The notes under the pieces were generated by a model. That model made no database searches. It saw only the letters and a list, made by a program, of their open reading frames with translations, and was not told where the DNA came from. Position numbers and translations under genes: made by a program. From the NCBI GenBank assembly GCA_949152475.1, contig OX424562.1, forward strand, positions 37,744,157 through 37,808,156: DNA of 64,000 bases. The letters run 5' to 3'. Shown one piece after another: positions 1 through 64,000 of the stretch (position 1 is its first letter; the number at the start of each line of letters is the position of its first letter). Source of the stretch: Terebella lapidaria (taxonomy: Eukaryota > Annelida > Polychaeta > Terebellida > Terebellidae).

Positions 1-91
1 TCTAAATTGAATGTTTTGTACACAAGGTAATTTGCAATGACTCGTATCCATCTATTCTGACTTCCATGTCCGTTTTGTGTTTTGCCTCCAG

Positions 92-160
92 GACGATGAG
101 ATCATTCGACCACCAAAGAGCAAGAAAGCCAAGCGACCCACAGTCTATGATGACGACTGA
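92..160 (+). CDS. Terminal coding exon of an unidentified gene
   Basis: A pyrimidine-rich tract ending in CCTCCAG at 91 is a good splice acceptor. The exon that follows reads open for 22 codons to a TGA at 158-160. It encodes a charged tail that starts DDEII, continues RPPKSKKAKRPTVYDDD and then stops. The mix of basic residues followed by a run of Asp suggests a nuclear or nucleic-acid-associated protein, but I do not recognise the family. The upstream exons lie outside the window, so the phase is inferred (phase 0 gives this reading). The downstream 3' UTR probably runs to the tandem poly(A) signals near 1210-1238. A competing ATG at 66 lies in the intron and is not used in this model. Confidence 0.6.
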   Translation, partial: DDEIIRPPKSKKAKRPTVYDDD

Positions 161-1250
161 TCAAGGACTGACTAGTTTATGGACAGTTGCATATCTCACA
201 TCGTCTGTTTTTCTCCACCAATCATGCATCATGTCATCATTTTATCTTCGCGATGTCGTCGTTCTCAGGCGAACAAATCCTCACTGAAACTGCATCAACT
301 TCGCCATGTGACTCGTGCAAGCATTGGTGATAACAAGTCATAACTGGCCAATCAAAAACTTGTGTGAGGGGGGCAGGAAGGTATCCGTGGTGACAGACTG
401 TTGTTTGTTCTGTTCTGTGGCTGTTTGTTGTAGATATTGTCATCTGTCTGATCAGTCACCGCAATATCAAATGTACCAGCAACTGGACCAAGTCTTTTTC
501 CTACTTGTTACTTCCAGTTTTTGTGCAAGCTGACCATGTCAAAGTGTTGAGGAATACACAGAAGTTCCCTTCAAATTATACAAGTATGCGAATTTGACAG
601 CAATGTTTTATCATCAGGTACTATTTTACTAATGATAGTAAATTGATTTGGAGGTTTCTATTAGTTATTGTTTATGATTGATCAATATTCAGTGGTTAGG
701 AAGGCTTATTCAAAAACTTGTGATAGTGTTTGATCAAACCCACCAGATTTCCCTGAATTCATGCATGCCGTCCTTTTGTCAATATTTTGATTGAATATTC
801 ATTCCCAAGAAGCCCATACTTCATTTCAAGAGCCAACATGAATGTCATGTCAAGAACATTACATGACATAAGAACAAAATTCAAGTTTACAGAATTGACA
901 ATTCACCCACCTGAAATAGATTAGTTGCTGGTAAGTGAACTTTCTGCAATGAATGTATTTGTTTGTGATGACAATAAAATTCAAAGCAGTTCATGTGAAT
1001 ATATTTATGAATTTTAGCAATTTTGTTATATTCTGATAATTCATCATTTCGTGCATAGATATGTGAAGTGCATGACAATTGTGTATGTGTTGAATGAGTT
1101 GACAAAATTTGACATGTTGAGCACATTTTTGGAATGTGAATTTTGTGTTCATAAACTATCAGCCGTTTGTTGTAAATTTGTAAATGTTGTATATATGTAT
1201 ACAGATGTAAATAAAAACCTGTACAACATGTAAATAAAAACCTGTACAAC
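161..1250 (+). other. Probable 3' UTR of the terminal-exon gene
   Basis: About 1.1 kb of AT-rich sequence without a convincing ORF separates the TGA at 160 from the poly(A) signals at 1210 and 1233. The length is plausible for a metazoan 3' UTR. No splice sites or conserved domains were seen. The assignment rests on position only. Confidence 0.4.
1205..1250 (+). terminator. Tandemly duplicated poly(A) signal
   Basis: A 23-bp unit beginning ATGTAAATAAAAACC is repeated exactly twice, head to tail, at 1205-1227 and 1228-1250. Each copy carries an AATAAA hexamer (1210-1215 and 1233-1238). This is the first good poly(A) signal after the stop at 160, so it is the likely transcript end of that gene. 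A GT-rich stretch (TCTTGTGTGTC) follows directly, as expected for a downstream element. Confidence 0.5.
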
Positions 1251-3039
1251 TCTTGTGTGTCGATAGGTGTTTTCTGGTAAGATCATTATAAACTTGAACA
1301 TGAATCAATATTTACATCTTTTGTGTCCCCAATCCTGGAAGTTTGCACAATGTCGATATGTTCATGTATTTGAAGCCTCCCGCGTTCTGATGTTCAGATG
1401 CTACTATAAATTGAATGAAGTTCTGTACTCATCTGTGTCGTCTATTAATTCCCCTCTCCGCACGGTATGAGGATCACATGCAGTGAGTGGTATCGGTGGC
1501 GAGAAGATCATGGAGGTAAAATGACCTGTGTATCTTGCCCAACTCCTGAAGAAATCATGGACGAGCTTCGTCACTCACACAATTCAAATGTGTATTGGGG
1601 TTTTAAATCACTCCAGATGAACAGAAACATCAGGATTGGTTTTGGTGAATACTTGATAGGTGTACTACCGAAGCCACATTTTGGACATCTAGCTGACGAC
1701 AAGGGAACTCTATAGAGTTTGCACATGATCTGATCCAAACCTAACATGACGTTAGTAGCATTACTTTGGGATCAGATTGTGACCTCGTATATGCTGGGAT
1801 ACGGTAATACGGCGGTATATAAGTATCCAGAAGTACGTGATGTGAAAAGATCAAAGATACACGTACGTCCACCAGAAGGTCATCGACATAATACTGTCTG
1901 GTTGAGTGTGTCTAGCAGACAATCACACAGTGGGGCCCTGGTGTGGTCATGGTAAGCCATGAAGCAAAGCTGTGGGGCTTCCTTTGCATAGTGGGTGAAA
2001 CTGTGAAGTAACCATGGTCGAGCCTTAAGGTCAAGTAAGACAAAAAACGCATACTGGAGCTTGTTCAAAGTAGCAAACTCTCGGTGCTCCTCCCTGTCCA
2101 GCACTCCTGATGCTGCTGAGACGAGTAAAGAAGCATCAAAATGGATATATGTTTGTGATATGTTTTGCGTCAGAACTCAACTATGAACCCTTGACGAGTC
2201 CAATACCGTCATGCAAACTCCAAATCGCACGGGAATTCCAACAATACTATAATCCAAATTGAAGTGGCAATGTCTCACTTACTCACACAGAGTCACATCT
2301 ATCCAAATGTAAAGTTTTTAGCGACTGAACTATCACTTCCTGAAAAGTGATTGTTGTGCCTATCACTTTTGTGTGCCTGTGAGAGGACATTACCAGTTGA
2401 CTTGAAAACCTACTAAACGATGTGAAAACCACGTGGCGAGTCGTATTTTGCATATCGCTATCGGAATTTTATACTTTGTGATAGGTGTTGTATTCACCTG
2501 AAGAACTGAACACTACATGTGGTAGTCACAATAATCACAAGATATATTAGTCCAGTTGTTCTTCTGTCACTTGACAGTATCCATACACATCTATTATATC
2601 CATAAAGTTCTTGTTGTCTTATCAAAGTTCTGTGCTATTTCTAACTGTAACTTCTGCAAGGATGGCGTCCATCTTCCAGAATCCTAATAAAACTAAATAC
2701 TGCAGGGGATTTGCCGTGTTACTTGTGTATGTTGGCATGTGCTGATTGGCTGTGTTTTGTCGGACAATGTCCATATGAGGTCATCTTAGTTGTTGGGTGA
2801 TGCGATGTTGGCTAGGTAATTAGGGGCGTCAAATATGAATGCATTCATGCACTGCAGAGTTGTTGGGTATAGTCACATGTGTTTTGTGCAGGCTATTTTT
2901 AGGATGATGATGTGATGTTGGATAAGTCTGTAAAATGTTCATGTGAATCCGTGTGTGTATGCAATGCGGTGGTTATATGTAGGGACGCGGTTTTGAGGGA
3001 GCGAGAGCATGGGCGATAGAAACACTACAAAACAACCCT
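1251..3039. other. Intergenic, no supported gene
   Basis: Short ORFs occur (for example 1467-1715 on + and 1880-2104 on -), but none shows a recognisable domain, splice context or codon pattern. No terminal inverted repeats or LTRs were recognised here. Confidence 0.4.
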
Positions 3040-3190
3040 TCGTCTGACTACGTCCTCGTAGTCGACCCTTCCGCAAAACTAAGTCTAATATAAAGTCCTA
3101 GCAAAATGGAGCTAAAAGTCTACCCAACATTCACTGCGCGAAACAATGAGAGAGCACTATATACAATAAAAATGAATCCCTAAGCAGTCA
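3040..3190 (+). repeat. Dispersed repeat, copy 1 of 2
   Basis: This stretch matches 51215-51360 in the same orientation with many substitutions. Shared blocks include CTAyGTCCTCG, ACCCTTCC, CAAAAC, CCAAACATTCAC-like and CAATGAGA-like strings in the same order. It is an old dispersed repeat of unknown class. Confidence 0.5.
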
Positions 3191-3380
3191 AAGAAAATGT
3201 CAGCATCAGTCCGTCGAGCTAAGGTGACTCAAGTAAATATAAACACAATGACACAAGTATTTACACGACGATACACAACAAGAAAATATAGCAGCCGTAG
3301 CCAGGATAACCAAATTTGAAGAGTTCATACATACAGTGACCAGGGTTACCAAACTCGTAATGACAATATGCAACCATGCC

Positions 3381-3484
3381 TGTAATGTAGAGTTCGCATT
3401 GTTAAAACTGAACTCCTGTGTTCTGTGTTTTGTGTGCTCTTGTACACTTTAATCAGAGTTTATACAAACTATCAAGATATTACA
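3381..3484 (+). repeat. 5' LTR of gypsy-1 (104 bp, promoter segment lost)
   Basis: It is TGTAAT-bounded and aligns with the 3' LTR, but lacks about 60 bp present there, including the TATAAA at 5380-5385. Reverse transcription makes the two LTRs identical at insertion, so the deletion is probably later. It removed the likely promoter from the LTR that should drive transcription. Confidence 0.9.
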
Positions 3485-3523
3485 ACTGGCGACGAGTGAG
3501 AAAAGAACTCTTACAGCTAAAAT

Positions 3524-3900
3524 ATGGCTACTTCTCTTCCGGACTTTCCGTTGTTTGACTGTGAGGAGCTCTCTAGCGCCGGGCCTCGCTGGAAAAAATG
3601 GCTCGCTCGATGAGGTGGAATCCAGATACTCACAAATAGAACGTGAAGCCCTGGCTGTGAGGTGGGGAGTTGAACACTGCCACCTGTACCTATTCGGGAT
3701 CCAGTTCACGGTGGTGACTGACCACCGTCCTCTGGTAAGCATTTTCTCCAACGTGTTGGCACGGCCATCACCTCGCATTGAACGTTGGTGTATGCGACTG
3801 CAGCAGTGTACGTTTGATATCGTGTATCGACCTGGCGCCAACAATCCGGCCGATTATATGTCACGGCGTCCCCAGATTATATGTCATGAAGGCCACCAAG
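3524..3900 (+). pseudogene. gypsy-1 gag start fused to RNase H by deletion
   Basis: From the ATG at 3524 the sequence reads MATSLPDFPLFDCEEL and on to a WKKW motif near 3590, which looks like a gypsy gag N-terminus. It passes within a few codons and a frame change into a Ty3-type RNase H stretch. That stretch has SRYSQIEREALAV, an FTVVTDHRPL catalytic-Asp motif and FDIVYRPGANNPADYMSR at its end. The junction near 3595-3605 marks a deletion of protease, reverse transcriptase and the RNase H N-terminus. A partial local duplication (CATGAAGGCCACCAAGGCCTG at 3888 and 4041) suggests slippage or repair nearby. It is not expected to be active. Confidence 0.85.
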
Positions 3901-3980
3901 GCCTGCTTAGGGATTCTGCAAGGAAATGCAGTCTTATGAACGTGTCTGTGATGAACTGTGTGTGAACAGAACGAATTGTA

Positions 3981-4592
3981 ATGAGGCGACAGCGTATCGT
4001 CATACCTACCTGCCTGCAACAAAAGCTTGTGGACATTGCTCATGAAGGCCACCAAGGCCTGGTGAAATGTAAAAGCCTGCTAAGAGCCAAAGTATGGTTC
4101 CCAGCCTTGGATAAACTAGTTGAGGAAACAGTGAGAAACTGTTCAGCCTGTTCAGCTGTGGTGAAAGATGAAAGGCTGTACCCACTGTCAATGACTGAGC
4201 TTCCTGATGGACCATGGCAATCATTGTCAGCGGACTTCAGTGGACCGTACCCGAATGGACATTACTGTATGGTTGTCATCGATGAATATTCTCGTTTTCC
4301 AGTGGTCGAGATTGTATCATCAACCTCAGCGAAAACAGTAATCCCTGTGCTAGACAAAAGCTTTGCAACACACGGTGTACCCCACACTCTCAAGACGAAT
4401 AATGGTCCTCCCTTTCAGAGCTCAGAGTTCCGGCGATTCATGGAATATTGTGGGTTTCATCATCGTCGTATTACACCACTGTGGCCGGGCGCCAACTCCC
4501 GAGCAGAGAACTTCATGAAGCCGCTCAATAAAGCAATAAAACAGCAACCGTGGGAGGAAAGTCATGGCATCAACACTTATTCCGTTTCCTGA
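3981..4592 (+). pseudogene. gypsy-1 integrase, catalytic site altered
   Basis: Integrase inserts retroelement DNA into the host chromosome. The N-terminal zinc motif is visible (H-x3-H in AHEGHQG, C-x2-C in NCSACS). The core follows with a first Asp in LSADFSGPYPNG. The second catalytic Asp should sit in the LKT-x-NGPPF motif but is Asn here (KTNNGPPF). The third, Glu, is present in SRAENFMKPL. The frame is lost near 4575-4590 and resumes in another frame. The D-to-N change and the frameshift both argue for an inactive copy. Confidence 0.88.
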
Positions 4593-5165
4593 GGAACTAC
4601 CGTGCAACACCACACGTGACAACAGGGCGTCCTCCAGCAGAACTGCTGTTTGGTGCTAACATCCGTGTTTTACTCCCAGAAACACGTAAAAAAATGCCGA
4701 CAGAAAACTGCGTGCCCATGACCAGCAACAAAAAGCCTCTCAAAAGGAGCATGCTGACAGGCGGCTGTGTGCAAAACCAGTGCTTGACCTGGAACCAGGT
4801 GACACCGTCCTGATGAAGCAAGTCAAACAACATAAGTTGACACCAGCATGCCATCCAAATCCAATGACGGTTGTCAAGAGAAACGGAAACATGGTAATGG
4901 CCCAGAACAGCGAACTCGGGACGCTTCATTCTTCAAAAAGGTGCGTAAGGCAGCGAACAGAGTGCCACATTCGTCAGAAGATGACCCTGAGCAGGACTTG
5001 GATGGATATCCTCAGCACTTCCCTCGCGCTAACATTCCAGAAGAGCGACCAGCACCTGCCGCTAACATGCCTGATGAGCAACAAGCTGTGAATGTACCCC
5101 CGCAAAATGGCCGTCCACGACGAGATAGGAGACCACCCCGAAAGTTCATGGACTATGTTAAATAA
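4550..5165 (+). pseudogene. gypsy-1 integrase C-terminal region, frameshifted
   Basis: The reading 4550-4813 carries the typical end of the integrase core (FLRNYRATPHVTTGRPPAEL, LLFGANIR), then shifts frame into 4780-5091 and 4848-5165. The last frame ends with a proline- and arginine-rich tail (RPRRDRRPPRKFMDYVK, then stop), which is usual for this clade. At least two frameshifts occur within about 300 bp. Confidence 0.8.
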
Positions 5166-5202
5166 TACTGAAACTCCTACTAATGGTGCCATGTTCTTTT
5201 TC

Positions 5203-5307
5203 CAGGTTGAACATTTAGTAATTTTGTTTGTGCTCATATTTCAGGTTGAACATTCAGTAATTTTGTTTGTGTTCATATTTCAGATTGGACTTTCAATGAT
5301 TTTGTTG
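5203..5307 (+). repeat. Tandem repeat (about 42 bp, 2.5 units) before the gypsy-1 3' LTR
   Basis: Units share TTTCAGGTTGAACATTyAG followed by TAATTTTGTTTGTG. Two units are close copies and a third is diverged (AGATTGGACTTTCAATG). It lies between the last pol codons and the polypurine tract, so it is non-coding sequence of the element. Confidence 0.75.
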
Positions 5308-5358
5308 TGAACATGTTTTTGGTACCTCCGTTTCAATATCACTAAAGGTTTGGAGGGA

Positions 5359-5523
5359 TGTAATGTACAGTTCGCATTGTATAAATGCACACTAGATGTA
5401 AAACTATGGTTCTCGATATAGTAATAGTAACGCTAAAAAACTGAACTCCTGTGTTCTGTGTTTTGTGTGCTCTTGTGCACTTTAATCAGAGTTTACCGGT
5501 ATACAAACTATCAAGATATTACA
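5359..5523 (+). repeat. 3' LTR of gypsy-1 (165 bp)
   Basis: TGTAAT starts at 5359 and ATTACA ends at 5523. It keeps a TATAAA at 5380-5385 that the 5' LTR has lost. The TSD ATGCC follows immediately. Confidence 0.9.
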
Positions 5524-5573
5524 ATGCCGATGACCAGGATGCACAATACGATAAAGGTTGTGATTCATCCTGA
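5497..5573 (+). repeat. 77-bp perfect direct repeat, copy 1
   Basis: It begins CGGTATACAAACTATC inside the 3' LTR, crosses the TSD and runs 50 bp into flanking DNA. It is identical to 6174-6250. See the matching finding. Confidence 0.95.
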
Positions 5574-6173
5574 GTTAAGGGGTCGTCTCAATGTTCAACA
5601 GAAAAATGTCCATGTCGGTTCATTCATCGTTCATGTGCCAATAAATAATATTCCAAATACTTGTTCGACTTCCTGCATCAATAAATAAATCGAGGAACAC
5701 GATTGTTTCACACACTTTTAATAGCAATCATCAGTTTTAATTGGCAATCATGACATTCAACCCCACATGGAGAGGATCCCTAACAGTGGCGCCATCAGCG
5801 GGTCAAATCCGGCACAGCAAGATTCTGATGATGTTTTCACCATAAATTTCGATCTGAAAAGAGTCAAAAGACACGACATGACACTATTAATGGAAATAAA
5901 TACGAATGCCAGTGCATTAACGTATGACTCAATAAATAATTCAAGTTATATTTCTTGCCAAATCGTATTCAGCTATGCAACATTCCTGCTTGATCACGAG
6001 ATTCCTCCATTATCGTCCACGCACGATCGACTTGCGCCAGTGTCACTGCCTGTCAAACGATTTTTTGGCCACCGAAAAAGCATACAGATTTTATGTTTCA
6101 ATGTATAATCCGCACCCTGTAAGTTTTCCCTTGTTTTGGCGGCCTAAAAGTGCGGATTATCTATGGTGAAAGA
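5574..6173. other. 600-bp segment between identical 77-bp repeats
   Basis: AT-rich, with no recognised ORF or domain and no TIRs seen. It is delimited exactly by the 77-bp repeats, so it was probably inserted or duplicated after gypsy-1 landed. Confidence 0.5.
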
Positions 6174-6250
6174 CGGTATACAAACTATCAAGATATTACA
6201 ATGCCGATGACCAGGATGCACAATACGATAAAGGTTGTGATTCATCCTGA
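6174..6250 (+). repeat. 77-bp perfect direct repeat, copy 2
   Basis: Identical base for base to 5497-5573, including the last 27 bp of the gypsy-1 LTR and the ATGCC duplication. No second element body is attached. Confidence 0.95.
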
Positions 6251-7062
6251 ATCACCAGAGTCTAATGAGAGTTACAAAACCAAAGTTTTATATTAGGCAT
6301 TAGTCTGTTACGTTAAGATATCCATATCCGTTCGCCGTCACCAAGACATATCCTTGTGTGGTGATTGGGATTCCATATCCGACTGGGGTATCCGATATCA
6401 CAAAGTTGTTGTGTCCTGGACTATCCATTAGATATGCAAGTGCCTTGACCCGGATACGATGTCCTTGTCGAGGTGGAATCCATTGCAAGTTGTTGTTCAC
6501 TATGTATTTCAATCGCGAAATTGTCAACAACTTTCCAGTGTTTGTGAAAAGTCCAATGCATTGAGGGTGCGTTATTAATGGTAGCTGCACACAATGTCCG
6601 TTCGGCTGTTTATATGAGTTAATGCCCTTAGCCTTAGCCCTTAGCCTTAATTATATACAGATAGTATTATAGGATATGAAACATATGAATCTATGGGCGT
6701 TCATTGCTCATCAACTTCAGTATCCGTCCAGTCGTTCAGCTGAGGTCATCTGAAGCATGCAAGCTTATGGCACTTCCTCCTAGATCATCTGAGGGGCTAA
6801 TTCAACTGCTCTGTCCCACTACTAGATGGGTCTTTGAAAAGATAGGGATGCGATGACCGGGCCATTCTTGGAGTCACTGTCACTAGTGCGAGTGCGCTTC
6901 CGGCCGCCAGATAATATATGGCGGCTGCCAGATTCTCAAGTGGCGGCCGTCAGATAAATATATTCTGACATGTGACACTACGGGCTTCCGTAGAATAATC
7001 ACTGTCACGGTTCGTGAACAACAAACAACATGGTATGACCGAAAACTTCTTTCTCGCCACAT
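6251..7062. other. Intergenic, no supported gene
   Basis: A 96-codon ORF on the - strand (6300-6590) has no recognisable motif. A short run of CCTTAG units occurs near 6625-6650, and GGCGGC-type units with CAGAT occur three times between 6910 and 6955. Nothing else stands out. Confidence 0.4.
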
Positions 7063-8339
7063 TTATACCTTGAAACCATACATGCAGGTCATGCGGAGAT
7101 ATACTAGTTTTGTCAACGTTCCAATCTCGCAACTATCGCAGTTGGCCACAATAGCTGTATCATCGGCGTATTTGATCACCTCGCAGTTGGTGAGATTCGA
7201 GCGACATGCGTTTGTGTACAATACAGGCAGACTAAGTGTGAATAATACAGGCAGACTCGCTGAGGACGCCCAGTCAGGAACTGGTGGACCCACAACACGA
7301 TGTGGCTGTTGACGCCCAGGGACAACAGTTTGTTAAGCATGAGGTGTGGTTGTATTGTATTGAATGCACTGGAGAAGTCGATCATCAATACACGCACATA
7401 GTTCCCAGGAGTGTCCAGATGTTGATACAGTGAGTGAACCAGTGTGAGGGTAGCATCCTCTACACCTCGCTTCGCGCGATACACGAATTGCATAGGGTCC
7501 ATCGCTGGTTTCACCGTTGGTAGGATGTGCGTCAGCAGGATCCGTTCGAAACACTTCATAATAATGGATGTCAAGGCCACGGGGCGATAGTCATTTAGCA
7601 CTGATGGTTGCGGCTTTTTCTGAAGCGGGATGACGTTTGACGTTTTCCAGATGGTAGGGATGTAGTGGGAATCTATGGAGGACTGAAAGATACTTCGCCA
7701 GATCGAAGACAGTTCGTTGCTGCATTCTTTCAGTATGCGTCCAGAGATACCATCTGGGCCTCTGGCTTTGTTGGCCTTCACCCGCTTCAGGCATTTCCGG
7801 ACTGACTCCTCTGTGATCTGCACACCTTCATGGCCATCAGCATGATGCTGTGCTTCCTCTAGGGCAGATGTCATCTCCTGAGAGAAATCATGCGTGTCAA
7901 ACCGAGAGAAGAACTGGTTTAAGTCATCAGCGAACGACTTACTTCCATGGAGGCAGCTTGATTTCAAACCAAATCCAGTGATTTGCTGTAGGCTTTTCCA
8001 TGTGTCCTTGGAGTTGTTAGATGTAAATTTATCCTCCAGCTTCTGTTTGAAGTTCCTCTTGCAAAGTCGTAGCTTCTGCTGCAATTCCTTTTCGATTTTC
8101 TTGGTTTCACTTTTATCCTTGCTGTTGAGAGTTTGCTTCTTTTTGTTGATCACATCCTTGAGGTCCTTGGTAATCCACGGCTTGTTGTTTGGGAACGTTT
8201 TGACCTCTCGCTTGGGTATTATCAAATCTTCACAGAAGTGGATGTATGAGGTCACGACGTCCGTGCGTCGGTCCAGGTCGCCGCCTTCATCAAAGACCTC
8301 CCAGTCCGTCCAATCGAAGCAGGCTTTCAGCGAGTCCAC
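7063..8339 (-). pseudogene. LINE reverse transcriptase, deleted and frameshifted
   Basis: The main frame (7176-8339) shows a charged linker, then RT motifs: NKARGPDGISG, NDYRPVALTSIIMKCFERI, MQFVYRAKRGVEDA and LMIDFSSAFNTI (catalytic Asp), then FLTGRPQRV. After this the expected APQG box is missing, and the sequence jumps in another frame (7063-7293) to CEVIKYADDTAIV, the YADD catalytic box. A deletion of roughly 60 bp plus a frameshift explains this. It is not functional. Confidence 0.85.
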
Positions 8340-8358
8340 AGACTGTGGCGTCCACTGT

Positions 8359-9309
8359 TTAATGACGCGTGACTGTTTTGATTTGTTTCACCTTCTGGCG
8401 ATATTTTGGCCGGAGATAGACAATGTTATGGTCGGACTGTCCCAACGGTGGCTTTGCATGACACGTGTAGGCGTCCTCGACGTTAACATAACACAGATCC
8501 AGAGTGGCATCGTCGCGTGTCGGGCATGTTACATACTGTTTGTAGGTCGGAAGGACGGAGTCAAGGGTGCACTGGTTAAAATCACCTGTGATTATCTTCA
8601 CGGCGTCTGGATTGGAGTTCTCGAGCCGCGTGATGCTGTGTGCTATCTGGTTTGCTGCTGCCGTGGTGTCAGCACATGGTGGGATGTAGACCGTCAAAAT
8701 GAAAACTTGGGTGAACTCTCTTGGTAGGTAGAATGGGCGCACTCCTACCGCTAGTATTTCGACATCTGGGGTGCAGAGGCTCTGTTTCACAGACCAGTTG
8801 TTCGACCATCGATTATTGATGTTGGTACATACACCACCGCCTGTCTGCTTACCAGCTTTCGGGTCTCTATCACGGCGTAGGAGCGTAAAGCCGTCCAGAT
8901 TCAAACATCCATCAGATATATCCTCCCGTAACCATGTTTCACTGAAGCACATCATAGACGCTTCTCTGTACTCGTTGATATATTTTGTGCAAGCTGAAAG
9001 TTCGTCGTTCTTGTTGTTGATGGAGCGCAAGTTTCCCATGATCACAGAAGGCATTGGACAATTCTTCCATCGTTTTCTGAAACTGCGACAGAGACCACCT
9101 CGTTTTCCACGTCTGCGGGGCCGAGCTCTGATTTCAGGTGGAATGCTCTGGTCAGTGTTGGTCGACACGGTTGTGGGCCGCAGGGCCAGCAGCTCTTGCC
9201 GAGTGTAAACAAACAGTTTGTTATTTCCCTCATTACCGCTCACACACAGTCCAGATATGATGGAAAATGCCACGAAAAGCACAAATATTCTATCACTACC
9301 TGTTGTCAT
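8359..9309 (-). CDS. LINE endonuclease domain (APE type)
   Basis: This domain nicks target DNA to prime reverse transcription. The 316-residue ORF starts with a hydrophobic stretch (FVLFVAFSIISGLCV) and YTRQELLALRP. Exonuclease-endonuclease-phosphatase motifs follow: NLRSINNKNDEL (metal-binding region), CFSETWL (catalytic Glu), TGDFNQ (Asp/Asn), ATLDLCYVN and the C-terminal QSDHN (Asp/His). All the expected catalytic motifs are visible and the frame is intact. It ends by a stop near 8359, just before the RT frame, whereas intact relatives usually read through. That suggests one disabling change between 8339 and 8400. Confidence 0.85.
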   Translation of the reverse strand: MTTGSDRIFVLFVAFSIISGLCVSGNEGNNKLFVYTRQELLALRPTTVSTNTDQSIPPEIRARPRRRGKRGGLCRSFRKRWKNCPMPSVIMGNLRSINNKNDELSACTKYINEYREASMMCFSETWLREDISDGCLNLDGFTLLRRDRDPKAGKQTGGGVCTNINNRWSNNWSVKQSLCTPDVEILAVGVRPFYLPREFTQVFILTVYIPPCADTTAAANQIAHSITRLENSNPDAVKIITGDFNQCTLDSVLPTYKQYVTCPTRDDATLDLCYVNVEDAYTCHAKPPLGQSDHNIVYLRPKYRQKVKQIKTVTRH

Positions 9310-9460
9310 TCTGCCATGTCAATATAAACAAATTGCCCCCGAAGGTGACTCCGACTGTTGCACTTTTATTCGAGACGATACAAAATTGCTTATTGAAGCA
9401 CAGGTCCAGCTCAGGTAGGTAATATCACTTGTTCTTCCTTCATCAATGAGGTGTAAAAGG
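9310..9460. other. Short spacer between LINE 5' end and BEL element
   Basis: Probably holds the LINE 5' UTR (- strand) and its flank. No ORF or signal of note. Confidence 0.4.
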
Positions 9461-9465
9461 GTGCC

Positions 9466-9703
9466 TGTTCTGAAGTATCTGACAGATAGAGTTAAGGATA
9501 GTGCTGCGCTCTAGTGAGTAAGTAGATTTTCTATAATTTTAGTGCTGACACCTGGTGAGTTTGCAGAGAGGTGACTCCCCCTATAGCTTAAAAATAAATA
9601 TGCTGACTTGACTGTTCTGGAAAGCTGTGAAAAAACATGTGATTTTAGATTACAATAAAACATCTTGAGAAGATATCTTCAAAACGTCTATATCACCAGA
9701 ACA
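9466..9703 (+). repeat. 5' LTR of the BEL element
   Basis: TGTTCTGAAG to CACCAGAACA, 238 bp. An AATAAA occurs near its end (ACAATAAAACATC). It matches 29620-29857 with scattered substitutions. Confidence 0.95.
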
Positions 9704-10337
9704 TCAGGTAGCAGAGCGTGGTTGGACGACTCCTGAACATACCTGTGGATATTTGAAGCCATTCCCTGCAGATAAGTGACTTTGCGAAACTCTTGTTGAC
9801 ATCTAACACAGTGACTGACACCAGTAATCGTGGCCATGAACACCAATCCACTGAAACTAGTGCCAAGAACACAAAAGAACAATGCCAGAATTAACATTGA
9901 AAAGGCCGAAAGTGTGCTGTACAGCTTGATACCAGCCTTCTGGCTATTGATTAGGTACTTATGTACTTGTCATATATCTGTTCCATGGGGTTTGTTTCGG
10001 ATTTCTAAAATATTTTCATAGGTTGTTGGGCAGTTGTATACTAGTTCCATCAGGTGTACAGTAGAAACAACTACATTCAACACACTGTCTGCCCCTGATG
10101 ACGCCAGTGTGTCTTTGGATAAACCATTTGGTCGGGCTTTGTTTCTATTGCAAAATGTTGTATTTTACGTTTGTTATTGGCATCATCAAAATCTACTGTA
10201 TTTGTGGTAATAGATTGATACCTACATTGATAGATGATGAAGCTCCATTTGGGGTCATCAGGAGAGCTCTGGGTGACCTCCATGAGCAGGCAGAGGAATA
10301 TGGAGCTTCATGCCAGGAGTACTAGCAGTACCTTGAA
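9704..10337 (+). other. BEL 5' leader and decayed gag N-terminus
   Basis: TCAGGTAGCAGAGCGTGG directly after the LTR resembles the primer binding site of BEL elements, with the first TGG altered; I did not assign the tRNA. A broken gag start seems to lie around 9836-10020 and 10220-10320, with in-frame stops. The rest of this stretch has no other ORF. Confidence 0.5.
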
Positions 10338-11418
10338 TTGTACGGAGACATTGACAAAGTGGCTCGACTAAAAAGAGAGCAGGTGTTTGTGCAAGCTGAC
10401 ATCCATGATGCTGAGTGCTATGTAGAGGACTACATGCACCGACGACCCAGAACACCAAGCACCGTCAACACAGCAGCTCTGGAGACATCTCCCTCGATGG
10501 CAACCAAAACAATCAACCAAGAAATCAACCAAACCCAGAGAGAGATAGCATCAGTGTCCAGAAAGCTGGAGGAGACCTTTCGACAGATCAAGAAAAAGTT
10601 GAGTGATGAACAAAGTCAAGCAACGTCACTGCCCACACAACCAGACCGACAGAACACAGGACCTCGTTGGCAGCGATCGTGGGACAACAAGGAACCATAT
10701 CGACCAGAACCAAACCGATTGTCATCAACACCAAATCCTAGATCATCGAACAACAAACCAGAACACTTCATGACCCAGCCCATGTCGACAATCAAAAAGT
10801 CTACACTCAACCCATCGGCCAAGGTATTTCAACTGCAGGAACAAGCCCGAGAACCTGAACGCCCACAGAGGTACGAGTTCTCTGGCCAGTCCACCTTTGC
10901 TGATCGCAGTTTGGACTCAACCAAACTGCTGGAGACAATATCGATCCCAAAATTCTCTAGAGAAAAAACAGAACCGCGAATCCTGGTGAGCGGCATTCAT
11001 GTCATGTGTCGACAACACAGTGACAACGCCTGAGTACAAGATTCTTTACCTGCACAACAGTCTAGAAGGAGAGGCCCTGAAAAGCGTGCAGAACTTAGGC
11101 TACTTCCCTTCAGCATACGCAGTCGCCCTGGAACGACTGGAACGTAAATATTGCGGGAAACGTCGGCAAGTGATGCTCAGAATGGAGGAGCTGGAAAACT
11201 TTCATCCCGTGAATGACAATAATCCGAGAGAAGTGGAAGAACTCGCTGAGCTCATTGACGTTCTGGTTGTGAACCCTGAGGACTCTGGACAACGAGCAGA
11301 ACTTGGGAACGGCTCACTTTATATCACTCTCCAGAGGAATCTCAATGAACGGATGTTGGCCAGGTATTACCGCTGGATGTATGAAAACCAGCACCCTGAG
11401 TCCGTGGAAACGCTGTGA
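10338..11418 (+). pseudogene. BEL gag with DUF1759 domain, frameshifted
   Basis: Gag forms the particle that packages element RNA. The first frame (10338-11033) is polar, with a possible coiled coil (TQREIASVSRKLEETFRQI) and a long Pro/Ser/Gln-rich spacer. After a frameshift near 11000 the second frame (10999-11418) carries DUF1759, which is typical of BEL/Pao gag. Its signatures are TTPEYKILYL, NSLEGEALKSVQNLG, YAVALERLERKYCGKRRQ, and NLNERMLARYYRWM near the end. A TGA at 11416 stops it early. Confidence 0.85.
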
Positions 11419-11439
11419 CACTTTATCAACCAGGAGCCA

Positions 11440-11832
11440 GTGTTTATGAGCACTGCAGCGGAACCAGTACACAGCCTGACGAAAACTCGCACTAAAAAGA
11501 AAGACAAGATGGACAAGGCCAAGAAACAGGAGAAGGCATCGGCGTTCGTGGTGACTGGAGAGAAGGCAGAGCCAAAAGTGGAACACGGCTGTAAAGTGTG
11601 CAAGGGACCTCATGGCCTATGGGCATGTCAAGACTTCCGCAAACTTGAATCCCAAAGCGTTGGGAACTCGCTAGAAACAGCAATGTTTGCTTCCGTTGTC
11701 TCAGCAGACAGCACTTCCGACAAGAATGCCCACGGTCGAGAATGTGGGGCATTGACGGTTGCAAACCCTGTCACAACAGGATGCTGCACGAGGCCAAGAT
11801 TCCAGAAAAATCAGCAGAAACGAACACCATGA
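11440..11832 (+). pseudogene. BEL gag zinc-knuckle region, frameshifted
   Basis: A Lys-rich stretch (KTRTKKKDKMDKAKKQEK) is followed by CKVCKGPHGLWACQDF, the start of the Cys/His array found in BEL gag. Further down, the Cys/His pattern continues only by changing frame, with NSNVCFRC-type and ECG-type codons in neighbouring frames. At least two small indels are present between 11660 and 11760. Confidence 0.75.
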
Positions 11833-11895
11833 AAAAAGTGAGAAGAAAACCTTCACTACAGTATCAACAGTATCAATGAATCGGACAAACGCACC

Positions 11896-12370
11896 ATGGG
11901 ACAGGTAGCTCTCAGTACAGTGCCCGTCATACTCGAGAATGGCCCGAGGTCAGTCCGCGTGAATGCCCTGTTGGATGAAGCTAGCACACGGAGTTATCTG
12001 AACTCAGACGTAGCTGTGCAGGTGAAGTTGACAGCTGAGACGGAGGAACTGAAGGTCCGGACATTCAATAATAAGGAGGAAATATTCAAGACCATGTGTG
12101 TGGAGTTGAAATCCACAGCATTGACGGGAACATGAACAAAACGGCAACAGCATTCACGACGAAGAAAGTCACTGGGGATCTGAAAGTCGATGACTGAATC
12201 AAATCACGATCCAAGTGGAAGCATCTTGAGAGAATCAACTTCCCAGAGATTGCGCCGCGACGAACCGTCGACTTGTTGATCGGACTTGACTGTGCCGAGC
12301 TAATGATTTCCAAGCAAGACGTGATTGGCTCGCCTGATGAGCTGATCGCTCGCCTCACATCACTTGGATG
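11896..12370 (+). pseudogene. BEL aspartic protease (DUF1758-like), with stops
   Basis: The protease matures the polyprotein. The reading MGQVALSTVPVIL is followed by NALLDEASTRSYL, where LLDxAS is the active-site motif. It continues to about 12130 and then, in another frame, through RRTVDLLIGLDCAELM, a conserved downstream motif. In-frame TGA codons at about 12196 and 12369 probably replace Trp codons. It is not functional. Confidence 0.8.
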
Positions 12371-12539
12371 AACCTGTGTGTCAGGCCCGTGCAGGAACAC
12401 AACAAATGTAGCCAATGTGACATATTTTGTACAACACGAACAAAATGTGGACAAGCTCCTGAGGTGATACTGGGAGATCGATGAGCCAACAATAACTGAC
12501 GCCATCGTAAAACATGACAAGAAGCAGGCCATGGACACA

Positions 12540-13483
12540 GTTCAGTCGTCACTGAAGTACGATGGTGAACGGTATGTCGTCTCTACTCCATGGAACGAAC
12601 AAAAAGAGGAACTCAAGAACAACTACAAAACAGCAGTCAGTCGACTACAGAACACAGAAAAAAACGGCTGCTGAGAGAACCCACACTGGGACAAGCATAT
12701 GACAGCATCACTAAGACATACACAAAACAGGGTACATTAAAAAGGTGGACACTGAGAGGACAGAACATGGAACATCCTGGTACCTGCCACACTTCCCTGT
12801 GGTCCGGCCTGATAAGGTGAGAATGGACTTTGATGGCGCTGCGAAGCACATGGGTATGGCCCTCAAAGACGCAGTGAGGGCAGGACCCAAACTACAGAAC
12901 GACCTCTTCAGTGTCCTAGTGAGATTCCGCCGCCACCCAGTCGCAGTGGTATGTGACATGTCAGAAAATGTATCTCCAGATTGGCCTCAACCCTGAGGAC
13001 CAGAGGTTTCACTGCTTCCTCTGGCGAGACCTCAACACGCAAAAAGATCCCGAGGTCTATGAATGGTGTAGAGTCGTGTTTGGCATCTCGTCCTCACCAT
13101 TCATTGCACAGTACATCACCCAGGAGCATGCAAGGAAGAACAGGGCCAAGTACCTGATAGCTGCTGAAACAGTACTTAAAAGTACTTACATGGATGACAG
13201 CATAGACTCGGTGAAGGACACACCCTCAGCCATCAAACTCTGCCAGGAGTTGACCACACTGTGGCATCTCACAGGCATGCACCCCAGAAAATGGCTTTCG
13301 AACAAACCTGAAGTGCTGAACACTGTACCTGTGGAAGACTTTGTCATTGAGGTGGACTTGGACAGTGCAGCCTTCCCACAGGTCAAGACACTCGGCATGC
13401 TCTGGTCAGCTAAACCAGATGTCTTCAGGTACCAAATCAACATTGATGTGGACACATCACCTGGACGAAACGAGGTTTCCTGA
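12540..13483 (+). pseudogene. BEL reverse transcriptase, frameshifted
   Basis: Motifs run in order: WYLPHFPVVRPDK, MDFDGAAK, RAGPKLQNDLFSVLVRFRR, VAVVCDMSE (first catalytic Asp). After a frame change come YLQIGLNPEDQRFHCFLWR, VFGISSSPFIAQY and STYMDDSIDS (YMDD catalytic box). The YMDD box and the order are diagnostic of BEL/Pao pol. The frame shifts near 12960, and a damaged stretch lies at 12600-12740. Confidence 0.88.
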
Positions 13484-14400
13484 AGAAGATAGCAACCCTA
13501 TTTGACCCCATTGGCTTACTCCAGCCTTGCACAATCAATGCAAAGATTCTACTCCAGGAAATGTGGCTGGCTGGGTGCGACTGGGACGAACCCTTACAAC
13601 ACCTACAGAGTCAGGCAGAGAGCTGGTTCCAGGAACTACAAGAACTGAACGACCTGAACATTCCTCGCTGCATGACTTAAGGAAGGAACATCAGCAAGCT
13701 TAGCTTGCACACATTCGTACATGCATCAGAAAAGGCTTACGGCGCAGCTGTGTACGTTCGATGCAAGTATCATGACAAGAGTGTGAGTTGTCTGATTGCC
13801 TCAAGAACTAAAGTGGTCTCTCTGTCGCCGTCAGCATCCCATGGTTAGAACTAGTGGCTGCAGTGATTGGATTCCGAATGACTGATACAGTGGCAGAAAC
13901 TCTAAACCTGGACATCTCCCAGCAGACGTTTTGGTCAGACAGCCTGGACGTCCTGCACTGGATCAGAGGACACAGTCGGAACTTCAAACCTTTTGTTGCC
14001 AATCAAGTCGGAGAAATTCAGACAAGGACCAGTCCTGAACAATGGTGACACATTCCGACACAAGAGAACCCCACAGACCTCCTGAGTCATGGCCTGAGAA
14101 CCCAAGAACTCCTCCAATCACAGAAATGGTGGAAAGGACCAGACGTCTTGAGCCAAGACCCCGAAAACTGGCCAGAGAACAAAATTGCTGACAGGAAGCT
14201 TGAGGCTATCGAAAGGAAGAAGCTCAAAACTGTCAGCACTTAGACCGTGTATTTGTAGCCCAGGATCCCTGCATTGATCCTCAGAAATACTCAAACTGGA
14301 CAAAGCTAGCCCGGGTCTGGGCCAGAGTGACACACTTTTTGGACAACTGTCAGCTTCCCAGAGATTTACTTAATCCGACAAGCCCAAAGAGTTCAGAAAT
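13484..14400 (+). pseudogene. BEL A17/RNase H region, with stops
   Basis: The reading continues with KKIATLFDPIGLLQP, the start of the Pao A17 region, then WLAGCDWDEPL. A TAA at about 13678 interrupts it. The RNase H-like part shows LSLHTFVHASEKAYGAAVYVR and, after another stop near 13846, [33 protein letters not shown] matches the usual N/HVP-NPADxxSRG region. Several stops make it a pseudogene. Confidence 0.8.
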
Positions 14401-15098
14401 GACATTCCTTCGCTCGAATATAGCAAGGACCTGCCAAAGAGATCCAGTCTACTTGCCCTGAAGCCGTTTCTGGATGAAGAAGGGTTGGTCCGTTCTGACG
14501 GCAGACTGACATCTTCAGTGACCATCCCATGGGAAATGTCCTTCCCTCTGGTCCTTCCAAAAGACCATCAAGTCATCCAAAAGACCATCAGACTCCTCAT
14601 CATGCACTACCATGCAAGATCATTTCATGCAGGAGCAAACCAGGCCCTCTCAATGATGTCGGCCAAGTACTGGGTAATATCAGGAAGGGAAACGATCAGG
14701 AAAGTCGAAAAATCCTGCGCAACATGCAAGAGAAAGAAGGCTGCTCCCGCACAGCAACTCATGGCCCCCCTTCCAAAGCTGAGAACACAGGTGACAGTCC
14801 GAGCGTTTGCCAACACTTCCGTCGACTTTGGAGGGCCATTCCTTGTGAAGCAGGGCAGGGGGAAGACACAAGCAAAACGATATCTCTGCCTCTTCACATG
14901 TCTGGCGACGAGGGCCGTTCATTTGGAAGTGGCGTTTGGGTTGGACACCGACTCATTCCTGAACGCCTTCTACCGAATGTCCTCAAGGAGTTGGGGGCAC
15001 TGGACAAGACCAATCATCAAGGGGTGACCTGGCACTTCAACCCCCCTCTAGCGCCTCACTTCAACGGCGTTCACGAGGCGATGATCAGAAGTGCAAGA
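14401..15098 (+). pseudogene. BEL integrase, N-terminal part, second catalytic Asp deleted
   Basis: The 14485-15027 frame carries the integrase zinc motif (H in YHARSFHAG, then SCATCKRKK) and the core start SVDFGGPF (first Asp), followed by CLFTCLATRAVHLEV. The expected SDNGTNF-type block with the second catalytic Asp is absent: after NAFYRM the sequence jumps to a GALDK-type string. It then continues in another frame (WHFNPPLAPHFNGVHEAMIR, third catalytic Glu). The Penelope insertion begins right after this at about 15099. Confidence 0.85.
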
Positions 15099-15333
15099 GA
15101 CGTGGAATCAATACCCAGTATTAAGTATTCCGAGCAAACAAAACAGGGTCCGTTATCCAATCTCATAGTCCGAGGACAGAAAGTCATATCAGGCATACGA
15201 AGTGAGAGAAAACAAAAATGACAGGGAAACTCATGAACCCCCGAAAATGGCCATTAGGAGGTGAAATCAGGTGTTCCAGAGAGAGTGAGCATTTCCTGCC
15301 CCAGTAGTGGCACCCGTCATGAATTCCCCAAAA

Positions 15334-16563
15334 TTAACATGAAAATAGATCTAGTTGCATGGCAGACATGGATTTGCTGTATTCATCCACCAGCTCATGA
15401 TGACGTCCATAGAATTTCTTAAACGCAGCTATAAGTCTTGGTAAAACATATCCTTGTCGCAGCAGTTTAGAGACTAGCTGGGCACTTCGATAGACAAAGT
15501 CCTCATATTTGCATCTAGCTCTGGAAAAGCGTATAAGTTGAGAAACAAACACACCATATGCCGGTGACATAGGAATGTTGCTGCTCAGAAAAGGGAAATT
15601 GACTATGGAAAAATTGAAATCATCACATTTGTCATTTAATCTAGTTGACAGGTTAGAATCATTATCAATCTCCAACCTCAGGTCTAGATAGTTGGAAAAA
15701 GTATCTTTAATTTCAAGTTCCTTAGGATATATGACATCCAAATAGTCACCAAACTTGGGATTATTTAGCGACAATACATCATCTATGTATCGGAAAGTGA
15801 AATTAAAATTACTTGTTAGTTTCTTAGAACCTCCTCGTTGTAAATGTTGGATAAAATCTGATTCATATGAGTATAAAAACAGGTCTGCCAATAATGGTGC
15901 ACAGTTTGTACCCATGGGAATACCAATAGTTTGTTGAAATATTCGACCACCAAATTCCACAAAAATATTATCAATCAGAAAATTAACCATATTTACCACA
16001 TCTATTTCAGTATATTTGTATGGGGCATCAGAGTCGCCTTTAACAAAATAAGCGGTATTATATTTAACTACAATATAGTGGTACCGACGTTGTCCCTTTT
16101 TAGAGAAAAATGTATTATTGATTAGTTTTTTGAGCTGAGACTTCAGTTCAGAATGAGGTATAGTTGTATACAAAGTGGAGAAATCAAATGATAGACGTTA
16201 CTTTTGAAAGTGTTTGAGCATGTAGATTTTCCAATAAAGTTTTGGAATTTTTTAATATCCACATTTGGTTTATACCACTTCTAGAATAGATGGTTTCAGA
16301 GTACTTTTGGAGACCCTGTTTAATTTTAGACAATATAACATTTAATATTTTAGAAAGGGCTTTGGTAGAACATGACGCTGAACCTGAAATATATCTTTGT
16401 TTGTGTGGATTTTTGTGCAACTTTGGGATCCAATATAAGTTTGGTAGATTAGAATCTTTACATGAGGTAGTAATACCAAACGAATGCAATACAGACACAT
16501 GATTTGATAAGATATCCTGTTTGGGCACAGTAATGGCTTGGTATGTACTATTGGAATTAGTAT
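15334..16563 (-). pseudogene. Penelope-like RT, C-terminal two thirds, one frameshift
   Basis: The - strand reads LPNLYWIPKLHKNPHKQR and SGSASCSTKALSKIL, then shifts frame near 16188. It continues MYTTIPHSELKSQL, IGIPMGTNCAPLLADLFLYS (primer-binding/palm) and FTFRYIDDVLSLNNP (YIDD catalytic box). These are classic Penelope RT motifs, related to telomerase. The ORF ends DLFSC with no GIY-YIG endonuclease after the RT. The known alternatives are an endonuclease-less lineage or one with an N-terminal GIY-YIG, which would be lost by truncation here. A single indel breaks an otherwise good frame. Confidence 0.88.
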
Positions 16564-16885
16564 TGTAACGGTTTTGGGGCGTACCCAAAAGTTTCCCCTA
16601 GGTAATTCTATTAGTGTTTTGTTATATTATGGTTAAATAACCGTTTATTAAAATGTATATATGTTTAAAGGTTCATTTGGTTCCGTATTGGTAATGTTTA
16701 AAAGGTTTTCCGTCTCGGAACTTGGTATATTTGTGATGTTGGTAAAGCCGGAGACGGAGCCGGAGACGGAGACGGAACCGGAGACGGAGTCGGAACAATG
16801 GAGTACAAAAACGTAATGACGTTATTTCCGGAAGGTCATGTGATCAGCCTCGTTTTCGGTTTAAAAGGTGACGTGTCAGCCACTG

Positions 16886-16990
16886 ATTGGTTCTAGAGTG
16901 TTTTTATAAATCCGGAAAATATCAGTGTTTTGGCGGACTATGACGTCACAATAGGTTGATCACGTGACGTGGGTCTCAGGTCTATAAAAG
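16886..16990 (+). promoter_or_regulatory. LTR promoter: reverse CCAAT, CRE, CACGTG, TATA
   Basis: ATTGG (reverse CCAAT) lies at 16886-16890, a full CRE palindrome TGACGTCA at 16941-16948, an E-box CACGTG at 16961-16966 and TATAAAAG at 16983-16990. Transcription would start about 25-30 bp past the TATA. The same sites occur in the 3' LTR about 10,721 bp downstream. Sites are seen directly; activity is inferred. Confidence 0.75.
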
Positions 16991-17132
16991 CCCCCGCTTC
17001 ACAGCGGACGGCGGAGTTGGTGTCCTGACGTCGACCTGTGCAGACCCCTTCTCCCATAGCAGAGTACTCTCTTGTTCCGGATAGAGTCATCCAGATGATC
17101 GCAGATTATGTCTTCCGACTGGGCACTTGGAA

Positions 17133-17199
17133 AATAAACATGAAAACTTCAACCGAGTTGTTTTTCCGTGTTCGTTAGGGAACTGGAATTTATAATAAA
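17133..17199 (+). terminator. LTR poly(A) signals
   Basis: AATAAA at 17133-17138 and 17194-17199, both about 150-210 bp after the TATA, so they could mark the R-U5 region. The 3' LTR has equivalents. Confidence 0.5.
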
Positions 17200-17947
17200 G
17201 TTAGTTCACCGGAAAAGAAAGTAATACGGAGAAAAGGGAGGTAAGACCACAGTCGGTTAAGACCAAGTTGTAACGACGTCTTAGGGTGATCCAAGAACCC
17301 AGATCACCAAGGAAGGAGACGGAGACGGAGGTAGAATTCAACGGAGCAACTACGGAGGCGGTACCGGACGGAGCAATTGCAGAGACGGAACGACGAAGCA
17401 GTTGCAGAGGCGGTACCGGACGACGGAGTAGCAGAGGCAGTACCTGACGGAGCAGTTGCGGTAACCGGAAGTGAGAACACTCCCGGGATTCTCCATTTCA
17501 GGTGCAGTCGCAGGTTGCGGCGAGGCAGAGCCAACCGGAGCAGTTTGCAGTGAGGCGGAGCCTGGCAGAGCGGTTGCAGTATTCGGAAACGGCAACGTTC
17601 CCGGATTCTCCATTCCAGGTGCAGTCGCAGTTGCAGTAAGGGGGAAAACGACGGATCTGTTGCAGTAAAGCGGTATCCCGACGGAGCAGTTGCAGTACCC
17701 GGAGACGGAAACGCCTCCGGATTCTTACTTTACAGGTGCAGTTGCAGATTAGCAGTCGGACAACGGTTAAGAGGTCCATTCCAGACCACGCTACCAACCT
17801 TCAGAGACTTCTAGCCGGAGTGCAACCGTACAGCAGTAGCAGTTTCCCGGAGTTTTACCGTTTCAGCTCCGGTTAAATAACAACTCACCCACCTCCCTAG
17901 AAAACCGGTTTATCAAGACGTCACAGAAGGGTGAAGAACCCGTTACA

Positions 17948-18783
17948 ACTTTTTGGTGGCAGCGGTGGGATCATCTGCAGTATGACTACTAGACGGGGCA
18001 AATTGGAGGAACAGCAGCTGAAGACAGCCGTGTCGGACACGGAGCAGCCTGTAGGAGCAGTAGGAGCTGAGCCGTTGCAGATGCCGGTTGCGGAAAAGGA
18101 AGCAGTTCGTCCTGCAGAGCGAAAGCTGATGCAGCCGGAAATGCAGAAAGCAGTTGCAGAAGAGCCCCTTCGGGTTCCTCAAGGAGTTAGCGGAGGCGGA
18201 AATTAACTTTCCGGACCAGGCTGGCGATCGGGAACCGGATGCGGAGCCGGAAGGCGGAGAGAATTTAGTCGACAACCTGACCAGATTATTGGCGACCCAA
18301 ATGGAGGTGTTTCAGCAGCACCTGGCAGTAACCGGAAAGCAGCAGCAGGCAGAAGCAGTACAACAACTTTTTGGTGGCAGCGGTGGGATCATCTGCAGTA
18401 TGACTACTAGACGGGGCAAATTGGAGGAACAGCAGCTGAAGACAGCCGTGTCGGACACGGAGCAGCCTGTAGGAGCAGTAGGAGCTGAGCCGTTGCAGAT
18501 GCCGGTTGCGGAAAAGGAAGCAGTTCGTCCTGCAGAGCGAAAGCTGATGCAGCCGGAAATGCAGAAAGCAGTTGCAGAAGAGCCCCTTCGGGTTCCTCAA
18601 GGAGTTAGCGGAGGCGGAAATTAACTTTCCGGACCAGGCTGGCGATCGGGAACCGGATGCGGAGCCGGAAGGCGGAGAGAATTTAGTCGACAACCTGACC
18701 AGATTATTGGCGACCCAAATGGAGGTGTTTCAGCAGCACCTGGCAGTAACCGGAAAGCAGCAGCAGGCAGAAGCAGTACAACA
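17948..18783 (+). repeat. 418-bp tandem duplication of leader and gag start
   Basis: Positions 17948-18365 and 18366-18783 are near-perfect copies (period 418, read at the PBS, the ATG at 17982/18400 and the AGCAGTACAACAAC end). Each copy contains the PBS and the first codons MTTRRGKLEEQQLK. Since 418 is not a multiple of 3, the frame changes between copies. Confidence 0.92.
17954..17971 (+). promoter_or_regulatory. Primer binding site (tRNA-Leu type), copy 1
   Basis: TGGTGGCAGCGGTGGGAT lies 6 bp after the LTR end. It complements the last 18 bases (with CCA) of a typical metazoan tRNA-Leu. A second identical site lies at 18372-18389 because of the 418-bp duplication. Confidence 0.8.
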
Positions 18784-19636
18784 ACCAGCACCAAGGGCAG
18801 GAGTAGCCAGATTAATGACATACTACGGAACTGATCCGTGGCCGGAGTATGAGGCTCACCTCCTTGAATACGCTCGGTACTACCGTTGGACAGCAGAGGA
18901 AAAGGCGCTGAACTTATGTGTCAGTTTGAGGGGTAACGCCCGCAGCATACTACTGGATTTGTCCGCGGAGCAGAGACGCAGCTTTGATACGGTTGTGGCG
19001 GCATTAAAACAGCAGTTTTGCCCGGGAGAGAAAACATTTGTTTTCCAGGCGGAATTGCAGACACGGAAATTGCAGCTGGAGGAGGAGCTGTCCGAGCTGG
19101 CCAGAGACATACGGAGCAAGACGCGGCTAGCTTACCCGAAAGCGGATCCGGCAACAACAGAAGTGCTCATGAAGATGCATTTCTGCAACAGTCTGACTAA
19201 CCGAGATATGCGGTTGTCGGTATTGAAAAGCCACCCGGAAACGCTGTTGCAGGCCCTGGCTTTCGCTACCGAGTATGAGAGTATTATGAAGACGGACAAC
19301 AGTAGATCAGCGGAGCGACACCGGACGAGGCAGCTGAACACGGAGCCGGAGTGGAGCCAGCAGGTGAACGAATTGCGGAAGCAAGCCGAGCAGACTCAGC
19401 AGCGGTTGGCGGATCTGATGACTCAGGTCAAGGAAGCGGTTAGCCGGCAGCAGCAGCAGCGCAGTTCCCGAGTGGATTTAGAATGCTTCAACTGTGGCCG
19501 AAAAGGGCATTTTGCCCGAGACTGCAGGCAGCCGAAGCAGCAGCAGCAACGGCGTCAACCACAACAGCAGCAGTCGCCGCGACAACAGCAGCAGCAGCCG
19601 CCGCAGCAGCAGCAACAACTGCAGCAGCCACGATAG
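18400..19636 (+). CDS. gypsy-2 gag
   Basis: Gag packages element RNA. A start at 18400 (MTTRRGK) runs in one frame to 18624. The main gag frame is open from 18572 to 19636, so a +1 shift near 18550-18620 is needed; the first duplicated copy has the same shift. The main frame contains a retrotransposon-gag core (WPEYEAHLLEYARYY, LCVSLRGNARSILLDL, LKQQFCPGEK, MHFCNSLTNRDMR). A coiled stretch follows, then one zinc knuckle CFNCGRKGHFARDC, then a long Gln/Pro-rich tail. The shift may be a true indel or a programmed frameshift; an indel is more likely. Confidence 0.82.
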
Positions 19637-19764
19637 CAGCAGCAGCAGCCGGAAAACTAGAGCGGGTCGCGGAAAAGGGGAAATCCGGGACCCGGAAGAG
19701 AGGACACCCCCACAACCGGCAGGTGGTTCACGGACCCGGTCCCAGGGGCGAGGTGGGCATGTGA
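19637..19764 (+). other. Gag-pol junction lacking a protease
   Basis: Between the Gln-rich gag tail and the pol linker there are only about 130 bp. They have no DTG/DSG active-site motif in any frame, whereas gypsy elements normally carry about 100 residues of protease here. This is best explained by deletion. Confidence 0.65.
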
Positions 19765-22002
19765 GTGAGAGCAGAGAGTGTCCGTGAAGCAGAAGGAGTA
19801 CTAGAAATGCCACAGGAGCCTACTGAGAAAAGACCTTGGCTGATAGGGAGAACTTTATCCCGGATAAAGCAAGGAACAGTCCCGGTTCGAGTGATCAATG
19901 TGATGGCGGAGCCGGTAATCATCAAGAAAGGAGCGCAGTTGGCGACAATGACCACCTTAGCAGCCGGTTGCAGTGTTGTGCCGTTGGCGGAGCGGAGCAG
20001 GAAGGTGCAGATTTCCACGGAGTCGGAGGCCGGGCGGAATTGGAGCGGGTACGAGAAGCTGCGGCAGTTAGCAGAGCAGACCCAGGCAGCAGTGCCGAGT
20101 CATTTCCGCGAGAGAGTAACCGACCTCCTATTTCGGAATAAGCCGACCTTCAGTAATGATGCCGGAGAACTGGGGCAGACCAACGAGGTACAACATCAGA
20201 TAAACACGGGCAGTCATCGGCCGATTAAGCAGCCGACCAGACGAATTCCGCCGGACAAGAGAGAGCTGGTGAGCAGTCTAATTCAGGAGATGAAAGACAA
20301 GAACGTCATTGAAGAAAGTAGCAGTCCTTGGGCTTCTCCGATTGTTCTGGTGAAGAAGAAGGATGGGACCACCCGGTTCTGTGTCGATTACCGGCGGTTA
20401 AATGCAGTCACGGAGAAAGATGCTTATCCGTTGCCGAGAATAGATGACACCATAGCAGCCTGTGCAGACGCCAAGTGGTTCTCCACTCTCGACCTGACCA
20501 GTGGATACTGGCAGGTCGGGATGGATGAAGACGCCCGGAAAAAGTCGGCCTTCTGTGTTCCTGGTGGCCTTTACCAGTTCAAAGTCATGAGTTTCGGCTT
20601 GTGCAATGCTCCGGGTACGTTCGAGCGGTTGATGGAGAAGGTGTTAGGCGGACTGTCCTGGAAGACCTGCCTCATATATCTGGACGACATCATAGTCTAC
20701 AGCAAGACCCTGGAGGATCACACCCGTGATCTTCAGGAGGTTTTCAACAAGCTGAGAGAGGCAGACCTAAAAGTCAAACCGTCAAAATGCAAGTTCTTCC
20801 AGCCGGAGGTGTCTTTCCTAGGTCACATTGTCGGCAGAGACGGTATCCGTACCGACCCGGCAAAAACGGAGGCAGTACGGAAGTGGCGGACACCCACCAA
20901 CCTGACGGAGCTGCGCAGTTTTCTGGGGCTATGCTCCTATTACCGGAAGTTCGTGCCGAAGTTCTCCGAGATTGCAGCGCCGCTGAATCACTTGACGGAA
21001 AAAGGGGTGCAGTTCCGGTGGCAGACGGAGCAAGAGCAGGCATTTGCAGAGCTGAAGAACCGCCTAGTATCGGCACCGATACTCGGGTACCCAAGGGAGC
21101 AAGGCCGATATATCCTGGACACGGACGCCAGTGACACCGGGTTGGGAGCAGTACTATCACAGAAGCAGGGCAACCAGGAGAGGGTGATAACCTACTTGAG
21201 CCGCAGTCTAACCAAAGAAGAACGGAGATACTGTGTCACCTGGAAGGAGCTCCTGGCGGTTGTGTTTGCGGTACAGAAGAATAAGCAGTACTTGCTGGGA
21301 CGACACTTCCTTCTTCGCACGGATCATGGCAGTCTTACCTGGCTGATGAATTTCAAGGAGCCCCAGGGGCAGGTAGCCCGGTGGATTGAGCTCCTGAGTG
21401 AGTTTCATTTCGACATCGAACATCGTCCGGGGCAAATCCATAATAACGCGGATGCCTTGTCCAGATCCCCGTGCAGCCAATGCGGAAAAATCGACTGGAA
21501 ACAGGCCAAGATAGACGCCTGGAACTACGGAGAAAGGATCCGGCAGACACGAAGTGAAGAAACTCCTCAGCCCAAGCCAAGGAAGGGGGGACGCTGGAAG
21601 CGGTCACGGAGATCGGACGGAGAAGCAGAACTGACGGAGAAAGCAGCGTCCCGGATGCTGGTTGCGGTTGCGGTGACGGAGAAAGCAGCGTCCCGGAAGC
21701 CGGTTGCGGTGACGGAGGAAGCAGCGTCCCGGAAGCCGGTTGCGGTTGCGGTGACGGAGAAGGCAGTTCCAGGAAAAGTGGATGCGGTTGCAGAGCAGAT
21801 TAGACTGGCGGAAAATGCGGACCAGGATACTGTGCTGGGGCAGAAATATCGACCAGATGATTTGCGGAGAATGCAGCAAGCAGAACCTTGGTACCCACTG
21901 GTGACGTCGCTGATCGACGGGAGCGGTACAGCTGGCAGTGCAGACTTTTCCAGCATGAGCAGCGAGGAGAAAGTGCTCCAGGGATGCGGAAGACCTTGCT
22001 GA
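19765..22002 (+). CDS. gypsy-2 pol: reverse transcriptase and RNase H
   Basis: A 745-residue ORF copies element RNA to DNA. After a linker it shows INTGSHRPIKQPTRRIPP, ASPIVLVKKKDGTTRFCVDY, LDLTSGYWQVGMDE (first Asp) and SFGLCNAPGTFERLM. CLIYLDDIIVYS is the catalytic YLDD box, and SFLGLCSYYRKFVPKFSE follows. RNase H follows with YILDTDASDTGLGAVLSQ, TYLSRSLTKEERRY, LRTDHGSLTWLM and FHFDIEHRPGQIHNNADALS. Past RNase H come tandem 12-14-residue repeats (TEKAASRKPVAV-type, four units). The frame ends at 22002 and integrase continues in another frame. The RT and RNase H look intact. Confidence 0.92.
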   Translation: MRAESVREAEGVLEMPQEPTEKRPWLIGRTLSRIKQGTVPVRVINVMAEPVIIKKGAQLATMTTLAAGCSVVPLAERSRKVQISTESEAGRNWSGYEKLRQLAEQTQAAVPSHFRERVTDLLFRNKPTFSNDAGELGQTNEVQHQINTGSHRPIKQPTRRIPPDKRELVSSLIQEMKDKNVIEESSSPWASPIVLVKKKDGTTRFCVDYRRLNAVTEKDAYPLPRIDDTIAACADAKWFSTLDLTSGYWQVGMDEDARKKSAFCVPGGLYQFKVMSFGLCNAPGTFERLMEKVLGGLSWKTCLIYLDDIIVYSKTLEDHTRDLQEVFNKLREADLKVKPSKCKFFQPEVSFLGHIVGRDGIRTDPAKTEAVRKWRTPTNLTELRSFLGLCSYYRKFVPKFSEIAAPLNHLTEKGVQFRWQTEQEQAFAELKNRLVSAPILGYPREQGRYILDTDASDTGLGAVLSQKQGNQERVITYLSRSLTKEERRYCVTWKELLAVVFAVQKNKQYLLGRHFLLRTDHGSLTWLMNFKEPQGQVARWIELLSEFHFDIEHRPGQIHNNADALSRSPCSQCGKIDWKQAKIDAWNYGERIRQTRSEETPQPKPRKGGRWKRSRRSDGEAELTEKAASRMLVAVAVTEKAASRKPVAVTEEAASRKPVAVAVTEKAVPGKVDAVAEQIRLAENADQDTVLGQKYRPDDLRRMQQAEPWYPLVTSLIDGSGTAGSADFSSMSSEEKVLQGCGRPC

Positions 22003-22054
22003 AAGTCGACGGCGTAGTCACCGGAAATGGAAAACGGCAGAAGGAACCAGTCGA

Positions 22055-23254
22055 ATGCAGTTAATAACCCCGAAGGAGCTGAGACAGGAGATTTTCCGTC
22101 TGGCCCATCAGAGCCGGACGGGAGGACACCTCGGAAGCAGAAGGATGGCGGCTAGCATTCGGAGGCGGTATTTCTGGCCGGCTATGATGCGGGACATAAA
22201 GCAGTGGGTGCTGAGCTGTGACGAATGTGCGTCAAGAAGTATGCAGAACTTGAAACGATCTCCGATGCAGAAATACCGGGTTGGAGCGCCCATGGAGAGG
22301 GTGGCTATGGACGTGATGGGTCCATTACCTAAATCCACCAGGGGGAACCAGTACATCTTAGTAATCGGTGATTACTTCACCAAGTGGGTAGAGGCCTACC
22401 CGATGCCGAATCAGGAAGCGGTGACGGTTGCGGACATATTCATCAACCAGTTTGCAGCGCGGTACGGCATCCCGATGGAGATCCACACCGACCAAGGCAG
22501 AAATTTCGAGTCCGACTTGCTGAGAAATGTGTGCAGAATCCTGGGGATTCACAAGACACGGACAACCGCTTTCCGACCTCAGTCGGACGGTTTCATTGAG
22601 AGATTCAACCGGATGCTGCAGCAGATCCTGAGCCTGTTCGTAAGCGAGCGGCAGACCAACTGGGATCAGCTAGTTCCGATGGTGATGGCAGCTTACTGGA
22701 GTACCCCGCAGGAGACAACCGGGCAGAGTCCCAATTTGCTGATGCTGGGCAGAGAAGTCAACACTCCGGTAGAGTTACTGATTGGCAGGCCTCCGGGCGA
22801 ATCGACAGCAGAAGTAACAGAGTATGGCAGTCAGCTCCGGGAGCGACTAGAAGCAGTATACAAGGCGGTTCGAGCGAAATCTGGCAGAGAGATGGAACGG
22901 CAGAAGAAGCTGTACGACCGGAGCAAGGTCGACAATCAGTTCCAGCCAGGAGACCGAGTGTGGATGGTGGTCAAAACACGGAAGAAGGGCAAGGCACCCA
23001 AGTTGCAGAGGAAGTGGAGCGGTCCAAAGCTAGTGCTGAGCAGATTTACCGACGTGACCTACGAGATTGCAGAGAGTGAAACTCGGCAGAAGGTGGTTCA
23101 CTTCGATTTGCTGAAACCGTATAATGGTGTCAAGCATCCGAGATGGATGAAGCAGAGAATGGCGGATTCCTGGAGGCAGACGGAGCCGCCGAAGCAGAGT
23201 AGTGTTCCGGAGTCGGAACAGACGGTCTCTGAGTCGGATACGGACTCGGAGTAA
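22055..23254 (+). CDS. gypsy-2 integrase
   Basis: The frame is open from about 21985; the first ATG is at 22055. It shows the zinc motif (H in LAHQSRTGGHLG, then SCDECASRS). All three catalytic residues are in place: Asp in VAMDVMGPLP, Asp in EIHTDQGRNFES, Glu in SDGFIERFNRML. The C-terminal part has QFQPGDRVWM and KWSGPKLVLSRF, a GPY/F-type domain used in targeting or multimer formation. The tail is acidic (SESDTDSE). A +1 frame change separates it from RT/RNase H at about 21960-22002. By motif this integrase could be active. Confidence 0.9.
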   Translation: MQLITPKELRQEIFRLAHQSRTGGHLGSRRMAASIRRRYFWPAMMRDIKQWVLSCDECASRSMQNLKRSPMQKYRVGAPMERVAMDVMGPLPKSTRGNQYILVIGDYFTKWVEAYPMPNQEAVTVADIFINQFAARYGIPMEIHTDQGRNFESDLLRNVCRILGIHKTRTTAFRPQSDGFIERFNRMLQQILSLFVSERQTNWDQLVPMVMAAYWSTPQETTGQSPNLLMLGREVNTPVELLIGRPPGESTAEVTEYGSQLRERLEAVYKAVRAKSGREMERQKKLYDRSKVDNQFQPGDRVWMVVKTRKKGKAPKLQRKWSGPKLVLSRFTDVTYEIAESETRQKVVHFDLLKPYNGVKHPRWMKQRMADSWRQTEPPKQSSVPESEQTVSESDTDSE

Positions 23255-24023
23255 AGCCGCAGAGGACGAAGAAATATGGGAAGACGGAGTGAGCTGTAGA
23301 GCAGGAGAAGGAGATAGCTGAGACCCTGGTAAAACGTTGAGTTCCGGCAGAGAGCGATCGCAAGAAGTTGGAACCGTGAGCAAGTGCTGGTTCCGGAAGC
23401 AGGGCGGAGAAAGGAAGCAGAGCGGAAAGCGGTGCAGAGACCGGATAGAGACATCCTAGAGGTTCTGACTGGGTTGAGCGCATAGTCAACCAGTCCAGGG
23501 TAGCGGCCAGGGGTCCAGAAGAACCTGGGTTAGCGGTCTAGTATCTCCAGAGAAGCAGCTACACGTCTTCCGTATTCGGAGAATTAAGACGGAAAAGTTT
23601 TCCGGCTGTAGACATCCAACCGGAGTTTCCACTTAGCAGAGACAGTAAACCGGCTGCAGATCGACAGAAGCGGTGAAACATCATTCCAGATAGGAAGGGC
23701 CCTCCTTCTGGACAAGAATGTATGCAGTTTCCAGTGTCAACAAGCAGTAATACCAGTGAGCAGATATGCGATTGATGAAGCAGTACAGATGGCGGAAACG
23801 CCCAACTTGCAGTCTAGATGTTCGTCTGGCAGGCAGATTCAACTGGCTGAGACTCTATTCAACCCTCCTGATGGCAGAGATACTTCAAAATTGCAGATAC
23901 TTCGCTCGGAGAAGCAGTTGAAAGGGAGCCGGAAAAACCCGGAGAAGCCGGTTGAGCCGGAGACGGACACCTCTCGGTTAACGGTTGAGTTTTTGCATAA
24001 TTGTGACATCACTCCTGAGGCAG
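23255..24023 (+). other. Post-integrase spacer of gypsy-2
   Basis: About 770 bp with GCAG/CGGA-rich composition like the rest of the element. A short ORF at 23756-24055 has no known motif. No env-like signal peptide or transmembrane segment was seen. Confidence 0.5.
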
Positions 24024-24073
24024 CCAATCAGCGTGGAGCTTTTCCAGTCACGTGAGCAGAAAGGGTATAAAAG
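24024..24073 (+). promoter_or_regulatory. Internal promoter-like module 1 of gypsy-2
   Basis: CCAAT at 24024-24028, CACGTG at 24049-24054 and TATAAAAG at 24066-24073. Spacings are 25 bp from CCAAT to E-box and 17 bp from E-box to TATA (start to start). The LTR promoter uses the same three site types. An ORF with zinc fingers begins 258 bp downstream. Promoter activity is inferred. Confidence 0.6.
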
Positions 24074-24323
24074 GGCCTTGAAATCGGGCTCTGAGAGCAG
24101 TTGAAGAGCAGACCTCGAGCTGTGCACATCGCTGTTAAAGTTTGGCGGAATCGAATCAAGTCCAGTATTTTCCGGCTGCGGCAGATTTTGCAGTGAAAAA
24201 CGACTAAGTGTTTCCCGGAAGACCAGCAGTCCGGAGAAGCGGTGCAGCAGAAATGGTGCAGCAGAAGCGGTGCAGTAGAAGCGGTGCAGTAGATAGACAA
24301 CTTCAGTTTCCCGGCTTTCCGGA

Positions 24324-25241
24324 ATGGCCTACTCGGCGTTCCTTGGAAGACAAGATCGCGGCCGGAGCAGAGATTGGGCAAGCCCTCAGCCACTGGAGTA
24401 TAGCCGGCTGTGTAAGCGGTGTGACCGGATGTTCGAGAGTGAGACGGACAGGAGACGGCATGTGTGCCCAACCCAGAGGTATCATTGCTGTTTGTGTGCC
24501 TTCTACGGCAACCGAGCGAACGACCTTAGGCGGCATCTCCGGGAGATGCATGGTTGGAAGTACCCTTCCGGGAACCGTCCTCCTCAGGACGAAGCAACCC
24601 TCAGCCGTGTGGGAACCTTCGATTCGGCCTGGCGGGGAACAGCAACGCAGTCTCGGTGGAAGCGGTTCCGGAAATACTGCACACAGTCTCCTAGGGAGAA
24701 ACCAGTTCCGGAGACTTATGCGGACCAGCTTCCGTTCGGACCTGACTGGGATGCCGGAGCAGCCGCCCCCATCGGACAACCGGAGCGGTTAGATTTACCG
24801 GAATGGGCCAAGCAGAGGAAGACCAAGCAGAGGATTAGGAGGCGGAAATCCGTGCCAGGGAATACCGGCCTCCATCTCCCATTTCAGCGGCAGAGACTTC
24901 GGAGCCGGAGACGGATGAGTCGGAGTATGTTACGGCAGAGGAGGAATCCTGGACGGAAGCGGAGGCAGTGTGGCAGTAGTGGAGGCAGATGGCAGTGTGG
25001 CAGTAGACGGAGGCGGTTGGCAGTTTGGCGGAGACGGAAGAAGCAGTGGCAGTTAGCAGCAACAACACGGGGGAAAAAAAAAAAAAAAAAAAAATTATTT
25101 ATCCAAGAAGACCACCAGGAGGAGTTGCAGTTTGCTGAGCAGCCAATCATCAAGCAGATAAGTCAGTCACGTGACTTCCAGAGACTATCAAAAGGGGCAG
25201 ATAGCTGTTACCGGATGCAAAAGGCAGTTTGCTGTAGCTGA
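24324..25241 (+). CDS. gypsy-2 accessory ORF A (C2H2 zinc finger)
   Basis: A 305-codon ORF after the internal TATA. The N-terminal third has a degenerate finger (CKRCDRMFESETDRRRHVC, ending H-x-C) and a regular C2H2 finger (CCLCAFYGNRANDLRRHLRE with a final MH; C-x2-C-x12-H-x4-H). The rest is basic and low in complexity. A 21-A run (25074-25094) encodes Lys in this frame and makes the reading after it uncertain. A second frame across 24835-25000 reads an acidic stretch (SPISAAETSEPETDESEY), so a frameshift may already precede the A-run. The product may bind nucleic acid. No homologue is recognised. Confidence 0.6.
   Translation: MAYSAFLGRQDRGRSRDWASPQPLEYSRLCKRCDRMFESETDRRRHVCPTQRYHCCLCAFYGNRANDLRRHLREMHGWKYPSGNRPPQDEATLSRVGTFDSAWRGTATQSRWKRFRKYCTQSPREKPVPETYADQLPFGPDWDAGAAAPIGQPERLDLPEWAKQRKTKQRIRRRKSVPGNTGLHLPFQRQRLRSRRRMSRSMLRQRRNPGRKRRQCGSSGGRWQCGSRRRRLAVWRRRKKQWQLAATTRGKKKKKKKLFIQEDHQEELQFAEQPIIKQISQSRDFQRLSKGADSCYRMQKAVCCS
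25074..25094 (+). repeat. 21-base A run inside accessory ORF A
   Basis: An uninterrupted run of 21 A. It could be a slippage site, or the remains of a poly(A) tail from a captured transcript. Confidence 0.9.
25143..25194 (+). promoter_or_regulatory. Internal promoter-like module 2 of gypsy-2
   Basis: CCAAT at 25143-25147, CACGTG at 25168-25173 and TATCAAAAG at 25186-25194. Spacing is 25 bp, then 18 bp, almost the same as module 1. The TATA is imperfect. The next ATG in a zinc-finger frame lies at 25272. Confidence 0.5.
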
Positions 25242-25271
25242 GTCAACATCGACCCAAAGCAGAGAACCAGG

Positions 25272-25469
25272 ATGCCGAAAGTAAAGACAACACCCCGCAA
25301 GCCCCGCCCTCACCGGTGTGGAGACTGCAACCTAGAGTTCAAGAGCAAGCACATGTTGCTCCGGCATGTCACGGAGCAGCACACGAGTGAAGTCACCGTC
25401 TTCGCCTGTCCGCAGTGTGACCATTGGAGCAGACGGAAAGAGGGGACACAGAAGCATCTGCAGTCCTGA
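25272..25469 (+). CDS. gypsy-2 accessory ORF B, short C2H2 zinc-finger ORF
   Basis: From MPKVKTTPRKPRPHR it carries one full finger (CGDCNLEFKSKHMLLRHVTE with QH; C-x2-C-x12-H-x4-H). A second finger starts CPQCDHWSRRKEGTQKH, but a TGA at 25467-25469 falls exactly before its last His (the next codon is CAC, His). The next ORF continues in the same frame, so this stop probably splits one longer protein, unless it is read through. Confidence 0.6.
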   Translation: MPKVKTTPRKPRPHRCGDCNLEFKSKHMLLRHVTEQHTSEVTVFACPQCDHWSRRKEGTQKHLQS

Positions 25470-25475
25470 CACGCA

Positions 25476-27104
25476 ATGGACGCGAACCCGATTCGACTAA
25501 GGGTTGGCAGAGAGCAGTTTGAGGAGAAAAGCCTCCGGTCCAAGATGACCCCACGGAAAAGCAAGAAACCGGTAACACGGCTTGACCAGTTGTCGGATAC
25601 GGAGTCGGAGTCGGAGTCGGGAGGTTCGGTTTCGTCCCGGACCCGGTACCGTTCCGGTACCCAGTCGGTGGCCACACTAGCAGCCGACGTTTCGTCCACG
25701 GAGGCGGAGAGCAGTTCGGAAGAAGAAGCGGAGCTGAAAATTATGGCAAGTGAAGACGAGTTGCAAGAACCGGGAGACCCGAAGCCGGTTAAGCCGCCGG
25801 TGACCCGAAGTTCCTCCCGGAACACCTCCCGGAAAAACAGCCCGGACCCATCTCGAGGTACCGGAGTAGATCGAGACCGCGGAAAGAAGCGGAGTCGCAG
25901 CCGTTCGCCGGAGAAATCCGGCCGTCATCAACGCCGGGAATATAGGAAGGAGAGCCCGGAGCGCGCCAAGGACCGAGGCGGAGAACGTGGCCGAGAGGAG
26001 AAACGACACACCCCACCCAAGTCTTCAGGAGGCAGCGTCAAGGGAAAAGGCAAGGCGGTGTATGACTACAAGTTCCGGCTGCTGGAGGAAGGTTCCAGCG
26101 GAGCAGCGGCAGAAGTTGGAGTGGCGGACATTGCGGAAATGCAGAGCAGAGACGATGAGGAAGACAGTTTCCGGAGCCCACCTCTGAGAACGACTAGCAG
26201 TGGCAGAGCAGTGAGCAGCGTGATTGTCCGGCCCGGAGGTGGAGCAGAAAGCAGATCCAGCGGCCGAGACGATAGCAGAGCATATAGCAGAGCAGATAGC
26301 AGAGCAGATAGCCGAGCGGACAGCAGACCCATTGGCAGATCCGGAGGCAGACCGGAGACCAAAGCGGAAGGCGGAACCCGGAGCAGAGCTGTCAGTGAGA
26401 CGGAGACCCGAGGATCCACGGAGAGAACTTTACCGGCAACCATTCAAGCAGTAGCCGGAAGCAGAACCAGTTCAGCGGCTAGGGATGACGGAATGGAGTC
26501 TTCCACGTCTGACCGAAGCCATGCGGACGTGCTGAGAGCCCGGAGGAGTATCCTGGTAGATCAAGCCAGAGCTACACCCGGAATCCTGTCTCCGGTGGAA
26601 ACCCGGCCTCGACAGTCTTCCAGTGAGCGGTCCGGAAGGAGCCAAGTCCGAGCACCAACCCAGAGTCCACCTTACACATTCTACCCGTTTGGCGGTCCTT
26701 CAACTCAACCGTGTCCGTCCCACTGTTTCCCGGTGAATATTGGAGGAGGGAGTGCATCCGTCTTTGCACCTGCAGTCCCGGAGCATGCCAGATACTATGC
26801 AGTACGTTGGGGACCGGAGCAGATTGGTCCATCCGGGACGAACGCCTCAGGAATGGGTTCTACGTGCCACCCCAGTGGAGTCTACATGATCCCGATCTTC
26901 TTCCGGTTGATGCCAGAGGAACAAGCTTCGGACGACCGTTGGTACCACAGACCATTCCACCTCGTCCGCCGTCGGGGAGCAGTTCGCGCCGTGATACTGG
27001 TGGGCAGTAGTCGTCGCAAGTCGCCGCAAGTCGTCGCAAGTCAAGTCGGCGCAAGGAGAAGAAAGAAGAACCGTTTCCCGGATTCTAGTATAATTAAGAG
27101 TTAA
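25476..27104 (+). CDS. gypsy-2 accessory ORF C, Ser/Arg-rich
   Basis: A 542-codon ORF in frame with ORF B. It is hydrophilic, with alternating Ser/Glu and Ser/Arg tracts (SDTESESESGG, GKKRSRSRSPEKSGR), a tandem RADSR repeat near residues 270-285 and a Lys/Arg-rich C-terminus. A more ordered stretch (PFGGPSTQPCPSHCFPVNI, then YYAVRWGP) lies near residues 410-450. RS-rich tracts are typical of nuclear RNA-binding or splicing-associated proteins, but no RNA-binding domain is seen. There are no transmembrane segments, so it is not env. The function is unknown. Confidence 0.6.
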   Translation: MDANPIRLRVGREQFEEKSLRSKMTPRKSKKPVTRLDQLSDTESESESGGSVSSRTRYRSGTQSVATLAADVSSTEAESSSEEEAELKIMASEDELQEPGDPKPVKPPVTRSSSRNTSRKNSPDPSRGTGVDRDRGKKRSRSRSPEKSGRHQRREYRKESPERAKDRGGERGREEKRHTPPKSSGGSVKGKGKAVYDYKFRLLEEGSSGAAAEVGVADIAEMQSRDDEEDSFRSPPLRTTSSGRAVSSVIVRPGGGAESRSSGRDDSRAYSRADSRADSRADSRPIGRSGGRPETKAEGGTRSRAVSETETRGSTERTLPATIQAVAGSRTSSAARDDGMESSTSDRSHADVLRARRSILVDQARATPGILSPVETRPRQSSSERSGRSQVRAPTQSPPYTFYPFGGPSTQPCPSHCFPVNIGGGSASVFAPAVPEHARYYAVRWGPEQIGPSGTNASGMGSTCHPSGVYMIPIFFRLMPEEQASDDRWYHRPFHLVRRRGAVRAVILVGSSRRKSPQVVASQVGARRRKKNRFPDSSIIKS

Positions 27105-27271
27105 AAAATGGGAAACGGAACAAGCAAGATATCCGGGTACAGTGACGGTAAACTAGTTAAGAGATACCAGTACTCGGATCACGAAAACAGTTGTGTTTGA
27201 TTTTACGGACAGTTTAACGGTTGACAATTTGTATATATGTGATATTGATCTGTTCGGGACGAACAGAGTCT

Positions 27272-27284
27272 AAGGAAGGGGGAG
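27272..27284 (+). promoter_or_regulatory. Polypurine tract of gypsy-2
   Basis: AAGGAAGGGGGAG abuts the 3' LTR, as needed to prime plus-strand synthesis. Confidence 0.8.
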
Positions 27285-28668
27285 TGTAACGGTTTTGGGG
27301 CGTACCCAAAAGTTTCCCCTAGGTAATTCTATTAGTGTTTTGTGATATTATGGTTAAATAACCGTTTATTAAAATGTATATGTGTTTAAAGGTTCATTCG
27401 GTTCCGTATTGGTAATGTTTAAAAGGTTTTCCGTCTCGGAACTTGGTATATTTGTGATGTTGGTAAAGCCGGAGACGGAGCCGGAGACGGAGACGGAACC
27501 GGAGACGGAGTCGGAACAATGGAGTACAAAAACGTAATGACGTTATTTCCGGAAGGTCATGTGATCAGCCTCGTTTTCGGTTTAAAAGGTGACGTGTCAG
27601 CCACTGATTGGTTCTAGAGTGTTTTTAGAAATCCGGAAAATATCAGTGTTTTGGCGGACTATGACGTCACAATAGGTTGATCACGTGACGTGGGTCTCAG
27701 GTCTATAAAAGCCCCCGCTTCACAGCGGACGGCGGAGTTGGTGTCCTGACGTCGACCTGTGCAGACCCCTTCTCCCATAGCAGAGGACTCTCTTGTTCCG
27801 GATAGAGTCATCCAGATGATCGCAGATTATGTCTTCCGACTGGGCACTTGGAAAATAAACATGAAAACTTCAACCGAGTTGTTTTTCCGTGTTCGTTAGG
27901 GAACTGGAATTTATAATAAAGTTAGTTCACCGGAAAAGAAAGTAATACGGAGAAAAGGGAGGTAAGACCACAGTCGGTTAAGACCAAGTTGTAACGACGT
28001 CTTAGGGTGATCCAAGAACCCAGATCACCAAGGAAGGAGACGGAGACGGAGGTGGAATTCAACGGAGCAACTACGGAGGCGGTACCGGACGGAGCAATTG
28101 CAGAGACGGAACGACGAAGCAGTTGCAGAGGCGGTACCGGACGACGGAGTAGCAGAGGCAGTACCTGACGGAGCGGTTGCGGTAACCGGAAGTGAGAACA
28201 CTCCCGGGATTCTCCATTTCAGGTGCAGTCGCAGGTTGCGGTGAGGCAGAGCCAACCGGAGCAGTTTGCAGTGAGGCGGAGCCTGGCAGAGCGGTTGCAG
28301 TATTCGGAAACGGCAACGTTCCCGGACTCTCCATTCCAGGTGCAGTCGCAGTTGCAGTAAGGGGGAAAACGACGGAGCTGTTGCAGTAAAGCGGTATCCC
28401 GACAGAGCAGTTGCAGTACCCGGAGACGGAAACGCCTACGGATTCTTACTTTACAGGTGCAGTTGCAGATTAGCAGTCGGACAACGGTTAAGAGGTCCAT
28501 TCCAGACCACGCTACCAACCTTCAGAGACTTCTAGCCGGAGTGCAACCGTACAGCAGTAGCAGTTTCCCGGAGTTTTACCGTTTCAGCTCCGGTTAAATA
28601 ACAACTCGCCCACCTCCCTAGAAAACCGGTTTATCAAGACGTCACAGAAGGGTGAAGAACCCGTTACA
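27285..28668 (+). repeat. 3' LTR of gypsy-2 (1384 bp)
   Basis: Same length and ends as the 5' LTR. About 13 single-base differences were counted by eye across the pair. It is followed by the TSD GTAT. Confidence 0.97.
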
Positions 28669-28672
28669 GTAT

Positions 28673-29006
28673 TGTTGGCAATACCCAGTTCGTCAAACAG
28701 ACACTGTATATAGTATGCTTTACAAACAAAAACAACATTATTAGAAGCTTTATCTGCAGGGACAATGACGAACCTTTCTTGAATTTTCAACAAACTATTA
28801 GTAACCACAGGATCATTGAAGACAGAGCTATATTTAGTACTAACTGACTTTGACGAAACATTAATGCGTTTGTTTACCAATGACCTAATCTGTTTGACCC
28901 ATTCTGACAGAGAATCAGTTTCTGCCTTTTCTCGCTTTGTCCATTTTCTGGCATGCTCCTCAACTGCATCCATGATTAACTTGAAATTGTATCCCAAAGC
29001 GTGCAA
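28673..29006 (-). pseudogene. Penelope-like element, N-terminal fragment
   Basis: The - strand reads HALGYNFKLIMDAVEEHARK, WVKQIRSLVNKRI and RFVIVPADKASNNVVFVCK, ending near DELGIANN where gypsy-2 begins. This is the region before the RT fingers in Penelope proteins. The frame is open to the BEL junction at about 29000, without a start Met, which fits 5' truncation. Joined conceptually with 16563 and below, it forms one protein interrupted only by gypsy-2. Confidence 0.8.
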
Positions 29007-29506
29007 TCAACGCCATCCTCGGAACAGCAGAAGTAACAGATGAGGAGCTACTCACTGCAGTGGTCGGGGCCGAGGACCTTATCAACTCCCGACCAGTTAC
29101 GTACCAGTCAGCCGATGCAGTGGATCCAATACCCCTGACTCCAAACCACTTCATCTTCGGCCAGATGGACGGGAAATTCGCACCACCAGTCACCGGCGAG
29201 GTCGCTTTCAACCCCCGCAAGCAATGGCGATGTGTCCAAGAACTCGTGCGCCAGTTCTGGAAACGTTGGCTACGTGAATGGATCCCTGGACTAAGGATAG
29301 AGTGGCGACAGAACAAGGAAAGCTTGAAGGTCGGCGATGTTGTCCTTCTGTTATCGTCCGACATGCCTCGAGGACACTGGCCGTTGGGACACATTACAAA
29401 AGTCTATCCTGGAGAGGACGGACTTGTGAGAGTTGTCGATGTGCAAGTCAAAGACAAAATCGTCAGATGTCCGATAGTGAAGCTGTGTCCACTGGAACTT
29501 GACTGA
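29001..29506 (+). pseudogene. BEL integrase C-terminus and DUF5641
   Basis: The BEL frame resumes after the Penelope insertion: AINAILGTAEVTDEEL, GAEDLINSRPVTYQSAD, PLTPNHFIFGQ. The DUF5641 region follows (FWKRWLREWIPGL, LKVGDVVLLLSSDMPRGHWP, GHITKVYPGEDGLVRVVDV) and ends in a stop at 29506. This stretch has no internal stop, so part of the element has stayed in better shape than its gag and RT. Confidence 0.9.
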
Positions 29507-29619
29507 GACTGAACATGAACTTTTATGTTTGACTAATTTGTTCCATTTGGACTTTCTTATGTTTCACTAGATATAGAGTTCATTATTTTGTTGATATTCA
29601 CATATCAAGGTGGGGAGAA

Positions 29620-29857
29620 TCTTCTGAAGTATCTGACAGATAGAGTTAAGGGCAGCGCTGCCCTCTAGTGAGTAAGTAGGTTTTCTATAATTTCAGTGCT
29701 GACACCTAGTGAGTGTGCAGAGAGGTGACTCCCCCTATAGGTTGATAAAAAATATGCTGAGTTGACTGTTCTGGAAAGCTGTGAAAAACCATGTGATTTT
29801 GGATTACAATAAAACATCTTGAAAAGACATCTTCAAAACGTCTATATCACCAGAACA
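29620..29857 (+). repeat. 3' LTR of the BEL element
   Basis: 238 bp, ending CACCAGAACA and followed by GTGCC. Its first bases are TCTTCTG instead of TGTTCTG. Confidence 0.95.
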
Positions 29858-29862
29858 GTGCC

Positions 29863-30349
29863 AGATTGATTAAACGAAATGTTTCCAGTGCACTGGTAGT
29901 AGCCCATTAAGGGGCATCGCGTACTCTGTTCCTTTTTTGTCTGAAAACAATACACGTTGCGTTTATCTTTACTCCTTACATAAGGTAGGCCTATTTCTGA
30001 AACTCATTAATATTTTGACAATATGTGCCCAGTGACGCCCGTTTTGTCCGAAGGCCGGTTAATCTGAAGGTTCGTTAGTATTAAGGCCCGTTTGTCCGAA
30101 TAGTCTGGTAGTAGCTTTGGCAGCTTCATCACATTTGAAGCAAAAGTCTCCTTCGGATTATTTCTCCATATTCATCCATCAGTCACACTGTATGCATTGT
30201 TACTCGAAATTCTTGGGAGTCTTGTCTTCGAGAACGACGAATGCGTGAGACATTCTATGTATTATAATTCTCATTGGGGCCGGTTGCCCAGTGGTTACAT
30301 TTCTTTCACCAAACTTGTTTATAATTATCTTCTAGACCAGACCCAGAAG
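29863..30349. other. Spacer before transporter-like pseudogene
   Basis: No ORF of note apart from an upstream extension (from 30197) of the frame below. GTCCGAA-type words recur at 30040-30100 (TTTGTCCGAAGGCC, TTTGTCCGAATAGTC). Confidence 0.35.
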
Positions 30350-31536
30350 ATGACTTGCTGTTGTACCACCCAAGACGAGTCCGGTGTAGAGGAGCACTTG
30401 TTACTGCAGGAGCCCGCTCACTCCAGATACAGTCTGCCAAGTGACGCCATCGGCGATTCCACGAGGAAAAGGGATGATCCCGCAAGTGACGGGGACTCAA
30501 ATCCACGGAGGCAGGTCGCCGGCTACGCTGCACGCGTGACGAATCTACTGGCAGTCTGTGCGGGGTTGACATTCTCTCAGCTGCTGAACCGTTCCATCCC
30601 ACACGCAGAGCTGAATGGATTGCGCTACTCTGTACAATTCCTCGTAGCTACTGTCGCTGTAGCAATCTGCAGAAGGTGTGACTTTCGGGTCAAATGGGGC
30701 CAGATTGGCTGGTTGCTTCTGGCGTCCGTGGCAATAGTGACAGTGAGCTTTTGTAGTTATGGGTACTCTATCATTTGCCTCTGGGAAGCAGCTGGAGTAG
30801 GCAAAACTTGGATGATGTTCTTCGTGTATGTAACGTCTTTTGTTGTGAGATGCCACATGCCATGGTACTACGTGTTGGCTGGGTGCATATGCCTCACCGG
30901 AATACTTCTTACAGATCAACTGCCATGGATATTCCACTCGAGCAATATTGGGAAAACATTCATACAAACTAACTAAAGTTACCAATCACCTTGTCATCTG
31001 GATATCTCGACAAATAGGTCTTCCTTTTCTAACGATGCCATTGAATATCTGGAGATCAATCATGACAGAGACAATTTATTTGGTCATATCTTGGTTTTCT
31101 TTGATGCTCTGTCTGACGGCCTTTTTGTGCTCGTGCTTATCTACAAACACTCTGATATGGACACGATGGTACTCATGTTTTGGTCATCACTGTTTGGCGT
31201 CGTCACGTCTTTTGGGATCATGGACCTGATGGAAACGCCATCACTGCCGAATTTTCACGTCAGCATCTAGTACCTTCCTGGACATATGCTGTTCTCGGGT
31301 ACACACAATTTTTTCTATGCACATGGTGCCAAGTCATCCCCGAAAAGTTAACGGTCCTGATAGGTACATGTGATAATCCAATCATGTTTCTAATGCAATA
31401 CACGGTGTTGTCAGGGATGTATGTGGGTCGGGCCAATGCCCTTGGTATTCTGGGTGCGGTTCTCGTTTTCGCTGGCAACACCATCGTGCCGACAACCGGA
31501 GTTGTTCAGTACTGCAAAACAAAACCAGATCACTGA
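30350..31536 (+). pseudogene. Decayed multi-pass transporter-like gene (EamA/SLC35G style)
   Basis: From the ATG at 30350 (MTCCCTTQDESG) a hydrophilic N-terminus is followed by membrane segments (VTNLLAVCAGLTFSQLLNRS, LRYSVQFLVATVAVAI, GWLLLASVAIVTVSFC, YYVLAGCICLTGILLT). The same frame has stops at 30974, 31268 and about 31349 but keeps membrane-like sequence between them (GHILVFFDALSDGLFVLVL, VLMFWSSLFGVVTSFGIM). It then shifts frame to end in VLSGMYVGRANALGILGAVL. The layout fits a drug/metabolite transporter with two EamA halves. Its exact substrate is unknown. It appears intronless, so it may be a retrocopy. Confidence 0.7.
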
Positions 31537-31846
31537 TACATACAAAGCATGATAGATAGAAGTGTACCAAGATCAAATTAGCTTGATGCGATATTTATCT
31601 TATTCCGGAGTGAACGGTGGTGATACAGATGGGTTTCAATGTGGTTAACTATTAAGGATTTGAAATTTTTTTAGTGAGTGTCGAGGATGGAATTTTGTAG
31701 AGCGCAGTGTCAGTGATTAGGGGCGTGGGAGGAGGTAGTATAAGCAGCAGCAGGAAAGAGCTTTGCGCAATCGATATAGAATAAACACGACCGGTAGCTG
31801 TGATATTGGGCGTGATAAGGAGATACAATCATGTCGCCAGTATAGC
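31537..31846. other. Spacer, no gene
   Basis: No ORF, TIR or repeat recognised before the TSD of the next element. Confidence 0.4.
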
Positions 31847-31872
31847 GACAGAACGGGGACACCCGAAAACGA

Positions 31873-31950
31873 GTTTCAAGTTCCAAGTTCCGAGTTTCAA
31901 GTTCCGAGTTCCAAGTTAGAAGTTCCGAGTTCCAAGTTCCAAGTTCCGCA
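31873..31950 (+). repeat. GTTCC-type minisatellite, left TIR
   Basis: Repeated AAGTTCCGAGTTCC / AAGTTCC units with small variations; the mirror array lies at 32900-32985. Confidence 0.9.
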
Positions 31951-32515
31951 TTTAAAGTCCCAAGAAAGTGCAGTTATCGTTTTTATATTTATGCACCGGG
32001 TCTCTCCAACTCATTAAATCACTTTCTTGTGCCACCTTTCAATATCACAAATTAACCTTCTAAGCTGATGCCTGGTATGCGAGGACCTCAGAGTGCCACG
32101 CGGGTATGATTTGAAATTTAGGATAGTTTGCGGATTTGGGTGTGTTTTTCGTTCAATTCTGTTTAGTTCAAATGTATTTTTATATCATTTCTATATTTTA
32201 CATTCACAAAATTAAATACAATTGATGGGAAAATTGAAAACAAAGGGGAAAGAAAATAATACTTATTGCATTATGACAGAATAAATTCGGATCTTGTCAA
32301 TTTCTTTCATTAAATAATTGTTCAGGCATCACCAACGAACTATGCTGTGGATGACTGAACAAATTTAATAGAAGAAGTTGTTATTTATCATTTATTCGAA
32401 CGTGTAACAAATAGTGGTGCTGCGCCTTCAAACTAACGCCATGATCCCTCGTCTCTGCAACTTTTAGACTCAATGCTCAAAGAACTCCTGAAAAACCGTG
32501 GCATGTGTAGAAATA

Positions 32516-32866
32516 CCGTAAAACTTCTAATATACGTCGGGTTTCTAATAGACGCCGGGTTCTAATAGACGCCAGGGGTTCAGGTATACTGAAATTAATA
32601 GACGCCGGGTTCTAATAGACGCCGGGTCTACGTACATGGTGTAACATAGCAACGTACAGATACTAATATCGACAACGTCAACGCGTCACAGTTGGGAATT
32701 TCTAGCTTTTAATATCTAAACTGTCATCCGATTTGTCATATCGTAACACAGGCCTCGCCAAATCCAATAAACGCCGGGTCCAGAAAACGACTTAAATCAA
32801 TAGACGCCGGGTCTAGAGTGCAACTGAAATCAATAGACGCCCGGGCGTTTATTAGAAGTTTTACAG
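32516..32866. mobile_element. TA-flanked MITE with AATAGACGCCGGG repeats, nested
   Basis: Ends are CCGTAAAACTTCTAATA and TATTAGAAGTTTTACAG (one mismatch), flanked by TA on both sides, as in Tc1/mariner-type MITEs. The interior repeats AATAGACGCCGGGT or close variants about eight times. It sits inside the Mutator-like element, so it is younger or was captured with it. Confidence 0.8.
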
Positions 32867-32899
32867 TAATGACTGAACACCGACGACACCATTTTCTTA

Positions 32900-32985
32900 G
32901 AACTTTAAACACGGAACTTGGAAATCGGAACTTGGAACTCGGAACTCGGAACTTGGAACTTGGAACTCGGAACTTGGAACTCGTT
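32900..32985 (-). repeat. GTTCC-type minisatellite, right TIR
   Basis: Reverse-complement counterpart of 31873-31950 (GGAACTTGGAACTCGGAAC units). Confidence 0.9.
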
Positions 32986-33006
32986 TTCGGGTGTCCCGAC
33001 AGAACG

Positions 33007-34569
33007 TCTAGTTGAATGACCGTAGTTATTCTCCCATCAAGAGCAAGGATCGGAGTGAAAATGAGAACTTCGAGTAAAATCGATTTGCAACCCAGTGTCG
33101 AAAAAATCCCATCGTCTGTGTCACCGATTTCAAGTATACGTAGAAACACTGCCAATGAGTGTTCTTTCCACCATCGAAGACTTTCACGTGAGCTCACATG
33201 TCATTAGCAATGTTCGATGGCGCTTAAATCACATAATTATTCTTGCCATTTTGAACGTAACATCATAAAAATAAATTATTAAATTAAATAATCCAAACTG
33301 TTATACCCCATTTATCAAATACAACTTATTAGTAAACGTAGAGTTTCTTAACTATGGTTAATATCATATTTGTGTCACCTTTCTGAATACAAGCAGAATA
33401 TATTTAATTTACATTTTTAAGAAAAATCTTAAATTAACTAACGTCAACTGGTTAGTTCAATACATTGTACTTTTGTGTATGAGCTGATTAAATAATCCGT
33501 ATGTCGAAACAAGTAACAACACAAAAGGTCAATACTTACAATGCTCACACATCTTCTATAAATATAGCAAAACGGTATGGTTATCTCGTACTGATAGAAG
33601 ATCTACATATACTGTGTGCATGTACCTCGATAAATATGCGTTACGTTTGTCAATAATTTTACCATAAATATGCAGATAGGATACACTGGAAAACACACAC
33701 ACCAAATGATAGATTTACAATGACAGTTTGACTTTTAATTCAGGCCAAACACACATGATTGACTCAGCCATCACCGAGTGATTGATGAAGTACAGTGTAT
33801 TAAATGCCTACTGTCTGATTTACATCACTACTTTCGTTCCTTTAGGACTGAAAGTTCGCGTATAAACTGATGTTATTAGATAGAATAAACAGTCCACAAA
33901 CAACACAAACAAGCTTCACACGTACATAGTATGTTGGCTGAGAAGATACAATAAATATGAATCCCGGGTCATCAAACTCTTCATCAAAATGATTATTCAC
34001 ACCATGATCTTGTTCATTGGATTGCTTTCTACATACCTGTATACATGTTTCTGATAATTTATTTTGCTTGCTCATCTATATCATTTCCATACTAAATCCT
34101 CCACACACGATTCACGAGTTTTATGGGTACGTTGCTACTATTGAACGACGTTTTTTATTAGAATAATCATGACAGAATACGTTCAATTAAACAGTTAGTT
34201 TTGAATGCTCTCTTCCTTACAACATGTGATACAAGTACCGGATATAAAGTGCCTCGGCAATATGAATGGCAAATTTATGTAGTGCTATGTTGTGAAACAA
34301 CACAAACCCATTAATTAAACATGCGGAATTGCAGACCCGTTTTGGGTTGTTTTGATAACCAAAACCTGAACTTTATGATACGTCACTAATTGATCAATTT
34401 CAACAAATCATGCTGCTCAAATTTATCGGTCTTATAGATATATCATAGATGTATTCGTTCGGGGGGGGGGGGGGGGAAGGGTGTATACAATAATGTCATA
34501 AAAGAGTACCCCTGTTGCATGATTGAGATTCTGCTTCTGATTTAGCACACTGCCAAATTGTGAACTAAA
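33007..34569. other. AT-rich upstream region of glycosyltransferase A, shared with copy B
   Basis: No ORF. Blocks match the region upstream of copy B: GTCAATAATTT/CAGCCATAAATATrCAGA (33648 and 41488) and CACTAATTGATC (34385 and 44440). A run of 16 G lies at about 34461-34476. This supports duplication of gene plus upstream DNA. Confidence 0.6.
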
Positions 34570-35718
34570 ATGTTCAAGTTTTATTTATGTGTTCTTCTTG
34601 TTGCACTAGGCATAAATTTACTGGCACTGACATTGGTGTTTAATATCACTGATTATCAAATAAACTTGAATAATGCGCTAAGTTGGATAGGTTACACCCA
34701 TAACAACAAAATGATCCGGAATCCAAGAAATGTGGAACGGGCCAGAAGATCATCTTACCTGCAAATGCTCAAACTGAACAAAGATGATCTGGGAATCGAC
34801 CTGATACACCAATTCTGGCGAAAACAAAACGTCAGCTGCAGGAATTTGACGAAAGAACAGAACTTCGATCTGGACTGGGAACAATGGCTCGAGGAAACGA
34901 ACGAACCTGAAATCGCCTCACAATATTATGTACCGAATATCGTTCACTACCTGTGGATAAACGAACAGACAAGCGACCTGAGTCTACACCACGTGATCTC
35001 GTTGCTAGGAACGCACGTGAACCTGCATCCCGACCATATCTACTTTCACACTAATAGCGTGCCGAAAGGTAAATACTGGCGTATTGCCCGTAAAATCCCT
35101 GAGATGATCGTGGTTAAAAGAACTCCAAAAAAGTGCGTGTTTGGAGTCAGTCTCCCACAACAACATTTCCGAGAAGTCCAAAGTGACTTAGAACGCCTGC
35201 TGATCGTTCTGGAAGATGGAGGTATCTATCTGGATCTTGATGTGATTCCGACTAAATCGTTCGGAGATCTTCGGAAGTGTCCGTGTACACTCGGCGTGGA
35301 CGAATTCCATATCGTTTGTAACGCCGTGATTATTTGCTCTAAGTTCTCGACGTTCCTTCTGCTGTGGATCCAATCTTTCCTGGATGACTTCAGCCCGAAG
35401 TGGGCAGTGAGTGGTGGTCGCAAACCTTTCGAAATGGCAAGACGGTTTCCGTTCGCTGTGCATCTACAGTGGCGCCGACTGTTCGAGCCCAGTGACCGAC
35501 ACATCGACGAGCTGTGGACCAGAAACACAACGCTTGTGTCCTTCAACTACACGGATAACTATGCAATACATCTGTGGAATTCTGCCCGCAAGATGTACGG
35601 ATACCCAATTCTGACACTGACTGACATCTGGCGCAGTGGCGGTGTGTATGCGCAAGTCGCTCGTGACGTCATCGCCAAATCACGGTCGCTTATTGGCCAG
35701 GTCCTGGATCCAGAGTGA
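34570..35718 (+). CDS. DxD glycosyltransferase, type II membrane (GT32-like), copy A
   Basis: A 382-residue intact, intronless ORF. Residues 4-24 form a signal-anchor (FYLCVLLVALGINLLALTLV), so it is likely a Golgi-type II protein with a luminal catalytic domain. The fold signature of the sugar-binding DxD family (Gly_transf_sug) is seen: VPNIVHYLWINE (about 121-132) and LIVLEDGGIYLDLDVIPTKS (about 211-230). Here DLD at 222-224 should bind a metal and nucleotide sugar. Asn-x-Thr/Ser sites occur. Donor and acceptor are unknown. An AATAAA lies at 35850. The paralogue at 45468-46625 is about four-fifths identical by eye. Lack of introns in both copies suggests an ancestral single-exon gene or an old retrocopy. 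Confidence 0.88.
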   Translation: MFKFYLCVLLVALGINLLALTLVFNITDYQINLNNALSWIGYTHNNKMIRNPRNVERARRSSYLQMLKLNKDDLGIDLIHQFWRKQNVSCRNLTKEQNFDLDWEQWLEETNEPEIASQYYVPNIVHYLWINEQTSDLSLHHVISLLGTHVNLHPDHIYFHTNSVPKGKYWRIARKIPEMIVVKRTPKKCVFGVSLPQQHFREVQSDLERLLIVLEDGGIYLDLDVIPTKSFGDLRKCPCTLGVDEFHIVCNAVIICSKFSTFLLLWIQSFLDDFSPKWAVSGGRKPFEMARRFPFAVHLQWRRLFEPSDRHIDELWTRNTTLVSFNYTDNYAIHLWNSARKMYGYPILTLTDIWRSGGVYAQVARDVIAKSRSLIGQVLDPE

Positions 35719-35849
35719 TTTGCGAGTTGACAACTGCAGAGCTCACATGCCTTTAAATATACTCCAATGACATGTTTTGTGAAGAAATTCTCCTCGTTCA
35801 ACATCTGTTTATTCGCCACACAATGCATTCGTCTGCAAAAGACACACAC

Positions 35850-35855
35850 AATAAA
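35850..35855 (+). terminator. Poly(A) signal of glycosyltransferase A
   Basis: AATAAA 132 bp past the stop codon. Confidence 0.55.
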
Positions 35856-35971
35856 ACACTGAATGATTAGGCCCTACACATGCTAACTCATGCACTATTG
35901 AAATACACAGATTATCATATAATGGAAAAATTATATTAAATCAGCTTCAACCTGTGAATTATCGAGATTGG

Positions 35972-35991
35972 ATATATATATATATATATAT
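35972..35991. repeat. (TA)n microsatellite
   Basis: GGATATATATATATATATATAG; about nine TA units. Confidence 0.9.
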
Positions 35992-38900
35992 AGTTCCCGC
36001 CAGTGAATTTCAACACAACGTAAAAAATGTAATAACACGAGTAACAAATGTGATAGAGTTAGGTTCGGTTTTTGTCAAGCGGATAATCCTGCATACCATA
36101 TTCCAAGTTTTACGCTGTTGAGAATCACACCTTTTTATAAAATAGTCTTTCAGGTATAATGCAGGTCGTCGCTCGTAGGTGGATATGCATGGCATCCCTG
36201 TCTGGTGACAGTAACTGTATGTGGAGGACCCAGGGCCTCGATTTCTGCTCCAAGTGAACTTGGTGATGGAATAGGTTGTTGTTGCTCGACTGAAAGCATA
36301 GGAGTTGTTGGGTTACAATTCGTGATCTCTTAGTGATTTGCTGAAGTTGCTGTGCTTCCTACATTACTGAAGCTGGTACACAGCTGAACTGAGAAGACAA
36401 CATAGCAGTATGTCCAGATAGTACACTCTCAGGCATGTCTAAACTGGTTCATATGTTATATACTTCTTGAGTGCCCTCCTGTTGAAAACATGTATCTCTA
36501 CCGGATCTGTCTAACGTCACCAAGTTTTCATCATGTGGAAATACTTCCGCCAAGCCGCCTGTTCTGCTATCGCATCTTGTATCTCTTCCGGATCTGTGTA
36601 TCCTCACCAAGTTTTGATAATGTTGGGATACTTCCAATACCCTGCCTGTTCGGTTCCATTTTTGGCCCCCAAAGGTTTTGCAGCTGAACCTTGTATTGCG
36701 CTTGCAAAGGTAGCAGCGGTCGTGCCACTCGTGCGCGAGCGTCTAGCCGACATATATCTACTTACTAACTCACATGTATGCAGTGATTATTTCTTTGCCT
36801 TCCATATCTCTCGCCTCAGGTGATACTTATGGACTTGCTGTACGTACTACATGAGGCCAGCCACTAAACTGATACACTTTTTACTTAAGTAGTGGTAACT
36901 TTCGCGAATACAAGATCATACAAAATCAATATATATACGTTTCTGACCGTGTACTGACCAATAGCGGTAACAGTGACGCCTGTTGTACATAATTTAGTGG
37001 TTTTGAGATTTGTTGCGATTCCTGCCACTGAAGTTCGTCAGACTGAATTTCGCGGACGTTTTGCCAAGAAGGGATTATCTACTCCTAACGCTTGAAATGG
37101 GAAGATATATGTCGTTGCAACAGAGTCTAGGGGGGGGGGGGGATGTTGTGGCTGAGATGGCAGTCATCTATCTCCATGTATTTCGATATGTGCTTCATGG
37201 CCCTTTGTTGGACACTCAAGTTATCACAACATTTGCAGAACCTTATGGTATCTTCTAGTGCCCATACAACATTCCATTGTAAGGAGTTTTTGGATTCAAC
37301 ACAAGCTTGAATGGGACATTAGTATTTTCAGTTTCCCCTCAGTCCTCAGTTTTCATCAGAATTGAGTGATAGTTGTTTCAAGCATCCATTACTGTTTGGA
37401 GTTGTCAACGTGGTAAACACGGGCTTGTTTAGCAGGTGGCATGACTGTATGGTGCGTCTTTCGCACCAAAACCTCATTGTGGGACAATGAATCCATCTAG
37501 TTTCGATTTGATGATCATACTCTGAGGCCACATCTTGCTAGAGTTCCTAGTTCACGGCGTTATTCCAGTGCACTGGGACCCTGACTGGTTGATTAGTTGC
37601 TACAGGTACTGTATTTGGGTCTGTTTTATGGACATGGAGGGCCCAGTCTTAGTGGGCAATGACTGTTGTGTACACAAATTGAACGTTGATGCGGCATATG
37701 CATCACAGCCTTTCTTGCATATTTTTCAATGTTTTCAGCATTTGCGTCGAACGGCTATTGCTTTGGGATATCAGGTGGTGTACACCTGACCAGGCAGCCA
37801 AATTCAGCCTTTGGGTGCTCATCACATACATTTGTGCTGGCCACGGATCACACCTTGGGGTGATGGGAGATTATTCTCAGCTGTTCCACGGCTGTTCAGC
37901 TTAGGTAGAACTTGTTATTGGACGTAGAGACATGGACCATTGCTGAAGTTTCACACTTGACACCTTCTGCATTGTGATCGTTCATCTTGAGAAATAAAGC
38001 TCCAATGAGTTTGATAATTTCCTTGTTAGCAAATCTGTCGCACAGGTATCCAGTCACTTTCTAAAATCCAGTTGCCAGAGTACTTTGAGACCCATCAATC
38101 ATGACTGTACGCCAATGTCACTTACGTATTCTTCTACTCGAGTATGACGCCAGCATTTGAGTTTGCTATCCCAAGTTGTGAATATGCTGACTGGCTGCAT
38201 TCTTGGGTTTTTTCAAGCTCTCACGAAGTTGTAGTTTTTCGCCACTCCCATTCCTGCGAACCGGGCTTCAGTGGTCAGAGAGAAGCAGAAAACTGCAAAC
38301 GTTGTAATCACAAGTTGTGAATATGCTGACTGGCTGCATTCTTGGGTTTTTTAAGCTCTCACAAAGTTGTAGTTTTTGCCCCACTCCCATTCCTGCAAAC
38401 CGGGCTTCAGTGGTCAGAGAGAAGCAGAAAACTGCAAACGTTGTAATCAGAGTTTCTTTAGGACGTTTAGGAGCAAATGTAGAATAGAAAGAACCCAATC
38501 AGTATACATCACTGGCGGTAACGATCAAGACATCATGAAGCCCAGAAGGTGACTGATAGCAGCTGTATGGAGACTGTGAGTTATAATCACGAGAAAGCAA
38601 ATACTCGTCTCGTCTCCAAGAAATGCATGGCAGCAGAAACAAGTGATGATATTTAGTAATAACAAGATCTGATACAGATGTATTCCTCCATGCAATACAC
38701 CACATGTTCTCATTCGAAGATACTAGCGCTGAAGTACAGCTTGCCAGTGAACTCATCAGCACGATTCTATACAGCTGTACACAAGATTGTTCAGACCGAC
38801 TGCTTAGTGCAAACATATTCTTTCTGGCTGTGATAATGTCAACTTCCTATGTGGGCGTCGAAAGAAGAACGCTTCTCAAGTCCCAAGAAAATGCATGTCC

Positions 38901-39300
38901 TCAAGAGCTGTATGAGAGTACACTTCTTCCTGCAACGAGGTTTGCTTGTCTGATACATGGATGAGATAGCAAGCCATTCCATTAATTGAGAGTGTCATGG
39001 TAACAATGGTACAGTTCTTGTATGGGAATTGTCACCCACAAATGACATTTTTGTCCATCAAACAACAGGATTGGTGTGTTGTTTCCATAACAATAGTTTC
39101 ATGTGCCAATTAAGTCTTCTCTTGCGTGGCAGTCAACTGTGGCTATGCCAAACCCAAACGTTCAGCCGTGCAAGTCCCACAAATTGACCATACGATTATG
39201 CTGAGCAGCTCATGGTTGAACGTATTTTCTGTACGGCATACACCTCTGACAGGCAGTTGAAAACTATACTAATCACCTCCTACAAAAAATACTCGTGCTT
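35992..39300. other. Repeat-rich intergenic DNA without a supported gene
   Basis: ORFs are short and show no domain. A local duplication of about 88 bp lies near 36491-36660 (TGTATCTCTwCCGGATCTGT, then TCACCAAGTTTT). A run of 14-15 G lies near 37128-37142. See also the 139-bp tandem duplication. It may hold old transposon remains I cannot name. Confidence 0.4.
38172..38448 (+). repeat. 139-bp tandem duplication
   Basis: Two copies (38172-38310, 38311-38448) starting CAAGTTGTGAATATGCTGAC and differing by a few bases. Confidence 0.9.
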
Positions 39301-39312
39301 TTTTGGAATGGT

Positions 39313-39430
39313 CAACTGATTCAACTAGCATACAGGGATCTTCTACACCTGAAAGATATCTGTACTTCTGCTCATAAACTCAAAGAAAATAAAGCAATTT
39401 GTTCAGAATGGAATAGATGAGAAAGGAGTG
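39313..39430 (+). repeat. Dispersed repeat with GGTCAACTGATTC head, single unit
   Basis: GGTCAACTGATTCAACTAGC through CTTCTACACCTGAAAGATAT to GATGAGAAAGGAG matches 43535-43640 in the same orientation. Here the 30-bp head occurs once; there it is amplified. Confidence 0.85.
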
Positions 39431-39639
39431 CTAGCCGGGGAGGCGTGCAATAATGAAGGAAGGATCAATGCTACCATAGAGTGGTGAATTGCATCGAACT
39501 GCTCCAAAAACATCGGCTTCATCACGAAATTGAAAACACAGACTTTGTGGTTGCTGAGTGCAAGGAACTACTCAGTAACTTAACTATCAAGATGAAACAT
39601 CACTTGCTCGATAATTCTTATGCTATTTTTAAAACCTCA

Positions 39640-40560
39640 TTATGAGGTGAGCCTCATAATGACTTCAAATGACGTCAGATTTCGAAAATAAAACATAGTT
39701 GCAAGACCTTCAACACGAGTGATTACTCAATATTTTTTGTTAAAGTCAAGGTCAAGATCATTTTCAGGTCAATTTCGACCTCAGGCACTCGGAAAGGCTA
39801 TGAGTTAGTTATTGAGCTATGTGAATGCAACATTCTGGCTTTAATTTTGTGTTTCTATCTTCATTAGTATTTGAGAAATAGTGACCTACTCGAGTTTCAC
39901 TTGCAGGTCAATAATGACCTTGATCTTTGAAATTTGACCTCAAAATTTTGTTATTCGGGAGTACTTGTTCGTGCTTATTTTTTTCTTCACTATTCACACT
40001 GATGTCCACATGGATAACTTGGAATATGTAATTTCACCTATAACGAGATCGAATCAATTGCTATATAAAGTGGATAATCAGATTGAGCTAAAAATTTACA
40101 TGATGCATCAAAGACCAGAAATACGTTGTATGCAAGCATCAATTCCAAAATCAGAGAAAATTACTTTTTTAAAAAAAAAAAAAGCCTGACCTTGGGGCGT
40201 TTGTTAAGGTCAAGATCAAAGGTCACGGTCAAGGTCACGGAAGATAGGTCTCGATATTATCCACAATATGCACTTAATTTGAAGCCTCTAAGACGATTAG
40301 AACTTGAGTTATTGCCACTTATGTGTTTTCGACGTTTTGTGTGACTTTGACCTTGGACCAAATTCACCAAAATAGTATGTTTCCTACCATTTATCCTACA
40401 TAAAATGTACACCAAGTTTAGAGGAAATCATATGAGAAATGTGGACGCTAGGCTATAAACCAACAAACACATTCTCAAGAAATCCACAAATCTTTATATT
40501 CCGGCAAGTAACAAACAAACAGACAAACACATACACAAACCGACCGACTGACATACTTGC
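39640..40560. repeat. AGGTCA-rich dispersed repeat
   Basis: Many AGGTCA half-sites and reverse complements (TGACCT) occur, for example GGTCAAGATCAAAGGTCACG near 40209-40230. Similar TGACCTTGA wording occurs at 46860-47460 and 60000-60660. It is an old dispersed repeat; no ORF. Confidence 0.6.
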
Positions 40561-43440
40561 TGAAATCGTTAGTTTCCAGCAAGTATCAAGTTAATGAAAT
40601 TCAAAAATTAAAAAAAATTAAAAATTCGAAAAATATCATAAGTTCAAAATATTATGTGTGCATTTACAGGTGCATTATGATATACAAAACATTTACGGGT
40701 GCATTGTGATATTCAGGACATTGATGGGTGTATTATGACATCAGAAAATCACGTGAACAGTAAGACATTTGGTCATGACGTTCAAACATTTATGGATGCA
40801 TTCTGATATCAGGCCTAAGGTTACTCCCCTAGCGAGAATAGGGTTAATTTCATGACTATGTACCTCCCTCTAATGAGTACATATTACGTTATGACGATGT
40901 AGCTCCCCTGGCGAATGATACCTGGTTGGTATCTAGTCCATACTACACTACTATAATAGCCTATCTTGGGCAATAAAGCTACATATTTGACACTACGCTT
41001 CCCCATAGTCATTTTATGGACAAGCTATTGCTTACCTCATTGGTATGACAAGTAAGAGGCACACACTAAAAGATTTTAGTAAAATCGGCTATTCCACTTG
41101 ACATGTTCCACCGCTCTGCGCTTAAAGAGAGTTCATGTAGTATGCTGCCATAATATCATATATGAATGATAAACAAATCTGCTTCATAACACTAATGTAA
41201 TAAATCACAACATATGCTCTGACAGTTTCCTCGCAAATGTATCACGAACTATGATATAATGTCCATCTGAAATTGGAGACAGGTAAATACTAATTAATAA
41301 CAAATGCAAAGGGACTTGGCGATATATTACATTGGAGCAGCCACGATATTAGTACTAGAACTATGCTCATAATGTTCACATATTAAGTGACAACGCCATA
41401 TTACCGAAAATGTATGACCATTTCCAACTGACATTCAGATTTTTGTATTGTATGCAAACATGCTGGATATCATACTGTTTATTTTGTCAATAATTCAGCC
41501 ATAAATATACAGAAATGAATTCACGAACGAAAAAACACTATCAGTTCCGTCTAGGTATACGGACAGCTAGACGTAGATATAATTCCGCATTTCGTGAACA
41601 GACATGGGGTAACGAATTTATCACTGAGTGAAAACGTGCCAAATTAGATATTCGGGATACGGGTTTATATCACTGTTGTGATTGGCCAATCACAGTCTCG
41701 GATTTGTCTTCAGTCAGTGATAATATATACCACATGAAAGATTTACAACGAAATTTGATGTTTAATTCAGAACAAACGCACATAATTGATTCAGATATTA
41801 GGCCTAGAGCTTCTGGGAATAGGGCAGTGTTATCTATCGCTATATCTGATTACATTAGGATTATCATGTGATTATAGGAAGGATCATAATCATGTTTTCA
41901 CAGCTACATAGTGACTGAGAAGAAACAAAATTTGACAGTTACGAATACGGGGTCCTCCCTGGTTGTTCACATGATTCTTTCATAAGGGTGCATTCTTCAT
42001 ATGATGGGGGTTTCTTCTCGTTCGCCAATCATCTTGTGTTCACTGTTTTACATACCAGTCGAGCGATACACTGATACATTCAACATCGTCATACACCTGT
42101 GCGAAGCTGTAATTGTCTTTTTGACGAGATGGACAATTACAAATATCTTAAACGGGTAGAGATTATATGCATGTATAAGGCTTCAGCTATATTCAATTGT
42201 ACAATTAAACTAAATTCCATACACGAAGCACGCAGCAGGGGCGGATCCAGCGTTTTTTATTAGGGGGGGGGGGGGTGCTCTTCTTAAATGTACGTGATCT
42301 TGAAATAGTGTGAGCGAGCGAAGCATTTAGCTTATGCGGTCTCGGGGTTGGGGGGGGGGGGGGGCGTAGGTGTATTTTACAACTGTACCTTGTGGAATCA
42401 ATAAGTAGAATTTTACTTTAGAAGTCTGCTTAGTTCTGTTGTAAATGAAGTATAGATTTTCAACGAAAGGAAGGTCTAATAGTCCTACCATTCTAAGGCT
42501 GTTCTAAGGTTCTCATGCACCAGACATGGTGATGGTCAATCATTTAATAATAAAGATGAGATATAATTATCTTCAAAGTTATGTCGACATCCACAGTTAT
42601 ATCCAGAGTTATACAGAACTATGTCTGAAAAAAAAAACAAATAAATAAAACAAAAATATCCCCTGGGTATATTCAATGACAGTTTCAATATGAAGTCAAG
42701 TGTGTCGGACTAAATTTTTTATTGGATGGGGGTGGGAGGGAGCATACTGGTTAGAGGAGTCAAGCGACCGAGCGAAGTGAGGTGGACAGGTGGTAGCGTA
42801 CACAGCGTGGGGCCTGGGGCCCGCTCAATGCTCTGTGGTTGATTCTGAGCTCTCTCTGGCTCTGATTGAGTATTTTTCATTCCACACATGCATGTAAATG
42901 TTGCTGGTATTTAAATTTATTTATCCCAAAACTACTCATTGTCACTCTACATATTATATGTCATATAACTTAAAGAACTCATGATTAATGACACTCAATT
43001 GCATAATTATTAACCAACGAATGTTAGGCCTATGTAAGGCTGTAATGCACCTTAACATAATTCTGAGTCACGGATTTTTTTGTTGAAAATATATTGTGGG
43101 GCTCTACCCCCTCCCCCCTCCCGCTCCCACTCCCCCGGTCAAAAATATCAAACGAGGAAAATTACATTCATATTTCGTTACATGTAGGTGCACACCCGCA
43201 TTTCTCATAGCTTCTTGCTCTCTCTTTTTTCTTTTTTTTCTCTTTTTTTCATGGCCCAATAGTGGTTGCATCTCGGAGGAACAGCGGAGTTGAAAGCCTT
43301 GTGCGTCAACCGTGTCGATGTCGTGTTGTTGGCGTCGGGATGGTGGGTTATGACGGGATGCTCATTGAGTGGAACTAGTGCTCCGGCAGTGTCCGACATT
43401 CGTTGTCGGTATTTTTTTAATGTAAAAAAGAAACGGTCAT
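40561..43440. other. AT-rich intergenic DNA, partly duplicated from upstream of copy A
   Basis: Matches to 33400-34330 occur around 41480-42180. G runs lie near 42265-42276 and 42350-42364. A 65-codon ORF at 43096-43293 begins in a CCCTCCCCCCTCCC tract and is not convincing. Repeated GTGCATTrTGATAT units (TTACAGGTGCATTATGATAT) lie at 40665-40735. Confidence 0.4.
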
Positions 43441-43441
43441 G

Positions 43442-43566
43442 ATGCGGTCAACTGATTCAACTAGCAAACAGGGAACGGTCAACTGATTCAACTAGCAAAC
43501 AGGGAACGGTCAACTGATTTAACTAGCAAACAGGGAACGGTCAACTGATTCAACTAGCAAACAGGG
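43442..43566 (+). repeat. 30-bp tandem repeat, four units
   Basis: GGTCAACTGATTCAACTAGC followed by AAACAGGGAAC repeats four times; the fourth unit runs into the sequence shared with 39313-39430. Confidence 0.93.
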
Positions 43567-43640
43567 ATCTTCTACACCTGAAAGATATCTGTACTTTCTA
43601 CTCATAAACTCGAATTTGTTCAGGGTGGAATAGACGAGAA

Positions 43641-45467
43641 AGGAGAAACAAACAAAATTTCAAATTGATCCGAAAATCCTAAAGGAAGTTATGGTAAAAA
43701 ATCATATGAGGTTTTGTGTTGAACTTGACTTTAGCTTGTTTTTTTGTTAAAAAACAATCGGTTTTTCTTCTTGTTTTCAATATTACTCTTATGTATGTTG
43801 ATGTACTTGTATACTTTTGTTTTTGTTAATTTTTTATTTTTTATCTCTGTACAAATTTATTCTCTAATTGTTAATTGTTTCAGCTCAGGGGAATGTCACT
43901 CATAAGATTAGTCTTCTTGCATTCTCCTTTTCCAACAGTATTTTGCCCTATTTTACATATGCATAATGTATTTTTGTATGTTGTTGGAAATAAAATATTC
44001 TGAATCGAATTGAATTGACCTAACGGCAGTTTTCGAGCATCGGGTTTCCGTGGAACTGGGCCACAGCATCCATTTGATGGGAACCTAGATTCGAAATTTA
44101 CCACATAACCCGGTATTACACCTGAAAAAAATATATATCGAACGTTGAAATGTTGTGAGGTAATGTTCATAATAAATGAATAATGAAAAAAATCATAAGA
44201 GTAATAAATGGCGCGGATTTTGTGTAATTGAACAGTAAACTCTGAATGATATATGCTATTTCGAATACCTTACTGTGATACAGATATCGGCCTATATCCC
44301 ACCCCTGAAAGGCGAATTTATGTATTGCTTTGATGCGCAACAATATGGAACAACATAGTCCCATGAATTAAACATGTTGAACAGTAGACCCGTAGTGGGT
44401 TGTTTTCGTAACGCAAATCTGACCCCCGTGATATATGTCACTAATTGATCTTTCAAAGAAACGAAGCTGCACAAATTTATCAGCCATGGACATTTCGCCG
44501 AGCGCTGAATATGAAAGGAAAAACTAGACACATGTCGCGCCGAACGCGTGGGTTCTATCCCTCTGATGGCCAACTGCCGCTGTTACCTCGTCAAGTAAAT
44601 CCGATGTCTTTACTGTACATCCAGTATTTTCCATCATAAATTACTATTTCCATCAATAGTAATTTCAATATCCGCAGCTGTAAACAAGGAATATGTCCGA
44701 ATTGTTGTATATTCTTATACATAGGGCCTAAATAGTTCAGTTTAGCAGTAGAGCATGAAGCAAAAGCAGTCACGCTTTTCAATAACCCCTAGTACTTGCC
44801 ATCCTTGACAACAAATGCAGCAGGCTATGACTGTCAAAGCAATCTGTCGATTTACTGCCAAATGTGCTGAAAAGTACAAAATCCATCCTTCAAACAATAT
44901 TCGATGATGGTGCGGAAAAGTCAGTACATATCAACAAGAGTGGCGGAGTTTCTGTTTTCCGGCGGGGGGGGGGGGGGGGGGTGAGGGGGAGTGGGCGGGT
45001 CGTAATGGGTGAGTGGTGTCAGTTTGATATTTACACATTATTTTAAAAAGTACCTATTTATAGTTTCTTGAAATTTATTGAATATTAACAAACAACTTTT
45101 GATTCCTCAATACCCCTTTTCAATAGAGCAATGATTCATGTAAATTTACTGTAGACCCTTGTATAGAGCGCTCACGAACTGGCTGCTTTCAAAAGAGCTC
45201 ATACCATCGCAGCATGTTCACTGATCCTCCGATTTGCAATGCAAACAAAATTGATAGGTCTTACCATAGTTTATGTCAATGCAAACAAAAAATCGAATGA
45301 GAATTATTGTGACCTGTATGGGTCTAAAACCCTATAGCGGGGGACACACATCTATGGTATGGGGGCCTACTTTAATTAAGAACACGATTGATGCGCTTTT
45401 TATACAGACCAAGCTTGATTGAGATTCAGTTTCCGAGTGAGAGCACTGTTAAATATTGTGAGCTGAA
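43641..45467. other. Upstream region of glycosyltransferase B
   Basis: No gene. Contains blocks shared with upstream of copy A (44330-44480) and blocks found inverted at 48780-49030 and 50310-50425. A run of about 18 G lies near 44965-44983. Confidence 0.5.
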
Positions 45468-46625
45468 ATGTACAAGTTTTATGCGTGTGTTGTCATCTTC
45501 CCAGTGAGCATTGGTTTGCTGGCGCTGACAATGGTGTTTGATATTACTGAGTATCGTATAGGCCCAGGCTTGGAAAATGCACTAGGTTGGATAGGTTACA
45601 TCCGTAACAACACCGGAATTATCCAGAATCCAAGAAATGTGGAACGAGCCAGAAAATCATCTTACATGAAAATGCTCAAACTGAACAAAGATGATCTGGG
45701 AGTCGACAACATACACCAATTCTGGCGAAAAAAAGATGCCAGCTGCAAGAATTTGACGACAGATCAGAACTTCGATCTGGACTGGGAACAATGGCTCGAG
45801 GAACCAAGAGAATCTAACATTTCCTCACAATATTATGTCGAGAATATCGTACATTATGTGTGGATAAATGATAAAACAGGCGACCTGAGTCTACACCACG
45901 TGATCTCGTTGCTAGGTGCGCACGTGAACCTGCATCCCGAACGTATTTACTTCCACACCAACAGCGTGCCGAAAGGTAGATACTGGCGCATTGCCCGTAA
46001 GATTCCGGAACTTATTGTAGTCAAAAGAACTCCCAAAAAATGCGTGTTTGGAGTCAGTATCCCGCGTCAACGTCAACAAGAAATCCAAAGTGACTTAGAA
46101 CGCCTGCTAATCGTTCTGGAACATGGAGGTATCTATCTGGATCTTGATGTGATTCCGACTAAATCGTTTGGAGATCTTCGGGAGTGTCCGTGTACACTGG
46201 GCGTGGACGAATATGAGATCGTTTGTAACGCCGTGATTATCTGCTCAAAGTTCTCGACGTTCCTCCTGCTGTGGACCCAGTCTTTCCTGTCTGACTTTAG
46301 CACGGAGTGGGCAGTGAATGGCGGTCGTAAACCTTTTGAAATGGCGAGACGGTTTCCATTTGCTGTGCACCTGCAGTGGCGCCGATTGTTCGAGCCCAGT
46401 GACCGGCACATCGACGAGCTGTGGACGACAAACACGACGATTGTGCCCTTCAATTACACAGATAACTACGCAATACATCTGTGGAATGTTGCCCGCAGGC
46501 ATTACGGATATTACTATCTGACACTGAGCGACCTCTGGCGGAGTGGCGGCGTGTATGCGCAGGTCGCTCGTGACGTCATCGCCAAATCCCGGTCGCTTAT
46601 TGGCCAGGTTCTTGATCCACAGTGA
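45468..46625 (+). CDS. DxD glycosyltransferase, type II membrane (GT32-like), copy B
   Basis: 385 residues, intact and intronless. It has the same plan as copy A: a short cytosolic end, a signal-anchor at about 4-24, VENIVHYVWIND (about 124-135) and LEHGGIYLDLDVIPTKS with DLD at 225-227. Differences cluster in the stem (residues 25-60 and 108-125) and in VFGVSIPRQRQQEIQ, while the catalytic block is almost unchanged. That pattern suggests both copies are under selection. Upstream DNA is shared with copy A, so the unit was duplicated with flanks and then separated by repeats. Sugar specificity cannot be read from the sequence. Confidence 0.88.
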   Translation: MYKFYACVVIFPVSIGLLALTMVFDITEYRIGPGLENALGWIGYIRNNTGIIQNPRNVERARKSSYMKMLKLNKDDLGVDNIHQFWRKKDASCKNLTTDQNFDLDWEQWLEEPRESNISSQYYVENIVHYVWINDKTGDLSLHHVISLLGAHVNLHPERIYFHTNSVPKGRYWRIARKIPELIVVKRTPKKCVFGVSIPRQRQQEIQSDLERLLIVLEHGGIYLDLDVIPTKSFGDLRECPCTLGVDEYEIVCNAVIICSKFSTFLLLWTQSFLSDFSTEWAVNGGRKPFEMARRFPFAVHLQWRRLFEPSDRHIDELWTTNTTIVPFNYTDNYAIHLWNVARRHYGYYYLTLSDLWRSGGVYAQVARDVIAKSRSLIGQVLDPQ

Positions 46626-47101
46626 TGCGCGATATTGCATCCGCATAAAACTCACATGTTTTAGATCATAATCCAATTTCGTTCGAACTCACTATATTTG
46701 TTAGAGCGATTCGGCTAATATATTGAGTCGGTTTGAAATTTTCATTGAATCGGCAGTCTTTTCAGAGCCGAAAATCACCCTATTGACACAATAATAACTT
46801 TTCAAAACAATTTTAAAAAATCCACACAATAACTTTATTTGGTTCTGTCCTAGCATGACTGTTCAGTCCAATTGTAACATTTATGAAGATAATGTCCCCT
46901 GAATCGCTCGAAATATAGGCCCAAAACAGGCAGAAATGAAGGAGTTGGCCCTCTGGGACAGAACGCCTGTAAACAGAAATCAGGTTTGTATTATTTACAT
47001 ATAGGAAGTCATTCTAGTACATGTTGGATCTATTGATGACTGAAGTTGACCCGTTGGAAATCTCAAGGTCACGTTTCATCAGATATGAGCAATTTCATAT
47101 A
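46626..47101. other. Downstream spacer, no gene
   Basis: AT-rich with scattered AAGGTCA words; no ORF of interest. Confidence 0.4.
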
Positions 47102-47412
47102 CTGTATTGGTCCTAATAGTGGCACGTGCCCTATTTTTGGAGCGCCCCCCCCCCCCCCCCCTCTTTTCACCAAAAATGATCGATTTTTGAAACCTTGTAA
47201 TTCACTCCAGATCTTTCTAATAAAATCTGTGGAGTGGAGTGCTCCAATCCACATATTTATGTTATTTGAATCATGAGAAAGGGGATTGAAGACTATAAGT
47301 ATATTATTGAGTGATTTTCTTAAATTTGACATGGATTTTGACTTCATTTTTGCGCGCCCTGCTACAGGAGGTCTTGCTTTGGCTCGCCGTGCTACTATTA
47401 GGACCAATACGG
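47102..47412. mobile_element. TA-flanked MITE, 311 bp
   Basis: Ends are CTGTATTGGTCCTAATAGTG and the reverse complement of CCGTATTGGTCCTAATAGTA, flanked by TA. A run of C lies inside near 47144-47161. The TIR plan (CyGTA, six bases, CTAATA) is the same as in the MITE at 32516-32866. Confidence 0.8.
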
Positions 47413-47530
47413 TATGTCGGATCGGTTCGGTGACCTTGAACTTGACCTCAAACGACCTTGAATAATAGATCCGATTTAAAAGGTCCAATTCGTCGTGAAC
47501 TATGCATATTGACAGCTACAGACAAAATGA

Positions 47531-47881
47531 TTACAGATATATCTTGCTGTGTATATGTTCGTCTTGCATCGTGTTTTCCATGCGAACGGACACGGTGACC
47601 CCCTATTTTCTTTTCAGTTTTAGGATGAAGCTCTAGATTATGATGATGCAGTTATATATATTTTTAAAAACTCTTTCACCCCCTCCCCTCACTGTTTGGA
47701 GCAGATATATTACAGATATATCTTGCTGTGTATATGTTCGTCTTGCATCGTGTTTTCCATGCGAACGGACACGGTGACCCCCTATTTTCTTTTCAGTTTT
47801 AGGATGAAGCTCTAGATTATGATGATGCAGTTATATATATTTTTAAAAACTCTTTCACCCCCTCCCCTCACTGTTTGGAGC
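47531..47881 (+). repeat. 179-bp tandem duplication
   Basis: 47531-47709 and 47710-47881 are almost identical (TTACAGATATATCTTGCTGT to CACTGTTTGGAGC). Confidence 0.93.
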
Positions 47882-48690
47882 GGACTATTTTAAATTGTAT
47901 TCAAATATATAACACACTCTCAATTTTCTAATTTACATAATCAGGATTGCCATTGTAAATGGGGTGTTTTGCAAATGATGATGATACAAATAAAGCACAT
48001 TTACTTTATTGGATCATTATTGCATACATTGTATCTTCTGCGGGAGAGTGTATAATGTGTGGATGACCAATAAAAATGAACATCATGACGTATTAGTCTC
48101 GGTGATTGTGAGAAAATCTTGGTGCAAACTAAACTATCCTGGTGGAAACTCAACAAATCTTGATGGAAACAAAAAAAACATTCGTTAGCAACAAAACAAT
48201 CTCGGCGCAACCTAAGATATGATGGTTATAAGCCACTGTAATAGTCATTCATGCTTTCAAACATTCGTCTACATATGTGTGGCCTACTAGTATATCTTAG
48301 TTAGCACCATTTCACCTTGAACCTAGGACCCAACTGAATGCTACGAGGAATGCAGTGTGTGAGACGTCGATGGAATGACACATTTGATGCTGAAATGTAT
48401 TGAGCATCTAGGATAGTATACTGATAACTTGTGTTGTGTGTCCAGATCACGGGCTCCGTCACCAGTACGCGAAGGATGGGTCGGGCCATGGTTATCTGTG
48501 AATGCGCTACGGAATATTATCGGCATAGTGCACACACGTCTTTCTGACTCGTACAGTTCTAAGAAATGGATGAGTTCCCTGATGGGGGCAGCGATTGCAG
48601 ATATGCGTTTGAAAAGCACTGTGTTGATGGTAGATGCCTGCTAGAAACCATCTTCGATGACAAAATATATACAAACTCATCAACCTAGAT
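47882..48690. other. Intergenic, short imperfect repeats
   Basis: TCTTGGTGsAAAC-type units recur around 48115-48175. No gene supported. Confidence 0.35.
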
Positions 48691-48779
48691 CATCGATCCT
48701 CATAAATCTTAAAGAGTTTTCGTTAATTAGGGTATGCCCCCTACTATTCATTAATGTCCCCTGCTAGAGCGCTTTCAAT

Positions 48780-49030
48780 AGACCTATGCAGGTCACAATA
48801 ATTCTCATTCGATTTTTTGTTTGCATTGACATAAACAATGGCAAGACCTGTCGATTTTGTTTCCGGTAACAGATCGGATGATCAGTGAACATGTTACGAT
48901 GGAATGAGGTCTTTTGATATCAGCTGGTCTGTGAGCGCCCCATACAGATGCCTACGGTAAATTTGCATGAATCATAGCGCTATTGAAGAGGATTGAAGAA
49001 CCAAATGTTGCTTGTTATTATCGAATAAAT
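48780..49030 (-). repeat. Inverted copy of sequence upstream of glycosyltransferase B
   Basis: The reverse complement matches 45085-45335 closely, for example AACAAAAAATCGAATGAGAA and TTATTGTGACCTG in the same order. No glycosyltransferase coding sequence follows it on the - strand. Confidence 0.85.
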
Positions 49031-49284
49031 TTTAAGGAATTAAGAGTCACATTTTACAATACTGTGTGACGGGGTGAGGTAAAAATAGGGGATGACTGAA
49101 GAAGTTTCACCGCACCCTCATCATGAAATGATCCCGTGTAGATGTATCTTCTGCTTGGTTCCATTTTGTTGCCGAGTTCATGGCTAAGGAAATGAGAGGC
49201 ATTACTGCCCCCTCCACCTGTAAACTCCGCCAATGTTACTGATATAGACGATATTTTTGAAAAAAATAAAAAAAACCTCCGTTT

Positions 49285-50225
49285 TTAGACGATATTTTTG
49301 CGATGCTATGAGTTATCGTTCTATAACTTGACATACTTCATCTGGAAGTCGAACGGCAATTTTCTACTGAATTTCAGACTTCTATCCACCTCAATGTTAA
49401 ATTTCAGTCCAAAATGGGATCTCGAGAATCTGAGCATATTCGAGGATTCGGTCCTGTTCCATCAGGGTTCGAAATATTTTTGTAACTTAGGACCAGAAGA
49501 CACATTGGGGTGTACTAGTAAGTAATTTATTTCCAAATTGCACACAAGATGAACATATTCAATAGATGATATAAGAAATGCACAATTTGTGGACTCCACC
49601 AGAGGCCGATGCCTGTAACTTGATTGCTCAAGCGGTGAAGCCCATTACATTGAAATAATAGTAACACAAAATATGGAACGGATAGGAACAAAATATTTAC
49701 AAGTTGGACTCACGTATGAGTTGCATACTACATATAACAACATCACAAACAAGTAGGTATATATATACATTAATTTCACGTAGAAATACATACTATTCAC
49801 ATTATTCACATACACCCATATACACAGGAGATGATGATACAGTTGTGCCAGAATTAACAGATTGAACCTAAAATGTACACATTTACTACTGTGAAATGCC
49901 AAACTTGTGGTATTACATAGAGTGAGAAATGAATGAAAAAAGTCCTTTTTCATACCCCCCCCCCCCCCATGACACACACACCCACACCCACACACATCCT
50001 TACATTCTACACAAACACGTTGATTTTGATAGTTTCGGTACATAACCGAGCAAATGCACAAAGACCCAGAAATTAAACAACAGGGCTAGATTTAACATTG
50101 GGGTAGATTGTCAACTTTTATCAATTTCCACGATAGAAGTCTGAAATTCGATATAAAATTGCCGTTTGCCCCCCAGGTGAAACTGCCATGTGATAGAATG
50201 ATAATATTTAGCATCGCAAAAATAT
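49285..50225. repeat. Inverted-repeat unit with arms of about 110 bp
   Basis: ATTTTTGCGATGCTA, GAACGGCAATTTT-like and GAATTTCAGACTTCTAT at 49290-49395 recur in reverse complement at 50105-50225. The inner 700 bp has no ORF of interest and a C run at about 49957-49969. It may be a foldback element. Confidence 0.65.
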
Positions 50226-50309
50226 CAACGAAAAGTGTAAAAAATCAGAGTAGGCCTATACTCTTAGTAGGCAACATTGGTCACCATGGTCGATGAATCT
50301 GTGAAGCAT

Positions 50310-50425
50310 GATTTCGTTGGAAGATCAATTAGTGACATATATCACGGGGGTCACATTTGGGTTGTGAAAACAACCCATACGGTTCTGCTATTCCACATGT
50401 TTAATTCATGGGATTGTGCTGTTCA
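50310..50425 (-). repeat. Inverted copy of a block shared by both glycosyltransferase upstream regions
   Basis: The reverse complement matches 44335-44480 (CATGAATTAAACATGTnGAA, GGGTTGTTTTC, ATATATGTCACTAATTGATC). Confidence 0.8.
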
Positions 50426-51214
50426 TTTATTGTAAATCTTTCATGTGGTGTTTTTGTACATTTCAAGTTCATTCTGCATATTTATGGTGGAATTATCGAT
50501 AGACTTAACACAAAAATATCTGGCATGTTTGCACACAAAACATTTAGATCTGAATGTCTGAAGGAAACTAAGTCTACGTTTTTGTTTTATTACATTAGCG
50601 TTATGAAGCATGTTTATATGTATCATTCGATTTAAGTTTGAGATTTAGACAGCATACTAAATGTACACCATGTACGCCCTACATCATATTGCGCCCCTAA
50701 AATGCGGAGGACTGGAAATGGGAATAGTCCATGTTTACTAACCCCTTTAGTGTGTGCCTAGGACTTGTCATAGTATTCTCATGAGCGATGATTTGTTCAC
50801 GAAAATGTGTGTTGTCAATGAAAGATGAGTGTGAAATTTGATTGTGTGTTTTAAAATAATTTATTAACCCTGCGAGTGCGTCCAACCTCTATTTACACAA
50901 ATGGCCACCTGAACTCAAGAGCCTGAAGTTCTTATTTAATATGTTCCGAGCATATATGTAGACCATGGAGATTTTATTGCGACATTCTAGTTATGTAGTG
51001 TCTTGAGTATGAAAAAAATAAGGAAGTATATTAAGCAACTATACAAAGCTACTGAGTTGTGTTATTTTCGTTGTATATATGTCAGGCAAACTGTTTGATA
51101 TCAGATATAGAGTTCATGTTATGCATATCACCCCGTTGTGTCGCCCCTCCACCTCCCCCCCCCCCTTCTCCAGCGGAAAAGAGTGCTGATAAATATTTTA
51201 CATTACACGCCTAC
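50426..51214. other. Intergenic, no supported gene
   Basis: AT-rich; a C-rich tract near 51150-51170. Nothing else seen. Confidence 0.35.
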
Positions 51215-51360
51215 GTCAAACTATGTCCTCGGAGTTTACCCTTCCCCAAAACCTAGTCAGTGTAAAAATATAAACAGTAAAAAGCTGATTTGTCTCCCCA
51301 AACATTCACATGCGAATCAATGAGAAAAGATGATACAATCAAAATTCCTAACTGTCCAAA
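51215..51360 (+). repeat. Dispersed repeat, copy 2 of 2
   Basis: Counterpart of 3040-3190. Confidence 0.5.
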
Positions 51361-51844
51361 TAAACGTAATCAGTCAGTCTGTCAGTTGTCAGCTGCGATG
51401 ATCGCATACATATAAACCATAATTCATAAATATATACACAACACATCACAGACACACAAATATATATATACATCTTCTCGACATTTCCTAGCGAAATGAA
51501 GTTAATTCCTGAAAAGCACGACATGTTAAACACGGCAGCGAATTATTATCCTTTGAGGGTCCAGGAAGATCCTGGGGCCAGGTCGGCGTGAAGGAAGTCC
51601 CCTCTTCATTTCATGGCGGCTGCAAGAACATGGACTTAATTATCCGGAGGCGGCGACATGGTACCTCTTCAGTCTGCACAGCAGTACACAGTTCAGCACC
51701 AACAGACAGCTTCTTGTTTACACAAAGTCTGTTTCAAACAGGCAGGAAATATCCACTGGCAGATCAAACACTGTTGTTCATGTTGTTCGATGTTGTCTAC
51801 CCGAAATTTGTCCATCTAAAAGTATGTGCCAGGATAATACAAAT

Positions 51845-52110
51845 TCCAAGACTAATAGCTGTGTTTAAGAAATTCTATAGACGTCATCACGACCAAAACT
51901 GTAACTAGTATGCAGCAGGACTTGTTTGCATACTATATATTTTTCGGAGTTCATGATGGGTACCACTAGTGGGGCAGGAAATGATGGGTACCACATGTGG
52001 GGCAGCCATATATGGGGGTTCATGAAGCTCCATAATCAATTTTGCCTGACACCGGACTTGAGATTGGAAAATGGTTTTGTTCGCTCGGATACTTGGGTAT
52101 TGGTTCCATG
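51845..52110 (+). mobile_element. Penelope-like fragment, 3' end only
   Basis: PRLIAVFKKFYRRHHD matches the C-terminus of the element at 15099-29000. The UTR blocks GGTACCACTAGTGGGGCAGG, GGGGGTTCATGA and TTCGCTCGGATACTTGGGTA follow. It ends near TGGTTCCATG, in line with the other two copies, but is more diverged. Confidence 0.8.
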
Positions 52111-52389
52111 TTCATTTTATCTACCTTGCAGGTATGCTGAAGGTGAGCTGTCCCGTAGGGAACGCACAGTTTCAATCAGTTCTGATGGGGGAAACCACAC
52201 GCCCGTCCAGTTTTCTTTTGATCTTGTATTGCGCAATCAGTACATTTCTAGTGTGGCGATTTTGCCCAAAGATCGCGGCAGGAGTCTCTGCAAAACACTA
52301 GCAAGTATTATGGCCTATCTTTAGACCGCTCGAGCTTGGAGCCTGCGCTGCCTAGCAGCGCACTGTACTTGATCGCGCCCAGTAAACTA

Positions 52390-52985
52390 TAACAAGTGGT
52401 GACCTAGTTTCTCCTCCCGCCTCTCGGTTCGATATATACGCGAGCTTTTGGCTTGGTCTGAGAGATTGTCCCAGAGCAAGCCGAGAGGCAGGACGAGAGG
52501 CTCGCCATGAGCTTTACGTCCCTGTGTCTTGGGTAAGGCCCACGCGGGCCCTGGGGACGAATTCCATTGGGGGCCCGGGCTGGGGTAGAGACAGTTGCTG
52601 ACTCGGGGGCGCAAGCCCTGTGGATCGCCAGTTCTCTTCTCCACCCGGGGTGGTGTGACACAGGCTCTGGCAGACCGTCGGGCTGGCTCAGAGTTCCATC
52701 TCTGCGACAGTGCCTTTGGCGAGGCCGGCCAGCAACATGCCCACGTGTACGGGTTCCGTGGTGCCGCTCCCATGGCACCTCGGGCTCTACATACGGCTAC
52801 ATTACCATAACTGTGTAATATGCATGTTGTAGTTAAGGAGTTGGTGAGATGCATGTGTTATGTCGTAGTGTATGACGGCCGGACTCGTTCCGGGCTGACT
52901 GTACCTGGTTGTAGTATTCCGTAGAGTAGTGCCGGACGCCCTGCAGCGGGCGCCCGCCGAACTTTACACTAGTATAGTCTTTTCT
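52390..52985. other. GC-rich block, possibly an LTR of gypsy-3
   Basis: This block is much richer in GC than its surroundings (GGGGGCCCGGGC, GCCGGCCAGC). On the - strand TGTAAAGTTCGGCGGG could begin an LTR just after the last gypsy-3 codons (about 53040). No matching second LTR was found at the other end, so this stays a suggestion. ORFs on both strands are long because of the GC content and show no domain. Confidence 0.3.
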
Positions 52986-53845
52986 GCAATCATATGGCTG
53001 CGCTATTGTCAATTGTCACTATTGTCAATTATTCAGATATATGGAGGTGCCATTTTCGTGGCTTTCACACGTTCAAGTTCTTGAGAACTTAGTCCATTTG
53101 ATTCCTTATCATGTGGCGGCACACTGCAAACAGTGTGATTGAATTGTTGAACAGACGGCACACTGTTTTTAACTGGCGCGACATGAATGTCATTCTCACA
53201 AGAACATCTTTGTTTCTGACCATTGCTTGGAATTACATTTACATTTATGATGAGATTTAGGCATTGTGCATTAGGCGCAGAACAATGTTCAGCCACAGTG
53301 CAGTGACTGGGTCTTGTTTGCGGTGACACTTTTTCGCTTGTCAGCATGTCTCATAGAGTCGAGGGTCGGTGACGGCGAGGTGGGCGCAAGTGCTGGGTGG
53401 CAATGGAATCTTTTTAGTGCTGTCTCTTCCTTCATCATTGGGGACAATGGGAACCAGAAGATGACGACTGTGAGATCTTAAGTCCTAGGGCGACAGCGCA
53501 GGAACTGAGCGGGTAGATCGATCACCAGTTTTCTGTAGAGTATAGAGTCAACTCAGTAGAGTCTTTTAGAACCACATGGGTAGTAGAACTCCTGAAGGAG
53601 TCCCAGGGGTTCTTGCGAACGTTGGGCTTAAGACTCCTCACTGTATGACGATGGAGTCTGACGTGCAGTGGTGGGCAAGTTGATGGCAGCGTCAGAATGG
53701 AGGTATGGGGAGTGCCCGTATGGTTTCAGCACATCAGTCTGAGAGTGGATGACATGAGTCTGACGAGGGTTCGCTACCAATGCAATTATGTAGTCGACCT
53801 CGGTTCTGTAATCAACCACGGTGATCTTTGTGGTCCTGTCCATGG

Positions 53846-54460
53846 TCAGGCAAACATATTACTCTGTGAGAGTGGCAGATAATAGTAGCAGACCAGTTCT
53901 CTTGCTTGGGACTGCGGGCACGGCTTGGCGTGAGCATCATATCCCATCACATCACAAACGAAGCTGTGAACCAATCTGATGGCTTGGCGCAAGTACTCCA
54001 TATATTCTGGTCTGCATGGTGGTAGCGATTCTGTGTCATGTGTCAGGAACACAAGGTCGACTGGCAGAGTGCACTTGTGTCTATAGACATCATCATGTGT
54101 CCGTGCACCCAGCGGATGAGCGGACACAGGTGGGGTATGCTATGAGCATGAAAGGGAGATGGAGGTCCCAATCATTTGCTTGGTCACTGACAACGCCCTG
54201 AGGATGTTCAGTAGGGTCCAGTTGAAACGCTCTCCCTGTCCGTCACTCTGTGATCTGTAAGATGACGTGCAGATTTTCTTCACTCCAAGAAGACGAACAA
54301 CACTTTGGAACAGATCTGACTCAAATTCTGTTCCTTGATCGCTATGGATAGCGTTTGGTGCTCCATCGTAAACTATCCATCACTTGATGAGGACATCAGC
54401 GACGATCGGGAAGGTGTCGGTATACTTCGAGAAGTAACTAGGATGACTAGGATGTAGTGC
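53846..54460 (-). pseudogene. gypsy-3 integrase core and C-terminus
   Basis: The - strand reads GAPNAIHSDQGTEFESDLFQ (second catalytic Asp), then SYRSQSDGQGERFNWTLL (third catalytic Glu), followed by SAHPLGARTHDDVYRH and a more variable C-terminal stretch. An in-frame stop occurs near 54378 and a frame change near 54130. The first catalytic Asp segment is close to the Penelope insertion. Confidence 0.82.
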
Positions 54461-54503
54461 TTGCCTCTTCCTGTTACCTTGTAAGTGTCTTAAACACGAT
54501 AAT

Positions 54504-54897
54504 TGTCGATCGAAGTGCCCAGCTAGTCTCTAAACTGCTGCGACAAGGATATGTTATGCCAAGACTTATAGCTGCGTTTAAGAAATTCTATGGACCGCAT
54601 CATGATTTTGATAAATACACCAAATCCATGTCGGCCATGCAATTAGATCTATTTTCATGTTAATTTTGGGAAATTCATGACGGGCGCCACTAGTGGGGCA
54701 GGAAATGCTCACTCTTTCCGGAACACCTGATTTCACCTCATAATGACCATTTTTGGGGGTTCATGAGTTTCCCTGTCAGTTTTGTTTTCTCTCATTTCGT
54801 ATGTCTGATATGACTTTCTGTCCCTGGACTATGAGATTGGATAACGGACCCTGTTTTGTTTGCTCGGAATACTTGATACTGGGTATTGATTCCACGT
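54504..54897 (+). mobile_element. Penelope-like fragment, 3' end, inserted in gypsy-3 integrase
   Basis: RSAQLVSKLLRQGYVMPRLI and AAFKKFYGPHHDF, ending DLFSC-stop at 54663, match the copy at 15334 almost exactly. The 3' UTR follows to GATTCCACGTC at about 54897. It is strongly 5'-truncated, as is common for retrotransposed copies. Confidence 0.88.
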
Positions 54898-55446
54898 CTA
54901 TGTCTAGGATATCCAGTTTGATCCTGTCAATGGGCGCTCCAGTCGGCAACTGGGTCAAAGGTGGTTTGGGTGGCAGTTACTTATTGTGGGTCATGCACTG
55001 TGGGCAGCATGCACAACAGCGAGTGACATCCAGTACAAGACCAGGCCAGTAAAAGCTGTGCTGACTCATTCAATCATGCGCTTGATATCTAGGTGTCCTA
55101 CGACCCGGAGGTCATGCAGCTGGTGCAGAACCAAGATCCGGAGGGTAGCAGGCAGAACGGCTTGAACAATGGGTCGTCCAGTCAGGTCCTGTTTGGTGTT
55201 CCTGATCAGAATTCCGTCTTGCACCACCAGGTGTTTTGACCTCCTTGCCTTAATGTGGTACCTCCATGCCGGTGGAGTTGGCTCCGGTGTGAACCCACTG
55301 GAACCCTTTCCCTTTACGCTGCAGTCGATTTGTTGAGCAGCGACGATGTCGGCAGTCATGTAGTCTGACAATATCCAGAGCCTGTAATCGTACAGGCTGG
55401 CATGGTGAAACCATGTGAGACAAGACTGATGATGTGATGAAATCAC
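54898..55446 (-). pseudogene. gypsy-3 integrase zinc-finger region
   Basis: The - strand reads KHLVVQDGILIRNTKQDLTG, PATLRILVLHQLHDLRVVGH and LDIKRMIE, the H-x3/4-H part of the integrase zinc domain. LTQLPTGAPIDRIKLDILDI runs into the Penelope junction. Frames differ between the pieces. Confidence 0.8.
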
Positions 55447-55625
55447 TGCCCAGGTGCTCTTTCTTTGCAGCGACAGAAACAGCTGTGAATCTCCTGACGT
55501 TCTCTAGAACTTGTTTCGCCATGAGAAGGTGACCTAGACAGTCTTGGTTCTGGCATCTATGACAATGCGACAGATCGTCAGCACTCCCATGGAGCTTGCC
55601 AGGTCGTCGATACTCGTTCTGAAAG

Positions 55626-56034
55626 TCATATTGTTGCAGTATTCAATGCCATCGGCCCAACATCAGAGTCATGACAGTTCTTTAACCATCGCAGCAAGCT
55701 CTGGTCTGTGTGCAGCAGGAACTTTTTCTCCCACAGATAGTGGCAAAAATGTTGCACCATTTCCACCACAGCGTGCAGCTCTCGGTAAATTGTGCAATAG
55801 TTACTTTGAGTATGCGAGAGCTTGCTGGCAAAGCCGAGTGAAATCTTTTTTTCCGTTGAAGCACTGTGAGATAACGCCTCCAATGGCAAAGCCACTGGCG
55901 TCAGTGTCGACAATGAAGTATTCGTCCTTGGTCTGCGATGAGTGTGCGAGTTTGGGCGCCTTGCTGAGCGTGTGTACACAGATGCTGGAAGGTGCGATAC
56001 TGAGGAGTCCCCAAGGTGAATTGGCATTCACCAT
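55626..56034 (-). pseudogene. gypsy-3 RNase H
   Basis: One frame reads EYFIVDTDASGFAIGGVISQ (catalytic Asp). A second reads ASKLSHTQSNYCTIYRELHA followed by FLLHTDQSLLRWL (third Asp region). A frameshift lies between them near 55850. Confidence 0.82.
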
Positions 56035-56129
56035 TGGTAAGATAGGCCATAGGCTATTTCTGTGTAGCTCTGTATGAACCTTGTGTGGACGTCCGTCAGT
56101 TCACACAGGTTCAGCCAGTCCCGGATTGC

Positions 56130-56865
56130 TTGCAACTTGTTAATATTTTGAAATATTATGAGAGCTCCCTTCGAATCCAATCTTTAGACAGTTGAATATT
56201 CCAACTGTAAAAGATATAATACACATTCAAAATAGTAAACTAATGTATTCATTTGCAAACAATATGCTCCCTCGCCCTGTATCGGATATGTTCCAGCAAA
56301 ATTTATCTGTGCATCCTGATAACACTCGTCATAATATGGATATACATATTGCCCAAAGGAAATCAAATCAGCTACTAGGGTCTTTCTTGCATCAAGGCCC
56401 CATCCTATGGACTTCTCTACCTGATAATGTCAAAACAACTCCCTCTAAATATTCTTTCAATTCAAGGATAAAAAAAATATTTCAGAGAAAAACATTAGTA
56501 GCACTCGGTAATCACTCGTTATCACCAACAGGCATATCACTATATCTCCGATATGTATATATATTGTATTTATTTAATAGTTTTAGTACCATCTAGGGTT
56601 ATTGTTGTTCATCTAGTTGTCTCCGTGGGTGTAGGACCGCACAGTGACCCACATATACTCTAGTGTGTATGTGTAGTACTGTGTGGACCCGGGCATGTGC
56701 TTATATATATATGTTTGTTTTCTTAGCAAGTTTTGATTTATGGGCTCCACTCTTGTACAGAAACTATTTCTCTTTAGCGCAGTCCACGAATTGTTTCCAT
56801 TTTGTCTCATGTTTGCTTGTATTACTTGTATATTTGAGTTACCATTCGGAATAAATGATTGATTG

Positions 56866-56897
<32 letters not shown>
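56130..56897 (+). mobile_element. LINE fragment, 5'-truncated, with (GATT)n tail
   Basis: The + strand ORF (56192-56596) has MLPRPVSDMFQQN, PDNTRHNMDIH and PILWTSLPDNVKTTPSKYSF, the typical C-terminal end of CR1/L2-like RT proteins. It is followed by a UTR with AATAAATGATTGATTG and a (GATT)n run to about 56897. It sits in the gypsy-3 RT after the string FIVGSQVIRVD on the - strand. Confidence 0.8.
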
Positions 56898-56899
<2 letters not shown>

Positions 56900-57131
56900 G
56901 ATCGACTCGAATAACTTGACTGCCAACTATGAAGCCAAGGTTTAAAATCTCACACTGAAATAGTTCACATTCCTCTGACTGTTGGTGGCAAGCCTGCAGT
57001 ACATATCCTATCAAGGACAGCGCCAAGGTTAGCGAGCACTGTAGGTTCGTCTGTAGGCTATCAGATAACACATGTATCTCGTTCCATCTGTCGTTCGAAA
57101 GTTGTGGTGCACTGCTCAGCCCAAAGGGCAT
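56898..57131 (-). pseudogene. gypsy-3 reverse transcriptase fragment
   Basis: The - strand reads MPFGLSSAP (RT motif), then CEILNLGFIVGSQVIRVD, the connection region that normally follows the palm. The YxDD part between them is not recognisable. The LINE fragment interrupts it. Confidence 0.75.
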
Positions 57132-57299
57132 GACCTTGATCTATTACAAATTTTTGTGGGTGGCGAAGGCAATCTTTGGCCCATTGGCTCTATGCATCCC
57201 AGGCGCAGCATCTGGTCATCCTCCTCAATAGTTATAATAGTTAGTTAATGTGTACGGGGTACAACGATTACAGGTAATGAATGGGGTACCTGCAGATGC

Positions 57300-57624
57300 C
57301 ATGTGCTTTTGGGGCTTTAAAACAGTCTATTATGCCCAAGAAGTCCAAAAACGTCATGTCCATTGTCTGCATTATGCAAAAACAAACATGACAAAAATTT
57401 AATGTAATATTATTACGTTTTTGTATGTATTTGGCACAATAGACTGTTTCTATGGTTTATCTATACCCGAATTACAAGGTGGCGATCCTGGTGGCAAACA
57501 GTAACCCCATTACCTTGTCGTATCCCCGAAACCTTTCTGCACCATATATTTCTTATATGTATCGAAATATGTATGCCTTGCATGTACAGGTTTTGAAATA
57601 AATATTACATTACATTACATTACC
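57300..57624 (+). mobile_element. Short retroposon-like insertion with (ATTAC)n tail
   Basis: It ends GAAATAAATATTACATTACATTACATTAC at 57596-57624 and interrupts gypsy-3. There is no coding sequence. The left edge is approximate. It could be a SINE or the 3' UTR of a LINE. Confidence 0.55.
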
Positions 57625-57770
57625 TCTTCGTCAATGATATGTTGCTGGGCTTGTGGGACTCGTCATTGCCACTGCCTGATCGGAGTTGTGGTGCAAGTTG
57701 CGGCATTGCAAGACTTTGGTCCGGCCCAGTTGTGCTTCCGGATGCATAAATGAATCTTGAAACTGGTAGA

Positions 57771-58037
57771 TCAGGTTGGTGCAGTGCTGTTGTTGATTGG
57801 TCCGAAGTCTGACGCGATCCACCATTTCTTGGAGATTAGTCGGCTGGTCTCCTTAGTGATCGGCATTGGTCCGAGACAGGTAGGGTTCCTCTCCGGGCTT
57901 GGGTAGGCGACAGTGAGGGGGTCCAAATGCAGTAGATTCACTCCGGTATCCGCAAGGTTCACTACTGTCACTTTGATGCAGTGACAACTCAGAGAGGTCA
58001 GGATGCGGTCCATGATCAAACCAGTTTCTCCTGGCAA
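57771..58037 (-). pseudogene. gypsy-3 region between protease and RT
   Basis: PGETGLIMDRILTSLSCHCI and NLLHLDPLTVAYPSPER, then SKKWWIASDFGPINNSTAPT; this lies where gypsy pol has its protease-RT linker. Confidence 0.6.
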
Positions 58038-58345
58038 ATTGGTAAGGGTTGAACAAGGCGTGGGTGGTCACAGACCCAAACCTTTGAGGACGGTCAAAGT
58101 TTCACTGCGTGGCAGGACAGTGGCCAATCTGCGTACAGTCATTCGAACTACCTTGGCTTCCAGTTCTTTGTGCGCAAACAGGATTTATTTTTTCATAGTT
58201 CTTGTCCCATAGTTCACAACAACATTGACCTGCCTGAAAAAGTTCATGCCGAGAATCATCTCATCATAAATTGCAGCCACACAAAATCATTTCTTTGGTT
58301 CCGACGTGTACTGTGGTATCCAGGTAACCGTCGATGCGACTGATG

Positions 58346-58564
58346 TCACCATCCATGGCTCGATGCTAGCACCAGTGAGGCGCAAGCAGCACTGGTCAGC
58401 TGGCCTGAAGTGAAGCTGATCACCACGGGTGGGGAGATCTGCGCTCCAGAGTTCAAAACAGCCTTGATGATCTTTTCACTGACGTGGACTGGGAGTTTCC
58501 AGCACTCGTGAGCAGCGCGACAGTTGTTGATGACGAGTGGATTGAAAAACTGTGGTGATGGCAC
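58346..58564 (-). pseudogene. gypsy-3 aspartic protease, active-site Asp replaced
   Basis: The - strand reads KLPVHVSEKIIKAVLNSGAQ and IS. Retroviral-type proteases have DSGA or DTGA here; this copy has NSGA. It is surrounded by frameshifts and is not functional. Confidence 0.7.
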
Positions 58565-59386
58565 AGTTGGTGGTTTTGGTTCAGGCGAGGAGGTATAGGA
58601 ACCTCCATCACTGGAAATCTAATCACTTCCGACGTGCTATCTGTGCCGAAGTAGTGATGAGAAGCATCGATGAGAGTCAACTCTCAACGATGAGAGTTAT
58701 AGTACCCTGGTCGATAGACGCCTGGAAGAATCACATCAATGATCCACCTACTCTATCAGCAGCAAGCCTGATGATGTGGCATATCGTACCTTATCTCATC
58801 CGGAGGACGTGTGTGGGTTGTTCATTGTGGTGAGGTTGTGGACGCCATTTTTATCCACACGTATCCTGGGCATGTCTTGGAAGTCCCCCAGACGGTGATA
58901 GATCACCAACCATGGTCATCTTCAGAGAAGACTGAAGCAAAATGCTTGTTGAGGATGGATGCCTTGTTTACGGGCTCATCTTGTGAGAAACCATTGCTTT
59001 TCAGCGGGGCCCACTCCTGAGTCCCCCAGCTGAAAGTTTTTTAACTTTGCTACTTCTGACTTCTCCGTTGTACAGCTCTTGATATAGTTGGAAAATGGTT
59101 CTTGAATTGAAGTATTCTGTTCCTATCCTCGCTAGGTACTTCTTATCGGGCATATCTTTTTCATATTTGTTTGGTGGCGGTGGTGATTCATCGTTGGTGG
59201 AAATCTCTTCTCTGTTGGAGCGCTGTAGATGATTATTTTGACATCACATAATAAAATAAAAATCACGCACTACGTAAAACCAATTTAGTTTCTATGTTGA
59301 TTTTTCCCTTTGTACGACTATTGAATAATCAGCTGATAACTGGCATCGGAGCTGGGGGTCTCTGGGTCCGAGTCCCCTCACTTTTT

Positions 59387-60712
59387 TAGGTTACCGTACC
59401 TATGGTCCGATAACCTATTGGCATGGCGTTGTGTCCGGCGTCCGTCCGTCCGTCCGTCTGTCCGTCGTCCGTCGTCTGTCGTCCGTCCACATTTTTATCT
59501 TTAAAGTTTACGGTCGAATCTCTCTGAAATTTTGCACAAAAATAGCTAAAAATATTCCCAGGAAAGGTTTTCTTTCGTTTTTTGATTTTCGCATTTTCCT
59601 CGAAATGTCGGCCATTTTTGTTGAAAATTTTGGACTTTGACGGCCATTTTCTCAAAAACTGTTCAGACAGTTTTGAGAATTTTATTTCAAAAGATTCCCC
59701 TTATGGACCTCTGTGATGTGTATAAGTTTGGTTGCCCTTGAATCGCCAGTCTCCGTGGGGCGGCCATTCTGAATTTTTGACGAGTCGGGGAAAAAAATTT
59801 TTTTCGCCCCAAATCGCATTACTATCCATTTTGGGCCATTTCTAGGGCAAAAAATTTTTCACCTTTTGAAAAAATTTTTGGACTCGGAAAATTTTCGGCA
59901 ATTTTTTCCTTCATAATGGGAGCATACCTGTACTCATAGAACGCCTGAAAATAGAGCTTAGAAATTGGCATTTTCAAATGGGAAGTCATATATGGCGACT
60001 TATGTGGTGACCTTGAATTTGACCTTGGAAGACCTTGAAAGGTCAAAACAGCCATATTTGGGTCGAAAAATGCCCAAATTTGCACCTTGTCTGTCTTTTC
60101 TCGAAAACTGTTCAGACAGTTTTGAGATTTTTGTTTCAAAAGATTCCCCTTATGGACCTCTGTGATGTGTATAAGTTTGGTTGCCCTTGAATCGCCAGTC
60201 TGCATGTGGCGGCCATTTTAAATTTTTGACGTGTCAGCGAAAAAAAAATTTTTCACCCCAAATCGCATTACTATCCATTTTGGGCCATTTCAGGGGGAAA
60301 AAAAATTTCACCATTTGAAAGAATTTTTGGACAAATCTATATTTGCCTCTATAGATGAAATGCTTGCAGATAAGGCTTATGTTTGCATTATGAACATATA
60401 GGAAGACATATATGGCACAACTAATGATGACCTTGAACTTGACCTCAGATGACCTTGAGTGCCAAATGTCTGACTAAGAATGTGTACATTGGCCTGAGCG
60501 GCCTATACACTTGCACCCAGACCTATCTTTGTATTATGAACATATAGAAAATCAAATACCGCACCCGTACATGTAATGGTGACATTGAAGTTCACATGGA
60601 TGACCTTGATTGGTAAATCTCATGGTCATAATGTTCACACTGATAACCTTGATTGATAAATCTCAAGGTCTGTTACATTCCATTATCCAAACCAAAATTG
60701 TCCGGTAACCTA
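59387..60712. repeat. Hairpin-headed repeat unit, copy 1
   Basis: It starts with a hairpin, TAGGTTA...TAACCTA (59387-59417), and ends CGGTAACCTA (60703-60712), the reverse complement of TAGGTTACCG. It therefore has 10-bp terminal inverted repeats. A (GTCC)n microsatellite follows the hairpin (59440-59485). Inside, a segment of about 200 bp (CTGTTCAGACAGTTTTGAGA, then TTCAAAAGATTCCCCTTATG) occurs twice, at 59651-59850 and 60102-60300. TGACCTTGA words are common in it. No ORF of interest. Confidence 0.75.
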
Positions 60713-60942
60713 TCTTAACCTTTGGGCTAATTCTTAAAGTTGGGGCTCGAGTATGCTTGGGCCCCAGAAGACTTGCGTATTTTTTTTTGGCACTAAACTA
60801 CAGATCAGCCAATACGCCTCTAAAAACATTATATATAGGTCCATTTCCAAAAGATTTTTCCAATTAAATGCAAAATTATATGTCTCAGATTCCCAGGTAC
60901 TATGCATAATGGATCTACTTAGAAAATAATTACTTGTTGTTT

Positions 60943-61160
60943 TAGCTTAACGGCCCATATGGGCCGATAAGCTATGTCGTGGTCGAAAAAAAACGATGAA
61001 TTTTGTCTTTGGTGGCCATTTTATCAAAATCTGTTCAGACAATTTTCTTCAAAATCATGTGCAAGATTTTCCTTATGTATCTGTGTGTTGTGTATAAGTT
61101 TTGTTGCCTTTAAAATGGGGCGGCCATTTTGATTTTTTGACAGGTAGGCGGAAAAAAATT
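60943..61160. repeat. Hairpin-headed repeat unit, copy 2, short
   Basis: TAGCTTA...TAAGCTA (60943-60974) encloses CGGCCC-ATAT-GGGCCG. The next 180 bp match copy 1 (CTGTTCAGACAATTTTC, TGTGTATAAGTTTTGTTGCC, GGGGCGGCCATTTTGA). Confidence 0.75.
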
Positions 61161-62504
61161 GTTTGTCCAGATGAAACAGAACAAGAATTACAATGAAGTC
61201 GCGCGAGCAACTTGCTAGTTGAGTCAGCTTGGAAAACCAACGATATAAACAATTGAAAAAAAAAACAGATCTGCGAGTGGACTACTGTACTGGTGAAGCA
61301 GTGTGGCAGCAAAGGAGGTCAGGGGCGCTACATAGCCCCACACCATCGTCTGGGAAAATTGTGTAAACAATAAAAACTCCAAAATGTTTAGTTATGTCGT
61401 TAAAACATTCTTATGATCCTATCGTCAACCCTGATCGTGAACCCCGTCTGACCTCTCCAAATATGATTTCTGTTCAAAAATACAAGTATATTTCGTTTAC
61501 CAAGAAGTACGAATTCACACACAATTTGTGTTGAAGAAAGCACGCAAAATTAAACCAGATCCATATGAGCTCAATCACTGATTGATCAAAAATAAAGCCA
61601 AAAGAATATTTTTAAAAAGTTATGAAATCTGGGGAATGGAAACCAACGTCAGTTAAGAGCCAGGAGAAGTTCAAAATCAACCTCAGAACACCAAAAAAAA
61701 TTTTGACACAAAATTTCAAGTTCAAAATTTCAAAAACACAAAATTTCAAGTTCATCCGATTATCCGAAACAAAGCTACGGCCAGAAAGCGTGTTTCACTG
61801 ATGGATGAACTTGACTTTAATACAAAAACAAAATATCAAATCAATTTTCTGCTCGGGGAATGGATAACGGACTCCATTTTACACATTCTTCTTTGTGAAT
61901 AGGCCTATTGAAGCTTGGTCCATTCTAAGAAATGAATTGGGAGTTGTGAGGTTTTTCGGCCCAAGTATCATATCCTGCGCCTGTCTCTATATTCAATAAG
62001 GATTAAAAAGGTGCGAGACGGATTAAATGGTATGTTTTCAGTGGACGAGTAGTATTAAGGAGCAGTGTACGGTACTTGGGCCAATCGAACAACTCAGTGA
62101 CTTTGCATTTCTTACGGTGAATGAAGCGTTCAAACAAAGAATCACACCTCCTGTATTAAATACATGCACTGGCAAGTTGGTCCACCAACCTGATTAGTCT
62201 ACCGTAAATATCATATATATCGAGCGCGTTGAGACTGACCCGGGGTTGGATTGACCGCTAACCCGCCCAGGCGCTGTACCGTGACGTGTTGCCATGGCTA
62301 CAGGCGACTTAGTATACAATTAGCACAAGTTATGACGGAGTCGTGTGATGACATATCGAACTAAACTATCAAACTACATCGGGCAAGACAGTAACAATAG
62401 ACAACAACAACACGAGCCCATCATGGGAACATGAAGTCGGTGATCGCTTCGGATTGTAGAGAATAAGTTTCTTCTGCTCACAGAAAGAAAAAGAACATAA
62501 AAAC
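61161..62504 (+). other. 5' flank of the right-edge membrane-protein gene
   Basis: No gene. AAAAnTTTCAAGTTC units recur at 61700-61760. Sequence before the ATG at 62505 has no TATA I can place with confidence. The 5' UTR probably lies within the last few hundred bases. Confidence 0.4.
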
Positions 62505-62559
62505 ATGTCTGGATTTGGTCTGCAGCTCGGTGCAGTCGGTGGTACCGACAGCAAACAAA
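62505..62559 (+). CDS. First coding exon of a multi-pass membrane protein gene
   Basis: ATG at 62505 in a fair context (AAACATGTC) reads MSGFGLQLGAVGGTDSKQ and ends with one extra base before a consensus donor (AAA/GTAAGT at 62560). The phase-1 end fits exactly the long open frame that starts at the acceptor at 63312. The short Gly-rich end has no motif. The pairing of donor, phase and acceptor is the main evidence for this exon. Confidence 0.65.
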
Positions 62560-63312
62560 GTAAGTACGTGAACTTCCTTTAAAACCTGGAAATGAAATTA
62601 TATGACTGTTTTCCCCATGTACACAGAGTTTTAAATGGCAATCAGATCTAAAAATTGATTGGGTTATGTTTGTGTTTCGTGACACTAATCCAATACCTTG
62701 TTCGTGTACGCCGCTGGCCCCCTCATAGATTTTGGAATAATACAACCGGTGCTTCGATTTTGATTGAAAACTTGAGTTTGAGGGCGGGATAGGATAATCG
62801 ACATAATATTCTAAACGAAAAAATAAAATGTGTATTAAATAGTTTTTTTTAAATAGAAAATTCAAGGACCAAGAAAGATTACTGGAGAAATATATAGTGT
62901 ATAGTGATAGTGCGACATTGGAAATAAAGTCTAAAGTCAAATTCAAGGTCATGACAATATACAGCTTATACCATTTCCTAAATGTTCACATTTAATTCTT
63001 AAGCTGTAAATTCGATAATAAGCGAGATATTAGCCATTTGGTTCTCTGACATTGAGCGATTCAAGCGCAACAGAACTTATACATGTCACAAATTAGGTAC
63101 ATAAGGGGAATCTTTTGAAGCAAAAAAATTCAAACTGTCTGAAATTTATTTTAAAAAATGGCCATCAAAGTCAGAAATTGGCCGTTTTTCGTCGAAAATG
63201 GCTGCCATTTTTAAGAAAACGCGAAAATGAAAAAAAAAAAAAATTTCCTCGAGGTTCAGGTATTTTTGTGCACAATTTCAGAAAAAAATATATTTTGCAG
63301 GTTATTTTGCAG
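62560..63312 (+). other. Intron 1 of the right-edge gene
   Basis: GTAAGT to TTTTGCAG, 753 bp. A second acceptor (TATTTTGCAG) lies 12 bp upstream and keeps the frame. The last 230 bp are an inverted copy of the hairpin-headed repeat (63085-63290). Confidence 0.6.
63085..63290 (-). repeat. Inverted fragment of the hairpin-headed repeat, inside intron 1
   Basis: The reverse complement matches 59510-59720 (TTCTGAAATTGTGCACAAAA, GGCCATTTTt, CAAAAGATTCCCCTTATG). Confidence 0.8.
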
Positions 63313-64000
63313 GTTCTCGTACATGGCGGACGACGATGAGACTCACGGGAATAGTGGCGGGGTGGTGGTTGGCTAGCACTCTCGTCAGTGTGGTCACTAG
63401 GTTCATCATGGAGGGGGAGGATGACTTCATGGCCGGGGCGGCCTGGCTCACACCTTCCTTCATAGACGGACGCTGGATCGAGATCACCACACTACAGAAC
63501 GCAGTTGCCGCCATCGTTACGCTCACACTCAGCAGATGTTGTCGACAGGAGGGTGCACGTTTGGAAACTGACAGCTGCAAGGGGAAAAAGCTCGTACGCA
63601 AACATCTCCTTGGCAACCTCGCGCTGAACGCCGCGTACAGTCTGCTGGACGCCAGCACTGTTCACGTGATATTGACTGTCCAATCAGTGATCATAACTGC
63701 GACAGTCGTCAAATCCGTCCAAACTGTGCGTCAGAAGTTCACCGTCGCGTTCTCAATCCTGCTACAGACAACGTGTGTTGCTCTGTACGTGCGAGAGGAT
63801 CCATCCTTCAACTTGTGGGGCACTCTGTTTACAATCGTGTCGGCAGTGTTGCTAGCCATGCGCGACTTGAGTCTCAACCAGATGCAGCTCTCAATGGTAG
63901 GAACATTTAGAGTCTACGGACGCACTTGTGGATATAGCAGCTTGTTACTTCTACCCATCGTACTTATCAGACACAAAGTCAAGAGAACCCTGTACAGTAT
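63313..64000 (+). CDS. Second exon of a multi-pass membrane protein, open at window end
   Basis: The frame stays open from 63313 to the last base, about 229 codons, ending inside the gene. Joined in phase to exon 1, it begins SSRTWRTTMRLTGIVAGWWL. Membrane segments are seen: GIVAGWWLASTLVSVVTRFI, TTLQNAVAAIVTLTLS, VHVILTVQSVIITATVVKSV, FTVAFSILLQTTCVALYV, LWGTLFTIVSAVLLAM and YSSLLLLPIVLI. Basic loops such as KGKKLVRKH lie between them. The layout and the helix VILTVQSVIITA recall drug/metabolite (SLC35/TPT-like) transporters, but the family is not certain. It is not an obvious relative of the pseudogene at 30350. Confidence 0.72.

Follow-up and report, generated by a model that had tools for sequence, protein, structure and literature searches.

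We describe a worn Ty3/Gypsy retrotransposon copy of 12.1 kb, with two LTRs, in which the 4,030 bp between integrase and the 3′ LTR are supported as non-env accessory coding DNA. This region probably carries two damaged genes rather than three ORFs. We tentatively propose, with a confidence somewhat short of even, that they are accessory regulatory genes on internal promoters, which would act like the Tas protein of foamy viruses without being related to it. The sample is a single copy of the element, read from the sequence of the 64-kb window (the whole stretch of Terebella lapidaria DNA that was analysed).

Table 1. Features of the element, with positions in the window
Feature	Position	Strand	Basis
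5′ LTR, TGTAACGG...CCGTTACA, GTAT just before	16564..17947	+	LTR comparison
Putative primer-binding site, 6 bases past LTR	17954..17972	+	sequence read
gag piece, CCHC zinc knuckle	18548..19636	+	Pfam
pol piece, RT and RNase H	19765..22002	+	Pfam
Integrase, frame differs from RT/RNase H	21959..23254	+	Pfam, PDB match
Promoter-like module 1: CCAAT 24024, CACGTG 24049, TATAAAAG 24066	24024..24073	+	motif search
Gene 1, in-frame part: two C2H2 fingers (first degenerate or canonical, one of each) followed by conserved stretch	24324..24806	+	Pfam, relative P0001
Remainder of listed ORF1, judged out of frame at least to 24970	24807..25241	+	comparison with P0001
Gene 1, acidic tail, frame 2; stop at 24836, end at 24977	24815..24979	+	comparison with P0001
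Promoter-like module 2: CCAAT 25143, CACGTG 25168, TATCAAAAG 25186	25143..25194	+	motif search
ORF2, gene 2 start: first C2H2 finger complete, second cut	25272..25469	+	Pfam, motif spacing
ORF3, probable rest of gene 2, S/R-rich, last ~100 codons frame uncertain	25476..27104	+	ORF length, composition
Polypurine tract	27272..27284	+	sequence read
3′ LTR, then GTAT	27285..28668	+	LTR comparison

The LTRs have TG...CA ends and differ at 13 of 1384 positions (1371/1384 identical), and GTAT on both sides of the element forms a short target duplication. The primer is presumably tRNA-Leu. The order RT, RNase H and then integrase (Pfam) fits Ty3/Gypsy, and PDB chains from Ty3 and foamy virus match the integrase. 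No chromodomain, the mark of chromoviruses, was found at the integrase C-terminus among Pfam families at E up to 1, and no protease family matched the gag piece or the RT-RNase H piece of pol in Pfam. Both gag and pol of this copy are damaged; the start of gag is disturbed by a 418-nt tandem duplication (17945-18785). The integrase and an RT piece had no relative among viral contigs. The RT piece matched one contig in a set of prokaryote genome contigs, which ends inside RT; in that contig ORF2 and ORF3 reach E 0.28 at best, and nothing matches ORF1 at E up to 1.

The accessory region contains three ORFs in one frame (24324-25241, 25272-25469 and 25476-27104), with the coordinates and common frame reported in the first-pass annotation. 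They stand exactly as ORFs, although as genes there are probably two damaged ones. We compared ORF length with Markov shuffles of the 4,030 bp, 1000 of order 1 and 1000 of order 2. The 544 open codons of ORF3, stop to stop, were reached by none (maxima 327 and 374, respectively) and the 314 of ORF1 by one order-1 and five order-2 shuffles, so both exceed the length given by composition. The same annotation described the region as free of transmembrane segments and not env, and this holds: no 19-residue Kyte-Doolittle window exceeds 1.38 in plus-strand stop-to-stop ORFs of at least 40 aa within 23255-27284, where the env with a transmembrane segment that marks errantivirus-type Gypsy elements is accordingly absent. 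C2H2 fingers in two ORFs are borne out by Pfam matches in ORF1 and ORF2, all of them below the Pfam curated cut-offs, and by canonical Cys/His spacing in one finger of each. That the fingers of ORF1 and ORF2 share an ancestor was considered and rejected, as 24% identity over 49 positions (E 0.043) is ordinary finger similarity. Single-sequence structure models had low confidence (mean pLDDT 42.9 and 61.0).

In a codon-usage test whose stop penalty favours any open frame, frame 0 was best in 19 of the 20 windows starting at 24305-25730 and in only 5 of the 14 starting at 25805-26780. The test does not decide the frame of ORF3, given that penalty, the low count in the second set and its preference for frame 0 also where a relative of ORF1 shows the sequence to be out of frame.

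That relative, P0001, lies outside the window and was found by the protein database search that had been suggested as a check on the three ORFs. Identity is 89% over 88 aa, and 78 of 87 residues are identical in an ungapped alignment. In ORF1, the C2H2 match is to PF13909 (17.5 bits), and finger 2 has canonical spacing (C55, C58, H71 and H76). The acidic tail of P0001 (90 residues, 29 of them acidic and 6 basic) matches a window frame at 24815-24970, ahead of which 42 P0001 residues have no counterpart. ORF1 is thus in frame only to about 24806, and its basic, R-rich tail is an out-of-frame product of the damaged copy that hides an acidic one. P0001 starts at the end of finger 2, so that the fingers (window copy) and the acidic tail (P0001) come from separate sequences. 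Gene 1 looks like a zinc-finger protein with an acidic, activator-like tail and not like an RS protein. Because the frameshift had hidden this tail, the likely role of gene 1, among the "transcription or RNA-processing regulators" first suggested, shifts away from RNA processing and towards transcription. We found no relative of P0001 among viral contigs, and none of ORF1 up to 24809 among prokaryote genome contigs.

ORF2 and ORF3 are probably one gene broken by a stop, since the ORF2 stop at 25467 interrupts finger 2 and the next histidine codon is at 25470. ORF2 matches PF13894 (22.9 bits) and PF00096 (22.1), and its finger 1 has canonical spacing. ORF3 has 84 S and 73 R in 542 residues, including one RSRSRSP stretch. 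It had been called long and RS-rich, and the length is borne out; the RS character is loose, with 30 RS/SR dipeptides in 541 where S and R content predicts 22.6 (1.3x). No RNA-binding family was found in ORF3 in Pfam at E up to 1. Whole ORF3 had no relative in protein databases at E up to 0.01 among the 7994 candidates sharing most words, nor did its first 215 residues among 1145 candidates. The end of ORF3 may instead be read in frame 2, which is open at 26627-27007 with a stop just ahead of a tandem repeat from 27009.

The CCAAT-CACGTG-TATAAAAG module noted earlier is present, and 258 bp separate its TATA box from the ORF1 ATG. There is a second CCAAT-CACGTG-TATA-like module, overlooked before, which precedes ORF2 and whose TATA box is imperfect (TATCAAAAG). 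The CCAAT and CACGTG boxes are 25 bases apart in both, and CACGTG and TATA are 17 and 18 apart. The two modules have the same 11-base blocks around their boxes, and the intervening bases agree at 5 of 14. The boxes were picked after the sequence was seen, and with that choice the module occurred in 0 of 3000 composition-matched shuffles and paired 10-mers on one diagonal in 0 of 500; the 27/36 identity between modules was equalled by 1 of 20. Neither strand of the window has a further match. The arrangement of motifs beyond chance, as judged by composition-matched shuffles, is supported. The LTR holds the same box types as both modules: in the 3′ LTR there are an inverted CCAATCAG at 27604, CACGTG at 27682 and TATAAAAG at 27704, the last two 22 bases apart. 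An origin of module 1 from an old LTR was rejected, as the 32-nt similarity between 23978 and 27214 (78%) has a BLAST E of 0.44.

We propose that the 4 kb past integrase would be the element's own accessory region, with two genes that each have an RNA polymerase II-type module. Gene 1 would encode a protein in which C2H2 zinc fingers are joined to a strongly acidic tail, and gene 2, now split by the stop, one with two fingers and a long tail rich in S and R. Most probably, host factors that bind the CCAAT and CACGTG boxes would fire the internal promoters, and the gene 1 product would bind element DNA and activate both the internal promoters and the LTR. Such a self-transactivation circuit would resemble that of foamy-virus Tas, which has DNA-binding and acidic activation domains and acts on the internal promoter and LTR (PMC3798896), and would have been reached independently. 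We infer transcription from the modules, DNA binding and activation, all three, from sequence. Because gag, pol and both accessory genes are broken, this copy would depend on working copies elsewhere. A fuller version seems unlikely to us: a Gypsy lineage, independent of foamy viruses, with a pair of zinc-finger genes driven by two internal polymerase II promoters, an acidic LTR transactivator and an S/R-rich partner acting on RNA, and early and late expression phases without env.

The accessory genes may be real and yet depend on the LTR promoter for expression, through splicing or reinitiation, with the modules incidental or acting as enhancers; we regard this as somewhat unlikely. In bdelloid LTR elements the additional ORFs are said to come from spliced messages (PMC5408684), a spliced mRNA of 5 exons yields Cer1 CERV (PMC10309623), and an upstream ATG follows each module (24253, opening a 179-aa frame that overlaps ORF1, and 25215). 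Against it, equally spaced paired modules are unexpected by chance, and crude scans of this T-poor DNA found no acceptor with 10/13 pyrimidines in 22582-24887, no strong acceptor consensus in 23255-24324, and a single 8-of-9 donor in the element. Quite unlikely, in our view, is that gene 2, and possibly the entire region, works in RNA processing or export, the second idea of the first-pass annotation. The S and R content of ORF3 and its RSRSRSP stretch would suit this, and an RNA-export protein is known from a Gypsy-type element (PMC10309623), but the modest dipeptide excess, the lack of a Pfam RNA-binding match and the acidic, not RS, tail of gene 1 argue otherwise. That the region is a captured host gene or passenger DNA, functionless for the element and now decaying, is likewise quite unlikely. 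Both accessory genes are indeed broken; however, the same copy also has damaged gag and pol, the region resembles gag-pol in GC content and in G-over-C and A-over-T skew, and P0001 retains 87 residues ungapped at 90% identity.

Returning to self-transactivation from internal promoters, foamy viruses (Spumaretrovirinae) have towards their 3′ end a regulatory accessory gene with an internal promoter ahead of it, whose product has DNA-binding and acidic parts (PMC3798896); a comparable layout is proposed here for the element. Their internal promoter lies inside env, a mark not present in this element, which lacks env and has two modules instead of one. The accessible text of PMC3798896 makes no mention of zinc fingers in Tas, whereas the element has C2H2 fingers; the proposed likeness is one of working, not of sequence. 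Bdelloid rotifer LTR retrotransposons with ORF3 also carry non-env ORFs beside gag and pol, but their ORF3 types are GDSL, DEDDy, coiled-coil, TM and env, and the main text of PMC5408684, as available, has 0 occurrences of "zinc". CERV of Cer1 (C. elegans) is likewise an LTR retrotransposon's extra protein, a nuclear regulator of element expression; unlike the genes as proposed here it has an RNA export role and a possible C4-type finger, with no C2H2 (PMC10309623, accessible part). Additional ORFs of unknown origin also occur in zebrafish DrFV-1, Tat-clade and fungal Gypsy elements, for which the accessible text of PMC2774666 mentions neither a zinc-finger accessory gene nor an internal promoter, both proposed here. 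Within the literature searched, as far as its text was accessible and with most subscription papers and all repeat databases outside its scope, we found no Gypsy element that encodes a zinc-finger activator of its own under internal promoters.

If the proposal is true, LTR elements evolved phased regulation on more than one occasion, and the lineage would supply the host with C2H2 factors and promoters in mobile form. The element may be a jumping gene able to turn on its own expression.

The Ty3/Gypsy LTR retrotransposon is 12.1 kb long and has GTAT on either side. The 1384 bp LTRs start with TGTAACGG, finish with CCGTTACA, and differ at 13 of 1384 positions with no gaps, so the insertion is young. 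Pfam identified a zinc knuckle in the gag piece and RT, RNase H, and integrase arranged in Gypsy order in pol; no chromodomain is among the families listed for the element (E up to 1), and the integrase matched Ty3 and foamy-virus PDB chains. The copy is damaged. Across the start of gag, 418 nt are exactly duplicated in tandem, owing either to a jump during reverse transcription or to an error of assembly. There is a frame break upstream of integrase, and no Pfam protease family was found in the gag and pol pieces, the scan covering gag up to 19636 and pol from 19765 on. Around the copy are other nested elements: a BEL/Pao-like pol appears to be split by a Penelope-like RT, itself apparently split by the Gypsy element. 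Two similar ORFs belong to a DXD-motif glycosyltransferase family (PF04488; DNA 86% identical along a 300-nt stretch). An RT 59% identical to the Gypsy RT occurs at JAJZEL010000139.1:10001-10225, filed in a proteobacterial MAG and perhaps eukaryotic contamination.

Coordinates of features in the window
Feature	Position	Strand	Remark
Gypsy element	16564-28668
Gag tandem duplication	17945-18785		from LTR/internal junction
Diverged 116-bp tandem repeat	28167-28434		downstream half of LTR
ORF1	24324-25241	+
ORF2	25272-25469	+
ORF3	25476-27104	+	frame of ORF2
Module 1	CCAAT 24024, CACGTG 24049, TATA-like 24066		promoter-like, ahead of ORF1
A run (~20)	25072-25091		directly upstream of module 2
Module 2	CCAAT 25143, CACGTG 25168, TATA-like 25186		promoter-like, ahead of ORF2
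Nested elements	12923-16197, 28584-29503		around Gypsy copy
BEL/Pao-like RT	12923-13480
BEL/Pao-like H2C2	14374-15024
BEL/Pao-like DUF5641	28985-29503
Penelope-like RT	15337-16197	-
Glycosyltransferase ORFs	34564-35715, 45462-46622

The integrase stop (23254) and 3′ LTR (27285) are separated by 4,030 bp, in which we found the three ORFs reported by the first-pass annotation; no other copy of this region occurs within the window. ORF lengths exceed compositional expectation, because at least 544 open codons (ORF3) arose in 0/1000 and 0/1000 Markov shuffles and at least 314 (ORF1) in 1/1000 and 5/1000. In line with the earlier statement, env is unsupported, since no 19-residue Kyte-Doolittle window exceeds 1.38 in plus-strand stop-to-stop ORFs of at least 40 aa in the 3′ region.

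The one relative of ORF1 among 1108 candidates is P0001, a 177 aa protein encoded on an 868-bp contig. It matches 24546-24806 in the ORF1 frame (78/87 identical, ungapped), and its last 48 residues match 24815-24970 in a different frame (40/53 aligned columns; E 5e-18, computed against this window), so ORF1 is out of frame beyond ~24806. A stop (24836) lies within the second stretch, and the 42 P0001 residues between the matches have no counterpart in this copy. This makes the R-rich ORF1 tail (30 R in 144 residues) an artefact of out-of-frame reading. P0001 has an acidic tail, in which 29 of 90 residues are acidic and 6 basic, and the first product would be acidic rather than RS-type. Since the available P0001 sequence opens where the second finger closes, no one intact protein examined displays the fingers along with the acidic tail.

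ORF2 encodes one complete C2H2 finger (codons 25317, 25326, 25365, 25380) and a second (25407, 25416, 25455) cut by the stop at 25467; the next His codon, 25470, falls just past it with the spacing of the first finger. The plain reading is that ORF2 and ORF3 are a single gene, broken in this copy, although programmed readthrough of the stop may join them. The accessory zinc-finger genes are probably two, not three ORFs. ORF3 is rich in S and R (84 and 73 of 542 residues), but its 30 RS/SR dipeptides are near the 22.6 expected from composition. A protein search found no ORF3 relatives, and the frame of its final ~100 codons is uncertain.

The module described before the first ORF is present, and there are two, not one. 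Both modules space CCAAT and CACGTG by 25 bases, with CACGTG to TATA at 17 in module 1 and 18 in module 2. They share the 11-base blocks GCAGCCAATCA and CAGTCACGTGA without a mismatch, and 5/14 bases between these blocks agree. Neither strand of the window has a further match. Shuffles gave one such module in 0/3000, an estimate weakened by choosing the motif after inspecting the sequence, and paired 10-mers on one diagonal in 0/500. Counting against promoters are the 27/36 identity of the modules, equalled in 1/20 shuffles, the imperfect TATA box of module 2, and an upstream ATG after each module (24253, opening a 179-aa frame overlapping ORF1, and 25215). The LTR contains CACGTG and TATAAAAG 22 bases apart, plus an inverted CCAATCAG. 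Boxes like CCAAT and CACGTG are bound by NF-Y and USF-type host factors. Extra ORFs in other LTR elements are reported to be products of splicing (PMC5408684, PMC10309623); crude scans of this T-poor DNA found no acceptor of the scanned kind in 23255-24324 and one 8-of-9 donor in the whole element.

The observation as a whole stands, and its interpretation survives in part, with gene number, tail type, and module number altered. The closest working model, similar in layout only, is foamy-virus Tas, which PMC3798896 describes as having DNA-binding and acidic activation domains and acting on the internal promoter first and the LTR afterwards. Self-transactivation is suggested as a candidate mechanism by two features of the element: each zinc-finger gene lies downstream of its own polymerase II-type module, and the product of gene 1 (the ORF1 gene) resembles a protein that binds DNA and ends in an acidic tail of activator type.
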